A stretch of DNA of 64,000 nt from Kiritimatiellia bacterium (GTDB lineage Bacteria; Verrucomicrobiota; Kiritimatiellia; CAIVKH01). The notes under the pieces were generated by a model. It did not search any database. It was given only the letters and a program-made list of their open reading frames with translations, and had not been told where the DNA came from. The stretch spans positions 1 through 64,000 of the forward strand of contig JANWZO010000013.1 in the NCBI GenBank assembly GCA_025054615.1, in the 5' to 3' direction. Positions 1 to 64,000 of this stretch are shown here, in pieces. The position numbers and the translations under genes were made by a program. Each line of letters starts with the position of its first letter. The first letter of the stretch is position 1.

Positions 1-785
1 TTTTGCCAGCCCCCGGCAATCGTCGAATAGGACGCATTCGATTCGATTAGATTTACACAACCGCCTGCTATCGATGAATAGAAAGAATACGGCAAAATCT
101 GGTTGAGATATCCGCCGCCTATCGAAGAATAGGACGCATAGGTATAGATTTGGTTGAATTGACCTCCGGAAATGGTGGCTTGGCTCGCATACTGCTGAAT
201 TTCGTTCTGACCGCCGCCGCCGATGGTCGATCTTTCAACAAACGGGCGAATGCTATTTTGAACGCCTCCGCCAATCGTTGAATAAAATGAGTTTGTTCGA
301 ATTCGATTCCCAGACCCTCCGCCAATTGTCGCGTGCTCCGCGCCTGCTTGAATTTCGTTTTCGACCCCGCCGCCAATGGTTGCATACTTTGCCAAGAGCT
401 GAATTCGATTAAGCGATCCTCCGCTGATGGTCGCATTCGATGCGCTAAATTGGATCGCATTTTGCCAACCGCCAGCAATCGTCGAACCGTCCGCATACGT
501 ATGGATTCGGTTTTGCGATCCGCCTCCGATAGCGGCATAATAAGCGAACGAATGAATGACATTTTCTGATCCACCACCAATCACCGCGAAATACGCGCCT
601 GTTTGAATTAGATTGTTATTCCCGCCCCCTATCGTTGCGTAGTAGGTATTCGCTTCGATCCAATTCTGCCTTCCGCCGCCAATACTCGAATAGTCGGAAT
701 ATGTTTGGATATGGTTTTGTTCTCCTCCGCTGATTGTGGCATACCATACATTCGTTTCGATTCGATTTTCCGCCCCGCCGCCAAT
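1..785 (-). repeat. In-frame 51-bp tandem repeats within the exported protein
   Basis: Fifteen full units and a partial sixteenth, read on the minus strand from 785. Unit starts fall every 51 bases (785, 734 and so on to 20) with no indels. DNA similarity between units is modest, while the protein pattern I-x-G-G-x-x-N-x-I is kept. This suggests old repeats held by structural selection, not recent slippage. Confidence 0.85.
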
Positions 786-1277
786 CGCCGAGTGCAGGGA
801 TTCATCGCCGATCATATTCGATCCCAGGTCCGAATTGAGGACGATGTTATTGGTATGGAGTACGCGCAGCCCGTGCACCGCCCGCGCATACGGCACCGCG
901 AACAGCCGCTCCCGCGGGCTGAGGGTCGAACCGTTGACTTGAACCTCTAGCCACACTTGCGCGTTCGTCAGCGCAGCGTCGAGATTGCCGATCACGCCAT
1001 GTTGACCGATCACCGTCGCATACAGCCCGTCCACCGCTGTCGCGGCATTCGTGCTAGTGTGCAAGAGTACGCCCCCCGTCGAGGCATCGTACATTCGAAA
1101 GACCAAGCTGACCGGCCCGCTGTAAAGATTCGTCCCCAACGCCAGCCGTCCCTGATAGTGAATCATCCCCGGCGCATCCGCCCGCGCCAAGTCGGCTACG
1201 GCCCCGATCAAAAGCATCGCGAACAACCATCCTCGTTTCATCGCCGATTTCCTCCACTTTATGTTCGTAGATTTCAT
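1..1277 (-). CDS. Exported 17-residue-repeat protein (N-terminal part, runs off window)
   Basis: The reverse strand is open from an ATG at 1277 to the left edge, so the gene is 3'-partial. Two starts are in frame: 1277 (AAGGAG 9-10 bases upstream) and 1241 (GGAGGA 7 bases upstream); both give a signal peptide ending near LARA-DAPG. Next comes a conserved segment beginning MIHYQGRL and including VFRMYDASTGG and RLFAVPYARAV, a layout known from exported or tail-fibre-like proteins. From about 785 down to 1 the protein is over 15 tandem units of exactly 17 residues (51 bp), for example IGGGSQNRIHTYADGST, with a conserved I-[GSA]-G-G at the start and N-x-I in the middle. The pattern resembles YadA-head or beta-solenoid repeats. 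I infer a surface or adhesin-like fibre. The function is unknown. Confidence 0.85.
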   Translation of the reverse strand, partial: MKSTNIKWRKSAMKRGWLFAMLLIGAVADLARADAPGMIHYQGRLALGTNLYSGPVSLVFRMYDASTGGVLLHTSTNAATAVDGLYATVIGQHGVIGNLDAALTNAQVWLEVQVNGSTLSPRERLFAVPYARAVHGLRVLHTNNIVLNSDLGSNMIGDESLHSAIGGGAENRIETNVWYATISGGEQNHIQTYSDYSSIGGGRQNWIEANTYYATIGGGNNNLIQTGAYFAVIGGGSENVIHSFAYYAAIGGGSQNRIHTYADGSTIAGGWQNAIQFSASNATISGGSLNRIQLLAKYATIGGGVENEIQAGAEHATIGGGSGNRIRTNSFYSTIGGGVQNSIRPFVERSTIGGGGQNEIQQYASQATISGGQFNQIYTYASYSSIGGGYLNQILPYSFYSSIAGGCVNLIESNASYSTIAGGWQ

Positions 1278-1937
1278 ACGCGTTTTCTCCTTGTCCATGA
1301 CTGTGAAATCGCTCACCTCGGCGCCTCCAGTTCCCGGCTCAATGCCTGGAAGAGTCCCGAAATTTAAGATTACTTTCTTCCATTCGCTCACTGTGTTTCT
1401 CGAGCGCCTCGACGGCGGCAGACAAGACCCCGCCAGCCCTGTGTACCCAACCTTCTGCGGTTATTTCTCGACACCACCCCATGCCCGACTCACCGACTCC
1501 GATGCTCATATATACCCCACATTCACACGCCCACTGTTTCCGCGATCCAGATCTTCTGAAGGGGCACACGCTTACGTGATCGATTCTCAAGTGTGAATTT
1601 TGGGCGGTCAGGTTGGGAACCGCCAATCCAGATTGGGCATATTGGAGGGCGCGGTTTCTCCCGCGCCGATCTTCGACGGCACCGTCCCAGATTCGATTTG
1701 CGGACACCGTGGAAGGCGTCCCTCCGTGAGGAAGGGAGTGCCCGGTTCCACCCTGAGCCGGATACGGTCAGCAAGGAAACCGCTCTTACAGGTGCGGAAT
1801 AGGGAAGGACGGAATTCGCCGCTCCAAATGTTTTATGACAAATGGTCGGCAAGCAGCTCCGGCATTGACATCGCCTAAGACCGCCCGTCCGTTTGGAAAG
1901 AGGATATTTCTAACGAGTCAATACATTGGACATTTCT
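1278..1937. other. Long intergenic stretch without a recognised gene
   Basis: About 660 bases lie between the exported repeat protein and the leuS terminator. Short open frames occur on both strands, but none shows a family resemblance or a consistent ribosome binding site. A few short inverted repeats are visible, for example GGCGGT/ACCGCC around 1602-1623 and GGCGCGG/CCGCGCC near 1649-1669. I could not assign an RNA gene. Confidence 0.4.
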
Positions 1938-1962
1938 AAAAAATTTTTGGCAGACCAAAATT
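1938..1962 (-). terminator. Rho-independent terminator after leuS
   Basis: On the minus strand TTTTGG-TCTG-CCAAAA forms a hairpin followed by ATTTTTT. It lies about 100 bases past the leuS stop codon, in the direction of leuS transcription. Confidence 0.75.
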
Positions 1963-2061
1963 GGCGGGATCCTGCGGGGTGGGGATTCGTCGGCAATCTC
2001 AGCGGATCAGGGCGCAGGAACCCGCAGTCAGTCGCCGCGCGGCTCCAGAAACTTCGGCCCG

Positions 2062-4488
2062 TCAGGACACCACGAAATTGATCAGTCGCTCCGGCACGTA
2101 CACGGTCTTTCGCAGCGTTCGCCCTTCCAGGTGCGCGCGGACGCCGGGCGCTTCGCGCGCGGCCGCCTCGACTACCGATGGCTCCGATCCTTTGGGGACC
2201 GTGATTTTTCCGCGGAGCTTGCCGTTGACCTGCACGGGGATTTCGACTGTCTCCTCCACTAGCAGGGCCGGGTCGTAGTTGGGCCACGGCTCGTAGGCAA
2301 GGGTCGACGAGTGCCCGAGCTTTTCCCAGAGCTCTTCGCAGAGATGGGGCGCGAAGGGGCTCAAAATCAGCACGAACGGCTCGAGGATGGCGCGGGGGCG
2401 GCGTTCCCATTTCTGCGCCTCATTCACAAATTCCATCATCGCGGCGATCGCCGTGTTGAAGCGCATGCCCTCAATGTCCTCAGTCACTTTTTTGATGGTG
2501 GCATGTAGGGCGCGCTGTTGCTCGCGCGTCGGCGGAACGTCGGCGACCGCATCGAGGACCGCGCCGGTGTCCTCGTCGCAGACCAGTCGGTACACGCGGT
2601 TGAGGAACCGGAAAACGCCCTCGACGCCGCGCATGCTCCACGGTTTCACGGCCTCAAGGGGCCCCATGAACATCTCATAAAGCCGCAACGAATCGGCGCC
2701 ATATTCGCGGATGATGTCGTCCGGATTGATGACGTTGCCCCGCGACTTGCTCATCTTCTGGCCGTCTTCGCCGAGGATCATCCCCTGGTTGACCAGCTTC
2801 TGGAAGGGCTCCGGCGTCGACACCAGGCCGCAGTCGTACAACACCTTGTGCCAGAACCGCGCGTAGAGCAGATGCAGTACGGCGTGCTCGGCGCCGCCGA
2901 CGTAGAGATCAACGGGCATCCAGTAGCGTTCCTTCGCGGGGTCCACCAGCGCATGCGGATTCTTCGGATCAATGAACCGCAAGTAGTACCAGCATGAGCC
3001 GGCCCATTGCGGCATCGTGTTGGTCTCGCGCCGCGCGGGCTTTCCGGTTTCGGGATCGGTGGTGTTGACCCATTCCGGAATCGCCGCCAACGGACTTTCG
3101 CCAGTGCCGCTGGGCTTGTAGGACGGAACATCAGGCAAACGAATCGGCAGGTGGTCATACGGCACTGGCTTCGGCTGGCCATCGACGAAAATGATGGGAA
3201 AGGGCTCGCCCCAATAGCGTTGGCGGCTGAACAACCAGTCGCGCAGCTTGTAGTTGACCTTGAAACTGCCCAGTCCGCGTTCTTCCAGCCATTTCACAAT
3301 CCGCTTTTTCGCCTCCGGCGTGGGAAGCCCGTCGATGAGCGGAGAATTGACCGCGATCCCGTCCCCGGTGAAGCCGACTGGATCGGATCCGTCAATGGGC
3401 TGCACCACGACGCGGATCGGCAATTGATGCGCGCGGGCAAATTCGAGGTCCCGCGTGTCGTGCGCGGGCACAGCCATGATCGCGCCGGTGCCGTAGCCGG
3501 CCAGCACGTAGTCGGCGATCCAGACGGGAATTGATTCTCCGTTCACGGGGTTGATCGCGTAGCCCCCTGTAAAGACGCCGGTCTTCGTTTTCTGCAGGTC
3601 GGTTCGTTCGAGGTCGCTCTTCCGCGCGGCGGCCTCCTGATAGGCCCGGACCTCGTCGCGGCGCTCGGGAGTGGTGATGGCCTCCACGAGAGGGTGTTCG
3701 GGCGCGAGCACCATGTAGGTGGCGCCGAACAGCGTGTCTGGCCGCGTGGTGAACACGACGATTTCGTCATCGCGGCCCGCGACCTTGAACCGGACTTCCG
3801 CCCCCTCGGAACGCCCGATCCAGTTCCGCTGCATTTCCTTGATGCTCTCGGGCCAGTCCACTAGATCGAGGTCTTTGAGGAGACGGTCGGCGTACGCAGT
3901 AATTTTGAGCATCCACTGGCGCATCGGTTTGCGGATTACCGGATGGCCGCCGCGTTCCGATTTGCCGTCCACGACCTCCTCGTTCGCAAGCACCGTGCCG
4001 AGGGCGGGACACCAGTTCACTGGCACTTCCGCCTGATACGCCAGGCCCCTTTCATACAGCTTGAGGAAAATCCATTGCGTCCACTTGTAGTAATCTTCGT
4101 CAGTGGTCGCGAATTCGCGATCCCAGTCGTAGGAGAACCCGATTGCCTGCAACTGCGCCCGGAAGCGGGCGATATTTCGGTAGGTTGTCTCGCGCGGGTG
4201 CGTCCCGGTTTCTAGTGCGTACTGTTCAGCCGGCAGGCCGAACGCGTCCCACCCCATCGGGTGCAGCACGTTGAATCCCCTCATCCGCTTGTAGCGGCAG
4301 ACAATATCCGTGGCCGTGTAGCCCTCCGGATGCCCGACATGCAAGCCGGCGCCGCTCGGATACGGGAACATGTCCAGCGCATAAAATTTTGGACGGGAGG
4401 GGTCCGGCTCATCCGGCGTTCGGAACGTCTTGTTCTCAAGCCAGTAACGCTGCCATTTGGGTTCGATTTTCTGAAAGGGATACGCCAT
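2062..4488 (-). CDS. leuS: Leucyl-tRNA synthetase
   Basis: Class I aminoacyl-tRNA synthetase that charges tRNA-Leu in the cytoplasm. The 808-residue length fits bacterial LeuRS. The HIGH-type motif lies in [16 protein letters not shown] near residue 45, the CP1 editing insertion follows ([20 protein letters not shown]), and KMSKS is in [10 protein letters not shown]. The anticodon-binding and C-terminal domains are present through to residues [11 protein letters not shown]. It is transcribed leftwards with a terminator about 100 bases downstream. The upstream neighbour is divergent. Confidence 0.97.
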
Positions 4489-4544
4489 AGAACCGGCGAA
4501 TGGTGAGTTGTCGGTAATGTTGGGTCAATGGCAAACCGCCTCCC

Positions 4545-4573
4545 TTGCCGACCGGCTTCGGGCGGGGTACGCT
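4545..4573 (+). promoter_or_regulatory. Candidate sigma70 promoter, LamG-domain gene
   Basis: TTGCCG, 17-base spacer, TACGCT. The -10 box ends 10 bases before the ATG at 4584 and no Shine-Dalgarno is seen, so transcription would start at or a few bases before the start codon. Confidence 0.45.
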
Positions 4574-4583
4574 TTTATCCGCT

Positions 4584-5702
4584 ATGAAACTTGCATCCGT
4601 GTTTCTCTCCTTTCTCGCGTGCGCCGCGACGGCCCGTGCTGATTTGACCGACGGACTGCTGGCGGCGTACTTCTTCGACGGCAACGCCGAAGACGCCTCC
4701 GGCCGCGGCCACGACGCGCAGCTCATCGGCGCAACGTTCACCGTCGATCGGCACGGAAATCCGAACGGAGCCCTGTGGCTGGATGGACAGGGCGCCTATG
4801 CGGCAACGCCCGTCTCCGGGAAGCGATTCCCAATCGCCTTCTCGTTCTGGCTCCGCCTGGACGCTCGCCGCGGTGAACGGGCCTTCTCGGTCGTCGACAG
4901 CGGGATCGGCAACGCCTTCGGCCACAGTTTTGTCATTGGCAACAACGCACGGACCTTCAACGCGAATCTTGCCGTGCCGGCCCGTTTCCGTTCCGGAGAG
5001 TGGGCGCACGTGGTCGTGTCTTACGGTCCAAAGCTCCAAGTGTTCGTGAACGGGGAGCTGGCCGGTGAGCGGGATTATTCAGAGGATGACTCCTATATCG
5101 CCGGAAATTTCCAGCTCGGACGTCACCTCGACAGCGAAGATCCGCGTTTCTTCCACGGCGCCATCGATGACGTGCTGATTTACGCTCGCACCCTTCAGGC
5201 CGACGAAGTCCGCGCTCTGTATGCCGAGGGACCTCGGGTCGCCGCCGACATCCGGGCAGCCGCCGAACTGCGCCGGCGCGTGCTGGCGGCCCTCGCCGCT
5301 CGCTCCGTAGCTTCAGAGGGGATGGAGTCCTCCGCCGATGACCCGCGCCCGATCTTCGTCGCGGCCAGCAGCGGAGCCGAACCGCACACCAATGTTTGGC
5401 ATGTTGTGGATCGCGATCCCGATTCCCTCTGGTCGGGCGCCGCCGGTGAGCCCGCATGGTGGATCGCGGCCGAATTTCATCCGTCTCTCGCCCTGAAGAA
5501 TCTCGTTGTGGAAACCCCGGACGGGATCGCCACAAACACCAGGATCTTTATCAGTGAAACGGCCGATGAATGGCCCGAATTCGATCCGGTCGACGCAAAA
5601 TTCGACCCTCCGACAGCGCGGTTCATTCTCGTCACGTTCCCGCCAGACGAGGGCGGCCAGCCGCCGACGGTCACCGAAATCCGTTGGAACGCTGAAGAGT
5701 AG
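4584..5702 (+). CDS. Exported LamG-like jelly-roll protein
   Basis: 372 residues. The start at 4584 gives a clean signal peptide (MKLASVFLSFLACAATARA). Residues about 25-210 carry a LamG/concanavalin-like fold pattern: GLLAAYFFDGNAEDASG, AFSFWLRLD, WAHVVVSYG, VFVNGELAG, GAIDDVLIYARTLQADEVRALY. The rest resembles a discoidin (F5/8-type) sandwich, with WHVVDRDPDSLWSG and IAAEF followed by a closing VTEIRW. Both folds usually bind carbohydrate. The natural ligand is not evident. The gene is monocistronic, divergent from leuS, and precedes a tRNA gene. Confidence 0.8.
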   Translation: MKLASVFLSFLACAATARADLTDGLLAAYFFDGNAEDASGRGHDAQLIGATFTVDRHGNPNGALWLDGQGAYAATPVSGKRFPIAFSFWLRLDARRGERAFSVVDSGIGNAFGHSFVIGNNARTFNANLAVPARFRSGEWAHVVVSYGPKLQVFVNGELAGERDYSEDDSYIAGNFQLGRHLDSEDPRFFHGAIDDVLIYARTLQADEVRALYAEGPRVAADIRAAAELRRRVLAALAARSVASEGMESSADDPRPIFVAASSGAEPHTNVWHVVDRDPDSLWSGAAGEPAWWIAAEFHPSLALKNLVVETPDGIATNTRIFISETADEWPEFDPVDAKFDPPTARFILVTFPPDEGGQPPTVTEIRWNAEE

Positions 5703-5786
5703 AAATTATCGTTCTGCTCCCTGCTCCCCGATCGGCGCGGCGCCGCCGACAATGGGATGCCGCCATCGAAGCCGAGGGGGCGGTTC

Positions 5787-5815
5787 TTGACGGAAATCGC
5801 ACGCCATTGCAACAT
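5787..5815 (+). promoter_or_regulatory. Candidate promoter of the tRNA-Gly gene
   Basis: TTGACG, 17-base spacer, CAACAT. The predicted start would be about 6 bases before the mature tRNA 5' end at 5828. Confidence 0.45.
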
Positions 5816-5827
5816 GTGAGGTTATCT

Positions 5828-5901
5828 GCGGGTGTAGCTTAGTGGTAAAGTCCCAGCCTTCCAAGCTGGTCACGCGGGTTCGATTCCCGCCACCCGCTCC
5901 A
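5828..5901 (+). tRNA. tRNA-Gly (anticodon TCC)
   Basis: A full cloverleaf is visible. The acceptor GCGGGTG pairs with CACCCGC. The anticodon stem CCAGC/GCTGG encloses CTTCCAA, giving anticodon TCC. The T arm contains GGTTCGATTCC. Discriminator T is followed by an encoded CCA. Confidence 0.97.
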
Positions 5902-5940
5902 CTCTTTTCCCGCCTCACACGGAAGCCGGCCCCGTCCGCT

Positions 5941-7656
5941 TCAACGCAATACGGTATCGATTCCCATCGCGCGTTCGTGCGCGAAGTCCGGCAGGGCGCG
6001 AAGCCGGGACAGCCGCAAAATCGGCCGGAACCAGGACAGCAGGCGGATCGTCACGATGTGATCCAGGAGGCGGCGGTAGCCCCGCTGGTCCCGGATTAGA
6101 ATTGCGGCTACCCTCCGCATGCGGCGCCGCGAGAGGCGGAGCGGCCCGAGGTCAAGATTCACGGTGAAGGACCGGCCGCTCCGCTGTCGGTAGGCAGCCA
6201 CGGCGTCGAGCAGCATGGCGCGCGTGTCCTCGTCGAATTCGCCAAAGAAATACTGCCGGGCCGCACGCAGCACGGAAAAGGTCTCGCGCTGAAATTGGAT
6301 ATCCTCCGAAGGGAGGCCCAGTTCCTGGGCCAGGTGTTCCATCCTCGCCAGATCCGTCAGCGCGCGGTCCGCCTCGGCGATCGCTCGCGCGGGATCAACA
6401 ACAAAGGCGCGTAGGAGCTTTCGAATATAGGACGTGATCAGGATCTGGTCCCAATGGACGGTCAGCAGCGGCGGCACGCGCAATCGGCGGAAGAACAGCT
6501 TCCGCTGGGCAAATTCCCGAACGTAAAGCCCCAGCTTGATGACGCGTTCCGACGTTTCGAAAAACTCCACAAACAAATCCCATCGGCCGGTTCCGAACCG
6601 CTCGGAGAAAACACGGCGGAGCGCCCCCTCGACGGATAGGCCGTCCCGAAACAAATATAAGGCGACCTCTGTATTAATCTCGTTCCAGAGCCCCTCCGGC
6701 TCGAGGTAACTCAACCGACGAAATGGCGTCCAACCGCCGGTCTGGCACCACACCATGATGCCCAGCATGTTCGAGGCGGATTTGAGCGCGTCGCGATAGG
6801 CCGCGTAATCGCCGCCGATAAACGACGGAAACTCGCCGCAACCCTCGTATTCGCGGCGAGCCTGTAGCTCCACCACCTTCTGATGGGCGCTTCTGAAAAA
6901 ATGCTGATTCAGCGGCAGGTACCGGAAAAAGTCCGACTCTCCATATTTCATCGACAGCACCAGCGCGGGGCTGTCCACACCGCCGAACGTCTCCGTGAAC
7001 GTGTCGCGATTCCACATCAGGTCGCCAATCCGATAAGCTCCGACCGACCACGTTCGGAAGAGGAGAAGCCGACGGTGCCGTTCCGCCACCGGCAGCGCCG
7101 CCCGCAAGAAGGCGCGCGCATGGCGTGGGTGTCGAATCACCAGGCGGCTCCGGAAGTCCCCGCGGACGTCTCGCCCGTCGGATTCCCCGATGCGGACGAT
7201 CAAACCCGCAATCTCGGGGAATTCCGAAAACAGTGCCTCCATGACGTCAGCGAAGAACGCGGAAACCCGGCGGGGCGAGTCGCCCACTTCGCGCTCGAGG
7301 ACTTCGTTGTAAAACATCACATCGGACGTGATGAATACCCGCAAGCCGCGCTCGCGCGCCGTGTTGAAGAGACGGCGATATTCCTGCCGATAGGCCGCCA
7401 GCTTTTCCCGAAGGGGCGTCGGATACGACGGGTGGTCATAGAGATGGGCCGCATCGTCGAGCGTAATCGCGTTGTAGCCGACCGCGGCCACGCGCGCACA
7501 AAACCGGTCGAAATCTTCGTGGATACGGTCCCAGATGGATCGGGGCAGCGCGCCGTCCTTTTCGAGATGGACGAACGGGATCTTGGACCAATTCGCGCGG
7601 ATTTTGGGATGAGCGCGAAAAAAGGGGCCGATCCCGTCGATCAAGAAGAGATTCAC
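5941..7656 (-). CDS. Putative glycoside hydrolase, GH67 alpha-glucuronidase-like
   Basis: 571 residues, no signal peptide. The middle of the protein resembles the GH67 alpha-glucuronidase TIM barrel: a segment ending LVLSMKYGESDFF, then a hydrophobic loop, VVELQARREYEGCGEFP, and MVWCQTGGWTPF. Typical GH67 enzymes are longer (about 650-700 residues), and I cannot place the catalytic acids with certainty. The C-terminal third is helical. The start overlaps the stop of the 2-hydroxyacid dehydrogenase gene by four bases (ATGA), so the two are translationally coupled at the end of the leu operon. The substrate is unknown; a uronic acid or related sugar is a guess. Confidence 0.55.
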   Translation of the reverse strand: MNLFLIDGIGPFFRAHPKIRANWSKIPFVHLEKDGALPRSIWDRIHEDFDRFCARVAAVGYNAITLDDAAHLYDHPSYPTPLREKLAAYRQEYRRLFNTARERGLRVFITSDVMFYNEVLEREVGDSPRRVSAFFADVMEALFSEFPEIAGLIVRIGESDGRDVRGDFRSRLVIRHPRHARAFLRAALPVAERHRRLLLFRTWSVGAYRIGDLMWNRDTFTETFGGVDSPALVLSMKYGESDFFRYLPLNQHFFRSAHQKVVELQARREYEGCGEFPSFIGGDYAAYRDALKSASNMLGIMVWCQTGGWTPFRRLSYLEPEGLWNEINTEVALYLFRDGLSVEGALRRVFSERFGTGRWDLFVEFFETSERVIKLGLYVREFAQRKLFFRRLRVPPLLTVHWDQILITSYIRKLLRAFVVDPARAIAEADRALTDLARMEHLAQELGLPSEDIQFQRETFSVLRAARQYFFGEFDEDTRAMLLDAVAAYRQRSGRSFTVNLDLGPLRLSRRRMRRVAAILIRDQRGYRRLLDHIVTIRLLSWFRPILRLSRLRALPDFAHERAMGIDTVLR

Positions 7657-8597
7657 AGCGCGGCCGCTCGTTTTTCGACAAATTGCCGCAACTTGTCCGC
7701 CACTGTGCGGACAATCCTTTCACGGGCTGCAACTGTCCCCCAGCCGAGATGCGGCGTGATGAGGCACCGCGGCGCGCGCAGCAGGGGATTCTTCGGCGAG
7801 GGCGGCTCTTCGCTCAACACATCGACGGCCGCACCAGCGATTCGCCCGGCCCGCAACGCAGCAGCCAGCGCGGTTTCGTCGATCAGCGCACCATGTGCGG
7901 TGTTGATCAAAAACGCGCTCTTTTTCATGCGGTGAAGGAAAGCCTCGTTCACCAGGTGTTCCGTCGCCGGCGTCCGAATGGCATGGAGGCTGACGACATC
8001 GCTCCGCGAGGCCAGCTCCTCGAGCGGCACAAGCTGCACATGCGGCGGCGCCTCTCGAATGAAAGGATCATGCGCCAAAACCTCCATCCCAAAGGCGGCT
8101 GCCATACGCGCCACAGCGGTACCGATTCGCCCCAGGCCCACCAGGCCGATCGTCCGGCCCTGTAGCTCGGTCAGCGCATGCAGGCGAAAGGTGAAATCGG
8201 GCCCGCGGCACCAGCGACCGCCCCGGACGAGGTGTGCGTGGTGGCCGACGCCGTGAGTCAGCTCAAGCAATAGGGCCATCGCCAACTGAGCCGTCGACTC
8301 GACGTCCGCGCCGGCGGCATCCGCCACTTCAATCCCCCGTTTCCGCGCAATTTCAACGTTCACGTGCGACGGGTCGGAGCCGAGCACACCGATGAAACGC
8401 AATTGGCCCAGGTGCCGGATGATCTCCCGATTCAGCGGCGTACGAACGGTGAGCACCGCATCCGCCAATCTCGCTCGCGCCTCCACCTGTTCCGGCGACG
8501 TCCGGTCGTAGACAGTCAGACTGCCCATGGACTCAAAGGGCGCCCAGGACAGGTCTCCCGGATTCAGCGCGTAACCGTCCAGGACGACAATGTTCAT
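7653..8597 (-). CDS. D-2-hydroxyacid dehydrogenase, NAD-binding
   Basis: 314 residues, typical of the D-2-hydroxyacid dehydrogenase family (glycerate, lactate or phosphoglycerate type). The Rossmann motif is GLVGLGRIGTAVARMAAAFG near residue 150. The catalytic triad is visible as Arg in HAIRTPATEH, Glu in LSEEPP and His in ITPHLGWGT. There is no ACT regulatory domain, so it is not a long SerA. It overlaps the upstream RNase H-like gene and the downstream GH67-like gene by four bases each. The substrate is not determinable from sequence; a hydroxypyruvate/glycerate type is plausible. Confidence 0.85.
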   Translation of the reverse strand: MNIVVLDGYALNPGDLSWAPFESMGSLTVYDRTSPEQVEARARLADAVLTVRTPLNREIIRHLGQLRFIGVLGSDPSHVNVEIARKRGIEVADAAGADVESTAQLAMALLLELTHGVGHHAHLVRGGRWCRGPDFTFRLHALTELQGRTIGLVGLGRIGTAVARMAAAFGMEVLAHDPFIREAPPHVQLVPLEELASRSDVVSLHAIRTPATEHLVNEAFLHRMKKSAFLINTAHGALIDETALAAALRAGRIAGAAVDVLSEEPPSPKNPLLRAPRCLITPHLGWGTVAARERIVRTVADKLRQFVEKRAAAL

Positions 8598-9325
8598 GGC
8601 GGGTCGAGGGCCAATCGTTCTTGATGTCGCGCAAACATCCAGTCCGCGAGGACCCGGAGGTTTCGCACATCCTCCTCATTATACGCCAGAAGCCGCGCGA
8701 GCGATGCGTGCGATCCCTCTAGAACCCATTCGCGCCATAGCCGGACGGCGTCCCAGCCGTCCAGACCGTCCGTTTCCGGACTGCGGGCCAGGCCGAGCGC
8801 CTTCTCCACCCGCTTCAACCCGCCCCGAAGCCCCAGCCGCTGAAGCGGATATCGCAAATCCAAATGAAGATGATTGCGGAGCCGGTGTGTGAACCGCGCG
8901 CGGAGAAGTGGCAGGTCAAACAATGACCCATTGAACGTCACCAGCAGAGGGAACGATTCGAGGTAATCCGCCGCCTCTTGCAGATTCTCGCCGGCGACAA
9001 ACGCGCGGTAGCGCCGCCCGTCATAGGCGCCGATCACCGTGATCGATTCGGGACCCATTCCGCCATCGGTCTCGAGGTCCACAAAGAGCGCGCGGTCCGC
9101 CAGCTCGCCCCACACGCGCCACTTGTACGCCGCCGGAATCGCCCGCTCGAACCACGCCCAGTTGCCCGCCTCGTAGGCCCTAATTGATTGCTCGAGCACG
9201 TCCCGCTGGTCGGCACTGCAATCGGATTCTAGGGCCTTCGCCCAATCCGAGAGGCCCCTCGCCCACCAACGACGCTCGGTCCGCTCGCCGACGCCCGGGA
9301 GGTGGACAAACGTGCGGCGCAGCAT
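8594..9325 (-). CDS. RNase H-like (YprB-type) putative exonuclease
   Basis: 243 residues. The N-terminus (HLPGVGERTERRWWARGLSDW) matches the helix-hairpin-like start of YprB/RNase_H_2 proteins. The DEDD-type core follows: FVDLETDGG, LVTFNGSLFDLPLL, and a C-terminal YNEEDVRNLRVL containing the final acidic residue. The family is predicted to be 3'-5' exonucleases; the biological substrate is not known. The gene starts 14 bases after leuD and overlaps the next gene by four bases, so it belongs to the leu transcription unit without an evident metabolic link. Confidence 0.75.
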   Translation of the reverse strand: MLRRTFVHLPGVGERTERRWWARGLSDWAKALESDCSADQRDVLEQSIRAYEAGNWAWFERAIPAAYKWRVWGELADRALFVDLETDGGMGPESITVIGAYDGRRYRAFVAGENLQEAADYLESFPLLVTFNGSLFDLPLLRARFTHRLRNHLHLDLRYPLQRLGLRGGLKRVEKALGLARSPETDGLDGWDAVRLWREWVLEGSHASLARLLAYNEEDVRNLRVLADWMFARHQERLALDPP

Positions 9326-9339
9326 CGGCGCCCCGCCGG

Positions 9340-9978
9340 TCAGGCCGGCATTTGCACGTTGTGCCGCGCCTCAAACGCGGCGATGTCCGCCTCGTGCTCG
9401 AGTGTCAACGCAATTTCATCCAGACCGTGACGGAGGTGCGTCTTGACGACCGGGTCGATGTCGAAATGGAACGCGATCTCCTCCGGCAGGTGGAGCACGA
9501 CGCGCTGCTCGTCCAAATCGATCGTCGCCTCCAGCCCTTTGTTGCGCTCGACCATATCGAAGATGGTGTCCACCTCCGCGGCGGACAGTTCAACCGTCAG
9601 AAGACCGTTCTTGACGGCATTGTTGCGGAAGATGTCCGCAAAGCCCGGCACCATCGCGCCGCCAATCTCCTGCCTCGGCGCGATCACGGCGCGAAATCCG
9701 TATTGCATGACCGCCCACACCGCATGTTCACGACTCGAACCGCAACCGAAGTTGTTTCGGACCACGAGAATGGATGCCCCCTTGTATCGGGGCTGGTTGA
9801 GCACAAAATTTGGATCCGGCTCCCCGTTGGGCAGGTACCGCCAGTCGAAAAACAGGCTCTCGCCGAAGCCGGTGCGCTTGATCGATTTCAGGAACTGCTT
9901 GGGAATGATGGCGTCCGTATCCACATTTGCGCGGTCCAAAATCGCCACCAATCCACGGTGCGTTGAGAAAGGTTCCAT
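9340..9978 (-). CDS. leuD: 3-isopropylmalate dehydratase small subunit
   Basis: 212 residues. Swivel domain of isopropylmalate isomerase; with LeuC it converts 2-isopropylmalate to 3-isopropylmalate in leucine synthesis. Recognisable segments are [38 protein letters not shown] and the [15 protein letters not shown] region. It lies 24 bases after leuC in the same operon. Confidence 0.95.
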
Positions 9979-10002
9979 GCGAAGCCGTCCTCCCTGGAGT
10001 TT

Positions 10003-11424
10003 TCAGGAATACAGGGCCTTCAGCCCATCCCATGTTCGAATGTCGACGAAATGCCCTTCCACCGCGGCGGCCGCCGCCATTTCGGGGCTGACCAGGTGTG
10101 TGCGCCCGCCCTTGCCCTGCCGGCCTTCGAAATTTCGGTTCGACGTCGACGCGCTTCGTTCGCCGGGCTTGAGCTGGTCCGGATTCATGCCCAGGCACAT
10201 GCTGCACCCCGCGTGACGCCACTCCGCGCCGAACTCTTTGAAGATCCGGTCGAGCCCCTCCGCTTCGGCCTGCCGGCGCACCTGCTGCGAGCCGGGCACG
10301 ACCATTACACGGACGTTCGACGCTTTGCGCCGGCCCTTGATTAATTTGGCGACCTTGCGCAGGTCCTCAATTCGCGCATTCGTGCAGCTTCCGATGAAAA
10401 TGGTGTCCGGACGGATATCCGTGATCTTCATTCCCGGCCGGAGACCCATGTACTCAAGCGCTTGTTCAACGTCCTTGCGGCTATAGCCGGGCACCTGGTC
10501 CGGCTCCGGCACAACGCCCGTCACATCGGTAACCATCCCCGGGCTTGTGCCCCAAGTCACCTGCGGCGCAATTTGAGAGGCATCGATCGTGATCGTCCGG
10601 TCGAAGACGGCTCCTTCGTCGGTCGGCAGCGTTCTCCAGTAGGCAATGGCCTTTTCGAGCGCCTCGCCTCGCGGCGCGTAAGGCCTGTCGCCCGAGGCGA
10701 CATATTCGAAGGTCGTCTCGTCCGGCGCGATCAGGCCCGCCCGGGCGCCGGCCTCGATGCTCATGTTGCAGATCGTCATGCGCGCCTCCATCGACAGCGC
10801 ACGAATGGCCTCGCCGCAATACTCGAGCACATAGCCCGTCCCGCCTGCCGTGCCGATCAGGCCGATCAACTTGAGGATCATGTCCTTCGAGGCGCAACCC
10901 GGTTGGAGCCGGCCGGTAAATTCCACTTTGAAGGTCTTCGGCCGGCTCTGTCGGAGCGTCTGCGTCGCCAGCACGTGCTCCACCTCCGACGTGCCAATTC
11001 CGAAACCGAGCGCGCCAAACGCGCCGTGCGTCGAGGTGTGGGAATCGCCGCAGACGATGGTCAGGCCCGGCAGTGTCAAGCCCAGTTCCGGGCCGATGGC
11101 GTGCACGATCCCCTGGTGGCCGGTCGAATAGTCAAACAGCTTGATCCCGAAATCCCGGCAGTTGGCCATCAACGCCTCCACCTGCGCCCTCGAAATTGGG
11201 TCCCGGATGTTGAACGGGTCATCCGTCGGCACATTGTGATCAAGCGTGGAAAAAGTCAGGTCCGGCCGCCTCACGCGGCGCTTCGAGAGCCGAAGACCCT
11301 CGAACGCCTGCGGGCTGGTCACCTCGTGGACCAGATGGCGGTCGATGTAAAGCAACACAGTGCCGTCGGGCAACGTTTTGACGACATGAGCATCCCAGAT
11401 CTTCTGAAACAACGTTCGGGCCAT
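10003..11424 (-). CDS. leuC: 3-isopropylmalate dehydratase large subunit
   Basis: 473 residues. Aconitase-superfamily catalytic subunit with a [4Fe-4S] cluster. Cluster cysteines are seen in [13 protein letters not shown] and in [13 protein letters not shown]. The substrate-loop motif [20 protein letters not shown] is intact. It forms the LeuCD heterodimer with the gene that follows. The start at 11424 lies nine bases after a predicted -10 box and has no Shine-Dalgarno, so the mRNA may be leaderless. A three-palindrome repeat lies just upstream of the -35 box. Confidence 0.96.
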
Positions 11425-11433
11425 AAGTGCATC

Positions 11434-11462
11434 AGACTATTCGTCCTTCCCCGGGATTTCAA
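11434..11462 (-). promoter_or_regulatory. Candidate promoter of the leuCD operon
   Basis: On the minus strand: TTGAAA (11457-11462), 17-base spacer, TAGTCT (11434-11439), then nine bases to the leuC ATG. The position implies a leader of a few bases at most. Confidence 0.5.
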
Positions 11463-11488
11463 GCACACCATCCGCGGCATCGGAGCGA

Positions 11489-11555
11489 TTTTCCATGGTC
11501 TGGAATTTCCATGCGATGGAAACTGTTCCGGATCATTTTTCCATGCGATGGAAAA
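11489..11555 (-). repeat. Dispersed 67-bp repeat of three palindromes, copy 1
   Basis: Three 15-base palindromes with five- or six-base arms: TTCCATGGTCTGGAA (11491-11505), TTCCATGCGATGGAA (11507-11521) and again 11539-11553, the last extended by A/T to eight-base arms. Centre spacings are 16 and 32 bases. The block aligns without gaps to 50185-50251 on the opposite strand, with 55 of 67 bases identical by my alignment. It lies between thiD and leuC, about 27 bases upstream of the predicted leuC -35 box. It could be an operator cluster, a REP-like element or a terminator-like structure. Confidence 0.8.
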
Positions 11556-11589
11556 ATTGACGGGGCGCGTCGCGCTGCGGGGTCAGTTG

Positions 11590-12408
11590 TCATGCGTCCC
11601 ACCACGCGTGAAAGTGGTGAACCGGCCCGTGCCCCCCGCCGAGCTTCCATTCGGCGGCCGCGGCAATTGCACCGTGCAGGTATTGCTTGGCGGCGCGGAC
11701 GGCCTCCGGCAGCGACGCGCCCCGCGCCCAGAACGCCGCAATCGCCGAGGACAAGGTGCAGCCGGTGCCGTGGAGATTCACCGTCGCGATCCGCGGCGCG
11801 CGAAAGGCGTGAATGTCGATTCCGTTTTCGACGCGCTCTGCCAGTACATCCACCGCTTCCGGCCCGGTCCCATGTCCGCCTTTGACCAGCGCCGCACGGC
11901 ACCCAAGGTCCAGCAGATCGCGCGCGGCCGATTCCATGGATGCTGGGTCTGCCCGCACCGCGCGGCCGAGGAGGGCGGAGGCTTCGCTCAAGTTAGGCGT
12001 GACAAGGCCTGCGATCGGGATGAGCCGGATCTTCAACGCATCAAGCGCATCCTCCCTGAGCAGCCGGTCGCCGCTGGTCGCCACCATCACGGGGTCGAGT
12101 ACGATGCGCCGGACGCGATGTTTCTCCAGGCCGGCCGCTACGGCCCTGATGATCTCAGCCGTGGCAAGCATGCCGATCTTGACGGCATCCGCGCCGATAT
12201 CCTCGAGCACGGCGTCGATTTCCTCTGCAACGAAGTCGGCGGGGGGGACATGGATCGAGCGAACGCCGAGCGTGTTCTGCGCCGTCAGCGCGGTGACGGC
12301 AGCCATTCCGTAGCAGCCGAGCGCGGAAAAGGTCTTGAGGTCCGCCTGGATACCGGCGCCGCCGCCGCTGTCGGACCCGGCCATGGTGAGGAGGCGCGGC
12401 GGCGTCAC
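11590..12408 (-). CDS. thiD: Hydroxymethylpyrimidine/phosphomethylpyrimidine kinase
   Basis: 272 residues. Ribokinase-fold kinase that phosphorylates HMP and HMP-P in thiamine synthesis. It shows the family start [22 protein letters not shown], then [12 protein letters not shown], a middle DPVMVATSG and the ATP/anion-hole motif [18 protein letters not shown]. It overlaps thiL by four bases, so thiL and thiD are coupled. No TPP riboswitch is recognised upstream of thiL. Confidence 0.95.
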
Positions 12409-13418
12409 GGCGGGCTCCTGAAGTGGTCGAAACCGCTGCGGCGCAGCGCGGCTGGGGCGCCGCCCTTCCGATAGAGTACGCCACCCGAGGCGGACAGTAC
12501 GCCGATCTGCGCCAGCGGCCGGCCGAACCGCGCGAGGAAGTCGCGCGACAGCCCTTCATATCCGGAGGGATCGACCGCTACCAAAAGGCAGTAATCCTCG
12601 CCCGCCGAGGCGGCGAGCTCCGCGCTGTCCCAGCCGTAACGCGCGCAAATCCTACGCATGAATTCAGATTTCGGCAGCGCATCGAGGTCGATCACCGCCC
12701 CGCCGAGACCGCTTTGTTCGAGAATTCGCCGCACATCGGAATCAACGCCGTCGGAAATGTCCATCATCGCCGTCACTTCGGGCCGCGCGCCCAACCAGCG
12801 GCCCTCCTCCAGGTGCGGCCGCGGATCGTGATGGGCAGTTACGAGGCGCTCGGCATCCTCGCAATCGATCGGTTTGCCCTCGAGGAGAAGCTGCAGGCCC
12901 GCGCCGGAGTCGCCCAGCCAGCCGGTGACCGCCAGCACATCTCCGGCGCGCGCGCCGGACCGGAGTTTGGCGCGACCGCGAGCGACTCTGCCAACGACGG
13001 CGAAATTGATGACAATCGAACGCAGCGAGCCGGTGGTGTCGCCGCCCATGAGCGGGCAGCGGCTCATGTCCGCCATCTCGCGGATCCCCTCGAAGAACGC
13101 GTCCAGCCATTCCACATCGAGGTCGCCCGGCAGACTGATTGAGAGGAAGCAGGCGGCGGGGGTGCCGCCCATTGCGGCGATGTCGCTCAGATTGACGGCG
13201 AGCGACTTGCGCCCGAGCTGGCGGGGCGGGATCCGCGCCCGCAGAAAGTGCACATCTTCCACGAGCAGATCCGTGGTGACCAGCCAGTCCTCGGCTCCGT
13301 CGCCGGGCAGGATCGCGCAGTCGTCGCCGATACCCAGGGCGCGGTCCTGAAGCGCGGTAAATCGCGGCGCGATGATACGGCGGATCAGCCCAAATTCGCC
13401 CAGTTCGTGAAGTTTCAT
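12405..13418 (-). CDS. thiL: Thiamine-monophosphate kinase
   Basis: 337 residues from the ATG at 13418 ([15 protein letters not shown]). The longer frame to 13580 carries a low-complexity extension and is not used. ThiL phosphorylates thiamine monophosphate to thiamine pyrophosphate. Family motifs are [39 protein letters not shown], and [11 protein letters not shown] near the C-terminal half. The start codon is about 24 bases after the predicted transcription start. No strong Shine-Dalgarno is visible. Confidence 0.94.
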
Positions 13419-13448
13419 TCGTTCAGGCGGTGCGGCATCCACGCACGG

Positions 13449-13477
13449 ATCAAACCGGCGCGGCGCCGGGGAGTCAA
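13449..13477 (-). promoter_or_regulatory. Candidate promoter of thiL-thiD
   Basis: On the minus strand TTGACT (13472-13477), 17-base spacer, TTTGAT (13449-13454). Confidence 0.5.
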
Positions 13478-13513
13478 GCGGGTTGGGCTCGGAGCGTGCT
13501 GCTGCCGGCGGGC

Positions 13514-13541
13514 TTGCCGCGCTTTGCCCGCCAATGATAGG
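13514..13541 (+). promoter_or_regulatory. Candidate promoter of the amylase-apgM-rlmN operon
   Basis: TTGCCG, 16-base spacer, GATAGG. The -10 box ends ten bases before the ATG at 13552, with no Shine-Dalgarno between, which again points to a near-leaderless transcript. Confidence 0.4.
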
Positions 13542-13551
13542 GTGCGACCGC

Positions 13552-15045
13552 ATGAAGAGCTGGATTGCGTCATCCGTCATCTATCAGATCAATCTGCGCG
13601 GACTGGCGGTGCGCGAGCCCCGGAACGCGATTGAGGCGGCGCGCGAAAAGCCGCCGGCCGAATCGCCGCTGGCGTATGTCGCGCGGAACTTGCCGACGAT
13701 CAGGAAACTCGGGGCGAATGTCCTGTATTTCATGCCGCCCTATCCGATCGGCCGGGCCTTCCGCAAGGGTATCGGCTCGCCCTATTCGATCCGCGACTTC
13801 CGCGCGATCGATCCCGAATACGGAACGCTGGATGATATGAAGATGCTGGTGGCGCGAGCGCACCGCCTGGGGTTCAGGGTCATCCTCGACATCACCCCCA
13901 ACCACACCAGCCGCGATCACGTGTGGGTCGAGACGCACCCCGAGTTTTACGTCCGGCGTGAGGACGGGGAGATTTTCTACGACTGCGATTGGTCCGACAC
14001 GGCCAAACTGGACTACCGGCAGCCGGCGCTGCGCCGCGAGATGATCGAGATCTACGATTTCTGGCTCAACCTGCTCGGCGGCGGTGACGGGGTCGACGGC
14101 TTCCGGCTCGACATGGCGCACTTCATCAACGACAGGTCCTTCTGGAACGAGGCGATTCCCGAGTTGCGACGCCGCCACCCGGATCGCGAGCTGCTGTTCC
14201 TCGCCGAATGCTACGGCTTTGCGAACAACGCCGACCTGTTTGACCGGGGCATTAATGCCGCCTACGATGACGATTTCTACAAAGTCTGCGCGAATCTGTA
14301 CGGAATTTCGGAGGACGGACGCTCAGCGATCGTGCCCGCGGCCGGCCTCGCGGGGAACCAGGACTTCAAGGACCGATACGAGGCGTTTCTGCATGGCGGC
14401 ATCGCGGGCGCATTCGCCCGCGCGATCCTGAATTACGAGGAGCGATATGGCAAACACCGCCCACCGTTCGTCGCACGCTATACGGACAACCACGACGAGG
14501 GGCGGGGCTTTTATCTGTTCGGGCCTGAGGCGGCCAAAGCCATTAACATGCTGATTTTCATGGCGCCGCGCACGCTACCCTTCCTCTTAACCGGAGAGGA
14601 ATTCGGCGCGCTGAACCGCCCGCCGATCCACGACCGGCTGGTCCCCATCGGCAAACGCCGGCGCATCCAGCTTGCCGACCATGTGCGCGAGCAGGAGTCC
14701 GTCGAATTCGAGGGCAACTGCTTCGCTCGAGACCCGTCGGAGCGCGCGGCGATCTACCAGTTTTTCCAGGACTTGATACGCCTGCGCCGATCCCGTCCCG
14801 AACTGGTCCGCGGATCCTTCACATTGTTCGACGCGGGCGAAGACTGCCAGCCGAGCCAGCGTTCGGTACTCGCGTTTGACCGGCGATATGGCCGCCGGGT
14901 TCTGCGGTGCGCCGTCAACCTGGGTCCACACCCCCGTCGGCTTCGGGCGGCCTCCGCGTTCGCTGGCCATGTGCTATTCGGCGGGCTCGAGGGCGACACG
15001 CTGCCTCGATTTTCGGGCATTTGCGTCGAGGTGGCCACCGCATGA
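13552..15045 (+). CDS. GH13 alpha-amylase family protein
   Basis: 497 residues from the ATG at 13552. A cytoplasmic GH13 TIM barrel with region I DITPNHTSRDH, region II GFRLDMAHF (nucleophile Asp), region III LAECYGF (acid/base Glu) and region IV YTDNHDEGRGF (third Asp). Early barrel features GANVLYFMPPYPIG and GSPYSIRDFRAIDPEYGT match sugar-acting GH13 members such as maltosyl or trehalose-type enzymes. With no signal peptide it probably acts on intracellular glucans or maltodextrins. Its stop overlaps the apgM start (ATGA). Exact specificity cannot be told. Confidence 0.88.
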   Translation: MKSWIASSVIYQINLRGLAVREPRNAIEAAREKPPAESPLAYVARNLPTIRKLGANVLYFMPPYPIGRAFRKGIGSPYSIRDFRAIDPEYGTLDDMKMLVARAHRLGFRVILDITPNHTSRDHVWVETHPEFYVRREDGEIFYDCDWSDTAKLDYRQPALRREMIEIYDFWLNLLGGGDGVDGFRLDMAHFINDRSFWNEAIPELRRRHPDRELLFLAECYGFANNADLFDRGINAAYDDDFYKVCANLYGISEDGRSAIVPAAGLAGNQDFKDRYEAFLHGGIAGAFARAILNYEERYGKHRPPFVARYTDNHDEGRGFYLFGPEAAKAINMLIFMAPRTLPFLLTGEEFGALNRPPIHDRLVPIGKRRRIQLADHVREQESVEFEGNCFARDPSERAAIYQFFQDLIRLRRSRPELVRGSFTLFDAGEDCQPSQRSVLAFDRRYGRRVLRCAVNLGPHPRRLRAASAFAGHVLFGGLEGDTLPRFSGICVEVATA

Positions 15046-16226
15046 AGGTAGCCATCCTGGTTGGAGACGGCATGGGCGACTATCCCGTGCCGGAGCTCGG
15101 GAACCGAACGATTCTGGAGGCGGCTTCGATTCCCCATATCCGCCGCCTCGCCGCGGTCGGCGAGATCGTACGCATCCAGACCGTCCCGCCCAATCTGCCC
15201 CCGGGCAGCGACGTTGCGAATTTGAGCCTGTTGGGCTATGACCCCGCCGCCCACTACAGCGGGCGAGCGCCAATCGAGGCGGCCGGAGCCGGCATCGACC
15301 TCGCGCCAGAGGATGTCGCGTTTCGCTGCAATTTGGTTACTGTCGAGGACGGGAAAATGAAGGACTACTCCGCCGGACACATCCCGACGGAGGAGGCGCG
15401 CGAGTTGATCGCGGCGGTGCAAACGGCGCTCGGCGGACCGGGCCTGTCGTTCCACGCCGGTGTGAGTTACCGTCACCTGTTGGTCTGGCGGAATGGTCCG
15501 ATCGACCTGCAAACGCAGCCGCCACACGAAATCGCCGACCAGCCGGTCGACGTTCACCTCCCCCGTGGCGATCGGGCAGAGGAAGTGCGCCGCCTCATGG
15601 AGGCCTCGCGCCCCATTCTGCGGGACCACCCCGTCAATCGCGCGCGCGTCGCGGCCGGCAAGCGGCCGGCCACGCAGATCTGGTTATGGGGCCAGGGCCG
15701 CGCGGTGAGGCTGGAATCGTATGCCGAACGGTTTGGCCGCCAGGGCATCGTGGTATCCGCCGTCGATCTCGTCCGCGGCTTGGGCCGCCTTGCCGGGCTG
15801 GACGCGCCTGTGATCCCCGGGGCAACGGGTTTTCTGGACACTAACTGCGAAAACAAGGTCGCCGCGGCGCTTCGCGCGCTCGAAACGGGAAATTTCGCTT
15901 ATGTTCACCTCGAGGCGCCGGACGAATGCGGACACCTCGGACGAGCAGATCTCAAAAAACAGGCGGTGGAAATGTTCGACGCGCGCATCGTGGGTCCCAT
16001 CTGGCGCGCACTGGAAGCGCGCGGCGAGCCATATCGCCTGATCGTCGCGATGGATCACCGTACACCGGTCTCCCGGCGCGGCCACACGCGCGAGCCAGTG
16101 CCGATCCTCGCCGTCGACGGACCCGTCGGTCCGGTCGACAAGGAGGCCGCATTCGACGAAATCTCCGCGGAGCGATTTCCCGTCCACATCGCCCATGAGT
16201 GGATCGCCCGTCGACTGCGCGTATGA
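15042..16226 (+). CDS. apgM: Cofactor-independent phosphoglycerate mutase, archaeal type
   Basis: 394 residues. Alkaline-phosphatase superfamily enzyme interconverting 3- and 2-phosphoglycerate. Visible are the metal-binding start VGDGMGDYPVPELG, the nucleophile Ser in PNLPPGSDVANLSLLGYDP, GFLDTNCENKVAAAL, HLEAPDECGHLG, and DHRTPVSRRGHTREPVP near the C-terminus with metal-binding Asp/His. The start overlaps the amylase stop, and the stop overlaps the rlmN start, linking glucan breakdown to glycolysis. Confidence 0.92.
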   Translation: MKVAILVGDGMGDYPVPELGNRTILEAASIPHIRRLAAVGEIVRIQTVPPNLPPGSDVANLSLLGYDPAAHYSGRAPIEAAGAGIDLAPEDVAFRCNLVTVEDGKMKDYSAGHIPTEEARELIAAVQTALGGPGLSFHAGVSYRHLLVWRNGPIDLQTQPPHEIADQPVDVHLPRGDRAEEVRRLMEASRPILRDHPVNRARVAAGKRPATQIWLWGQGRAVRLESYAERFGRQGIVVSAVDLVRGLGRLAGLDAPVIPGATGFLDTNCENKVAAALRALETGNFAYVHLEAPDECGHLGRADLKKQAVEMFDARIVGPIWRALEARGEPYRLIVAMDHRTPVSRRGHTREPVPILAVDGPVGPVDKEAAFDEISAERFPVHIAHEWIARRLRV

Positions 16227-17326
16227 CTACGGACCCGCGACCCGATCTGCTGGGCTTCCGGCGCGAAGAGCTGGCCGCGCTGTTGAGCCGGTGGGGCGAA
16301 CCGGCCTTTCGGGCAAAACAGCTTTATCGCCACTTGCACGTCCATCTCGCCGCGTCCTTTGAGCAGATGACCGACCTGCCCCGGGCCCTGAGGGAGCGGC
16401 TCCATGCCGAAACGCGCATTGGCACGCTCGCCTGCGCGGCGGTCCGCGCTGCAGACGGCGGGCTCACGCGCAAGGCCCTGTTCCAGCTGCCGGACGGCTC
16501 ACCCGTCGAGAGCGTGCTGATGGTGTACCCGGACCGCGCGACGGTTTGCGTATCCAGCCAGTCGGGCTGTCCCATGGCATGCGTCTTTTGCGCAACCGGC
16601 AAACTCGGATTCCTGCACGACCTGACGCCGGGCCAGATTGTTGAGCAGGTTTATTGGGCTGCGCGGCTGGTCCAACACGAGCCGTTCCCTGTCCGACGCC
16701 TGACAAACGTGGTGTTCATGGGCATGGGCGAACCATTCAACAACTACGCGAACTGGCGGGCCGCGGTGGAGCTGCTGCACGATCCCGAGGGCTTCAATAT
16801 GGGGGCCCGCAGCTTCACGGTATCCACGGTGGGATTAATCCCTGGCATACGGAGGCTGGCGGACGATCCGTTGCCGATCAACCTGGCCATCTCGCTGCAC
16901 GCGCCGAACGACGAGCTGCGAACCGAAATGATGCCGGTCAACAAAAGCTTCCCAATCGCAGACCTTCTGGAGGCGGTGCGCGAATACACCGAAAAGACCG
17001 GTCGCCGCGTTTCCTTCGAATACGTGTTGCTGCAGGAGAAGAACGATTCGACGGAGCAGGCCAAGGACCTGGGCCGCCTCCTACGCGCCAGCGGAATCCG
17101 GCCCGAATTGATGCATGTGAACCTGATCCCGTGGAATCCGGTCCCGGGCACGCCATTGAGTCGGTCCCACCGGAACCGCGTGCGCGCCTTCCAGGCTGCG
17201 CTGCAATCGCTCGCAATTCCGTGCACAGTCCGCGTCGAGCGGGGGGTGGAGATTGGCGCAGCCTGCGGTCAGCTTGCAGGCGAGGCGCCGCCCATCATGC
17301 CTGCTCAAGCCGCGGCTAGACGTTGA
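16223..17326 (+). CDS. rlmN: Dual-specificity 23S rRNA/tRNA m2A methyltransferase
   Basis: 367 residues from the ATG at 16223, overlapping apgM. Radical-SAM enzyme that methylates C2 of A2503 in 23S rRNA and A37 of some tRNAs. The cluster motif is CPMACVFC (CxxxCxxC), followed by [11 protein letters not shown] and [19 protein letters not shown] and [13 protein letters not shown]-terminal Cys in GAACGQLAG fits the methyl-carrying cysteine. The 3' end overlaps the convergent ychF gene by 11 bases. Confidence 0.95.
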
Positions 17327-18404
17327 ACAAAAAGTGGCAGATGTCGCCGTCGCGGACGACGTAGGATTTGCCCTCGAGTCGCAGCTTGCCCGCCGCGCGA
17401 ATCGCCGCCTCTGACCCGTACTGAACCAGGTCATCCACGCTGTAGACCTCCGCACGAATGAAGCCGCGCTCAAAATCGCTGTGGATCACGCCCGCGGCCT
17501 GCGGGGCTGTCGCGCCGACAGGGATCGGCCACGCGCGAATCTCCTTTTCGCCGGCCGTAAAAAAGCTTTGGAGGCCGAGCAACCGGTAGGCGGCGCGGGC
17601 GACAGTGGCCAGCGCGGGTTCGGGCATCCCCAGCGACTGCAGCATCTCCGAGCGGTCGGTCTCGTCCAGTTCCGCGAGTTCCGCCTCGATCTTGGCGCAG
17701 ACGGCGACAACCTCCCCGCCCTGCTCGGCCGCGTGGCGGCGAACCGCCTCCACGAGCGGGCCGCGGCCCTCTAAATTGGCCTCGTCCACATTCGCGACGT
17801 AGAGCACTCGCTTGGCAGTCAGTAGCCCGAATGACTTCAGCGCGGCGCTGGCCTCCGCGTCGAGCGCGAGCGACCGGACGGGTCGGCCGGCCGAAAGCGC
17901 GGCGCGGCATTGCTCGAGCGCGTTCACGCGGGCCATCGCTTCCTTGTCGCCGCCCCGGGCTGCCTTCTGGCTCCGATGCAGGCTTTCCTCGACCTGCTGC
18001 AAATCCGCTAGAAGCAGTTCGGTCTCTATCGTCGCGATATCGCGGAGCGGGTCGACCGAACCGTCCACGTGGGTGACATCCTCATTTTCGAAGCAGCGCA
18101 CCACATGCAAAATGGCGTCCACGGTTCGGATGTGCGAAAGAAACTTGTTGCCGAGCCCCTGCCCCTCACTGGCGCCGCGCACCAGCCCCGCAATGTCTAC
18201 CACCTTGAGCGCCGAGGGAATTACAGCCCGGGTCGGGATGTAGCGGTTGATAATGGCCAGACGCGGATCCGGTACTGGCACCACGCCGACGTTCGGCTCG
18301 ATGGTGCAAAAAGGATAGTTCGCCGCCTCGGCACCGGCAGCGGTCAACGCGTTGAACAGCGTGCTCTTCCCGACATTGGGCAGTCCGACAATCCCGGCTT
18401 CCAT
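17316..18404 (-). CDS. ychF: Ribosome-associated GTPase/ATPase YchF
   Basis: 362 residues. OBG-family P-loop NTPase. G1 is [16 protein letters not shown]3 is [21 protein letters not shown], and the nucleotide-specificity region is LYVANVDE, the family variant that favours ATP. A TGS domain lies at the C-terminus ([14 protein letters not shown] through [23 protein letters not shown]). It interacts with ribosomes. An AAAGG sits nine bases before the ATG. Confidence 0.95.
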
Positions 18405-18502
18405 GTTTCAAAACCTTTGAAAACAATCGATGATCCGACCGGCGGTCCGCCGGCGCAAGATGGAAATCGCAGCCCCCCCTCGCGCCCTGCCGACAGTTGG
18501 GC

Positions 18503-18531
18503 TTGCCGGGTACGCCCTGACGCGGTAGGAA
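18503..18531 (+). promoter_or_regulatory. Candidate promoter of malate dehydrogenase gene
   Basis: TTGCCG, 17-base spacer, TAGGAA. The -10 match is weak (3 of 6), but the -35 is the same TTGCCG seen upstream of two other genes here. Confidence 0.3.
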
Positions 18532-18589
18532 ATGGGAATCACATCAATCGGACACCAATGCCGGCCCTTCGCCCGCGGAAAGGATGAAC

Positions 18590-19597
18590 ATGGACTACAT
18601 CACTCGCGACAAACTCGTGATCCTCGGCGCCGCCGGGGCAATCGGTTCCAACCTCGTCCAAACTGCGCTGACTATGCGGCTGACGCCGAATGTCTGCATG
18701 TACGACCCGTTCGAAAAGGGCCTGCAGGGCGCGGCGGAGGAGATGTACCATTGTGCGTTTCCCGGCGCGAACATCACATGGACGACAGATATCGCGGAAG
18801 CGCTCCGCGGCGCCTCGTACCTCATCTCCTCCGGCGGCGCCCCGCGCAAAGAGGGCATGACCCGCGAAGATTTGCTCCGCGGTAACTGCGAAATCGCGCG
18901 GCAACTCGGCCGAGACATCCGCGCGCACTGTCCCGACCTCAAATTCGCCGCGATCATTTTCAACCCTGCCGACATCACGGGACTGACCGTGCTTGTCCAT
19001 AGCGGACTGCACCCTGCGCGCCTGATGACCCTCGCCGCGCTGGACAGCACGCGTCTCCAAACCGCGCTCGCCCAGCACTTCAAAGTGCCCCAAGACAGGA
19101 TCACCGGCTGCCGAACCTACGGCGGACACGGCGAGATGATGGCGCCTTTCGCCAGCACTGCGAAAGTAGATGGAAAGCCGTTGGCGGATCTCATCGGAAC
19201 GCCGGCGCTGACAGCAGACCAGTGGAAGGCCATCCAGCAACACGTCCGACAAGGAGGCAAGCGGATCATCGAGCTCCGCGGCCGCAGCTCGTTCCAAAGC
19301 CCATCCCACCACACGCTGTTGGCAGTTAAGGCCGTGATGGACGGCAAGGGCTATGATTGGCCGGTCGGCTGCTACGTGCACGAGCCGGCGCATGGGTTCG
19401 AACACATCATGATGGCCGTCGAGACCACGCTCTCGCGGGACGGCATCTCGTACCGCGTTCCGGCCGGTACCGAGGCGGAAATGGCGGAATTGCGCGCCTC
19501 CTACGGACATCTGGTCAAGCTTCGCGACGAGGTCATCGCGATGGGGCTGCTACCGCCGATTGCCGAATGGCCCAAGGTCAATCCCCACCTGGCCTGA
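18590..19597 (+). CDS. mdh: Malate/lactate dehydrogenase family, probably malate dehydrogenase
   Basis: 335 residues from ATG 18590, which sits five bases after AAAGGA; an ATG at 18584 would overlap that site. Cytoplasmic NAD-dependent 2-hydroxyacid dehydrogenase of the MDH/LDH fold. The Rossmann loop is ILGAAGAIGSN, the mobile-loop region is SSGGAPRKEGMTREDLL with its arginines, then FNPADIT, and the catalytic His is in TYGGHGEMMAPF. PRKEGM suggests malate over lactate. It stands alone between two divergent units. Confidence 0.85.
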   Translation: MDYITRDKLVILGAAGAIGSNLVQTALTMRLTPNVCMYDPFEKGLQGAAEEMYHCAFPGANITWTTDIAEALRGASYLISSGGAPRKEGMTREDLLRGNCEIARQLGRDIRAHCPDLKFAAIIFNPADITGLTVLVHSGLHPARLMTLAALDSTRLQTALAQHFKVPQDRITGCRTYGGHGEMMAPFASTAKVDGKPLADLIGTPALTADQWKAIQQHVRQGGKRIIELRGRSSFQSPSHHTLLAVKAVMDGKGYDWPVGCYVHEPAHGFEHIMMAVETTLSRDGISYRVPAGTEAEMAELRASYGHLVKLRDEVIAMGLLPPIAEWPKVNPHLA

Positions 19598-19662
19598 ACG
19601 GCCGTGTCGTTTGCCTCCATCTTAGGCGCCCGCGCTGGGCTTGAACTGACCCCCCTCCGGCG

Positions 19663-21351
19663 ATGCCGTGCGCCGGCATGACGACGTGGACGAGCCACAT
19701 TCGCGGGCGCCGCGTGCCCGTGTTCCTTGCCCTGCTCGCGCTGGCCATGCTGGGGCCCGGCACCGGGACCTTGCCGCTTCAGGATCGGGATGAGCCGCGG
19801 TTCGCGCAGGCGGCGCGCGAAATGATGGAGCGCCGCGACTGGATTGTGCCGACGTTCAACGGCGATTACCGGTTCGATAAGCCTCCGCTCATTTATTGGA
19901 TGATGATGGCGTTCTACGCCGCGGGCGGCGTGAACGAGTGGACGGCCCGTGCGCCATCCATCGTCTGCGCCTTCCTCCTCGCGTGGCTGATCTGGACGGC
20001 AGGCGCCCGCTGGTTTGGGCATCCAACGGGCCTGCTCGCCGCCGTCATGGCGCTCACCCATTTCCAAATGGCGCAACACGGCCGAGGCGCGGTCGCCGAC
20101 ATGCCCATGATTCTCAGCGTCCTCGCCGCTCAGATCGCATTGTTCGAAAAACTCGCGGAGCGGCCGGATCGTCCGGCGTTCCGTGGCTGGTTCTGGGTGC
20201 TGTACTTCGCGATCGGGATCGGGTTTCTTGCGAAGGGACCCGTCGCGTTCCTGATCCCCTTGCTCACCGTGCCCGTATACTGGTTGTTCGCTGGCCGGCC
20301 GCGTCTCGCGCTCATGCGCCTGCGGCCTTTCCTCGGCGCCTGCCTCGCACTCGCCCTCATCGGGGCGTGGGGCATTCCGGCGCTCATGGAAACAGATGGG
20401 GAATTCGCGCGAATCGGATTGGGAAAGCATGTGCTTGAACGGGGTATGGAAGCCTTCGAGGGCCACGGCGCTCCATTTTTCTTTTACCTGCTCTCGTCGC
20501 CGGTCAGCCTCTTTCCGTGGTCGCTCTTTATCCCGTCGGCCATCGTACTCGCCATTCGCCAACGGGACCCTACGGTCCGCTTCCTCGCGGCGTGGATTGT
20601 CGTTACATTTGTCCTCTTCAGTCTGTACGCGACGAAACTGCCGCACTACGTCATGCCCTGCTATCCGGCGTTCTTTCTCCTGGCTGCGCGGGCGATCGAT
20701 CTCGGGGTGGATCCAGGTCGTTCAGCCAAGGTCTGGTCGGCAGTCCTGTTCACGATCGTTGGCATCGCCGCCGTCGTCCTCGCAATCGCCGCTGCGGCCG
20801 CTTGGAAAGCGGGTCCGTGGCCGGCTGGCGGTATGGCGCTTTTGGGAGCCTCATTGCTGTTCGTGGGGCTCGCCCTGATTCCGCGGGCAGTTTTTCGGCC
20901 CGGCTGGGGCTCGGTTGCGCTTGCCGCCATGCTGACCTGCGCGGGCACGGAAGCGCTGGCGCGCGGGTTGCGGGGGATTAATCCGACCCTGCGGGCGATG
21001 CCCGCTCTAGCGTCCCTGCCGCCCGACACGCGCTGCGCGTTCAGCAGCTTCCGCGAACCGAGCGTGGTTTTCTATACAAACCGGAGGTGGCAGACGGTCG
21101 ACGAGGGAGAGGAGCTGCGCCGCTTCGCGGAGGGGCCCGGCCCCCGCGCGCTTCTTGTGCGCCTGCATGAGCAGCGGCTGAAACCCAGCGGCTCAAGGCC
21201 TCCAGACCCGGAGCGGGAAGCCTGGTTTCTATCGCTCACGAATCTCGGCTATGAAATTTCACGGACGGACGGATGGAACGCGGCGCGATCCAGCCGCGTA
21301 ATCCTTGGCGTTGCCGTCCGACGGGGAGAGGGGGAACGCCGTGTGGAATGA
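19663..21351 (+). CDS. ArnT/PMT-like membrane glycosyltransferase (GT83 type)
   Basis: 562 residues (a second ATG at 19678 is possible). Polyprenyl-phosphate-sugar-dependent membrane glycosyltransferase. The N-terminal loop GTLPLQDRDEPRFAQAAREMMER carries the conserved acidic pair, followed by FDKPPLIYWMMM, which is typical of ArnT/PMT_2 proteins. About a dozen hydrophobic helices follow, then a C-terminal periplasmic segment. In ArnT this fold transfers aminoarabinose to lipid A; the sugar here is unknown. It is the first of four genes linked by start/stop overlaps. Confidence 0.85.
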   Translation: MPCAGMTTWTSHIRGRRVPVFLALLALAMLGPGTGTLPLQDRDEPRFAQAAREMMERRDWIVPTFNGDYRFDKPPLIYWMMMAFYAAGGVNEWTARAPSIVCAFLLAWLIWTAGARWFGHPTGLLAAVMALTHFQMAQHGRGAVADMPMILSVLAAQIALFEKLAERPDRPAFRGWFWVLYFAIGIGFLAKGPVAFLIPLLTVPVYWLFAGRPRLALMRLRPFLGACLALALIGAWGIPALMETDGEFARIGLGKHVLERGMEAFEGHGAPFFFYLLSSPVSLFPWSLFIPSAIVLAIRQRDPTVRFLAAWIVVTFVLFSLYATKLPHYVMPCYPAFFLLAARAIDLGVDPGRSAKVWSAVLFTIVGIAAVVLAIAAAAAWKAGPWPAGGMALLGASLLFVGLALIPRAVFRPGWGSVALAAMLTCAGTEALARGLRGINPTLRAMPALASLPPDTRCAFSSFREPSVVFYTNRRWQTVDEGEELRRFAEGPGPRALLVRLHEQRLKPSGSRPPDPEREAWFLSLTNLGYEISRTDGWNAARSSRVILGVAVRRGEGERRVE

Positions 21352-22018
21352 AGTGAAGAGCGATACGGTCGCGCTGCTGAAGCACGTCGCGGCATTCCTG
21401 CGCGACTACCGATGGTGGATCGTGGCCTATCTGGTGGGCGGCGGCCTGCTGACATGGGGCGTTTCGAGATGGGACCAGCCGGTTCGCGAATACTACGTTC
21501 CATTTCAGAAGACGGAGGAACGGCGGGTCGCCATCGCGATCCGAAGGCTAGGCGATTCCCGCGACGCAGTCTTCTATGTGACGGCCCTGTATGCGCTCGG
21601 GGCATGGCGCAAACGACGCGAGTGGCGCGTCTTTGCGGTGGCGACTCTGCTCGGCGCGATTCTCGCCGGCTTGACCGTCAATGTAATTCGCATCTCCACC
21701 GGCCGACCGCGTCCCCACACGGGCTTGACCGAATGGATCGGCCCCACCCTGTTCCAATATCGAATGCAGAGTTTTCCCTCCGGCCACACGGGTACCTCGC
21801 TCGGCATGTCCACGACGCTGATTCAGCTCTTTCCAATTTTGGGCGTGCCCGCCTTCGCTGGATCGGTTGCGGTCGGGTGGGCCTCTATTGCCGCGCACAA
21901 ACACTATCCGTCTGACATCGCAGGCGCGGCGGTGATCGGATGCCTGAGCGGGGTCGCTTGTGCAGCCGCCGCGCGCCGGCGGGTCCGCGAGCTTCAGCCG
22001 CCGGGTGACGCCGCATGA
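21341..22018 (+). CDS. PAP2-family membrane phosphatase
   Basis: 225 residues from a GTG at 21341 preceded by GGGGG; an ATG at 21305 would overlap the upstream gene by 47 bases. Integral membrane phosphatase fold. Motif 1 appears as R-ISTGRP-RP (Arg where Lys is usual), motif 2 is SFPSGHTGTS, and motif 3 is AAHKHYPSD with the catalytic His and Asp; its usual SR is not seen. Likely substrates are lipid phosphates such as undecaprenyl diphosphate. Its stop overlaps the next start (ATGA). Confidence 0.8.
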   Translation: MWNEVKSDTVALLKHVAAFLRDYRWWIVAYLVGGGLLTWGVSRWDQPVREYYVPFQKTEERRVAIAIRRLGDSRDAVFYVTALYALGAWRKRREWRVFAVATLLGAILAGLTVNVIRISTGRPRPHTGLTEWIGPTLFQYRMQSFPSGHTGTSLGMSTTLIQLFPILGVPAFAGSVAVGWASIAAHKHYPSDIAGAAVIGCLSGVACAAAARRRVRELQPPGDAA

Positions 22019-23493
22019 TATCGGCCCCCCGAGCGGACCGGCTCGCGCTAACCGTCATTCTTCTTGTGACGGCGGCGCGGTTTTGGATGAGCGGCGTGTT
22101 CGAGCTGATCGGCGACGAGGCGTACTATTGGCTGTGGTCGAAACATCCGGCAGCGGGTTATTACAGCAAGCCGCCGGGCGTGGCTTGGGCCATTCTGCTC
22201 GGGACAGCGGTCCTCGGCGAAACGGAGCGCGGCGTTCGGCTGCCAGCCATCCTCTGTTCCGCGTTGACGGCCTGGGGAATTTATCGCCTTGGCCGCGAGG
22301 TCTGCTCGCCCCGAATCGGGCTTGCGGCGGTCGCCATCGCGCTGGTGACACCGCTTTTCTGGGCAGGAAGTCTCCTGATGACTATCGACTCGCTATCCGT
22401 ATGCGCCTGGGTCTGGGCGGCCAACGCGCTATGGGATCTTAACCGCCGCGAGACATGGGCGCGCTGGATCGGACTCGGGCTCGCCATCGGGCTCGGACTG
22501 CTCGCAAAGCCGACGCTGCTCGCCTTTTTTGTCGTCATCGCCCTGTGGCTGCTATGGAATTCGGAGAAACGCCGCTGGCTCCGCAGCGCGGGTTTCTGGA
22601 CTGCCGTGGCCATCGCATTGGCGGGACTTGCGCCGCCCCTGTGGTGGAACGCGACCAACGATTGGGTCACCTTTGCCCACTTGAGGGAGCGTGGCGCACT
22701 GGATCGGGCATGGGCGCCATCCCTCGAATCATGGCTCTCCTTTCTCGGCGGGCAGGCAGGTGTCGCGGGTCCCTGGCTGTTTGGCGCATTTCTCGCAGCG
22801 ATCTTGTGGCGCCGACTGCGCACCCCCGTGCCGCCTGACGCGGCTCGTTTTTTCACGGCGCTGTGGGCGCCGCTGTTTGCTTTTTACGCGGTCCTTGCCC
22901 TCAACGACCCCGGTCAGCCGAATTGGCCGTCGCCGTCCTGGATCGGCGCGATTCTCCACACGGCGGCCGCATGGGTGCCGTTGCTCGATCGGCATCCCCG
23001 CGCGCTTTCGGCGGTCCGAACCTCGTTCGCCCTGCTCGTGATCGCCGCGATCGGCATACACGCCGCCCTACTCGTCCTCCACGTGCCCGCTGAGGGCAAC
23101 CGCGACCCATTCGAGCGTGTGCGCGGACATCGGGACCTGGCGCTCCAGCTCGACTCCCTGAAGAAGGAGCGCGGCGCAGCATTTCTGATCGGCAGCCACT
23201 ATCAAACCGCATCGCTGCTCACGTGGTATTCGCCGTCTCGCGAGATCGCCTACACCGTTCCGCAGAAGCCGCCCCGCAACCAGTTTGACCTCTGGCCCTC
23301 CTACCGCGATCGCCATCCACCCGGATCCCGGGCGCTGTACGTCGCGCGCGGACGGAACGTTCCGGCGGCCCTGCGGCTCGATTTTCAATCCGTAGAGGAG
23401 ATTGGCCCGTTCCGCGGCCTCTTCCGAGGCAGGCCTGAGCGGACCTACTGGGTCTACCTCTGCGAAGGCCTACGACCGGAGCCAGTGCCGTGA
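22015..23493 (+). CDS. PMT_2-like membrane glycosyltransferase
   Basis: 492 residues. Paralogous in layout to the 19663 gene. The first loop FELIGDEAYYWLWSKHPAAGYYSKPPG carries the conserved acidic residues of the GT39/GT83 fold, followed by a chain of hydrophobic helices and a soluble C-terminal segment. It most likely transfers a sugar from a polyprenyl-phosphate carrier outside the cytoplasmic membrane. Both ends overlap neighbouring genes, so it is translationally coupled to two PAP2 phosphatases. Confidence 0.85.
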   Translation: MISAPRADRLALTVILLVTAARFWMSGVFELIGDEAYYWLWSKHPAAGYYSKPPGVAWAILLGTAVLGETERGVRLPAILCSALTAWGIYRLGREVCSPRIGLAAVAIALVTPLFWAGSLLMTIDSLSVCAWVWAANALWDLNRRETWARWIGLGLAIGLGLLAKPTLLAFFVVIALWLLWNSEKRRWLRSAGFWTAVAIALAGLAPPLWWNATNDWVTFAHLRERGALDRAWAPSLESWLSFLGGQAGVAGPWLFGAFLAAILWRRLRTPVPPDAARFFTALWAPLFAFYAVLALNDPGQPNWPSPSWIGAILHTAAAWVPLLDRHPRALSAVRTSFALLVIAAIGIHAALLVLHVPAEGNRDPFERVRGHRDLALQLDSLKKERGAAFLIGSHYQTASLLTWYSPSREIAYTVPQKPPRNQFDLWPSYRDRHPPGSRALYVARGRNVPAALRLDFQSVEEIGPFRGLFRGRPERTYWVYLCEGLRPEPVP

Positions 23494-24791
23494 GCCGCGC
23501 CTGGCCGCGTTGGTGGCAGTGGGGCGGGGCTTGGGCGTACCGTCGCTATTGGTTGCCGGAGCTCGCCGCCGCCTTAGTGCTGGCGGCTGCCGCCCTATGG
23601 CTCGCGGAATCCCCCTCTGGGGATCGAGCCATCGCGCGGACGTTTTACATGCCGGCGGCCGAACACCACTGGCCGCTCTCACAGCAGCCGCCATGGAAAT
23701 GGTTGAATCGTTATGCCGGGATCGGCGCAGCGGGGATGGCCGTGGCCGCGCTGGCCTTGCTCGGAATCAGCTTTGCAACGGGCCGGTTGCGCCGACGCCG
23801 CATCCACTTGGTTTATGTACTTCTGGTGATCGCCCTCGGGCCCGGAATCGTCGTCAACGCGACCGTGAAAGAATTGTGGGGTCGCCCCCGCCCACGCCAG
23901 GTCAAGGAATTCGGCGGCTGGCTTCCCTATCGCTCCATCCTGGCGCCTGACAAGCCGGGCCGCGGTAAATCTTTCCCTTGCGGGCACTGCTCGGCAGGTT
24001 TTGCGCTTGTGGCGCTTTACTTCATCGGTCGCCGGCACAATAGGCGGCTTGCCGCCATGGGGCTGGGTTCCGCGCTCGCCCTTGGCGGCGGCATGAGCGC
24101 TGCGCGGGTTATGTCGGGGGCGCATTTTGCCTCCGACGCCATCATGGCGGGGGTGATCGTTTTTGTGGTCGCCGGCTGGTTGTATTACGCGGTGCTCAAC
24201 ATACCGGCCCGCGAGGATGCAGGCGAGGAACGCGCGCTCGCGCCGGGCTGGCCGGCCCTCGGGGCATGCGGCGGACTCGTCGCACTGATTGCTGTTGGCG
24301 GAGCGGTCGCGACGCCGAGCCACCGCACCATCTGGTATGACGGGCGATTGACGGCCGCCAAGTCCACGAATCTGGCGCTTCGACTCGAAATCGAGCACGC
24401 CGATATCACGCTGCAATACGGGCCGTATCGCGACTTGGCGGTGCGCGGCTCCACGGAGGGGTTCCGCGGTCTTGGCGGTTCGATGAAAGACATTCTCATC
24501 TGGTCGCCGGATCGTCAGCAGGCCACCCAATTGACGTATCGGCTGTGGAAACGGGGGATCTTCTCGGAATTCCGAACGGCGGTTACCGCGCACGTCCCCG
24601 TGGAAGGGATTTCCCGGCTGGACGTGGTATGCGATGAGGCCCGGCTGACCGTGGCCGGACCGCCGTCCGCAGCCTATCCGACGCGCCTGGTGGTGAGCCG
24701 CGGCGAATTGAAGCTTGACCCATTATGGGAGTCGTTGTTCGAACAGGTAACGCTCACCAACTCGATTCTCTCGACCCCCGCGGATCCCTAA
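23490..24791 (+). CDS. PAP2-family phosphatase with C-terminal extra domain
   Basis: 433 residues from a GTG that overlaps the upstream stop. Residues 1-240 form a PAP2 membrane domain: motif 1 KELWGRPRP, motif 2 FPCGHCSAGF (Cys in place of the usual Ser), motif 3 ARVMSGAHFASD. This resembles lipid A phosphatase-like proteins. One more membrane helix follows, then about 160 residues predicted to be periplasmic and beta-rich, which I do not recognise. It probably removes phosphate from lipid A or a polyprenyl lipid, preparing sites for the adjacent glycosyltransferases. Confidence 0.8.
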   Translation: MSRAWPRWWQWGGAWAYRRYWLPELAAALVLAAAALWLAESPSGDRAIARTFYMPAAEHHWPLSQQPPWKWLNRYAGIGAAGMAVAALALLGISFATGRLRRRRIHLVYVLLVIALGPGIVVNATVKELWGRPRPRQVKEFGGWLPYRSILAPDKPGRGKSFPCGHCSAGFALVALYFIGRRHNRRLAAMGLGSALALGGGMSAARVMSGAHFASDAIMAGVIVFVVAGWLYYAVLNIPAREDAGEERALAPGWPALGACGGLVALIAVGGAVATPSHRTIWYDGRLTAAKSTNLALRLEIEHADITLQYGPYRDLAVRGSTEGFRGLGGSMKDILIWSPDRQQATQLTYRLWKRGIFSEFRTAVTAHVPVEGISRLDVVCDEARLTVAGPPSAAYPTRLVVSRGELKLDPLWESLFEQVTLTNSILSTPADP

Positions 24792-24862
24792 GGACTTGTG
24801 GCCAGCGGACATCGAGCGGGGCAAAGTTCAGAGTGCGCCCGACCTCGCGGCGTTGCGAGGCC

Positions 24863-25195
24863 TCAGCGGTGGTCGCCGGAACCGTGGAGGGCACCCCGAT
24901 CCCGGCGAGACGCCAGTTTGGCAGCATTTTCCCGCGCCACATCCTCGAGGCGCAGCCCCAGCTCGGAGCACATGGCGGAAATATACCAAAGGACATCGCC
25001 CAGCTCCTTTGAAAGGGCGTCGCGTAGCGCTGGGGACATCCGCCCCTCGTCATCTCGCAGGCATTTCTTGACTTTTTCGCAAACTTCTCCGGCTTCCCCC
25101 GCCAGACCCAGCGCGGGATACACCCAATTGCCCTGCCCGCGCCCGGGATACACGGCCGTGCGGGCAGCGGCTTCCTGATATTCGTCGAACGTCAT
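24863..25195 (-). CDS. MazG-like nucleotide pyrophosphohydrolase
   Basis: 110 residues, an all-alpha NTP pyrophosphatase domain. The metal ligands are in GLAGEAGEVCEKVKKCL and SKELGDVLWYISAMCSELG (ExxE and ExxD). These small enzymes hydrolyse non-canonical or damaged NTPs to NMPs. It is single-copy and convergent with the PAP2 gene. Similar short MazG-like proteins are also found in phages, so its cellular substrate is open. Confidence 0.85.
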   Translation of the reverse strand: MTFDEYQEAAARTAVYPGRGQGNWVYPALGLAGEAGEVCEKVKKCLRDDEGRMSPALRDALSKELGDVLWYISAMCSELGLRLEDVARENAAKLASRRDRGALHGSGDHR

Positions 25196-25302
25196 CTAGC
25201 CTCCTGACTAGGGTCCGCCTTGCGGAACACACACGCCGGGGTCCCCACATCGGATTTCACCGATCCTGCGTTCGAACGCCGATGCCCCGCCGCGTGTCTG
25301 TC

Positions 25303-25332
25303 TTGACGCCGCGGACCCGCTCTATTTAGGGT
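25303..25332 (+). promoter_or_regulatory. Candidate promoter of the DUF2723 gene
   Basis: TTGACG (25303-25308) with a -10 in the 25324-25332 region (TATTTAGGGT; 15-18 base spacer depending on the choice). The leader would be about 30 bases. No clear Shine-Dalgarno precedes the ATG. Confidence 0.35.
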
Positions 25333-25368
25333 CTAAGGTTTCTCACGACCATCAATTCGGATATTATT

Positions 25369-28300
25369 ATGACGCCATCCGCCGGGAATTCAGCCGACCG
25401 CGTCGAAACGGATTCGTACCGGAATTCAACTGACTTTTTCGACCTCACCGAGGGTAAATTTTTTCGCCGATCCGACTGGCTGGCCTTTTGGATCACTTTC
25501 CTGATCGCGTTCGGCGTCTATTTTTACACCAACGCGCCGACGGTCACCCTGGAGGATTCCGGGGAGCTCGCCGTGGCGTCGGATTATCTCGGCGTTCCGC
25601 ATCCGCCCGGCTATCCAATCTGGACGCTCGTAACTTGGTTTTTCCAGTGGATCTTCCACTGGGTCCGGTATTATGGGCAACCGGATGGCAACCTGACCTT
25701 GGTCCTCAAATCCCTGAAGGACGTTTTCGACGGCGGCGGCTTTCAGGGGCACCCGAATCCCGCGTGGTCCGTGGGGCTTTCATCCGGCTTCTTCAGTGCG
25801 CTAGCGGCGGCCATTCTCGCGCAACTGATTTCGCGATCGGGCGGCGACATCCTCCGCGGCGTGGTTACCGCCACGCGCGTCCTCGGCCTTCGGCATGAGA
25901 GCTTCATCAGCGCCGTGGCCGGCATCACCGGGGGGCTCCTGTTTGCATTCAGCCCCGTTGTGTGGTCGCAGGCGACGATCGTGGAGGTTTACGGACTCAA
26001 TGCCTTCTTCATGGCCCTGGTGACGGCGTTGGTGTACCGCTGGATGTGCCGACCGAAGGAGGACAAGACGTTATACATCGCGTCCTTTGCATTCGGGCTC
26101 GGCCTTACCAACCATCAGGCACTGCTGTTCCTCTCGCCGGCCCTGCTGGTCGCGATCGCGATGCGGGACACCAAACTTTTCCGGGACACGCTGGCCGGCG
26201 CCTGCTGGCTGTTCGCGCTGGCTATGCTCGCGCTGGCGTATCGAATGGGGACGCCTGTCTCGCCAGAGTCTCTTCAAAAGAAACAGATGATGATCGCGAT
26301 CGGACTGGTGTTCCTCGTTGCGCCGGCTGCGCTGTTCTTGCTTGAACGCGAGTTGCTGACCGAGTGGAAGCGGGTCTTGATTCTTGTCCTGTCGGCGGCG
26401 CTTGGCCTGTCCTTCTATGCCTATCTGCCATTCGCGTCCGAGCAAAACCCGCCGATGAACTGGGGCTACCCGCGCACGCCGGAGGGGTTCATCCACGCCG
26501 TCTCACGCGGCCAGTACGAGAAAATCGACCCCGCTGTGAACTTCCGCAAGGCGGTCGAACGGCCTGGCTATTTCGCAAAAATGCTCGAGGACGTGATTGT
26601 CGACCCGAAAGGATACGTCTCGGTTGTCGCGCAATTCACGTGGGGAATCTCTCTCTTCGCGCTCTTTTGCCTGATCGCCATCCCGTCGGTGCTGATATAT
26701 CACCGCGTCAAACGTACGCGTCCGGACTCGGGGCAGGCCGCCGCGCGGACGGCCATGATCTGGACGGGTGCGCTGCTGGCGCTGATGCTGGTCCCGCTGC
26801 TGGTCGTCGCCCTGTTCACCCTCGTGTTCCCGATTCCGGCTCCGTTCATCGTCGTCCTTTGCGGCATCCCCCTCGGCATCCTGCTCATCCGCCTTTATAA
26901 GTGGTTCGCCGAGGACAAGCTCGGCAGCGGTGTTCGGTGGATGATCACCACCTTCGTCGCGTTCCATTCGCTAACTGTTATCTTTCTGATCTACCAGTGG
27001 CCGAATCTCGACGTGCAGACGCTGTTCATCGGTCGCGTCCAATACATACAATCCCACGCGATCTGGGCGATTTGGATCTCGTACGGGCTTCTGTTCGCCA
27101 TCGCGCTCCTGGCCACGTGGCTCGGAGGCAATCGCGTCGTTCTCTACGCCGCTTGTGCGGGCGCTCTCGCGCTGACCAGCGTGCCGCTGCTGAAAAACGC
27201 CTACGACGAGGAGTTCATCAAACTCGTCGGCGGCGCCGAGCAGAACGGGCACGACTTCGGCTGGCAGTTCGGCGCCTGGCAGTTGGAAGGCGTGCGGGCC
27301 ATCCTCTCCGAGCTGCCCGAGCACGAGCGCGCAACGTATCCGACCCCCGATTACCCGCCGCCGATGACCACCAACGCGATCTTCTTCGGCGGCACCGACC
27401 CGGGCCGTTTCGTGCCCACCTATATGATTTATTCCGCCCATTACCGGTCCGACATTTACCTCATCACGCAGAACGCGTTGGCCGACAACACGTACATGAA
27501 CGTGATGCGGGACCTCTACGGCGACCTGATCTGGATCCCGTCCCAGCAGGACAGCAATTTCGCGTTCCAAAAGTATGTCGAGGACGTCCGAGCCGGTCGC
27601 ATCCCCGCGGGCGCGGACGTCTCGTTTGAGGGCGGCCGCGTCAGTGTTCAGGGTGTGCAGGGCGTAATGACGATCAACGGCATCTTGGCCCGGATGATCT
27701 TCGACGCGAACAAGGCCCGACACGACTTCTACGTCGAAGAGAGCTACGTCATTCCCTGGATGTACCCCTATCTAACGCCCCACGGGCTGATCATGAAGAT
27801 CAACCGGGATGAGGTCCCCTCGTTGGACCCCGAGCTGGTCCGCAAGGACCGCGCCTTCTGGGATTGGTACGTCGAGCGGCTGATGTCGAATCCAAAATTC
27901 CTCCGCGACGTGGTGGCGCGCAAAACCTTTTCCAAGCTGCGCAGTGCGATTGCAGGGCTTTATGCCTACCGCCGGATGTTTGAGGAGGCAGAGTACGCCT
28001 TCCAGCAGGCGATCCGGCTCTATCCGCTCAGCCCGGAGGCGAATTTCCGGCTCGCCGACGTGGAGATGCAGCAGTTCCGGTTCGCCAAGGCACGCGAAGT
28101 GATCGAGAATTTTCTGCGAGAGGACCCTGGCAACGACCGGATCGCCGAGTTTCTGCAACAAATTCGCAATCTGGAGGCGCTCGATAACCGGCGCCGCGAA
28201 CTCGAGCCGCGCATGGCGCAAGGCGCGGACATCGGATCTGCGCTCGAATTGGCAAACATCTATCGGTTGATGAACCTTACACCGCTATTTGAAAATCTCA

Positions 28301-28662
28301 CCATGAGCATCATCCATCAGGAACACCTGCCGCCCCAGGTCATTCTGCAGGTGTCCGAACTGTTCGCTCAGGCGAATCGACCCGACCTGCTCACGGCTGC
28401 TCTCGAACGCTATGTGTCAAAGGAACCCTCTAACGCCCGCGTCTGGTTCGACCTCGCTGCCGCGCAGGCGCAGCTCATGCGGTCAACCGACGCTGTGCGC
28501 TCTCTCCGCCGCGCCATCGAGCTCGGCGGTGAACCAATGCGCGACATGGCCCGCAAGGATCCGCGATTTGCCTCAATCCGCGACACTCCGCAATTTCGCG
28601 CGATTGTTCCGCCCCAGCAGCGAATTGAGCTGCCGATGAATCTGAACCTACCGGGATTCTGA
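25369..28662 (+). CDS. DUF2723 protein O-mannosyltransferase-like membrane protein with TPRs
   Basis: 1097 residues. The N-terminus matches DUF2723/TMEM260-like glycosyltransferases: FWITFLIAFGVYFYTNAPTV, then LEDSGELAVASDYLGVPHPPGYP with acidic active-site candidates. About a dozen membrane helices run to roughly residue 610, followed by a soluble portion and, from about residue 860, tetratricopeptide-type repeats (AYRRMFEEAEYAFQQAIRLYPLSPEANFRLADVEMQ and later AVRSLRRAIELGG). I infer glycosylation of exported proteins or lipids, with the TPRs holding a partner. Confidence 0.85.
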   Translation: MTPSAGNSADRVETDSYRNSTDFFDLTEGKFFRRSDWLAFWITFLIAFGVYFYTNAPTVTLEDSGELAVASDYLGVPHPPGYPIWTLVTWFFQWIFHWVRYYGQPDGNLTLVLKSLKDVFDGGGFQGHPNPAWSVGLSSGFFSALAAAILAQLISRSGGDILRGVVTATRVLGLRHESFISAVAGITGGLLFAFSPVVWSQATIVEVYGLNAFFMALVTALVYRWMCRPKEDKTLYIASFAFGLGLTNHQALLFLSPALLVAIAMRDTKLFRDTLAGACWLFALAMLALAYRMGTPVSPESLQKKQMMIAIGLVFLVAPAALFLLERELLTEWKRVLILVLSAALGLSFYAYLPFASEQNPPMNWGYPRTPEGFIHAVSRGQYEKIDPAVNFRKAVERPGYFAKMLEDVIVDPKGYVSVVAQFTWGISLFALFCLIAIPSVLIYHRVKRTRPDSGQAAARTAMIWTGALLALMLVPLLVVALFTLVFPIPAPFIVVLCGIPLGILLIRLYKWFAEDKLGSGVRWMITTFVAFHSLTVIFLIYQWPNLDVQTLFIGRVQYIQSHAIWAIWISYGLLFAIALLATWLGGNRVVLYAACAGALALTSVPLLKNAYDEEFIKLVGGAEQNGHDFGWQFGAWQLEGVRAILSELPEHERATYPTPDYPPPMTTNAIFFGGTDPGRFVPTYMIYSAHYRSDIYLITQNALADNTYMNVMRDLYGDLIWIPSQQDSNFAFQKYVEDVRAGRIPAGADVSFEGGRVSVQGVQGVMTINGILARMIFDANKARHDFYVEESYVIPWMYPYLTPHGLIMKINRDEVPSLDPELVRKDRAFWDWYVERLMSNPKFLRDVVARKTFSKLRSAIAGLYAYRRMFEEAEYAFQQAIRLYPLSPEANFRLADVEMQQFRFAKAREVIENFLREDPGNDRIAEFLQQIRNLEALDNRRRELEPRMAQGADIGSALELANIYRLMNLTPLFENLTMSIIHQEHLPPQVILQVSELFAQANRPDLLTAALERYVSKEPSNARVWFDLAAAQAQLMRSTDAVRSLRRAIELGGEPMRDMARKDPRFASIRDTPQFRAIVPPQQRIELPMNLNLPGF

Positions 28663-28754
28663 TACCTACCACTCGCCCGCCGAAGAGGGGGCAGATCTCC
28701 CACCACAGGGGAGCGGGCCGGGGCCGGAACGATCGCCCGACTCGTCTCGACGCC

Positions 28755-29393
28755 CTAGGGATATAGCCGCTGAATCGACCAGCGCCCGCCCTCTCGAACG
28801 TAAACCAGCCGGTCATGTAATCGGTAGCGCCGCCCCTGCCAGAATTCCATCCGTTCGGGAGTCAGTCGGAAGCCGCCCCAATAAGGAGGTAGGGGAACCG
28901 GCTGGCCGGCGAATTTACGTTCATACTCTTTTTCGCGCCGGATTAGCGTATCCCGCGAGTCGAGCGGCCGGCTCTGCATCGAAGCCCAGGCGCCAAGTTG
29001 GCTGCCGCGCGGCCGGGTATGAAAATAGGCTTCTGACTCTTCCCGCGAAATCTTTTCAAGCGCGCCCTCAATTCTGACCTGTCGATGCAGTTCGGACCAG
29101 AAGAAGAGCATAGCCGCGCGCGGATTCTTCTCGATCTCCCGGCCTTTGCGGCTCTCATAGTTCGTAAAGAACACAAAGCCCCGGGCATCCACGCCCTTCA
29201 GTAGCAACATTCGCGACGATGGTCGGCCGTCATCGCAGGTCGCCAGCGAAAATGCATTCGGCTGATGGATCCTCGCCCGCTTCGCGAACGAAAACCACCG
29301 CTGAAACTGCTCAATCGGGTCGGCCGCCGCGTCCGTCTCGCGGAATCCGCGCAGGACCCCCCAAACGCCCCACAGCCAGGCGTAAACGTTCAT
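28755..29393 (-). CDS. pdxH: Pyridoxamine/pyridoxine 5'-phosphate oxidase
   Basis: 212 residues from the ATG at 29393. FMN enzyme that oxidises PNP or PMP to pyridoxal phosphate. Motifs are NAFSLATCDDGRPSSRMLLLKGVDARGFVFFTNYESRKG, FFWSELHRQVRIEGALEKIS, RPRGSQLGAWAS and the C-terminal PERMEFWQGRRYRLHDRLVY with Arg/His for substrate phosphate. The longer frame to 29534 is rejected because it runs through the predicted promoter. Confidence 0.94.
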   Translation of the reverse strand: MNVYAWLWGVWGVLRGFRETDAAADPIEQFQRWFSFAKRARIHQPNAFSLATCDDGRPSSRMLLLKGVDARGFVFFTNYESRKGREIEKNPRAAMLFFWSELHRQVRIEGALEKISREESEAYFHTRPRGSQLGAWASMQSRPLDSRDTLIRREKEYERKFAGQPVPLPPYWGGFRLTPERMEFWQGRRYRLHDRLVYVREGGRWSIQRLYP

Positions 29394-29398
29394 GGCCC

Positions 29399-29428
29399 AT
29401 AATTTGCCCGTCCGCAAACCGGCGTCAA
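29399..29428 (-). promoter_or_regulatory. Candidate promoter of pdxH
   Basis: Minus strand TTGACG (29423-29428), 18-base spacer, AATTAT (29399-29404), then only five bases to the ATG. No Shine-Dalgarno is possible, so the mRNA would be leaderless. Confidence 0.4.
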
Positions 29429-29481
29429 CGGCGGGCGCGGATGCAAGCGCTAGCTTGAGACCAATATCGGCTGGGCGCCGC

Positions 29482-29510
29482 TTGACACACGGGTTTGGTC
29501 GATATATCAA
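29482..29510 (+). promoter_or_regulatory. Candidate promoter of feoA-feoB
   Basis: TTGACA, 17-base spacer, TATCAA (an overlapping TATATC is also possible). The GTG start of feoA follows 18 bases later with GGTGGAG as Shine-Dalgarno. No Fur box could be identified with confidence. Confidence 0.5.
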
Positions 29511-29528
29511 ACATTCGGTGGAGAAACC

Positions 29529-29819
29529 GTGCAACCTCTCTCAAACACGAGTGTCCCCGACGCGTCGCCGCGGCCCATCCCCCTTGATCAACTTCCCGCA
29601 AAGTCCTGCGCGGTCGTACACCACGTTGAGGCCGACAGCGACGACATGCGCCGGCTCATGGCGATGGGCATCTGCGCCGGGCGCCGGCTGGAACTCATCC
29701 AGCGAGGCGACCCGATGATTTTGCGCGTGTTCAATTCCCGATTGGGAGTTTCCCGCCGCCTCGCACAGCGAGTCTGGGTCCAACTCTGCGACCACATCTC
29801 CTGCTTGAAACAAGCATGA
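29529..29819 (+). CDS. feoA: Ferrous iron transport protein A
   Basis: 96 residues from a GTG with a good Shine-Dalgarno. SH3-like FeoA domain: IPLDQLPAKSCAVVHHVEADSDDMRRLMAMGICAGRRLEL and ILRVFNSRLGVSRRLAQRVWV. It supports FeoB-mediated Fe2+ uptake at the membrane. Its stop overlaps the feoB start (ATGA). Confidence 0.9.
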   Translation: MQPLSNTSVPDASPRPIPLDQLPAKSCAVVHHVEADSDDMRRLMAMGICAGRRLELIQRGDPMILRVFNSRLGVSRRLAQRVWVQLCDHISCLKQA

Positions 29820-31849
29820 GTGGGCCCCTCCTCACCCTCGAACCGACCACCGCGGAACGGCACCGCCGGACGCCCCGGGTTGTCCTATTGGGCAATCCGA
29901 ACGCCGGCAAAACGACGCTCTTCAACGCCCTGACAGGGCATCGGGCCAAAACAGCTAATTTCCCGGGCACCACTGTGTCGCACCGCGTCGGCGCCATGGA
30001 ACGCAATGGATTTCGGGCCTCCCTAGTTGACCTGCCCGGCCTCTATAGCCTGAACCCCACCACCTTGGAAGAACGAATCGCCGCGGAGGCCTTTCTGGGT
30101 GGGTCGCCCCATAGCCATCGTCCGGAGGCGGCCATCGTCGTCGCGGACGCAACCAATCTCGAGCGAAATCTATTCCTCGTCAGCCAAGTGCTGGAGCACG
30201 ACGTGCCGGTCGTGGTTGCGCTGAACATGATCGATCTTGCGGACGCGGAGGGCATGCGCATCGACGTGGCGGGTTTGTCGCGGGAACTGGGCTGCCCCGT
30301 GGTCGCCGTTAGCGCGAAGACGGGTCGCGGGCTCGATGATCTTGTCGCCGCGCTGGCGAAGGAACTGGGACGAACCGAAACGAGGATTCCGATCATTCAG
30401 CAGGCTATCGCGTGCTCTGCCTGCTCGACCTGCCCCTTCCAAAACCGCTACACGTGGACCGAATCGGTCGCGGGCCGGTTCGTCCGTGCACCGCGAACGG
30501 CCCGCAGTGGGCGGACGGAACAAATCGACCGGGTCCTGACCCATCCAGTGGGGGGGCTGATCGCGTTCTTCGGGGTTATGGCGGTCATGTTTTACCTGAT
30601 TTTCCATCTGGCCTCCGTGCCGATGGACATGATCGACCACCTGTTTGCGACGATTGGAAATCTCGTAGCGAGGGTCGTTCCGCCCGGCGATCTTCAGAGC
30701 CTGCTGGTTAACGGCGTGATCGGCGGGGTCGGCGGCATCCTCGTTTTCCTTCCCCAAATCTGCATCCTCTTCTTCTTCCTCGCGCTTCTGGAAGACACCG
30801 GATATCTCGCGCGCGCGGCCTTCGTGATGGACCGGTTGATGCGTCGCATCGGCCTGCCCGGGAAGGCCTTCGTCCCGCTGCTTTCCGCGCATGCGTGTGC
30901 AATTCCGGCAATAATGGCGACGCGGGTGATCGAGGACCGGCGCGACCGCCTGGTGACCATTCTGGTTGCGCCGCTCATGACCTGCTCGGCGCGAATCCCC
31001 GTCTACACTATGGTGATCGCGCTGTTGTTCCCGGATAAGCCCGGGCTGGCCGCCGCTACTTTTCTCGGGGCATACGGGGTAGGCATCATCGCCGGAATTC
31101 TTTCGGCATTTTTGCTCAAGCGGACTATTCTGCCGGGTGAAACCCGTCCGCTGGTGATCGAGCTGCCGAATTACCGTATGCCCTCACTCCGGACGGCGCT
31201 GCTCCACACCTATGACCAGGCTCGAATGTTCGTCAAACAGGCGGGCACGCTGATCCTGATGATCTCTGTGATCCTATGGGCTATGGCCACGTATCCGAAA
31301 TCGGACCCGCCGGCGGAGGCGCTCCAGCTCCGCGAGCAGGCCGCGGCGCTAAACGCCGCTGGGCAAATGGACAAAGCCGCCGAGCTGGAGCGAGAGGCGA
31401 CTTTCCAAGAGGAACAGTATGCGCTCGCCCACTCGCTGGCCGGCCGGATCGGGCACTGGATCGAACCGCTGATCGAGCCGCTGGGCTTCAACTGGCAGAT
31501 CGGCATCGGGATTGTCTCGTCGTTCGCCGCACGTGAGGTGATCGTCTCGACGCTGGCCGTTGTTTACGGTGTCGGCGCGGATCGCGCAGAGGAGGAACCG
31601 ACGTCACTCTACGATACGCTTCGCCAGGCCCGCCGCGCAGACGGGTCGCCGGTCTTCACGACGGCGACCTGCTTTAGCCTGCTCGTTTTCTACATCCTCG
31701 CCGCACAATGCTTGCCGACCCAGGCAGTCACACGCAAGGAGACGGGCAGTTGGAAATGGGCCGCCCTTCAACTTGGCTACATGAGCGTCCTGGCGTACAC
31801 CGCGGCGTGGGCCACCTACCAGGCGCTCCGCGCGCTCGGGATTTCTTAA
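29816..31849 (+). CDS. feoB: Ferrous iron transport protein B
   Basis: 677 residues. N-terminal GTPase domain: G1 GNPNAGKTTLFNALTG, G2-region NFPGTT, G3 DLPGLYSL, G4 NMID. The membrane part has Gate-type segments, including LEDTGYLARAAFVMDRLMRRIGLPGKAFVPLLSAHACAIPAIMATR and PLMTCSARIPVY with conserved cysteines. A Cys-rich stretch CSACSTCPF sits between the domains. It imports Fe2+. Coupled to feoA. Confidence 0.96.
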   Translation: MSGPLLTLEPTTAERHRRTPRVVLLGNPNAGKTTLFNALTGHRAKTANFPGTTVSHRVGAMERNGFRASLVDLPGLYSLNPTTLEERIAAEAFLGGSPHSHRPEAAIVVADATNLERNLFLVSQVLEHDVPVVVALNMIDLADAEGMRIDVAGLSRELGCPVVAVSAKTGRGLDDLVAALAKELGRTETRIPIIQQAIACSACSTCPFQNRYTWTESVAGRFVRAPRTARSGRTEQIDRVLTHPVGGLIAFFGVMAVMFYLIFHLASVPMDMIDHLFATIGNLVARVVPPGDLQSLLVNGVIGGVGGILVFLPQICILFFFLALLEDTGYLARAAFVMDRLMRRIGLPGKAFVPLLSAHACAIPAIMATRVIEDRRDRLVTILVAPLMTCSARIPVYTMVIALLFPDKPGLAAATFLGAYGVGIIAGILSAFLLKRTILPGETRPLVIELPNYRMPSLRTALLHTYDQARMFVKQAGTLILMISVILWAMATYPKSDPPAEALQLREQAAALNAAGQMDKAAELEREATFQEEQYALAHSLAGRIGHWIEPLIEPLGFNWQIGIGIVSSFAAREVIVSTLAVVYGVGADRAEEEPTSLYDTLRQARRADGSPVFTTATCFSLLVFYILAAQCLPTQAVTRKETGSWKWAALQLGYMSVLAYTAAWATYQALRALGIS

Positions 31850-31871
31850 AGCCTCTGGCCTGCGGGCCGCC

Positions 31872-32366
31872 TCAGCCCTTGAAAACGAGATACTTCCGGC
31901 ACACAAAGTTGATCAACAGGGACGCGATTAATTTGCCCGCGTATGAAAAACTCGTGCTCAGGTGCAGATACCGGATCATCGACCACCCGATCGCGGTCCC
32001 GATCACGATGCTGATGCCGGATACGGCATAAAACAGCGCAACCTCCACATACCACGGATGACGCCCCGGCTCGAACACCCAGTAAATGTTAATTAGGTAC
32101 GCCGTGAGGTTGGAAAACACAAAAGCCAGCGCCGTGCAAATGACGAATCGGCGCGAACGCTGCTCTTCTTCAACCGGCCGCACTCGCAGTCCCAGCCGCC
32201 GGGCCACCGGATCGTTTTCGCGCAGCGCGGGAAATACCTTCCAGGCCAACAGAAAGAAAACGGCCATATCCACGGCCGTCGCGATGCCCCCGCCGATGGC
32301 GTATTTAATAAACTGAACCAGCGGCGACGCGTCGCGCTGCAGGAATTGTTGAAGGATTTCCCCCAT
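31872..32366 (-). CDS. GtrA-like membrane protein
   Basis: 164 residues from the ATG at 32366; an ATG at 32396 overlaps the upstream gene and is less likely. A GtrA family protein with four membrane helices: FIKYAIGGGIATAVDMAVFFLLAW, FVFSNLTAYLINIYWVF, FYAVSGISIVIGTAIGW and the closing LIASLLINFVCRKYLVF. Family members help move lipid-linked sugars across the membrane. Placed just after the GreA-domain gene. Confidence 0.85.
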   Translation of the reverse strand: MGEILQQFLQRDASPLVQFIKYAIGGGIATAVDMAVFFLLAWKVFPALRENDPVARRLGLRVRPVEEEQRSRRFVICTALAFVFSNLTAYLINIYWVFEPGRHPWYVEVALFYAVSGISIVIGTAIGWSMIRYLHLSTSFSYAGKLIASLLINFVCRKYLVFKG

Positions 32367-32374
32367 CCGCGGGC

Positions 32375-34543
32375 CTATCCCTCGTAAGAGGCCCAATCTC
32401 GGATCTTCGGATCCAGAGGCGAAACGGACTCGACCACCGCCTCCACCTCTCCGTGTTCAGACGGCACGGCAACCCGGTCGCCGGCGACATGGCCCATCAA
32501 GGTCTCCGCCATGCGGGATGTGGATGAAATGATGCCGAGGGAGGGCTCGCCGTCCCAAACGCCGAGGATATGGTAGGTTTCGCGGCGGCCATCGGAGTAC
32601 GCGAGCGTCACAGTCGTCGCCACGCCGGCCTTGTCAGCCGGGAAGTCGCGAAAATCGGTCGGCGTCACGCGCCGCAGATCCTGCATGAGCTCATCTCGCC
32701 GCCGAAATAGCAGCGCCTGCATTTCCTTGGCGGATTTGTACTCGTGATTCTCGCGCAGGTCGCCATAGCTGCGCGCGATGGCAATGTCCCTAGCCACCTT
32801 GGGGATTTCAACCGAGACTATCCGGTCCAGTTGCCGCTGCCGCTCGCGAAAACTCCGCAAGGAGGTTACCGGCCCCCGCGGTCCTGCGGGCCTTTCTTCC
32901 CGGGCCACCAGCAGCGCGCCCAACGAGGGATCCACTTTGACGATCTGACCGAGCACGGACGCGCGGTCCAATGAAGACCAGCCGGGCGACTCCTTGATGC
33001 GTTTGACCACTTTCTCGCGGTCGGCCGCGTCCATCATCCCCAGCATCTCCTTGAGCCATTCCGGTTTCGCGAAACGCTCGCGCATCTGATTTTGCGCCTT
33101 CAGCCGTTCCCCGGCGGCTTCCTGTTCGAGAGCCTCCACCATCAGCACCACGGCGGTGACCGGTGCGCAAAGATTCCACTCTTGAATTTTCTCGAGATTG
33201 CGGCTCAACCAGGCCAGCATTTCGAGGCTCGGCGCACGCACATCAAACACTCTCTTGAAACAGGCCGCCAGTTCGGCGGAGGCACCGGCCTCCTCGAGGT
33301 ATGCGACCGCCTCATTGAGAGGACCGGGATCCATCCGCGGAATCCGGTCGAGCAGCATCGACCGCAAGGTCGTCGCGTTCTGGCGGTCGAGATATCGCAA
33401 AAAGGCCCGCAACGGGCGCGCGGGCAACTGACGTACGACCTCGTCGAAAATGCGGCCCTGGAAGAAATCGGGCAGCCGCGCGCGATCGATTTGGTCACCG
33501 AGACCGAGCGCGTCGGCCGCAATGGCGAGGCGCGCAGGTGTTGCAAGATCCTGGCTAGGCGCCCCTTTTAGTGCGAAGCCGACCCGGTCGAGCACAATGC
33601 GCCGCTGCGCCTCCGTCAGCGCCTGGGCCGGCCCGCGAGCAGCCAATTCCTCCAGCGCTCCAACGATCCGGGCGAGGTTTCGCTCCCGCGCAAACGTGTC
33701 GAACCAATGGTCCTGTTGGGCGCGTCCACCCTCCATCAAGCGCATCGGCTCAGTCCGCGACGCGGGCAGGAGGACCGTGCCATCCTGCTTGAGTTTCTTG
33801 CGCGCCGCATCCCAGAAACGCTTCCAGTCCGGCTCCGTCACGATCGACGGCGACAACAGGCTCTGCAATTGCGCGGCAGTGACCGGACCGAAACTGCGCA
33901 GCGCCATGCGCACAACCTCCGCGGGATCGTCCCGGACCAAACGGCGCAAGTCCTCCGACCGGCGAACCTTCCACATCAAGAGATGGTCGTCCCCCACGAG
34001 CGACAGGCTCTCCGCGGCATAGGCGAGTGACATCTGATGTCCCGATCGCCGTTCGAAATCGATCTCAACCTTCTTGTTGAACGCATCGACGCGAGAGACT
34101 ATGCCGAGCCCCCAGGTCCGGTCGTACACGTGCGCCCCTTCCTTCAGGCTGACCAGCAGACGCAGCCGTCGGATGGCCTCGGTAGGCGGGATGGGCCGGG
34201 AAAAGCCCGCTTCATCAATCAGTGCGCGCTGTTCCCATTCGCCGCCCAGAATGTCGGCCGCCTCTTCCGGCCAATTCGTGGATTCGCGCAGTTCCGGGCT
34301 GGCCCAGCGAGCGCGCATCTGGAGAACCTCGAGCGCTTCCGGAATACGTTTTCGCTCGGCGAGCGTATCCTGCAAAAGCTCGAGACGCTGCTCGGCCTCG
34401 CGGACCTGTCCCGCCTCGTGCAGCATCCGCAGGGCTTCAAGAAGCGCGGCCACGTCGATAGCCTGCTTCCCGATCTGCGCCATGAACCATTCTTCCGTTT
34501 GCTGCTCAACCGGCGGCAGGGTCGTTTGCTGAATACCCGACAT
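32375..34543 (-). CDS. Long GreA/GreB-domain protein
   Basis: 722 residues, against about 158 in ordinary GreA. The C-terminal 150 residues are GreA-like: a coiled-coil tip SYGDLRENHEYKSAKEMQALLFRRRDELMQDL with the Asp and Glu that act in RNA polymerase cleavage, then a C-terminal FKBP-like domain (TVTLAYSDGRRETYHILG, ISSTSRMAETLMGHVAGDRV). The other 570 residues are helical, rich in Leu, Arg and Glu, and include a small beta segment GAHVYDRTWGLGIVSRVDAFNKKVEIDFE resembling a Tudor/CarD-like fold. It probably acts on transcription elongation. Confidence 0.8.
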   Translation of the reverse strand: MSGIQQTTLPPVEQQTEEWFMAQIGKQAIDVAALLEALRMLHEAGQVREAEQRLELLQDTLAERKRIPEALEVLQMRARWASPELRESTNWPEEAADILGGEWEQRALIDEAGFSRPIPPTEAIRRLRLLVSLKEGAHVYDRTWGLGIVSRVDAFNKKVEIDFERRSGHQMSLAYAAESLSLVGDDHLLMWKVRRSEDLRRLVRDDPAEVVRMALRSFGPVTAAQLQSLLSPSIVTEPDWKRFWDAARKKLKQDGTVLLPASRTEPMRLMEGGRAQQDHWFDTFARERNLARIVGALEELAARGPAQALTEAQRRIVLDRVGFALKGAPSQDLATPARLAIAADALGLGDQIDRARLPDFFQGRIFDEVVRQLPARPLRAFLRYLDRQNATTLRSMLLDRIPRMDPGPLNEAVAYLEEAGASAELAACFKRVFDVRAPSLEMLAWLSRNLEKIQEWNLCAPVTAVVLMVEALEQEAAGERLKAQNQMRERFAKPEWLKEMLGMMDAADREKVVKRIKESPGWSSLDRASVLGQIVKVDPSLGALLVAREERPAGPRGPVTSLRSFRERQRQLDRIVSVEIPKVARDIAIARSYGDLRENHEYKSAKEMQALLFRRRDELMQDLRRVTPTDFRDFPADKAGVATTVTLAYSDGRRETYHILGVWDGEPSLGIISSTSRMAETLMGHVAGDRVAVPSEHGEVEAVVESVSPLDPKIRDWASYEG

Positions 34544-34665
34544 TCCGTGAATCCCTCCGAAAAACGTATGAGGATATCCCCCGCGTCCGCCGTGGCAAGC
34601 TTGGATGCAGTGGAATCATCCAGAGAAGAGGTCGCGTGATTGCCGTACACCCGCGCCAAACCCGC

Positions 34666-34697
34666 TTGACTTGGCCGGATAAAGCGGGGTTTATATT
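34666..34697 (+). promoter_or_regulatory. Candidate promoter of thrS-infC
   Basis: TTGACT at 34666-34671 and an AT-rich TTTATATT at 34690-34697 as -10 (18-20 base spacer). A leader of about 90-100 bases precedes thrS. No T-box or known leader structure was recognised in it. Confidence 0.4.
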
Positions 34698-34796
34698 ACC
34701 GAGATGTTTTGCTTTGCCCAATCAGCCCTCCGCGGCTCGCGTCGGCCGTCGTCTTGATCCGCTGCCGTTCATGCAGCGTTTCTCGCCCCCATTTTC

Positions 34797-36566
<1,770 letters not shown>

Positions 36567-36608
36567 AGCTCGTGGAAGCTCGGGACGCCAACTTCACCAT
36601 CAACACCA

Positions 36609-36614
36609 GGGAGG
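36609..36614 (+). promoter_or_regulatory. Shine-Dalgarno that fixes the AUU start of infC
   Basis: GGGAGG lies seven bases before ATT at 36622-36624. No ATG or GTG in frame occurs at a suitable distance, and the family alignment begins exactly here (IRNLIRIN). Confidence 0.8.
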
Positions 36615-36621
36615 TATCGCC

Positions 36622-37311
36622 ATTCGCAACCTAATCCGCATCAACAACCAAATTCGTGTGCCGACCGTTCGCCTGCTCGACCCCGACGGCCAGCAGATCG
36701 GCATCGTGCCCATCTCAGAAGCCCTCGCGCGAGCGCGCCAGCTCAACCTCGACCTGGTCGAAATCGCGCCAACCGCCCAGCCGCCGGTTTGCCGAATCAT
36801 GGATTTCGGCAAGTACAAGTTCGAAATGGCCAAGAAGGAAAGGGAGGCGCGCCGCCACCAGGCCGGCCAACGTGTCAAAGAGGTGAAATTCCACCCTAAT
36901 GTCGAGGACCACGATTATCAGACGAAGCTCCGCCATATTCGCGAGTTCCTCGAAGAGGGGCATCGCGTCAAGGCGTCGCTGATGTTCCGCGGTCGGGAAC
37001 AGGTCCACAAGGAATTTGGACACCAGCTCATGCACCGGCTGATGAAGGACGTCGAAGGCATCGCCAAAATCGAGCGACCGCCCGAGGACCTCGGCCGTTT
37101 CATCGTGATGATGCTCGCTCCAAGCCCGGCTGCCCGCCGCGCTGCTGAACAAAAAGCGGCTCAGGCCAAAGCGGCGTCCGCGCCCGCCGCTCCGCAACCT
37201 TCGGCGCCGGCCCCGTCGACGCAGTCCGCCGCCCGACCTGCCGCGCCCCGCCCGACCTCCCCAACGCCCGCGCCAGCTTCTCCGCGCGTGCCCTCGCCTG
37301 CACCCCGCTGA
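36622..37311 (+). CDS. infC: Translation initiation factor IF-3, AUU start
   Basis: 229 residues from ATT at 36622. IF-3 prevents 30S-50S joining and checks the start codon. The N-domain RVPTVRLLDPDGQQIGIVPISEAL, the linker with KYKFEMAKKEREARR, and the C-domain VKEVKFHPNVEDHDYQTKLRHIREFLEEGHRVK are clear. The non-standard AUU start is a known autoregulatory device of infC in other bacteria. The last 60 or so residues are an unusual Ala/Pro-rich tail. It follows thrS at 55 bases, as in many genomes. Confidence 0.94.
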   Translation: MRNLIRINNQIRVPTVRLLDPDGQQIGIVPISEALARARQLNLDLVEIAPTAQPPVCRIMDFGKYKFEMAKKEREARRHQAGQRVKEVKFHPNVEDHDYQTKLRHIREFLEEGHRVKASLMFRGREQVHKEFGHQLMHRLMKDVEGIAKIERPPEDLGRFIVMMLAPSPAARRAAEQKAAQAKAASAPAAPQPSAPAPSTQSAARPAAPRPTSPTPAPASPRVPSPAPR

Positions 37312-37320
37312 GTTCCCGCT

Positions 37321-38190
37321 ATGCGCTTCACGCCGCTCGTCGCCTCCACCTTCCTCAGCGATGGCGGAACCATGTTTGGCCTCGTCCCAAAAGCCATCTG
37401 GGCCCGCAGGATTCAGCCAGACGAGCAGAACCGCATCCCGCAGCATGCCCACGTCCTGCTGGTGGAACTCGACGACGGCCGTTGCGGCCTTGTGGACTCG
37501 GGGTGCGGAGCCGCCGAGCGGTTCTCTGAGAAGGAGCAGCGACTGCACGGATTGGGGCCGGGCTGGCCCCTGGGCGACGCTCTTCGCCGGGCGGGGAAAC
37601 GGCCGGACGACATCCATTTTGTCGTGCTCACCCACTTGCATTGGGACCATGCCGGCTCAGCCTACGCATTCCCGCGCGCGAGGTTTTACATACACGCCCT
37701 CGAGTGGGCGGATGCCATTTCGGGCAACCCGCTTCTCTACAAGTCCTACCCCCGCGAGACAATCGCGCCATTGGAATCGTGTGAGAAAATCCTCGTCGAG
37801 CCCGACGAAGCGGAAGTGCTGCCAGGCATCTGGATGCACCGGACCTCGGGCCACACCCGTGGCCACTGCGCAATTCGACTCGCCCACCCTGCGCTCGAGT
37901 TGAACCACCACGCCGCGGCGGAATTCTCCGGCGTCACCCAGGCGCTCTTCTGCGGCGATGTCTGCCCCATGCGCCACAACCTGCGCATGGTGTTCCAGAC
38001 CAGCTACGACACGTTCCCGCTCGACACACGCGCGTGGAAACGCGAATGGCTGCCCCGGGCGGCCCGTGAAGGGATCCTCCTGCTGTTCGACCACGATCCG
38101 GATCTCTTCGGAGCCGTCATCCGCGAGGATGAGCGCGAGGAGTTCGTAGTCGAAAAGGCGCTTCCGGCCTGCGAAACTCCGCCGTCTTAG
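37321..38190 (+). CDS. Metallo-beta-lactamase fold hydrolase
   Basis: 289 residues. The MBL motif is TLLHWDHAG-like: LTHLHWDHAGS near residue 107, with a further His in SGHTRGHCAI, the bridging Asp in LFCGDVCP and a late His in LFDHDPD. This matches the lactonase/glyoxalase-II-like branch. No signal peptide. It starts nine bases after infC and is 27 bases before the next phosphoesterase gene. The substrate is unknown; a lactone or phosphodiester are both possible for the fold. Confidence 0.85.
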   Translation: MRFTPLVASTFLSDGGTMFGLVPKAIWARRIQPDEQNRIPQHAHVLLVELDDGRCGLVDSGCGAAERFSEKEQRLHGLGPGWPLGDALRRAGKRPDDIHFVVLTHLHWDHAGSAYAFPRARFYIHALEWADAISGNPLLYKSYPRETIAPLESCEKILVEPDEAEVLPGIWMHRTSGHTRGHCAIRLAHPALELNHHAAAEFSGVTQALFCGDVCPMRHNLRMVFQTSYDTFPLDTRAWKREWLPRAAREGILLLFDHDPDLFGAVIREDEREEFVVEKALPACETPPS

Positions 38191-38217
38191 TCGATACCTG
38201 AAACAGGATTTGCCGCG

Positions 38218-38748
38218 ATGCATGCCGCCGTGCAAGCCCCGGAATCCTGCGTGCGGATCGGAATCTTGTCCGACACGCACAGCAACATCCCGAGGACGTG
38301 CCATGCGATCGACCTGCTGCTCACCCGTGGCGTCCACGCGATCCTCCACTGCGGCGACATCGGCTGCGAAGACACTCTCCTAGAGATGACCACACGATGC
38401 GAGGCACACTCCATCCCCTTTTATGCGGTGCTCGGAAATGTTGATGAACCGGAGGGGTGGACCTGGCGCCTTTGCGGCAACATGTCGATTCCCCTCCTGC
38501 TGCGAATCGCCTTCGGCGCCAAACAGGCCGTCGTGCTGCACGGCCATCGGGAGCTTGAACTGGCCCGCGCGATCGGATCGGGCGAATTCGACTACGTGTT
38601 CACCGGCCACACCCACATGCCCCGCGATGAACGCGTGGGGCGGACGCGCGTCATCAATCCCGGCGCCGTCCACCGGGCCGCGCGCCCTACCGTGGCAGTG
38701 TTGGACCTCGCCGCGGACAGTCTCGCCTTCATAACCCTGGACTCTTGA
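38218..38748 (+). CDS. MJ0936/YfcE-type metallophosphoesterase
   Basis: 176 residues. Calcineurin-like phosphoesterase with all motifs: RIGILSDTHSN, LHCGDIG, VLGNVDEPE, LHGH, FTGHTHMPRDE, INPGA. The family hydrolyses phosphodiesters in vitro (bis-pNPP, cyclic nucleotides); the physiological substrate is uncertain. It sits between the MBL gene and the CARF-nuclease-MYG1 fusion, all on the same strand. Confidence 0.88.
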   Translation: MHAAVQAPESCVRIGILSDTHSNIPRTCHAIDLLLTRGVHAILHCGDIGCEDTLLEMTTRCEAHSIPFYAVLGNVDEPEGWTWRLCGNMSIPLLLRIAFGAKQAVVLHGHRELELARAIGSGEFDYVFTGHTHMPRDERVGRTRVINPGAVHRAARPTVAVLDLAADSLAFITLDS

Positions 38749-38844
38749 ATCTACGCATAGGCCCCGCCGCTGGGCCTCTCCAGAAACACTCCCGCCAATC
38801 CCGCCGATGTGCTACTCATTCAACGCGGAGCAAGGGGAGGCGCC

Positions 38845-41184
38845 ATGCCCCATCATCGGCTCATAGTCGTCGCAAGCGAGCAGATCTGGCCCAACCTCTA
38901 CAGCATCGAATGGCTGGTTGGCGAACCGGCGGGTCTCGCCTCGCTCGAAATCCTCCACACGGCCGACGCCCATCGCTCGATCCAACCCGCCCGGCGTCTG
39001 CAACGGTTGGTGGAGCGCAACCACAGCGGCACGGTCGTCCACATGCACCCGATCGACATGCAGCCGGCCCGACTCTACGAAAAAATGGCGTCCATCGTGG
39101 CTGGCGATCCCAAAGCCCGGTGGGTGGTCAACCTCACGGGCGGCAACAAGCTGATCGCAATCGGCCTTTCGCAGGCGGTCGGGAAGGTCCCGGCTCAGTT
39201 CATCTATCGCGAAATTGACGGCGCGTGGTACGAATTCCGCCGAGAGAACGGCCTGTTGACTGGCTTTCCGATCGCCATTCCCGAAGATCGGGTCAATTCG
39301 CTGCCTCTGGACGAGCTGCTTTCTCTGCATTTCTCAACCCAGCACGATGTTCGCTGGGAGGGCCGCGACCCCCGCTGCCTTCCGCTGGAACAGCTTTTCC
39401 GGGCCGCCTACTCGAATGAGTGGGATTGGCGCGACGCATTCCAGACCTGCGGTCTCGGCGACGCGGGCGCCGCCGCAGGCGCGCTCTTTGAGGAGGTGAT
39501 TGCCGCGCTCGCCTCCGCGTTCCAGCCTGCAAGCATCTGGCTAAATGCGAAGGCGATCACCGCCGAAGGGCGGGTCGAGACGGAGTTGGACGTTGTCACG
39601 CACGATTCCGGCATCATCGTCTACTTGGATTGCAAACTTGCCCTCCAGGAGGACAAGGCCGCGCTGATTCAACAAATTCGCGATGCCGGCTCCGCTCTGC
39701 GCGCGCTCGGAGGCAGTAATGCCCGCGGCGTATTGATTCGGCCCAACTGCACATTCGACGACATCCAGCGCTCTTATGCCGCATCGCTCAATCTCGCTGT
39801 GATCGATCGGAGCCGATTCACATCCATCGTTGAAGAGCTTGCGCGGATCTATAGAAAGCCCGTTCCCGACGCCTTACGCGGGTTGAACGAGTTTCTGCGC
39901 ACGCAACCGGCCCCCCCCTCGCGGCCGTCCCGGCCGACCTCGGAGGAATCGCCGCCGGAAGAAATTCCCGGCATTTTGAATGCCGACCGATGGTCCGACC
40001 AGACCCTGACCCGAAATCAACGAACATGGACGGCCGTCTGGGTTACCCCGAACATCCTATACGTTCGCCACTACGAGCCCGAATCCGCTCTCGACCGACA
40101 TATCCTAACCCGGAGGGCGGAAAATTATTGGGGGCAGTTCGGCCAAATTCTTGATCTCTCGCTGGCGCGTCGGGGGCTGACCCTCCGGCTGCTTCTCAAG
40201 GTCCGTGCCAACAATCTCGGCCTGCTGGAGAACACGTTGCGCAGGATGCAGGGCAATTTTTCGCTCGCAGGAAATGGGCCGATCCGGCCGCCGGACGCCC
40301 GACCGCGCCGGATCATCACCCATTCCGGAAACGCGCACGCGGATGAGATCGCCGCTATCCTCGTCGCCCTCGCCGCAGACGACCGGATCATGGAAATCCG
40401 CCGCGTGCGGGAAGTCTCAGAGGATGAGCTCCGGGATCCCACCACCTACGTGGTCGACATTGGACGCCGCCACGACCGGAATCTCAAAAATTTCGACCAC
40501 CACCAGTTTCCCGCAGAGCCGTCCACTTGCTCGTTTTTGCTCATGCTCGAGCATTTCGAGCTGCTGGACGACGCGAAACGGTACTGGCCTTGGATCGAAA
40601 CCTTCGCGCGGATCGACGCAATCGGCGCCGCAACCGTGGCGCAAACCGCCGGATTCCCTGCTGAGCGGCTCAACGACCTGCTGGCCAACCCGATCGAACT
40701 GGCCTTTACCAGCTATTTTTCCCAGATCGATCGCCTCGAAGGGCACCATCCATTTTTCCGCGCTCTCGTCGACATGGGAAAACGTCTGGTTAGCGACTTA
40801 AAAAGCTGTCGGCGCGAGGAAGATCGGCTGGCCCCCTTGGTTCGCACCCTCGAGTGGTCGCCTGGCGCCCGCGCAATCGTCATCCCCTCTGCTCGGCACG
40901 TCCCGCCCGCCGTCTACTCCGCTGTCTCCCGTATTCTCGTGCGGGAAAGATGCCCCGACGCGCGCGCAATCGTTGCCGAAGACCCGCGCGGCGAGGGCTG
41001 GGCCATCATGCGGCTCGATACCTGTCCACCCGAGTCGCTCGATTTTCGGAGACTTCAGGGCGACCCGTCCATCGTCTTCGTGCACGCGTCGGGATTCCTC
41101 GCCACGACGCGGGCCATGTTGCCCGATAACCTGCTGTGCGAACTGCTCCGCCGGGCGGACATCGACAGACACCGGCCTTCGTAG
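38845..41184 (+). CDS. CARF (DUF1887/Card1-like) - PD-(D/E)XK nuclease - MYG1/DHH fusion
   Basis: 779 residues from ATG 38845, preceded by GGGGAGG; the ATG at 38809 lacks such a site. Residues 1-150 resemble the CARF part of DUF1887/Card1 proteins: VVASEQIWPNLYSIEWL and WVVNLTGGNKLIAIGLSQA (T98-G-G-N-K). Residues 200-320 look like the PD-(D/E)XK nuclease: E216/E217 in GALFEEV, D249 in TELDVV, and D262-C-K264. After a Pro-rich linker and about 110 unassigned residues, residues 487-779 match MYG1/DHH phosphoesterases: H493, H498 and D500-E501 (THSGNAHADE), D538, D551-H-H. I infer a nucleotide-sensing nuclease fused to a phosphoesterase that may act on the signal or on cleavage products. No cas10 is nearby. 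Confidence 0.8.
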   Translation: MPHHRLIVVASEQIWPNLYSIEWLVGEPAGLASLEILHTADAHRSIQPARRLQRLVERNHSGTVVHMHPIDMQPARLYEKMASIVAGDPKARWVVNLTGGNKLIAIGLSQAVGKVPAQFIYREIDGAWYEFRRENGLLTGFPIAIPEDRVNSLPLDELLSLHFSTQHDVRWEGRDPRCLPLEQLFRAAYSNEWDWRDAFQTCGLGDAGAAAGALFEEVIAALASAFQPASIWLNAKAITAEGRVETELDVVTHDSGIIVYLDCKLALQEDKAALIQQIRDAGSALRALGGSNARGVLIRPNCTFDDIQRSYAASLNLAVIDRSRFTSIVEELARIYRKPVPDALRGLNEFLRTQPAPPSRPSRPTSEESPPEEIPGILNADRWSDQTLTRNQRTWTAVWVTPNILYVRHYEPESALDRHILTRRAENYWGQFGQILDLSLARRGLTLRLLLKVRANNLGLLENTLRRMQGNFSLAGNGPIRPPDARPRRIITHSGNAHADEIAAILVALAADDRIMEIRRVREVSEDELRDPTTYVVDIGRRHDRNLKNFDHHQFPAEPSTCSFLLMLEHFELLDDAKRYWPWIETFARIDAIGAATVAQTAGFPAERLNDLLANPIELAFTSYFSQIDRLEGHHPFFRALVDMGKRLVSDLKSCRREEDRLAPLVRTLEWSPGARAIVIPSARHVPPAVYSAVSRILVRERCPDARAIVAEDPRGEGWAIMRLDTCPPESLDFRRLQGDPSIVFVHASGFLATTRAMLPDNLLCELLRRADIDRHRPS

Positions 41185-41230
41185 CACGCGACCGGCGGAA
41201 CGGGCGCGGCTGCACCGCCAGCCGATGGAT

Positions 41231-42088
41231 TCAACGCGTATTCGGGTGGTGATCGGCCGTAAATCGCAACACAATCTGCTGATCGCCGATATCTAATAAC
41301 TCCAGGGTCAGGTCGCGAAATGCGGGTCCGTCCAGTGAGGACGCCCGCTTGACCTTTGCCCAGACATGCCGCATCGCGCGGCCTGGCGCACGCAGCGGGG
41401 TGATCTCCAGCGTAACGCCCTCAAGCGACGCACGCGGCGCCTGCGTATCCAACCACCACGACAACTCGCCGCCCACCACGCGAATGGACGCATCGAGCCC
41501 CGCCGACCTAACCGCCTCGGCAAGCGCCTCCGCCCCCTCCTTATCCGCCGCAGGCACCTCCCCGCTGCGGCTTGATGCGCCGGCTTCAGCCGATTCGCCC
41601 TCTTCCCATGCGATCTGAAACTGTCGCGCCAGCGCCCTGCCGTAGGGCGCCAGGCGATGGGGCGACCAGCGCCCGTTATCATCTCGCTCAAAGGCAATCG
41701 TCGGGCGCTCCAGTTCGATGCGGTTGATCCCAACCGCAAAGCGCCGGAACAGGTCAGACCACATCCATTCGATCTCGACCCGACGTGCGGTAACCGGAGC
41801 ATAGCCCGGGCGACGACCGCCCTCCGTACGCAACCCGTACAGAGTTAGGTTGTAGCGCCAATCCACCGAAACTCGATCCAGTTTGACGGGCAGTCCCAGC
41901 GCGCGGGTCAGGCGCGATTCGACGATCGAGCGAAAACCCTCCGTCCGGCCGACGAACCAGCCCGTAACGTAGGCGATCACGGCGAGTAGCCCGACCGTCT
42001 TGACCGCGTTCCATGCCGTGCGAATTCGGCTGCGACGGGGCGCGGCATAATTCGACTCATCCCAGGGCTTCGCGCGCTTCGTTGGCAT
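41231..42088 (-). CDS. AsmA-like membrane-anchored protein
   Basis: 285 residues. A basic N-terminus is followed by one membrane helix (TVGLLAVIAYVTGWFVG, about residues 31-47). The rest is soluble and beta-rich, with an AsmA/DUF748-like opening ESRLTRALGLPVKLDRVSVDWRYNLTLYGLR and later IELERPTIAFERDDNGRWS. AsmA-like proteins bridge or line the periplasm and are linked to lipid transport; here only the N-terminal part of the fold is present. Located three bases after proC on the same strand, so likely in the yggS-proC unit. Confidence 0.6.
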   Translation of the reverse strand: MPTKRAKPWDESNYAAPRRSRIRTAWNAVKTVGLLAVIAYVTGWFVGRTEGFRSIVESRLTRALGLPVKLDRVSVDWRYNLTLYGLRTEGGRRPGYAPVTARRVEIEWMWSDLFRRFAVGINRIELERPTIAFERDDNGRWSPHRLAPYGRALARQFQIAWEEGESAEAGASSRSGEVPAADKEGAEALAEAVRSAGLDASIRVVGGELSWWLDTQAPRASLEGVTLEITPLRAPGRAMRHVWAKVKRASSLDGPAFRDLTLELLDIGDQQIVLRFTADHHPNTR

Positions 42089-42090
42089 GG

Positions 42091-42906
42091 CTATCCCGCG
42101 GCCAGTTCGCGTGCGCGCCGGACCGCCGCGGCAACGGCCGCTGCGAACAGACCGTCGAGATCTCTCACCTCCATCTCGCGCAGCGCTGCCTCGGTGGTAC
42201 CGCCTTTGGACGTGACCTGCTGGCGCAGCTCGGCGGGCGCCCGGCCCGTCCGCTCCGCCAGCTGGCCAGCTCCGGCAATGGTCGCAAGAACAAGTTGCCG
42301 CGCTACCTCCGAGGGCAGCCCCTGCGCGATCGCCGCGCGCTCAAGACTCTCCATGATGCGGAAGACATAGGCGGGCCCGCTCCCGCTGATCGCGGTTACG
42401 GCGTCCATTAGCGCCTCTTCGACCTGTACGGTTTTGCCGACCGCGCGCATCAGCGCCTCGGCAAGCGCCAGATCGCCCTCGGTGGCCCTTGCACCGCGGC
42501 AGAGCGCCGCGATCCCCGCGCCCACCAGCGCCGGAGTATTTGGCATCGCGCGAACCACGCGGGCGCTGGACCCCAGCGCCGCCTCAAGCCGCGCCGTCGG
42601 GATCCCCGCGGCGATACTGAGGAAAAGAGCAACTCTCGAGAAGGGGGCGAGTTCGGGAAGCACCGCCGCCATCTGCTGCGGTTTCACAGCGAGGACAATC
42701 ACGTCCGCATCGCGAGCGGCATCCGCGTTCGCAGCGTAGGTCGCCACGCCGAAGAGGCGCCGAAATCGCTCGAGCTGCTCCGGCCGAATGTCGGATGCTC
42801 GAATATTTTCCGGCGGAACTCCCGCCCGCCGCAGGCCGGACACCATCGCCTCGGCCATGTTCCCCGCGCCGATGAAGGCAACACGCGTGCAAAGCAGGTC
42901 AGTCAT
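42091..42906 (-). CDS. proC: Pyrroline-5-carboxylate reductase
   Basis: 271 residues from the ATG at 42906. Last step of proline synthesis, NAD(P)H-dependent. The Rossmann start is VAFIGAGNMAEAMVSGL. VLAVKPQQM, VVRAMPNTPALVG and the C-terminal family signature (VTAISGSGPAYVF and QQVTSKGGTTEAAL) are all present. It overlaps the end of yggS by eight bases, a common pairing. Confidence 0.95.
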   Translation of the reverse strand: MTDLLCTRVAFIGAGNMAEAMVSGLRRAGVPPENIRASDIRPEQLERFRRLFGVATYAANADAARDADVIVLAVKPQQMAAVLPELAPFSRVALFLSIAAGIPTARLEAALGSSARVVRAMPNTPALVGAGIAALCRGARATEGDLALAEALMRAVGKTVQVEEALMDAVTAISGSGPAYVFRIMESLERAAIAQGLPSEVARQLVLATIAGAGQLAERTGRAPAELRQQVTSKGGTTEAALREMEVRDLDGLFAAAVAAAVRRARELAAG

Positions 42907-43600
42907 TCGCCGTCTGCCTCCGTTCTCCAAAGAGTAGCGTGCCGATTCGGATCAACGTCGCACCCTCCTCAATCGCCGGCTCGAAATCGCCACTCATCCC
43001 CATCGAGAGGTGCTCCAGCGGCGAGCCGGTCTCGCGCGCGAGCCGGTCGCGCAGTTCGCGCAGTTTTGCAAAATACGGGCGGGCCTTCTCCGGATCGGCC
43101 ACTAACGGCGCCATCGTCATCAGGCCCCTTACGACGACGTGCGGACACGCATTCGCAACGTCCAGCACAGAACGGACGGCTTCCGGCGCGAGGCCGAACT
43201 TCGACGCCTCGCCCGAAACGTTCACCTCCAGCAACACTTGTACAGTGCGGCCGCGCTTGGCCGCCTCCTCTTCGAGCGTGCGCACCAGCCGCTCTGAATC
43301 TACCGAATGGATCAATTCAAAAAGCTCCACGGCCCACTTGGCCTTGTTCGTCTGGAGGTGACCGATCAAATGCCATTCGAGATGGCTAGGGCACTCCGGA
43401 ATCTTGGCGCGGGCTTCCTGCACCTTGTTCTCGCCGAACACGCGAAGACCCAACGCGGCGGCTTCCGAAATCGTCTCGGGCGGATGTGTCTTCGAAACCG
43501 CAACTAGCGTGATGTCGCGCCGCGAACGGCCCGCGCGCGCGCATGCCGCGGCGATCCGCTCTTCAAGGCGTTGCAAACGCTCCGAAAGCCCGTTGGACAT
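42899..43600 (-). CDS. yggS: YggS-family pyridoxal phosphate homeostasis protein
   Basis: 233 residues from the ATG at 43600 (MSNGLSERL). PLP-binding alanine-racemase-like barrel without catalytic activity, with VAVSKTHPPETI (PLP-binding Lys), FGENKVQEA, WHLIGHLQTNKAKW, EVNVSGEASKFG, GLMTMAP and LSMGMSGDFEPAIEEGAT. It controls the free PLP level. Divergent from pabBC, with starts about 70 bases apart. Confidence 0.94.
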   Translation of the reverse strand: MSNGLSERLQRLEERIAAACARAGRSRRDITLVAVSKTHPPETISEAAALGLRVFGENKVQEARAKIPECPSHLEWHLIGHLQTNKAKWAVELFELIHSVDSERLVRTLEEEAAKRGRTVQVLLEVNVSGEASKFGLAPEAVRSVLDVANACPHVVVRGLMTMAPLVADPEKARPYFAKLRELRDRLARETGSPLEHLSMGMSGDFEPAIEEGATLIRIGTLLFGERRQTAND

Positions 43601-43670
43601 CGCCGGCGCTTGTACCGTATTTTTCGCGGCAAGCAAAACGCTTTCCTCGCGGTCTGACCGCTCGGCGCCG

Positions 43671-45386
43671 ATGCGAATCCTGATCCAGGGAGAAACCCGA
43701 TGGGGCATGCCGGCCTGGAGCCTCTTCCAGTCCCCGGCCGCCGTCCTCGCCGCCGATCGGCTCTCCGACGTTTGCCCGGTCCTGCGCGAGGTGGAACGCG
43801 CCGCCCAGCGCGGCCGGTGGTGCGCCGGCTACGTCGCATATGAGGCAGCTCCCGCATTCGATCCCGCGCTGCAGACCCACGCACCGCTCGCCCTGCCCCT
43901 CGCATGGTTCGCCATTTTCGAGGACATCCGAGCGGGCGAACTTCCCAACGCGCCGGCACCTCCCCTCCTCCCGGTCCCATTCTTGGATGAAGCCTCGTTT
44001 GCCCGCCGCGTCGCCGTAATCAAGGACGCCATCGCCCGCGGAGAAACCTATCAGGTCAATTTCACGTTTCCGCTGACGGCGGAGGATGAAGCCCCCGCCG
44101 AAGCGCGATTCGCGCGCATGATTCGGGCGCAGCAATGCGCCTACGGCGCGCTCATCGAGACCCCGGAATGGAGCCTCTGCTCGGCCTCGCCAGAACTCTT
44201 CTTCGCGCGCGAGGGAACAACCATTCGATGCAAACCCATGAAGGGAACAGCCCGGCGCGGACGGTGGCCGGAGGAAGACGAATCCCACCGCAGCCGCCTC
44301 GCCACCTCCGAAAAAGATCGCGCGGAAAACGTAATGATCGTCGACATGGTCCGCAACGACCTCGGGCGGATCGCCCGAATCGGCTCGGTTCGAGTCGAAA
44401 GCCTCTTCGACGTCGAACGTCTGCCCACGGTGTGGCAGATGACTTCAACAGTCACTGCGCAGACCGATGCCGGACTCGATTCTGTCTTTTCCGCCCTCTT
44501 TCCGTGCGCATCTGTCACCGGAGCGCCCAAGGTGCAGACCATGCGTATAATACGGGATGTCGAATCCGGCCCTCGAGGCGTGTACACCGGTGCAATCGGA
44601 TTCGTTGGCCCCGGCGGCAACGCCCGCTTCAATGTGGCGATCCGGACGCTTGTTCGGCTCCACGGCCGTTACGCGCGGTACGACGTCGGCAGCGGTATCG
44701 TCTGGGACTCGGACCCGCGGCGCGAATACGCTGAGTGTCTCGCCAAGGCGCGCGTGCTTTCCGAAGACCCCGATTTCAGGCTTTTCACGTCGCTTCGCTG
44801 GGATCCGCGGGAAGGCGCAGCGCTCCTCGATCGCCACTTCGAGCGCCTTTGCCGCTCTGCCGAACACTTCGGGCGCCCCTTCGATTCCGCGCGAGCGCGG
44901 CTGCGCTTTGAGGAGGCTGCCCGCGTCTTTCCCGCAGAGCCGCGCCGCGTCCGAGTTGAGTTAAGCGCGGATGGCGAGATCGCCATCACCCATGCGCCGC
45001 TTCCGTTCTCGGTCCCGCAACGGATCGCCCTCGCGCGCGAACCGATCGATGTCGACACTCCGTTCGTCTTTCACAAGACCTCCCGCCGCGAACACTACGA
45101 CCGCTTCCTTGCGATGCATCCCGGCGCGGACGATGTGCTGCTGTGGAACGAGCGCGGCGAAATCACGGAGACGGCCATCGCGAATGTTGCCTTTTTCCGC
45201 AGCGGCCAATGGGTGACACCACCGGTGGCCTGTGGCCTCCTCGCTGGCGTGATGCGCGCTGAATTGCTCGCGCGCGGCGACTGGGTCGAAGGCCGTATCT
45301 TGAAATCGGACGTTCGGGCCGGCGAGACGATCGAATTGGCGAATGCCGTGCGCGGCCGCTGGCGCGGCCAGTTGATCGAATCATGA
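43671..45386 (+). CDS. pabB: Fused aminodeoxychorismate synthase component I / 4-amino-4-deoxychorismate lyase
   Basis: 571 residues from the ATG at 43671. Residues 1-355 are the chorismate-binding PabB part: RGETYQVNFTFPL, CSASPELFF, CKPMKGTARRG, ENVMIVDMVRNDLGRIA, FPCASVTGAPKVQTM and GVYTGAIGFVGPGG. Residues 365-571 are PabC-like, a fold-type IV PLP lyase: FTSLRWDPREGAALLDRHFERL, FHKTSRREHYD (Lys), and LLWNERGEITETAIANV. Makes p-aminobenzoate for folate. The fusion is known from other bacteria. Confidence 0.93.
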   Translation: MRILIQGETRWGMPAWSLFQSPAAVLAADRLSDVCPVLREVERAAQRGRWCAGYVAYEAAPAFDPALQTHAPLALPLAWFAIFEDIRAGELPNAPAPPLLPVPFLDEASFARRVAVIKDAIARGETYQVNFTFPLTAEDEAPAEARFARMIRAQQCAYGALIETPEWSLCSASPELFFAREGTTIRCKPMKGTARRGRWPEEDESHRSRLATSEKDRAENVMIVDMVRNDLGRIARIGSVRVESLFDVERLPTVWQMTSTVTAQTDAGLDSVFSALFPCASVTGAPKVQTMRIIRDVESGPRGVYTGAIGFVGPGGNARFNVAIRTLVRLHGRYARYDVGSGIVWDSDPRREYAECLAKARVLSEDPDFRLFTSLRWDPREGAALLDRHFERLCRSAEHFGRPFDSARARLRFEEAARVFPAEPRRVRVELSADGEIAITHAPLPFSVPQRIALAREPIDVDTPFVFHKTSRREHYDRFLAMHPGADDVLLWNERGEITETAIANVAFFRSGQWVTPPVACGLLAGVMRAELLARGDWVEGRILKSDVRAGETIELANAVRGRWRGQLIES

Positions 45387-45578
45387 CCCGCCTACACAGC
45401 GGACCGGAGGAGTCCGTGACGAAAGCTCCTCGCCCTGCCGCCATCGCGGGCGCAACCTCTCGATCATGCTTCGGACGCCCATTTCGCAATCACGGACCCT
45501 CGAATTCATCTTGCGCATGTTCCGTCCGTAACGTCCTATTCGGAGCACCACACGCTTGAAATCCCTGAAACTCTAACC

Positions 45579-45617
45579 GCTGTGATTTGCAGGAACGGGC
45601 CGCTCGGATACACTTGT
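45579..45617 (+). CRISPR. Single (orphan) CRISPR repeat matching the tracrRNA anti-repeat
   Basis: One copy of about 36-39 bases, starting GCTGTGATTTGCAG and ending CGCTCGGATACACTTGT. The reverse complement matches the predicted tracrRNA anti-repeat at 49958-49998: 19 bases at one end are identical, and GCTGTGA, GCAG and AAC are kept with small bulges between. It lies 48 bases past the cas2 stop, where a type II-C array is expected, but I find no second copy and no spacers. It is either a collapsed or lost array or an assembly collapse. Confidence 0.7.
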
Positions 45618-45646
45618 GCCCCGCCAACCCTTTGGGATGGCGGGGC
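45618..45646. terminator. Strong hairpin between orphan repeat and cas2
   Basis: GCCCCGCCA pairs with TGGCGGGGC (nine bases), then an A/A mismatch and CCC/GGG around a TTT loop. The plus-strand side is followed by TTGTCTTGTT. It can terminate rightward transcripts (pabB or pre-crRNA) and also falls just after cas2 on the other strand. Confidence 0.6.
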
Positions 45647-45664
45647 TTGTCTTGTTCAGGCCGC

Positions 45665-45994
45665 CTAAAAAAACTCGAGTTGGACGGGCGCATCTTCGGG
45701 TTTTTTCGATTTTCTTCCCACATACAGCTCCATTTTTCCGAACTGATGGTCTGTCAGCGTAACGACCCGCACATGTCCCTCCTCCGGCAGCGCTTCCCGA
45801 ACGCGCTTTCGGTGAATCTGGCTGGACTCCTCGCTGGCGCAATAGCGCGCATAGACGGACAACTGAAGCATGATGAATCCGTCCTTCAACAGTTCGCGCC
45901 GAAATCGCGCGTAGGCCCGCCGATGTTTCTGCGTCTCGACGGGCAAATCAAACATCGCTATCAACCACACTGCCTTGTATGCCGAATTGACCAA
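45665..45994 (-). CDS. cas2: CRISPR-associated endoribonuclease Cas2
   Basis: 109 residues. Ferredoxin-fold partner of Cas1 in spacer acquisition. The opening VWLIAMFDLPVETQKHRRAYARFRRELLKDGF, with the conserved Asp, and LQLSVYARYC are typical of the type II form. Start is 14 bases after the cas1 stop. It is the last gene of the cas9-cas1-cas2 operon. Confidence 0.95.
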   Translation of the reverse strand: MVNSAYKAVWLIAMFDLPVETQKHRRAYARFRRELLKDGFIMLQLSVYARYCASEESSQIHRKRVREALPEEGHVRVVTLTDHQFGKMELYVGRKSKKPEDAPVQLEFF

Positions 45995-46008
45995 CTCGAC
46001 GCGCCCGC

Positions 46009-46914
46009 CTATCCAAAAACTAGCGGGACCTCCAGATCGGCCTCATCGCCCGCGAAAATCCGCACCAGTTGAGCCGCCATCATCGAGGCAATATCAAACA
46101 GTGTCCGCTGCTCTTCGCGGTAGGTGTACCTTCCCAGCAGCGGTTCGATGAGCCGGCGTTTTCGTTCGCGGTCCAGCGGCAGCTCGGGACCCTCGCTCCG
46201 GACCATGCGGGCCACCGTTTCATCCACAAGCGGCCGAAACGGCTCCATGAGGTCGTCCGCCAGCGCGCACGCGTTTTCGCGGTGGCGATGATGGATGCCG
46301 AGCGCGGGATGGAGGCCCGCGCCAACCACGGCCCGCGCCAGGATCCCCCGCAATACCGCATACCCGTAATCGAGCAGATGGTTGGGCGGGATGGGCGCTC
46401 CCGGTTCCCTTCGGAACGATTCGAGACGAAAGAGGCGCGGCCAATAGGCGCGGGCCGCCTGCGCCTCCACGTTGGAGGCGTCGCCGGAGCGCACGCGCCG
46501 CGCCAGCAGCGCCACGCCGCCGTCTGAGCCGTCCAGCCGCTGCAGCACGGCGCCTTGCGCGCGGACCTTCGCCGCGATGATGCCCTTCCAAAGACGCTTG
46601 ACCAGCGGCCGTGATTGAAGCGCCGCGATCTGAAGCCGGAGGGTCTGAGGATGCAGGGAATGCCCTGCCAGCGGGGCCAGAAGCGCCAAGGGCATGGATT
46701 TTTCATCGAAGAGAACGACGGCCACATTGCGCTTCGCCGCTTCCGAGAGAACGCTGTGCGTATACGACGCCTGGGCCGTCGCCAGGATCAGCACGGCGAG
46801 GTCGTCGAGGGGAATCGAGCGCGGCTCGCTGTCCTTTTTTTCAACCACCAGCAGGCCGTTTTCGATCCGAAGCCGAACGGGGCCTTCCGAGATTTCAATC
46901 ACGCGGTTAGTCAT
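46009..46914 (-). CDS. cas1: CRISPR-associated endonuclease Cas1
   Basis: 301 residues, type II form. Metal-dependent integrase that inserts spacers with Cas2. N-terminal beta domain (VLILATAQASYTHSVLSEAAKRNVAVVLFDEKSMPLALL), then the helical domain with EAQAARAYW (catalytic Glu), LLDYGYAVLRGILARAVVGAGLHPALGIHH (His) and the DLMEPFRPLVDETV acidic residues. Active-site residues are intact. It overlaps cas9 by eight bases. Confidence 0.96.
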   Translation of the reverse strand: MTNRVIEISEGPVRLRIENGLLVVEKKDSEPRSIPLDDLAVLILATAQASYTHSVLSEAAKRNVAVVLFDEKSMPLALLAPLAGHSLHPQTLRLQIAALQSRPLVKRLWKGIIAAKVRAQGAVLQRLDGSDGGVALLARRVRSGDASNVEAQAARAYWPRLFRLESFRREPGAPIPPNHLLDYGYAVLRGILARAVVGAGLHPALGIHHRHRENACALADDLMEPFRPLVDETVARMVRSEGPELPLDRERKRRLIEPLLGRYTYREEQRTLFDIASMMAAQLVRIFAGDEADLEVPLVFG

Positions 46915-49909
46915 GCGCCCGGCGATATTCGCCCAACGGGTCCACGGAAAGTTTCGTCAGCCCGAATTGCCGCAGTTTGTCAGCCGATCTGATTCGGATG
47001 GGATCATGGATCTTCGTAGCCGGCCGCCCATCCGAAACTTCCCGAAAATTATAGTCTCTTTCCGAGAGACGTTGGACGACATAGAATTTTTCGGCGCCAT
47101 CATGCCGCATAAGGACCGTATCGCCGATGCAGAGGGAGCAGACGAGCGGGTTGCCGGACTCATCGACGCGACGAATGATCGGTTCGCCGAAGCGCTTGCG
47201 CCGCATGGCCTCGAACCGGGACACGACGACGACGCGCCAGGAGGGTTGGCCCCGTTTGTCGCGCGTTTCGAAAATCTCGGCGTGATGGTTTCCGCCGCCG
47301 GCGACATTTCGAGCGGGCTCTAAGCGAATGAGGTTGTCGGCGGCAATCTTTCCCGACTCGATCCGAACCCGGCGGATGGGGATGGCCCTGCCGGATTTGG
47401 TCGGCAGGACGGGGCGCCGGGCCGGGTCGGCAAAGACTTTTCTGGGGTTGCCGCCCGCCGCGGCCGCGCGCACGAGCTCGCGAATCCGGTCGTCCACGAT
47501 CTTGTCGATGTCATCTTCGGACAGGTCGGTCAGGGCTTTTCGGATCACCACCAGGGTCTTGCCGTTTTTACGGATGATGCCGTAGTGCGACTCGTTGTGC
47601 AGCGAACCTTGGACACGGCGATCCACGCGGTGGGAGACCAGCATGGTTCGAATATGGTGCTCAATCTGCTGGTATAGGGCTGGGGGTAGAGCCATCCCCG
47701 TGTATGTCCCCGGCCGCTGCGCGCGAGAGGCGGCGAGGGTCAATTCTCTTGTGAGCGCAGGGGTTGTCAGGGCCACCACGATCGCGTCGATCGCGTGGTG
47801 CCGGTGATCTTCTCGGTTTTTTTCATCCGCAATGCCCAGGATTCGGTTGAGATTCCACGCGCTGCGGAGCTGCGCGGTGGTGCGACCGGCGCTGACCTGG
47901 ATGCGGGATTTGCGCTCCTCGGGCGGGTAGAGGCGGCCCAGATATTCCGCGGCCCGGCGAGCCGCCAGCGACGTGGCGTGCAGATCGGCGCCTGTCCATA
48001 CCAGCAGTCCGGTTTCGGGCCCTTCCGGATTTTCACATTGGAACCGGCGCAATTTTTCCATTGCGTATGGGCTTTTGAATTTTTTCACGCGGGAGAGGAT
48101 CGCCTCATATCGTTCTTTGTCGCCGCTGAACGCCTCAAACGGCGTTTTGTCGCGCTTCTCCCTGTTCGCGTCGCGACGACAGAGCGTTTTATTCGCGAAG
48201 GAATTGTCGAGACTCCGGCTCCACGGGATGATGTGCTCGACCTCGACGAGGGGGTGGGGTCCGAACAGGTCGCGGAATGAGATGCCGTTTCCCGTATATG
48301 GGCAGATGCCACCGCACTCCTCAAACAACAGGGCCTTTTCAATATCGGCGGGCGACGGGTTCGAGATGCCGGCCTTGTTGATAATTTGTTCCCGCGCTTT
48401 TTCCCGCTCGGCGGCGCGCTTGCGCATGGCCTCCCACATTTCCACGCGGGCCGCTTTCGGCTTTTTGAGGTCTCGGGCCAGTTCGAGCCGGATCTTTCCG
48501 GGCAGGCCGTATTTTTGGAGGATCGCGTTGACGACGCGGCGCATTTCGGTCATGGCCCGCTGCGCGGTGGGATTGCGCAGGTCCTCGACGGGCGGCAGCC
48601 GGTCCACCTGGGGTTCCGTCCCTTGGTTCGGATAGACCCGCTGGACCGCCTCGGCATAGGAGAGGCCATGCTCCAGGTGGGGCAAGAGCCGGCGGATGGC
48701 CTTGCTGGAGAGGGCGCCGTGATCGTCCTCGAGCGTGATTTCGCTCAATTTCTCCGCTTCGTCCGGCGTGAGGCCCCACGGCTTTTTTAGCGCCAGATCT
48801 TTGAGCAGGTCCTCGTCTTCAATGCTGGCGACCGCCTCGTAGATGGCGGCCCTGATGGGTTCCGGCGCCTCGTCCCACTTGGCGCCGATGGCGGAACGGA
48901 TCCGGCAGGCGGTCACATTCCCTTTGATCTCCTTTTCCCCGCCCTCTTCCAGATTGAAGGTGAATCCCCGTTTCAAGCTCAGCGCCTTCCGCAATTCGGC
49001 GAACGACACCTTTTCGTTGCGTTCGAGCAGCTCGATGACTGTTTTGCGCTGCTCTTCCGTCAGTTTCTGGGAGACGCCGCCAAAGGAACGGACCGCCAGG
49101 TGATTGGCCGCCTGCAGAAGTCGGAACCGCTGATATAGCGGGTGAGAGGCGCGGATCCGCAAGCGCCGCGGCTCAAACGGACAGCGGCCGATGGAGGCAG
49201 GGTCCCACCAGACTTTTCGCTGGAAGAAGATTGCGCGCCGCAGCGCGTGGACGAAGGTCTCTGGCAAATGCAGCCCCAAGTTCTGCTGCCGCTCGATGAT
49301 AAGGTCGAATTCATGCCGATACCAATCCCGAGAGGTGTAGCGGCCGCGCAGCCGCTGCTCGTGCGGATTCAGGCTGGCCAGGTATTCTCCGAGGGTTTCC
49401 GCGCCCGCCCGCCGCATATCCTCATCCAGCCTGCGGATTTCGGCCTTTACGACGCCGCGTTCTTCGTCTTCGGAACTCTCCCGCCGATTGGATTTGAAGC
49501 CGCGGCGGTGCGCGATGTGAAAGATGGCCCGCCCGAATTCATACGGGTCAAGCCGGCTGCGTAGCGCCTTGGCCCGGCAGTCGTACGGATTCAACCCCAG
49601 GACGGCCTGCCAGGAAGCGTCGCTGGGATCCGGCGGGTTTTCCGGCAGAAATCCATTTCGTTGCAGCAGGGTTCGGACAGCGTGCAGCCGCATCCGGCGG
49701 CGGGCCAGAAGTCGCCGCCGCAAGCGCGCTTCTCGCCGCTTGACGTTTCGTGAACGATATTGATCGTTTTCATCCACTCCCAGCGGGAACACTCGTGCGC
49801 CTGCGGCGACGAGCTGGTCCCCGTCTGCCGTCTGATCGATGATCGCCCAGCCCACCGAGCGCGCCCCGATATCCAGACCCAAGATTCGATGTTCGAGCGG
49901 TTTGTTCAT
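46907..49909 (-). CDS. cas9: Type II-C CRISPR RNA-guided endonuclease Cas9
   Basis: 1000 residues from the ATG at 49909, which has GGAGG seven bases upstream; the longer frame to 50023 enters the promoter and tracrRNA. RuvC-I is LGLDIGARSVGWAIID near residue 10, the Arg-rich bridge helix RREARLRRRLLARRRM is near residue 55, and RuvC-II is RLELARDLK (Glu near 476). The HNH domain contains VEVEHIIPWSRSLDNSFANK (His near 558), and RuvC-III is HHAIDAIVVAL near 704. All nuclease residues are present. The compact size without a cas4 or csn2 gene fits II-C. Order is cas9-cas1-cas2, overlapping. Confidence 0.97.
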   Translation of the reverse strand: MNKPLEHRILGLDIGARSVGWAIIDQTADGDQLVAAGARVFPLGVDENDQYRSRNVKRREARLRRRLLARRRMRLHAVRTLLQRNGFLPENPPDPSDASWQAVLGLNPYDCRAKALRSRLDPYEFGRAIFHIAHRRGFKSNRRESSEDEERGVVKAEIRRLDEDMRRAGAETLGEYLASLNPHEQRLRGRYTSRDWYRHEFDLIIERQQNLGLHLPETFVHALRRAIFFQRKVWWDPASIGRCPFEPRRLRIRASHPLYQRFRLLQAANHLAVRSFGGVSQKLTEEQRKTVIELLERNEKVSFAELRKALSLKRGFTFNLEEGGEKEIKGNVTACRIRSAIGAKWDEAPEPIRAAIYEAVASIEDEDLLKDLALKKPWGLTPDEAEKLSEITLEDDHGALSSKAIRRLLPHLEHGLSYAEAVQRVYPNQGTEPQVDRLPPVEDLRNPTAQRAMTEMRRVVNAILQKYGLPGKIRLELARDLKKPKAARVEMWEAMRKRAAEREKAREQIINKAGISNPSPADIEKALLFEECGGICPYTGNGISFRDLFGPHPLVEVEHIIPWSRSLDNSFANKTLCRRDANREKRDKTPFEAFSGDKERYEAILSRVKKFKSPYAMEKLRRFQCENPEGPETGLLVWTGADLHATSLAARRAAEYLGRLYPPEERKSRIQVSAGRTTAQLRSAWNLNRILGIADEKNREDHRHHAIDAIVVALTTPALTRELTLAASRAQRPGTYTGMALPPALYQQIEHHIRTMLVSHRVDRRVQGSLHNESHYGIIRKNGKTLVVIRKALTDLSEDDIDKIVDDRIRELVRAAAAGGNPRKVFADPARRPVLPTKSGRAIPIRRVRIESGKIAADNLIRLEPARNVAGGGNHHAEIFETRDKRGQPSWRVVVVSRFEAMRRKRFGEPIIRRVDESGNPLVCSLCIGDTVLMRHDGAEKFYVVQRLSERDYNFREVSDGRPATKIHDPIRIRSADKLRQFGLTKLSVDPLGEYRRAHD

Positions 49910-49925
49910 GACCGACCTCCAACTC

Positions 49926-49953
49926 TTGACGATTATCGTGAAATTGTCATAGT
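49926..49953 (+). promoter_or_regulatory. Candidate tracrRNA promoter
   Basis: TTGACG (49926-49931), 16-base spacer, CATAGT (49948-49953). A start near 49959 puts the anti-repeat right at the RNA 5' end. Confidence 0.55.
49929..49939. promoter_or_regulatory. Palindrome inside the divergent cas9/tracrRNA promoters
   Basis: ACGATTATCGT is a perfect palindrome around a central T. It covers the cas9 -10 box and the end of the tracrRNA -35 box. A protein bound here would affect both transcripts. The binding factor is unknown. Confidence 0.35.
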
Positions 49954-49961
49954 AGAGACAA
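49932..49961 (-). promoter_or_regulatory. Candidate cas9-cas1-cas2 promoter
   Basis: Minus strand TTGTCT (49956-49961), 18-base spacer, GATAAT (49932-49937), 22 bases before the cas9 ATG. It overlaps the tracrRNA promoter on the other strand almost completely. Confidence 0.5.
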
Positions 49962-50079
49962 GTGTATCCGAGCGGCTCTTGTTTCTGCTTTTCACAGCAA
50001 GAACTTGAGTTCGCAGAGTGCATTCCTGCGGGAATGCAAATCGCCCTCGCGCACGACCTCGTCGGCCGGGGGCGTTTTT
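49958..50079 (+). ncRNA. Predicted tracrRNA of the type II-C system
   Basis: About 120 nt. The 5' anti-repeat (49958-49998, starting ACAAGTGTATCCGAGCGGC) is complementary to the orphan repeat beside cas2. Then come hairpin GAAC-TTGA-GTTC (50001-50012), hairpin GCATTCC-TGCG-GGAATGC (50020-50037), and a terminator hairpin with CGCCC/GGGCG ends (50042-50074) followed by TTTTT. In the type II crRNA:tracrRNA duplex the tracrRNA 5' end pairs with the repeat 3' end, which fits the orientation found. Confidence 0.8.
50042..50079 (+). terminator. Rho-independent terminator of tracrRNA
   Basis: CGCCC at 50042-50046 pairs with GGGCG at 50070-50074, with an inner CGAC-CTC-GTCG stem, followed directly by TTTTT. 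Confidence 0.75.
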
Positions 50080-50184
50080 ATTTCGATGGAGGGAGCGGTT
50101 TGCCTGGCCGGCGCTGGCGGAAGGTCGTGCAGCGCCGGCGCGCGGGGCTGGCTCGACTAGCGAACCCGCTCGGCCAACGGTTTA

Positions 50185-50251
50185 TTTTCCATGGCATGGA
50201 AAAAGGGGGCGCGACAGCTTCCATGGCATGGAAATTCCAGAGTATGGAAAT
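50185..50251 (+). repeat. Dispersed 67-bp repeat of three palindromes, copy 2
   Basis: TTCCATGGCATGGAA at 50187-50201 and 50219-50233, and TTCCAGAGTATGGAA at 50235-50249. Centre spacings are 32 and 16 bases, the same as copy 1 (11489-11555) when read in the same orientation. It lies in a non-coding gap of about 350 bases between the tracrRNA terminator and the glycosyltransferase gene stop at 50433. The rest of that gap shows nothing I can name. Confidence 0.8.
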
Positions 50252-50432
50252 TTCGGCGCGACGCTGGCCGGTCGGGGCGCACGAAATCGACTGATCGGAG
50301 CGAGGAACAGCGGCGAATCGGGGAACGTGATGCGACCCCGTCAGGGCGCGGCTGAGCCGCCGGTTGTAATTTGCGTTGCAGGTCGCGAAGCTCTCGGGGG
50401 GCTCGGGCAACGCGCTGGCGCAACGATTGACC

Positions 50433-51509
50433 TTAGCGGCGCGGCACGCGCGCGAGCAGCGCGTCGAATTCGGCCTCCAGATTTCGCGCGCGGACCTGAT
50501 CGATTCGACGTTGCTGAGAGGCTAAGACTTCGCGGCGAACGGCGCGATCATTCGCGATCTTGTGCAAGAGTACCGCCAGTTCTGCCGTCGTGAGCCCTTC
50601 ATACAAGACGCCCGCGCCGCCCATCGCCTCGGGCATGCCGCCGATGGCATGGGCGACCACGGGTACGCCGCAGTACATCGCCTCGAGCAGCGGCAGGCAG
50701 TAGCCTTCATGATCGCTCGTAGACACGTAAACGTCCGCGCAGCGGTAATAGGTCGGCAGGCCGCGGGGCGATGCGAACCCTTCGAAGCAGACGTTCGGTA
50801 GATCGAAGTCGCCCGCGAGCATCCGGAGCATCGCAAAATACCGAGGGCAACTGCGGTCGGAGCCGACGATCACGAGCCGACTAAAAGGATCGAGGGTTTT
50901 GTGATACCAGTTGAACGCCTCGATCAGCACTTCGAGCCGCTTGTTAGGGGCGATGCGGCCGACGGTGAGAAAGGTGGTGAGCCTGCGCCGGAATCGGATG
51001 CGGACGTCGGGGTCGTCCGGCACATCGAGCGGGGTGGGATCGAACACTAGGGGGAACACGGCAGGATCGCGTGCGCCTGAGGCGCGCAGTTCCGCCGCGT
51101 TGAATTCAGAGACGGCCCAGCAGGCATCGGCGCGCCGGACGACATCCGGCAGCCGCTCGCGCGCGCGGGCGAGCTGGGCGGCAACCGCGTCGTCGAATCC
51201 GCGGAAAAATTCGGCGGGGGTAATGTTGTGGTAGACAAGAACCCGGGACGCGGGGGACTCGAGGAATCGTTCGACTGCCGGCGAGGCGATCGAGTAATGG
51301 TGCAGCACGAGATCGCCCGCGCGGCCCTGATATTCCTCCAGCGGGCGGCACTCGCCGCGAACGGCGGGCGCGACGTGCGCGGCGGGGGCGAAGATTTCCG
51401 AGGCCGCCCCGCGCCGGCGCGCGAGATCGCGGAGGACGCGCGCGCAATTCGAGATGGCGTCGCCGTCGGCGAATCCGTTAAGGATTTGATGGATGGCGGG
51501 GACGGACAT
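50433..51509 (-). CDS. GT4-family glycosyltransferase
   Basis: 358 residues. GT-B fold retaining glycosyltransferase. The nucleotide-sugar domain shows FLTVGRIAPNKRLEVLIEAF, LVIVGSDRSCPRYF, FEGFASPRGLPTYYRCADVYVSTSDHEGYCLPLLEAM (with the E-x7-E type motif) and GVPVVAHAIGGMPE. The acceptor domain has VLHHYSIASPAVERFL. It probably builds cell-surface polysaccharide in the cytoplasm. One base separates it from the coiled-coil gene upstream. Confidence 0.88.
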   Translation of the reverse strand: MSVPAIHQILNGFADGDAISNCARVLRDLARRRGAASEIFAPAAHVAPAVRGECRPLEEYQGRAGDLVLHHYSIASPAVERFLESPASRVLVYHNITPAEFFRGFDDAVAAQLARARERLPDVVRRADACWAVSEFNAAELRASGARDPAVFPLVFDPTPLDVPDDPDVRIRFRRRLTTFLTVGRIAPNKRLEVLIEAFNWYHKTLDPFSRLVIVGSDRSCPRYFAMLRMLAGDFDLPNVCFEGFASPRGLPTYYRCADVYVSTSDHEGYCLPLLEAMYCGVPVVAHAIGGMPEAMGGAGVLYEGLTTAELAVLLHKIANDRAVRREVLASQQRRIDQVRARNLEAEFDALLARVPRR

Positions 51510-51510
51510 A

Positions 51511-51933
51511 TCAGGCGGGCGGTCGTTCCCGCAGGCGTTCCAGTTCCCGCCGCAGGGCGGCGATCTCTGCGCCCTGTGCTTCGAGAAGCGCGACCAAGTT
51601 CGAATTGACCCGATTTTGCCGAAAGGCTAGCCGCTCGTGTTGATACCGGAGAAGTACCCACAGCAGCGAGCGAACCGCCCACGTTGCGAGGCCGAGTATT
51701 CCTTTCCGCCGAGGAATTTCATAGCCGAGCGTGTCGATGTGTTGGCGACGGCGCACGAGGTCGGTGAGGATTTCCAGGTATTCCCGCTCCGAACGGGCTT
51801 CACGCAGCCGAAGCGCGGCAATCTCCGGCGGCAGAAAAATCGCGCGGCGCTGGGCCTCCATGCGCCGGACAGTCTGACGGATTTCGGGCGCCCACTCGGG
51901 GGCGCGGTCGCGGTTTGCGAGGAGAATCCTCAT
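51511..51933 (-). CDS. Hypothetical protein with hydrophobic helix and coiled coil
   Basis: 140 residues, no family recognised. The first half is charged and helical (QTVRRMEAQRRAIFLPPEIAALRLREARSEREYLE). A short hydrophobic segment GLATWAVRSLLWVLLRY follows at about residues 80-96, and a C-terminal coiled coil with regular Leu/Ala spacing (NSNLVALLEAQGAEIAALRRELERLRE). Overlaps the YihY gene by four bases and sits one base before the GT4 gene, so it may help that glycosyltransferase at the membrane. Confidence 0.65.
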   Translation of the reverse strand: MRILLANRDRAPEWAPEIRQTVRRMEAQRRAIFLPPEIAALRLREARSEREYLEILTDLVRRRQHIDTLGYEIPRRKGILGLATWAVRSLLWVLLRYQHERLAFRQNRVNSNLVALLEAQGAEIAALRRELERLRERPPA

Positions 51934-53264
51934 ATCGCACGCTCAACGAGCACGCTGAGGGTTTGGTCGTCCATCGCCGATACCAAGCGCCGGCGCAAGT
52001 CGGCCAGCGCGGCGCTGGTCGCAGAGTCCAGCCGTTCGGGCCGCAGGCTTTCCGGCGCGGCCCCGTCCTCGAGGAGCCGCTCCACGACGGACCCTACCGT
52101 CAACCGATCGGGATCGCGCAACAGGACGACGCTGCCAGGGGCGTCGGCGCGTTCGGCGAGCAGGCCGACGCGCGCGAGCTGCGCGGCCACCTCGTTCACG
52201 AGGCGGATGGGGACCTGCCGGTCAGCGGCGTAGGCGGCCAGGTCCACGGTCTCTCGCTCGCCGCGAAGCGCACGGGCGGCTTCAACCAACAGCGAGATGG
52301 CCAGCGCGAGGCGGGCCTGGACGCTCGCGCGGGCAGCGATGCGCTCGAGGGGGTATGTGGCGTGGTGCTGGAACGCGAAGGCGATTTCCGCGCCGAGCAG
52401 GATGATCATCCACCCCACATAGAGCCAGATGAGAAAAATCGGGATGGACGCGAACGCGCCATAGACCGCGTCGTAGCGCGACAGGGAGACCTGCATGGAA
52501 ATGTAGAGGCGTTGCCAGCCGAGCCAGAGCAGGGCGGTCACAAGCGCCCCTGCGGCAGCGGCGCGGCGGCGGACATGCGTATTCGGCATGAAGATGAACA
52601 GCAGAAAAAACGCGAACCACGCGGTGGCAAGGGGGGCAGCCGGCATGAGCACAGCGAGAAGATGCCGACCTTCGACGGCGAGGGCGCTCGACAAAAACTG
52701 GGTTTTGAGAGAGGCGCTGACGGCAAACCCCGCCATAATCAGGACCGGCACCGCCACGACAACCGAAGTGTAGTTGGTAAATTTCCGCCAGAGCGAGCGA
52801 GACTCCGACACGCCCCAAATGCGGTTGAACGAAGCCTCAATACTGCCCAGGGTCTGCACCGCGGTTACGAACAACACCGCTACGCCGATCCACCCGAGCG
52901 TGCGGAGGTTGGCGCGCAGGACCAGGTCGGTCGTTATCAGGACGAATTCGCGAAATTGCGCAGGCATGGAGGCGACGGCATCCGCTATGCGGTCCATCGC
53001 TTCTTCAGCGCCGCCAAATCCCTTGAGAATGGCAAAGGCGAGGGTCAGCAGGGGCACCAGCGCAAGCAGCGTGGAGAACGTGAGGGCGGCGGCATGGATG
53101 GCGAGGTCGTCCTCCCGGAAGCCGCGTACGACGAGCTGGCCGATCCGGATAAGCCGGATGGCTAATCCTTTGAGCCCCTTCAACGTCGAAATTTCCGCTG
53201 GCCACGCGTCGAGGTCGAAAATGCTCCGAAGCCGGGCGCGCAGGTTGGATCGGCCAGCGATCAT
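51930..53264 (-). CDS. YihY/BrkB-family inner-membrane protein
   Basis: 444 residues from the ATG at 53264, which overlaps the NUDIX stop (ATGA). Six-helix YihY fold: GFREDDLAIHAAALTFSTLLALVPLLTLAFAIL, then TLGSIEASFNRIWGVSESRSLWRKFTNYTSVV, then FMPNTHVRRRAAAAGALVTALLWLGWQRLYI, and YGAFASIPIFLIWLYVGWMIILLGAEIAFAFQH. An extra C-terminal domain of about 120 residues looks like a winged helix (VNEVAAQLARVGLLAERADAPGSVVLLRDPDRLTVGSVVERL). Function is unknown; the family was once misnamed ribonuclease BN. Confidence 0.9.
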   Translation of the reverse strand: MIAGRSNLRARLRSIFDLDAWPAEISTLKGLKGLAIRLIRIGQLVVRGFREDDLAIHAAALTFSTLLALVPLLTLAFAILKGFGGAEEAMDRIADAVASMPAQFREFVLITTDLVLRANLRTLGWIGVAVLFVTAVQTLGSIEASFNRIWGVSESRSLWRKFTNYTSVVVAVPVLIMAGFAVSASLKTQFLSSALAVEGRHLLAVLMPAAPLATAWFAFFLLFIFMPNTHVRRRAAAAGALVTALLWLGWQRLYISMQVSLSRYDAVYGAFASIPIFLIWLYVGWMIILLGAEIAFAFQHHATYPLERIAARASVQARLALAISLLVEAARALRGERETVDLAAYAADRQVPIRLVNEVAAQLARVGLLAERADAPGSVVLLRDPDRLTVGSVVERLLEDGAAPESLRPERLDSATSAALADLRRRLVSAMDDQTLSVLVERAI

Positions 53265-53803
53265 GGAGCGCGCGGGTCCGCGATGCATTCCCGATACAGC
53301 GCCCACGCGGCGAGGGTTTTGGCGTCCTCGATCTGCCCGTTGCGAACGCGGGCGCGAAATTCTTCGTCCGTGAGCAACTCAAGCACGAGGCGCTCGTCGT
53401 GGTCGAGGTCGCGCGGCCCTGCCGCATCTGCCTCGCCGTAGAAGCAGACGATCCGTTCTTCGACGTAACCGGGCGTCGGGTAGAGCACGCCGAGCCGAAC
53501 AAGGCGTTTGAGGGAAAAGCCGGTTTCCTCCCGAACTTCGCGGCGGGCGGCGTCCTCCGGCGGCTCGTTGGGATCCAGGATCCCGGCGACGACCTCGAGC
53601 ATTTCCTTTTGCGCGCCGCATCTGAATTGCCGGACAAAGGCCCATCGGCCGTCGGGGGCCCGGAGCCAGACGCAGATCGCGCCCGGGTGGCGGACGAGTT
53701 CTCGGTAGGCGCGACGGCCGTCCTCCAATTCCACATCCAGGGTTTCGACGCGGACGAGGCGGCCCGCGAACGCCGTATTTCGCGACAGAGTTTTCTCGTG
53801 CAT
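53261..53803 (-). CDS. NUDIX hydrolase, ADP-ribose pyrophosphatase type
   Basis: 180 residues. The Nudix box GILDPNEPPEDAARREVREETGF fits GX5EX7REUXEEXGU. The upstream segment VVRHPGAICV-like (LVRHPGAICVWL) and PTPGYVEERIVCFYGE match NudF-type ADP-ribose pyrophosphatases. Hydrolyses ADP-ribose or related nucleotide sugars. Nearly divergent from the dGTPase-like gene. Confidence 0.88.
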   Translation of the reverse strand: MHEKTLSRNTAFAGRLVRVETLDVELEDGRRAYRELVRHPGAICVWLRAPDGRWAFVRQFRCGAQKEMLEVVAGILDPNEPPEDAARREVREETGFSLKRLVRLGVLYPTPGYVEERIVCFYGEADAAGPRDLDHDERLVLELLTDEEFRARVRNGQIEDAKTLAAWALYRECIADPRAP

Positions 53804-53838
53804 GGTCGATGTCCGTTGAAAGGCCCGATGTGGATCTT

Positions 53839-55014
53839 ATGATACCGACCGTGCTGCGTTCGAGAAAAGAAACGGAGGCTCTCGAGGATCAGACGCTGGC
53901 GCCCTATGCGGCGCGGAGCGCCTGCAGCCGGGGTCGGCGCTATCCGGAACCTCCGCACGAACATCGCACGGAATTCCAGCGCGATCGCGACCGCATCCTG
54001 CACAGCCGCTGCTTTCGGCGGCTCGAGTACAAAACGCAGGTGTTCATCAATGGCACTGCGGATCACTACCGAACCCGGCTGACGCATACGCTGGAGATGG
54101 CGGCCGTGGGGCGGACACTCGCGCGCGCGCTGGGCGCGAATGCCGATTTGACCGAGGCGATTGCCCTCGCGCACGACATCGGGCACAGCCCGTTTGGACA
54201 CGCTGGAGAGGAGACCTTGAACGAGTTGATGGCGGACCACGGTGGCTTCGACCATAACGTGCAGAGCGTGCGGTGGGTCGAGGAGCTGGAATCCAGTTAT
54301 CCGGGGTTTCCCGGGCTGAACCTGACCTGGGAAGTTCGGGCGGGGCTCTTTAAGCACCAAGCGGCAATTCCTGGTTTTTGCGTGGACGGCCATCCCATCG
54401 GGCCCCATCAAATGATTGAGGCGCAGATGGCGGATGTCGCCGACGACATGACGTATTGCGCGCACGATGTGGATGACGGGCTGGAGGCGGGTCTGCTGAC
54501 AGAGGACTTGCTGCTCCGGACAGAGGCGTGGCGCCGCGCGGCGGAACGCGTCCGCCGTCAGTACGGCGACCTGCCGGAGCCGAAGCGGTTGGCCGCCGGC
54601 GTGCGCGCGCTGCTAGACATGCAGGTCGAGGATGTGCTGCGGCATACGGAGGCTCAGCTCGACCGGTTCAAGCCCGATTCTCCGGCCGCGGTAATGAACT
54701 GCCCTGAACGGATCTGCGGCTACAGCTTTGAGATGCGGGAAATCATGCGCGATTTCCGAAAGTTTTTGTTCGAGAACATGTATTGGTCGCCAATGGTGGA
54801 GACCGCAAACCGCGAGGCCACGGCGATGATGCGGCGACTCTTTCTCCACTATGTTGCGCATCCCGAGACGATGGGCCGGAAGGCGCAGGCGCGGATCCCG
54901 AAGGACGGGATTTGGCGCGCGGCCTGCGACTATTTGTCCGGGATGACCGACCGGTACGCGCTGGCCGAATACCTGAAATTCGGGCTCGACCGGGAGGCGC
55001 CGGCGGCTCAGTAG
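53839..55014 (+). CDS. dgt: dGTPase-like HD-domain phosphohydrolase
   Basis: 391 residues from the ATG at 53839; an ATG at 53809 leaves only five bases to the divergent NUDIX start and is less likely. HD-fold: RDRDRILHSRCFRRLEYKTQVF, TRLTHTLEMAAVGRTLARALG (first His), EAIALAHDIGHSPFGHAGEE (HD), DDMTYCAHDVDDGL (last Asp). Hydrolyses dGTP or other dNTPs to deoxynucleoside and triphosphate. Such enzymes also restrict phages in some hosts. Overlaps the convergent sugar-transferase gene by seven bases. Confidence 0.92.
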   Translation: MIPTVLRSRKETEALEDQTLAPYAARSACSRGRRYPEPPHEHRTEFQRDRDRILHSRCFRRLEYKTQVFINGTADHYRTRLTHTLEMAAVGRTLARALGANADLTEAIALAHDIGHSPFGHAGEETLNELMADHGGFDHNVQSVRWVEELESSYPGFPGLNLTWEVRAGLFKHQAAIPGFCVDGHPIGPHQMIEAQMADVADDMTYCAHDVDDGLEAGLLTEDLLLRTEAWRRAAERVRRQYGDLPEPKRLAAGVRALLDMQVEDVLRHTEAQLDRFKPDSPAAVMNCPERICGYSFEMREIMRDFRKFLFENMYWSPMVETANREATAMMRRLFLHYVAHPETMGRKAQARIPKDGIWRAACDYLSGMTDRYALAEYLKFGLDREAPAAQ

Positions 55015-56417
55015 GCGTTTTCGCGCGAGAAAAAGGTCCGAACGAGAATCTTGAAGTCGAGCGCGAGCGACCAGTTTTCAAGGTACCACAGGTCCAGCTC
55101 GATGCGCTTGCGCAGATCGCTCTGCCCGCGGTAGCCGTTCACCTGCGCCCAGCCGGTCATGCCCGGCTTGTGGACGTGGCGCCACATGTATCGGCTGATG
55201 TCGTCCTTGAACTGCTCGACGAAAAACGGCCGTTCCGGGCGCGGCCCGACAAGGCTCATATCGCCCTTCAGGACGTTCCAGAACTGGGGCAGCTCGTCGA
55301 GGTTGTATTTCCGGAGAAAGGCGCCCACCCGCGTCCGGCGAGGGTCGTCCGGGGACGCCCATACCGGCCCGGTTTGCGCTTCGGCGTCCACCCGCATCGT
55401 GCGGAGTTTGTAGAGCGTAAAGACGCGCCCTTTTTCGCCGCAGCGCTCCTGCTTGTAGAAGACAGGGCCCGGCGATTCGCGTTTGATCGCGATGGCGGCC
55501 ACCGCAAGGATCGGCGCTGACACGATGAGGCCGACGATCGCGCCGACGATGTCCTCCGCCCGCTTGATGACGCGGTTGAGAAAGTAATCGAGCGGCCATT
55601 TGCCCACGCCGATCAGCGGAATGTCGTCCACGTTCTGGACATCCACTCGCGTCGTCAGCATCCGGAATAGGTCCGGCACCATCAGAAAATCCGCGAGGCT
55701 GCGCTCGCACTGCAGAATGATCTCCACAAGCTGCTCATGTGGAATCGCATTGGGCTGCGTAACGACCACGGCATCGATGTCGCCCGCCTCCATGAGCCGC
55801 GGGAGGTCCGCAAGTCCGGCGCGGACCAGGTCGCGCGGGAGGGCGGGGTCGGGCTCCTCGCCAGCCACGGGGATGCAGGCCACGACCCGGCAACGGCGGC
55901 GCGGCTCCCCTTCGAGCTTCGAACGGAGCTTGGCCGCTGTCGGACCGGCGCCGAGCAGGATGACGCGGCGTTTGGCAGCCTGGTACTTCGCCCAGTGGCG
56001 CTCGCTGGCGAACAGAATGTTGCGCTCCAAAACCACCAGCAAAGTGACCGTCACGAAGCCGATCGCGGTGGCGAGTCGGGAAAAGGGCGGATCGATCTGG
56101 ATCACAAACGCAAGCGCCATCGCGAGCAGCATCCCAAGTCCCGTGGCGCGAACGATCCGAGGAATTTTGTCAACGAAGTGCCCGTATTGTGGCCGTTGGT
56201 AGAGGTTCAGCGCACGGAAGATCAACAACATCAGGATGGTCACCACCAGCGCGGCATAGACGTACATCCCGCGCGGCGGGTGCCCGCGCGGCACCTCGAG
56301 CCAGCCGGAATCGAATCGGATCCACACGGCGAGCAGGAACCCACCGAAGATGGCCGCAGCATCCGCTACGACCGCCAGCAGGCTGCATTTCGCGTCGAAA
56401 CTGTCCCGGCTCCGCAT
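55008..56417 (-). CDS. Polyprenyl glycosylphosphotransferase (WbaP/WcaJ type)
   Basis: 469 residues. Starts polysaccharide synthesis by moving a sugar-phosphate onto undecaprenyl phosphate. Four N-terminal helices, a CoA-binding-like Rossmann region ([19 protein letters not shown]), a fifth helix, then the catalytic domain: [78 protein letters not shown] and [13 protein letters not shown]. Works with the nearby GT4 gene. Confidence 0.93.
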
Positions 56418-56462
56418 GTGCTTTTCGTTGAGCGACGCACTCCGCGGCGCTGCGTCCCCGTC

Positions 56463-57260
56463 TCACCCGCCCGAGTCCCCGCCGGGCGGCTCCGGAAACT
56501 TGCCTCCGAGCGCGTTGGCGACGATCTCGGTGGTATCGCGCGGGAAATTTCGCTCCATCATCCAACGGAGGAACCCCGGGTCGACTTTGACCAGGTCCCT
56601 CAACTTCATGCCTTGTTTGGCCCCAAAATTGATCACTACCTCGCCGTCAACCCACTTGAGTTTTCCCGTCGAATCGACCCACTCCGGACGTTTCGGGTTG
56701 CAATACTCGCTCAGTTCCTCGATGGACCGCGGTAGATCAGCATAGCGCGCGAACTGGCCCTCCAGCACGGCGATGGTCGCGAGCACGTCATCCATGGCGC
56801 CGTGCGCGCCATCGTGACGTTTGCCGGTGTAAAACATGAGGGCCGCGGACAGATCCCTTGGCTCGCGTTTGTGGAAGATGCGTTGAGGGTCGACGATGCG
56901 CCGGCCCTCGAGGCTGAACGGGACCTCGGCCCGCGAAAATTCCTCGCAGAGCAGGGGGATGTCGAATCGAAGCACGTTGTAGCCGCACAGATCGCAATTC
57001 TCGAGGATGGCGGCCACTTGTTTCGCGATCGCCTTGAAGGGCGGGCAATCCTTTACGTCCTCATCGCGAATGCCGTGAACGCGAGACGACTCGGGCGGAA
57101 TGGGGATCCCAGGATTGACGCGGAATGCATGCGATTCGCGCGCGCCATTCGGCAGGAGTTTCACGATGGCCAGGTCGATGATGCGGTCTGTACGTACGTT
57201 GGTGCCGGTGGATTCAATGTCGAAGACGGCAAGGGGGCGGTCGGTCTGGATCGGCAACAT
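56463..57260 (-). CDS. DnaQ-type 3'-5' exonuclease with ExoX-like C-terminus
   Basis: 265 residues. DEDDh exonuclease core: VFDIESTGTNVRTDRIIDLA (Asp, Glu), GYNVLRFDIPLLCEEF (Asp), and GAHGAMDDVLATIAVL (His, Asp). The C-terminal region INFGAKQGMKLRDLVKVDPGFLRWMMERNFP is the domain seen at the end of ExoX-like exonucleases. Cytoplasmic; likely roles are DNA repair or proofreading. Upstream of it, hpt runs the same way with a 75-base gap. Confidence 0.88.
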   Translation of the reverse strand: MLPIQTDRPLAVFDIESTGTNVRTDRIIDLAIVKLLPNGARESHAFRVNPGIPIPPESSRVHGIRDEDVKDCPPFKAIAKQVAAILENCDLCGYNVLRFDIPLLCEEFSRAEVPFSLEGRRIVDPQRIFHKREPRDLSAALMFYTGKRHDGAHGAMDDVLATIAVLEGQFARYADLPRSIEELSEYCNPKRPEWVDSTGKLKWVDGEVVINFGAKQGMKLRDLVKVDPGFLRWMMERNFPRDTTEIVANALGGKFPEPPGGDSGG

Positions 57261-57335
57261 GATCCCACCCTAGCCGAATCGTGCCTGACCCCGCAAGCCG
57301 CCGGTTCCCGCGTAAGAGCGCGGCAGGGCGCTGGC

Positions 57336-57890
57336 TCAGGAAGGCCCGCCGTCGATGAACGTGACCTTGGTGATGTACGGCAGCTCGCGGTAGTAGCTGT
57401 CGTAATCCAGACCGTATCCCACGACGAACTCGTCCGGCACCCGGAAGCCCACGAAGTCCGCCTCAAACGGAATCACGCGGCGGGATGGCTTGTCCAGCAG
57501 CGCGACCGTCTTGACCGAACGGGCCCCTCGATCGAGCAAATGCCGCGACGCAAAAGCCAGTGTCCGACCTGTGTCCAGAATGTCGTCTACCAGCATGACA
57601 TCCGCGCCGGACACATCCATCCGCACATCCTTGACCACGCGCACGACGCCGGACGATTCCGTCCCGCTGCCGTAGCTCTCGAGCGTCATGAAATCGATGC
57701 GCGGCCGGACGTGATGGTGGTATAGCGCGCGCGCTAAGTCCGCGAGGAAAATAAAGCTTCCACGGAGGATCCCGATCATCACGAAGTTTTCGCTGCGGCA
57801 GGCCGCCTGCATTTCGACCACCAGCTCATCGACACGCGCCGCAATCTGCTCAGCCGTGATCAGTACGTCCCGGATGTGGTGCGGTCTCAT
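57336..57890 (-). CDS. hpt: Hypoxanthine phosphoribosyltransferase
   Basis: 184 residues from the ATG at 57890 (MRPHHIRDVLIT). Purine salvage: hypoxanthine or guanine plus PRPP to IMP or GMP. The PRPP-binding motif is VMLVDDILDTGRTLAFASRHL, the flexible-loop region is LESYGSGTESSGVV, VALLDKPSRR follows, and VGYGLDYDSYYRELPYI closes the site. Six bases separate a predicted -10 box from the start. Confidence 0.95.
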   Translation of the reverse strand: MRPHHIRDVLITAEQIAARVDELVVEMQAACRSENFVMIGILRGSFIFLADLARALYHHHVRPRIDFMTLESYGSGTESSGVVRVVKDVRMDVSGADVMLVDDILDTGRTLAFASRHLLDRGARSVKTVALLDKPSRRVIPFEADFVGFRVPDEFVVGYGLDYDSYYRELPYITKVTFIDGGPS

Positions 57891-57896
57891 GCGCGG

Positions 57897-57925
57897 ATGC
57901 TTTCGCCGGCGCGCCGCCAAGTCAA
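57897..57925 (-). promoter_or_regulatory. Candidate promoter of hpt
   Basis: Minus strand TTGACT (57920-57925), 17-base spacer, AAGCAT (57897-57902), then CCGCGC and ATG. Implies a leaderless mRNA. Confidence 0.4.
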
Positions 57926-57964
57926 GATCGGCCGTCGGCGCGCCACCACCTGCTCGATATCTTC

Positions 57965-57993
57965 TTGATCTACAGGCTCAAGCACCCTAGAGT
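57965..57993 (+). promoter_or_regulatory. Candidate promoter of the Pur-alpha-like gene
   Basis: TTGATC, 17-base spacer, TAGAGT. Predicted start near 58000, about 50 bases before the ATG. Confidence 0.5.
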
Positions 57994-58009
57994 CCGCCCG
58001 CAAATGGAT

Positions 58010-58029
58010 TGGGCCCGGCCGCCGGGCCC
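58010..58029 (+). promoter_or_regulatory. Perfect GC hairpin in the leader of the Pur-alpha-like gene
   Basis: GGGCCCGG and CCGGGCCC flank a three-base loop. It lies between the predicted start site and GGGAG of the ribosome binding region. No run of T follows, so it is not a terminator. It could regulate translation. Confidence 0.4.
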
Positions 58030-58048
58030 GCAGGGAGTGTAGAGCAAC

Positions 58049-58279
58049 ATGGATACATCGATCTCTTCGGAGAAGCTTCAAATCGAGCGGAAGCAGTTTT
58101 ATTTTGACCTAAAGGAAAATCCACGGGGTCGCTTTTTACGAATCACAGAAGAAGTCGCGGGGCGGCGCGACTCGATTATCATCCCGGCCACCGGCCTTGA
58201 GCAGTTTCGCAGGATCATCGACGCGATGATCCGAGCCACGGACGAGGAGCCGCTGGGCCAGCCGCGGACGAGCCCCTGA
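58049..58279 (+). CDS. Bacterial Pur-alpha-like nucleic-acid-binding protein (DUF3276)
   Basis: 76 residues. A single PUR repeat: KLQIERKQFYFDLKENPRGRFLRITEEVAGRRDSIIIPATGLEQFRRIIDAMI. Homologues form dimers that bind single-stranded DNA and RNA. The function in bacteria is not settled. It precedes an ECF sigma factor on the same strand with 30 bases between. Confidence 0.85.
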   Translation: MDTSISSEKLQIERKQFYFDLKENPRGRFLRITEEVAGRRDSIIIPATGLEQFRRIIDAMIRATDEEPLGQPRTSP

Positions 58280-58309
58280 ACCCCTGCGGCGCGCGATGGC
58301 GGTGCCGCC

Positions 58310-58921
58310 ATGAGCGCCGAGGTTCCTCGTCCTGACCCGCCGGATTCGGCGCCCGGCGACCTAGACCTTGTCGAGCAGGCCCGGCACGGCGACTACGCCG
58401 CCTTTGAGGAGCTGATTCGCCGCTACCAGCGTCGAATCTATGCACTCGTCTATAACATGACGGGGCACCGCGAGGACGCGGAGGACCTGGTCCAGGATGT
58501 CTTCATCAAGGCGTATCGGTCGTTGGACGGCTTCAAGGGCGACGCCTCGTTTTTCACGTGGATTTACCGAATTGCCGTCAATCGCACGATCAACTTCCTC
58601 AAGCGCCGGAAACGCGAGGCCGCCGACCTGCGCCTGGACGACATGGACCCGTCTGCGGAACGCGATCCCGCTTTCCTCGAATTGCGCTCGCGCGAGTCGC
58701 CGGTCCGCGAGGTGACCCTCGGCGAGCTGCAAAAAAAATTGAACGCGGCGCTGCAGAACTTGTCCGAAAAGCATAGGACGGTCGTGGTTCTCCACGACAT
58801 CCAAGGCATGCCGCACGAGGAAATCGCAAAAATAATGAAGTGTTCGGTGGGCACGGTCCGCTCCAGGTTGTTTTATGCGCGGCAACATCTGCAGCGCGAG
58901 CTTTCCGAATTTGCGCCATGA
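58310..58921 (+). CDS. ECF-type sigma-70 factor
   Basis: 203 residues. RpoE-like sigma factor with region 2 (DYAAFEELIRRYQRRIYALVYNMTGHREDAEDLVQDVFIKAYRSLDGFKGDASFFTWIYRIAVNRTINFLKRRKRE) and region 4 (LNAALQNLSEKHRTVVVLHDIQGMPHEEIAKIMKCSVGTVRSRLFYARQHLQREL). Directs RNA polymerase to a subset of promoters. The stop overlaps the start of a small membrane protein gene, as is usual for sigma/anti-sigma pairs. Confidence 0.93.
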   Translation: MSAEVPRPDPPDSAPGDLDLVEQARHGDYAAFEELIRRYQRRIYALVYNMTGHREDAEDLVQDVFIKAYRSLDGFKGDASFFTWIYRIAVNRTINFLKRRKREAADLRLDDMDPSAERDPAFLELRSRESPVREVTLGELQKKLNAALQNLSEKHRTVVVLHDIQGMPHEEIAKIMKCSVGTVRSRLFYARQHLQRELSEFAP

Positions 58922-59388
58922 ATCGAGAAACGACTCAACCGGAGTCCGGCGATCGCATCGCCCGCCTGATTTCGCTGAAGCGATATGAGGCGCCGTCCCC
59001 TCATTTCGAGACCCGCACGCTGGCGTCTTTGCGTGAGAAGCTCGCCCACACGCCGCCCGGCTTTTCGTGGTCCTACTGGTTCAGCGAATGGAAGCCCGTG
59101 GCTGTCCGCTATGTATTTTGGCCGGCGACCGCCGCCGTATGTATCGCTGCGGTCACGGTGTGGTGGGCAAGGAGACCGGACTCGACCTTTCGCGAAACTC
59201 CGTCAATTGCGGCCAAGCCACAAGCTGCTGCGCCGCTAGATGCGCAACCCTCTGTCATGGAAGCCGCAGAATCCATTGGACAAGTTTATTCAAAGCCGGT
59301 ATTTGTATTTGAACATGCATCGAATCGGGCGCCGGCTCGCACGATGCGAATCGGCCCCTCCTCGCAGCCGGTGCGGTACGATTTCTAG
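58918..59388 (+). CDS. Small single-pass membrane protein, possible anti-sigma partner
   Basis: 156 residues from an ATG overlapping the sigma gene stop. N-terminal cytoplasmic part of about 60 residues (RIARLISLKRYEAPSPHFETRTLASLREKL), one membrane helix near residues 64-84 (YVFWPATAAVCIAAVTVWW), and a periplasmic tail. No zinc-binding HxxxCxxC anti-sigma motif is present. The placement suggests regulation of the sigma factor, but the sequence does not prove it. Confidence 0.6.
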   Translation: MNRETTQPESGDRIARLISLKRYEAPSPHFETRTLASLREKLAHTPPGFSWSYWFSEWKPVAVRYVFWPATAAVCIAAVTVWWARRPDSTFRETPSIAAKPQAAAPLDAQPSVMEAAESIGQVYSKPVFVFEHASNRAPARTMRIGPSSQPVRYDF

Positions 59389-59463
59389 GCTGTCCGCTCT
59401 TCGCGGTTCCTCCTCCTCCCCCCAGCCCCTCCAAAACCGCGGAGGGCGACAGCCTTCTTTTTC
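59388..59463 (+). terminator. Terminator after the sigma factor unit
   Basis: GGCTGTC pairs with GACAGCC, with an inner CGCGGTT/AACCGCG stem, followed by TTCTTTTT. It begins at the last base of the preceding gene's stop codon. Confidence 0.65.
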
Positions 59464-59641
59464 ATGTTTGTTCGTCTGAATCGATCGTAATTGAAAACGA
59501 CCGGCGGCGAGGTTATTCGCGCAACCCGACGTTCACAAAGCAAACCTGCTTGCGTAAGAGAGGAAAAAGGGGCTTACGGACAACAGTGGGGGCGCGCCCT
59601 TCAAGAGACATTCGACTTGGCTTAGGCGGTTTGAAGGCGAA

Positions 59642-61894
59642 TCAGGGCAGCGGAACCGCCACCTGCACGCGCAGCGCGGCATTGGTGACCCCGGGCATGA
59701 CGAGGTTCGTCAGTCCGCCGGATCCGGGAACATTCACCTGACCAGCTACATTCGACCACCAGTGGCCCTGCAGATGAGTCGTGTACTGCAGCGTGTACAC
59801 CCGAGCCGTTGAGCTGTTGAAATGGGCCCGAATATTGCCGCCAACCACGGAGATCGATGAGACCGAGAATGGCGCGTTTGAGACCATCGGGTTGCTATCG
59901 ACCACCCACTCCTCCCAATTGAGATTTCCGTCGCCGTCCGCGTCTTGCAGCTCATTGGTTTGGCCATTCGTGATATTCGCCTGGGCCCAGAGCTGATAGG
60001 GCGTCAACGGGGGCGCGGACGCCGGAAGTCTCGCCGCGATCATGATGCCGTCGGTGAAGCCGTGGGGGTTAGCGCTTTCGAATTCCAGAGTTCCGGCGGA
60101 ATCGTCGAGGAGATATCGGTAAATATGCGACTCGGTAATCGCATATACGCGGTTGCTTACGAGGACAAAATCACGCGCGCCATATCCCATGTCGCCCGTG
60201 TCCGGGTTTTCCGAAAATGAGAAGGAATATACGTTGTAAAGCGTTACCGTCGGCGCCATCAGTGATCCCGGACCCGAAATCCAGAACCCGTTGTCGCCCA
60301 CGGCAAGAATCCTTTTGCTCTCTGTCACTGCAAGATCCGTCCATGTCGACGGGAATGGGCCGGAACCGGAAACCAGTGTCAAGGGAAGATCACCGGCAAC
60401 TGTGCCGTCATTCGCGACGGAATCGAATAGGAATCGGCGGATTGTCGTTCCACCGACGCCATTCAGGAGCATGTAGGCATTCGTGCCGTCGCTGGCAAAC
60501 GCGAAGTCATTCGCTTGCCAATTTCCGACTTTCGCATCTACTGGGGGTACGTGCACAAACGAGGTCCCGTCGAATGCCGACATGCCGACCTGTTGAGTGG
60601 ACGATCCACCCGCCGACCCCGCACTCACATAGAGCCGCCCGTTGTAAAACCCGAGTGGATGCTGGTTGAAACTTCCCGTCGCGTTGTAAGTGTTCGACGC
60701 GAGCAAGTGACCCGCTTCCCCAAACGCCCGAATGGGCCGCGCCGAAGAAGATCCCTGCGTCGGATCGGCAATAAACACCGTCCCAGAATCGGGATCCACT
60801 GCCAAGCCCCTTGTTTGGCCACCTGAAATGCGGGCAAATCGCGTCCAGTTCGATCCTCCGTCCGTCGAATAAAGGACGTTCGCCCTATTACCCGTCAGGT
60901 ACAAGCGGGGCAGGTTGCCACCCGGGAGAGGCTGAGGAACGGCAATCTCCACCGCGGTGTTCGAGAAACCATGAGGGTTCGCGCTGATAAATGCAACGGT
61001 GCCGAGTTCATCGCTGAAGTTGAAACGGTAAAGGTTCTCAGGGGTCGCAACATACAGAACCGATCCATCCAGCGCTATATCGCGCGCATTCAGGCCCATG
61101 TCACCCGTCGTGAGATCTTCGACCGAAGTCTCCGAATTCGTCCAAACGCAGTACATGGTGAGGCTGTTCGATGCGATTCGATAAGGATCGGAGAGCCACA
61201 ATCCACGCGTCGTTGAAAGGACGATGCGGCCGCGAGGTGAGACGGCCACGCCTGTTATATTCCCCGTGAACGTGCCTCCCACCGGCGTCATCGTTAGCGC
61301 GACGTGCGAGCTGAATGAGCCATTCGTGGCATCCGGATTCATCTGATATCGCCGGAGAGCCATGCCCCCCGCCCCGTTTACGATCATGTAGTCAATGCCC
61401 GCCCATTCCGCGAAGGCCATATCATTTACCTGCCAACTGACAACATTTGCGTTCGTCAACGGCACGTTCCCGAATTGAACGCCATCGAAAGACGACACGC
61501 CCATCTGAAGGTTCGCCGCCCCGCCGGCCGAACCCGCGCTGACGTATACGAATCCCTTGTACCATCCTACCGGATGCACATTGAAGCTGCCCGTTGCGTT
61601 GTAGAAGTTGGTCGCCAGCACGGCACCACCCGCGCTGATCGCGTACAGGGCACGCGCGTTGATGGTTCCGCCGGTAACGTCATTTACGAAGATGTAAGCA
61701 TTCGTGTGATGAACAGCGATGCCCCTAAATTCGGCAAAAGCTTGAGAATAGAGCACAGACCAAGACATCCCACCATCCTGGGAGACCATAATCACGTTGG
61801 TTCGGGCGGTCAAATAGAGAGGGCCCGCCTGAGCGAGCAGCACGGATGCCGCTAGAATCAACCCCGCCCACTTGACGCATCGAATCTTGTTCAT
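59642..61894 (-). CDS. Exported protein of two propeller-like modules
   Basis: 750 residues from the ATG at 61894 with GGAGGT upstream. Signal peptide MNKIRCVKWAGLILAASVLLAQAG. Two similar modules of about 310 residues each show BNR/sialidase-like strands: VIMVSQDGGMSW and VLYSTDGGSNW, RGLAVDPDSGTVFIADP, FYNGRLYVSAGSAGGS, DTGDMGYGARDFVLVSNRVYAI. The tail has an EF-hand-like loop DADGDGNLNWEEW and a short beta domain. No sorting signal is seen at the end. Paralogous to the downstream-coordinate PEP-CTERM gene. Ligand unknown. Confidence 0.75.
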   Translation of the reverse strand: MNKIRCVKWAGLILAASVLLAQAGPLYLTARTNVIMVSQDGGMSWSVLYSQAFAEFRGIAVHHTNAYIFVNDVTGGTINARALYAISAGGAVLATNFYNATGSFNVHPVGWYKGFVYVSAGSAGGAANLQMGVSSFDGVQFGNVPLTNANVVSWQVNDMAFAEWAGIDYMIVNGAGGMALRRYQMNPDATNGSFSSHVALTMTPVGGTFTGNITGVAVSPRGRIVLSTTRGLWLSDPYRIASNSLTMYCVWTNSETSVEDLTTGDMGLNARDIALDGSVLYVATPENLYRFNFSDELGTVAFISANPHGFSNTAVEIAVPQPLPGGNLPRLYLTGNRANVLYSTDGGSNWTRFARISGGQTRGLAVDPDSGTVFIADPTQGSSSARPIRAFGEAGHLLASNTYNATGSFNQHPLGFYNGRLYVSAGSAGGSSTQQVGMSAFDGTSFVHVPPVDAKVGNWQANDFAFASDGTNAYMLLNGVGGTTIRRFLFDSVANDGTVAGDLPLTLVSGSGPFPSTWTDLAVTESKRILAVGDNGFWISGPGSLMAPTVTLYNVYSFSFSENPDTGDMGYGARDFVLVSNRVYAITESHIYRYLLDDSAGTLEFESANPHGFTDGIMIAARLPASAPPLTPYQLWAQANITNGQTNELQDADGDGNLNWEEWVVDSNPMVSNAPFSVSSISVVGGNIRAHFNSSTARVYTLQYTTHLQGHWWSNVAGQVNVPGSGGLTNLVMPGVTNAALRVQVAVPLP

Positions 61895-61925
61895 CTCGCG
61901 ATGACCTCCACAAGAGGGCATGTAA

Positions 61926-61941
61926 CGCAAGCGCCCTTGCG
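61926..61941. other. Small hairpin between the two propeller genes
   Basis: CGCAAG-CGCC-CTTGCG. Six-base stem in the 84-base gap between two same-strand genes. No T-run follows, so it may be an mRNA processing or stability element. Confidence 0.3.
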
Positions 61942-61978
61942 CATGCGCTGGATGGCACCCGTTATTGATTACACCAAG

Positions 61979-62965
61979 TTACGAACGGATGTGCCTGCGG
62001 TACAGCGCGACAGAGCCGAATGCAAGTCCCAAAAGCAGAAGCGTGGACGGCTCCGGTATAACGGTTAGCTGAATAGCGGGCAAATTAAAGCCATGATCCG
62101 CACTATGTATAAGCGAGGCGGTTCCGCTGGTATCATCATAGGAATAACGATAGAAGCGAGTTGTCGCGGCTATATACAAATTGTTATTGTACAGAATGAG
62201 CTCCCGAGCTCCAGATGCGGGATCGCTCGCAGTGGATGCACCCACTGCGAAGGTCAAAATTGGGGAGACGGATATTGATGTATTATGAATCTGATTTAGG
62301 CCCGAAGCGAACAACCCGTTCACAGTGAGTACCAACATGCGCCCGCCCGGAGTGATGGCCAAATCGAAGATATCCGCGCCCGAAAGACCGGTGAAGCTGA
62401 CCGTAACTTGATTGGTCGTTGTTCCATCACCGATTAGAATGCGCCTTCGCAAGGTATTTCCTGATGTTCCATTCATGAAGTAATAATTCGTTCCCCCCGA
62501 ACCTCCGATTGCCAAATCATTAGGCGTCCAGGTCCCGGGGAATGATATACTTACAGGACCCAACGAAGTCCCATCCCATGTCGAATAGAAATTTGTTTGA
62601 TGAGGCGCGATGTATAGAAATCCATTGTGATAAATCATCGGCCGCTGATTGCTTGTACCTTGTTCGTCGACGGTTATAGAGGATAACACAGAGGTTGTGG
62701 CAACGCTGTACGCATAGACAGGCCGACTAGCCGCGGACCCCTGCCCCGAAGCATAGGCAAACAACGTTCCTGTAACCGGATCCCCTGCCAGACCACGGAA
62801 ACCTGCACCAGATATATTGATAAAGTTTGCCCAAGTGAGACCGAAGTCGGTCGAATAGCGAATATTCGCTGAATTTGCAGACAGGAACAAAACGTGGTCT
62901 GCAAAGATGGCCGTGCACAATCCGAACGACACCAAGGCGGACGCCACTTTTGCGACTGATTTCAT
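61979..62965 (-). CDS. PEP-CTERM sorted exported protein, single propeller-like module
   Basis: 328 residues with AAGGAG eight to nine bases before the ATG. Signal peptide MKSVAKVASALVSFGLCTAIFA, then one module with the same landmarks as the 59642 gene (NIRYSTDFGLTW, FRGLAGDPVTGTLFAY, YHNGFLYIA, TPGGRMLVLT). The C-terminus is a PEP-CTERM signal: VIPEPSTLLLLGLAFGSVALY followed by basic RRHIRS. This directs exosortase-dependent anchoring or release at the envelope. No exosortase gene lies in the window. Base composition is visibly more AT-rich than in the neighbours. Confidence 0.85.
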   Translation of the reverse strand: MKSVAKVASALVSFGLCTAIFADHVLFLSANSANIRYSTDFGLTWANFINISGAGFRGLAGDPVTGTLFAYASGQGSAASRPVYAYSVATTSVLSSITVDEQGTSNQRPMIYHNGFLYIAPHQTNFYSTWDGTSLGPVSISFPGTWTPNDLAIGGSGGTNYYFMNGTSGNTLRRRILIGDGTTTNQVTVSFTGLSGADIFDLAITPGGRMLVLTVNGLFASGLNQIHNTSISVSPILTFAVGASTASDPASGARELILYNNNLYIAATTRFYRYSYDDTSGTASLIHSADHGFNLPAIQLTVIPEPSTLLLLGLAFGSVALYRRHIRS

Positions 62966-63297
62966 GTGCAGAGCTCCTTAACCAAAATCGTGCAATTACT
63001 CATACAAAAGCATCGCATGGAGGGAAAGAGAGAATTGATTTATCAGGATTAGCAAAATTTTGGCCTCCCCTCTGTGGCGAAGATTTCGGCCACTGCTGAC
63101 GACAGCGCCGGTGCGCACCGATTATTCAGGCGAAATCAGAACTGTATGTAATTGATTTCCAATTAGATATACAGATGCGGTCCCATTTCGACTCCCGCCG
63201 ATCGCAGCGAGATTAATCGTCCGGGCAACTTGAAGGGGGAAGCGGATCTTTTCGAATTCAGCCGAACGCAACATTTCCAGCTCATCCTTGGAAGGCC
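62966..63297. other. Intergenic region, AT-rich
   Basis: 332 bases between the PEP-CTERM gene and the DUF2079-like gene. It holds the ribosome binding site and presumably the promoter of the PEP-CTERM gene. I see no RNA gene or repeat. Confidence 0.4.
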
Positions 63298-64000
63298 TCA
63301 CGGGCTGCTTTTCTCTGCCGGGACTACAAATGCGCGATCGAGCCAGAGCTCAATCTCGCCGCCCATGACCTGCAACTCGAGACGCGTCGGGGCGTGGAGT
63401 CGATATTCGAGGCTCTGTATTTTCCAGACGCCCTCCGGATCGGGATCGATCGGGACGGCAAGGACGTGACGTGCTGCTTTGGTGTCGTTCAGGATGAATT
63501 CTCCCGCATGCGCGCCGGGCCGCGGAGGCCTGCCGGCGCGAAATTCGATAGTAAACCGATGAAGGCCGGGCGCCAGGTCGATTTCGGCGCCCAGGACGAC
63601 GGGTTTGCGTTTTGCGCCCTCGCGACCGGGCCAATAGCGTACGGCGCCCCGCTCTGGGTCAAGCCGGGTCGAGCCGAACATCTTGCGGCTGGTTCCGAGG
63701 AACAACGTCGGTCGGGCGTCGTTCTCGAGCAGGGTTTGGTTGCGGTTGGTCGGCGCGCCTTTCTGCAGCACGCAATACAAGCCATCAGCATAGAGCACTC
63801 CCCATGTGCCGGCACGGAGGAGGTCGAGGTATTCGCGGGGGATGCGATTCCGGTTCAGGAACGCCACCGAAACCTCCAGGTGCGTGGCCGAAGGCTCGAC
63901 GAGATTCATGTAGAAAAGGTCCCGTCGGTTCGCCGCTAGTGACAGCAATTCACGCGGGGCGGTGAGGATCCCCTCTTTGGGAACGAAACGCTGAGCGACC
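63298..64000 (-). CDS. DUF2079-like membrane protein, C-terminal part (runs off window)
   Basis: The reverse frame stays open to the right edge, so the gene is 5'-partial; the apparent TTG start at 63948 is inside it. Readable residues include VAQRFVPKEGILTAPRELL, then AANRRDLFYMNLVEPSATHLEVSVAFLNRNRIPREYLDLLRAGTWGVLYADGLYCVLQKG. This matches the periplasmic C-terminal half of DUF2079 (predicted glycosyltransferase-like membrane) proteins. The remaining 150 residues form an unrecognised beta-rich domain. The identification is tentative. Confidence 0.55.
   Translation of the reverse strand, partial: VAQRFVPKEGILTAPRELLSLAANRRDLFYMNLVEPSATHLEVSVAFLNRNRIPREYLDLLRAGTWGVLYADGLYCVLQKGAPTNRNQTLLENDARPTLFLGTSRKMFGSTRLDPERGAVRYWPGREGAKRKPVVLGAEIDLAPGLHRFTIEFRAGRPPRPGAHAGEFILNDTKAARHVLAVPIDPDPEGVWKIQSLEYRLHAPTRLELQVMGGEIELWLDRAFVVPAEKSSP

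Follow-up and report, generated by a model that had tools for sequence, protein, structure and literature searches.

The gene at 38845-41184 (+) of the window, the window being the whole 64-kb stretch of DNA analysed, raises the question of what use a bacterium may have for a CARF sensor, a nuclease and a MYG1-family DHH enzyme joined in one polypeptide. The gene is a single uninterrupted open frame of 779 aa and its start codon, an ATG at 38845, is preceded by a Shine-Dalgarno-like stretch (AAGGGGAGG, 38830-38841, +), as read directly from the sequence. Codon-position GC content stays uniform from one end of the gene to the other, including the joint between the nuclease and MYG1 parts. Four parts are encoded in the one chain, these being a CARF domain, a PD-(D/E)XK nuclease domain, a small alpha/beta domain and a complete MYG1-family DHH domain. 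The three-part chain and the unbroken frame proposed in a sequence-only reading of this DNA were borne out by the frame itself, by profile matches and by the Pfam match to MYG1. All of the residues named in that reading are present (TGGNK, E216, D249, D262-C-K264, THSGNAHADE, D538 and DHH 551-553), but its nuclease set was incomplete, as E247 (Can2 E276) belongs to it too.

The CARF sensor domain covers residues ~1-150 (38845-39294, +) and the PD-(D/E)XK nuclease domain residues ~170-345 (39352-39879, +), both having been located with Pfam, PADLOC, profile search and alignment with Can2. With the single sequence as query, Pfam gave matches to CARF_Card1 (residues 7-114, E-value 1.1e-3, 19.4 bits vs a cut-off of 24.6) and Card1_endonuc (residues 241-332, E-value 0.012, 15.6 bits vs a cut-off of 26.4), where the curated cut-offs are thresholds of the library and not biological definitions. 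As these scores are sub-threshold, the assignment of the front half is carried by a profile of six sequences, headed by the 779-aa protein and completed by five relatives, which among solved structures matched Can2 (7bdv, E-value 6e-15) and Card1 (6wxw, E-value 1e-8). The CARF-nuclease models of PADLOC match residues 6-299 (E-value 3.9e-11). Alignment with Can2 shows that its side-chain contacts to cA4 at S19, T42, K99 and Y118, as listed for that protein (PMC7969007), are identical in S11, T39, K102 and Y121, with K102 closing the TGGNK motif (98-102), and that two contacts are changed, D20 to E12 and S121 to I124. In the nuclease, E247 and D249 are the counterparts of Can2 E276 and D278, with D262-C-K264 further along the chain, and all six aligned sequences share E216, D249, D262 and K264. 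Having the TGG-x-K motif and most of the cA4-contact residues in its sensor, and the catalytic E, D and (D/E)xK in its nuclease, the front half is assigned to the Card1/Can2 type, in agreement with the sequence-only reading. Models of these two parts, made with no homologues, came out at low confidence, and the folds rest on sequence profiles; a Foldseek search with the whole chain, which gave no match at an E-value of 0.001, is uninformative for this half as a consequence.

In a tree of front halves the 779-aa protein groups with L017 and with a sister clade of six proteins of ~500 aa from the same class (L081:1480-2937, L082:1108-2568, L083:1114-2595, L084:1108-2577, L088:1108-2586 and L037:895-2331) with support of 100/98. 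The surroundings of L017 are a type III locus that includes RAMP genes, Csx1 and Cas6. Type III operons hold intact Card1-type relatives, with the order RAMPs, Csx1, relative, cas6 at L072, and with the relative of a neighbouring clade (L079/L110) directly behind cmr2-cmr3-cmr4-cmr5-cmr6-cmr1. The six sister proteins have, on alignment with Can2, lost the lysine of TGG-x-K and the equivalents of catalytic E247 and K264, and those of their neighbourhoods that were read hold ordinary genes and no recognisable cas genes; this clade may represent a non-CRISPR use of the Card1 scaffold. Since the sister clade has lost most of these sensor and nuclease residues, their retention in the 779-aa protein argues for function.

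Residues ~353-385, behind the nuclease, are of low confidence in the models. They are followed by a small domain at residues ~390-475 (40012-40269, +), which had no sequence match in any library searched. When modelled alone with no alignment it is predicted, in just the top model of five, to form beta-beta-alpha-beta-beta-alpha-beta, with a block confidence of about 61-86. Its topology is RRM/ferredoxin-like and Foldseek returned RRM (U1A) and eIF1-like matches, the best at an E-value of 3.5e-3, which indicate topology only and are not significant. The sequence-only reading had set aside about 110 residues here as a possible new linker domain. The stretch is real and without assignment, but it is predicted to be a folded domain, and it is probably not unique, as all six sister proteins have a conserved C-terminal domain of ~125 aa at the corresponding position behind their nuclease. 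Visual comparison shows a recurring W-x-A-x-x-V-T-P motif in some of these proteins. Sequence homology between the small domain and that of the sister clade was not significant, however: the score was 3.0 bits, the best-scoring of 1000 shuffles reached 6.3, and with hhalign 19 of 200 shuffles were at least as good. The middle region is probably a diverged form of the sister domain, and it might possibly bind RNA or mediate dimer contacts.

The MYG1-family DHH/DHHA1-like domain takes up residues ~488-775 (40306-41169, +) and matches Pfam MYG1_exonuc (UPF0160, PF03690) above the gathering score (E-value 4.6e-10, 40 bits vs 22.1) as well as a solved MYG1 structure (E-value 5e-5). Standalone MYG1 homologs of ~300 aa, from Verrucomicrobiota and Planctomycetota, align over residues 488-770 with up to 38% identity. 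Residues H493, G495, H498, D500, D538, G540, D551, H552 and H553 are invariant in 58 MYG1 relatives and all are present in the 779-aa protein, as is D591, which is D in 93% of these relatives. The C-terminal FVHxxGF motif is also there as FVHASGF (745-751, with F745, H747 and F751). Taken with H493-x-G-x2-H498-x-D500, D538, D551-H552-H553 and the following D591, this points to a MYG1 (UPF0160) enzyme with its motifs kept, and an AlphaFold model using 12 relatives gives block-averaged confidence of mostly 76-95 over residues 489-770. The MYG1/DHH identity claimed earlier for the C-terminal part is well supported, and structure prediction, which had been put forward as a check on the whole chain, upholds this part and leaves the front half at low confidence. 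MYG1 enzymes have been described as 3′-5′ RNA exonucleases (PMC10089162, PMC11167044) and in yeast MYG1 restrains the L-A virus (PMC10089162); no description of the substrate or role of bacterial MYG1-like proteins was found in the literature searched.

The neighbours of the gene are housekeeping genes. Upstream lie infC, an MBL hydrolase gene and yfcE, which are syntenic with genomes of the same family (up to 76% identity for the MBL hydrolase). These genomes keep the order MBL - yfcE, with infC where the stretch reaches that far, and other genes then follow in those that were read, which places the fusion at a variable junction. Separate type II cas genes, cas2, cas1 and cas9, lie outside the gene, 4.5 kb downstream (45665-50023, -), the cas9 product of this locus having 1038 aa. 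A tandem-repeat scan of the 64-kb window found no CRISPR array, and there are no array-like direct repeats at 43000-60000. Type II cas genes are not known to make cyclic oligoadenylate (cOA). The source genome does encode a type III-B Cas10/Cmr2 (TIGR02577, E-value 4e-57) with GGDD and an HD-like N terminus, on contig 6 (L043:2-2116, -), where the frame runs off the contig end just after GGDD. The gene at 38845-41184 is on another contig and not beside cmr genes. No RAMP-family cmr genes were found in the incomplete assembly of the source genome, and the rest of the cmr operon is probably unassembled or unbinned. With a GGDD-bearing Cas10 in the same genome, a source of cOA probably exists there. 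The association with type III systems that the sequence-only reading had suggested thus finds support in this Cmr2 and in the intact front-half relatives within type III loci.

The explanation we favour, with slightly less than even confidence, is that the protein is a Card1/Can2-like ancillary effector of CRISPR immunity, activated by cOA, to whose C terminus a MYG1-family DHH nuclease has been added. If the ligand, its activating effect and the sequence in which the two nucleases act are inferred correctly, the type III-B complex (Cas10/Cmr2, GGDD) would sense foreign RNA and make cA4 or a close relative, which the CARF part would bind as a dimer. The PD-(D/E)XK part would then nick DNA and cut RNA with no choice of sequence, and the MYG1 part, held beside the cuts, would degrade RNA from the freshly made ends in the 3′-5′ direction, turning cleavage into destruction. 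RNA digestion is favoured as the role of the MYG1 part because MYG1 has been described as a 3′-5′ RNA exonuclease with an antiviral role in yeast. Put more broadly, there is nearly an even chance that a MYG1-family exonuclease has been recruited to CRISPR immunity in a protein that would sense cOA, cut, and then either trim the products or erase the signal, in parallel with the role of MYG1 against L-A in yeast. The data contain a single fusion, too few to demonstrate that its parts were selected together.

The rival with the most to commend it, though rather unlikely in our judgement, is a self-limiting effector as envisaged by the sequence-only reading, in which cOA bound by the CARF domain would switch on the nuclease, and the MYG1/DHH part would destroy cOA, or the linear A2>P that ring opening leaves behind, with timing set within one chain. 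Such an arrangement is not new in principle. Csx1-Crn2 of Marinitoga piezophila, likewise a CARF effector fused to a further phosphodiesterase, is a self-limiting fusion (PMC7293037), although its parts are an HEPN RNase and the Crn2 ring nuclease, neither PD-(D/E)XK nor DHH. The DHH enzyme NrN degrades SAM-AMP and is in some species, such as Aliarcobacter butzleri, fused to the CorA effector (PMC10600005), giving a type III effector joined to a DHH phosphodiesterase as here; CorA-NrN differs in being a membrane channel with a SAM-AMP signal, an NrN-type DHH domain and no CARF nuclease. A DHH phosphodiesterase also takes part in type III signalling as MAD of Sulfolobus islandicus, a membrane-associated DHH-DHHA1 nuclease degrading cOA (cited in PMC7854544), which is a separate enzyme and not fused to an effector. 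CorA-Csm6-2 is a further known case among self-limiting or double effectors. It may also be counted for this reading that the ring-nuclease family TIGR02584 gave no match in the source genome, though the controls of that search gave none either. Against it, MYG1 is a distinct DHH family described as a 3′-5′ RNA exonuclease, and to an exonuclease a ring offers no end to start on; NrN is a specific enzyme that left cA2-cA6 uncut (PMC10600005); and no sequence feature points to cOA as the substrate of the MYG1 part. A second nuclease step is, on balance, at least as likely a role for the DHH part as degradation of the signal. A self-limiting effector in one chain has precedents in Csx1-Crn2 and CorA-NrN, and what appears new is the CARF-PD-(D/E)XK-MYG1 combination, seen once, in a draft genome that the grouping of its genes in the trees would place in Verrucomicrobiota.

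It is also conceivable, though quite unlikely, that the genome's own MYG1 was fused to a CARF-nuclease while retaining its household role in RNA or oligonucleotide turnover, with little functional coupling. No other MYG1 match was found in the source genome, MYG1-like genes that stand alone occur widely across the phylum, and in the tree of MYG1 halves this one groups with free-standing proteins from its own family (L014, 99/87) and its own class (L022, 98/83). That grouping may suffer from long branches, however, MYG1 has a patchy distribution within the class (matches to either half, mostly MYG1, in 28 of 346 genomes) and so is not a required household gene, and the CARF and nuclease residues are conserved rather than decaying. 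More doubtful again is a role outside CRISPR, with the front half belonging to a class-specific clade that left CRISPR and the protein answering a different nucleotide. The grouping with the sister clade and L017 (100/98) would fit such a history, as would the position of the gene among housekeeping genes and the lack of recognisable cas genes in the sister neighbourhoods that were read; it is opposed by the sensor and nuclease residues that the sisters lost and this protein kept, by the type III locus of L017 within the same clade, and by the Cas10 of the source genome. An assembly or binning error joining two genes, or chance read-through, is very improbable. The fusion is known from a single genome, in an assembly of 51 contigs, but the frame has no stop, codon-position GC is even through the joint, the joint lies well inside the contig with the syntenic infC, MBL and yfcE upstream, and both halves have their closest relatives within one class, in the case of the MYG1 half within the genome's own family.

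The protein shares with Can2/Card1 the domain order of its first ~345 residues, TGG-x-K, the cA4-contact positions and the E...E-x-D...(D/E)-C-K pattern. The solved members (366-405 aa), by contrast, stop after the nuclease, where the 779-aa protein adds the small domain and MYG1 and is encoded away from type III genes. With MYG1 exonucleases (UPF0160, PF03690) it has in common all the DHH-family motifs and the C-terminal FVHASGF, but MYG1 is standalone in every other genome examined and is here fused behind a CARF-nuclease, as a subfamily that has diverged from canonical MYG1. No second fusion was found in 58 relatives, in 346 genomes of the class and 388 of the phylum (overlapping sets, roughly 700 phylum genomes), or in viral contigs and phage or plasmid records. 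An exact-peptide scan of genome contigs returned 12 loci, every one with the MYG1 half only, and an open frame of 439 aa (L066) was rejected as a candidate, its N-terminal part being low-complexity sequence. No publication naming CARF and MYG1 together was found in a literature search that did not include the main CARF classification paper (10.1093/nar/gkaa635). These searches of genomes and literature agree with the earlier remark that the domain order is unreported. CARF effectors are catalogued by the part fused to the sensor, and MYG1 is without a reported CRISPR link in the literature searched. If active, the protein would have a single cOA switch controlling both endonuclease and exonuclease, or a DHH off-switch built into a Can2-type effector, and it would also give an antiviral context for bacterial MYG1-like proteins.

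Two further multidomain proteins are encoded elsewhere in the window. The gene at 32375-34543 (-) codes for a protein of 722 aa in which the GreA/GreB domains are only C-terminal, the long N-terminal part having no Pfam match, and that at 43404-45386 (+) codes for a PabB-PabC-like fusion of a chorismate-binding enzyme with an aminotransferase class IV domain.
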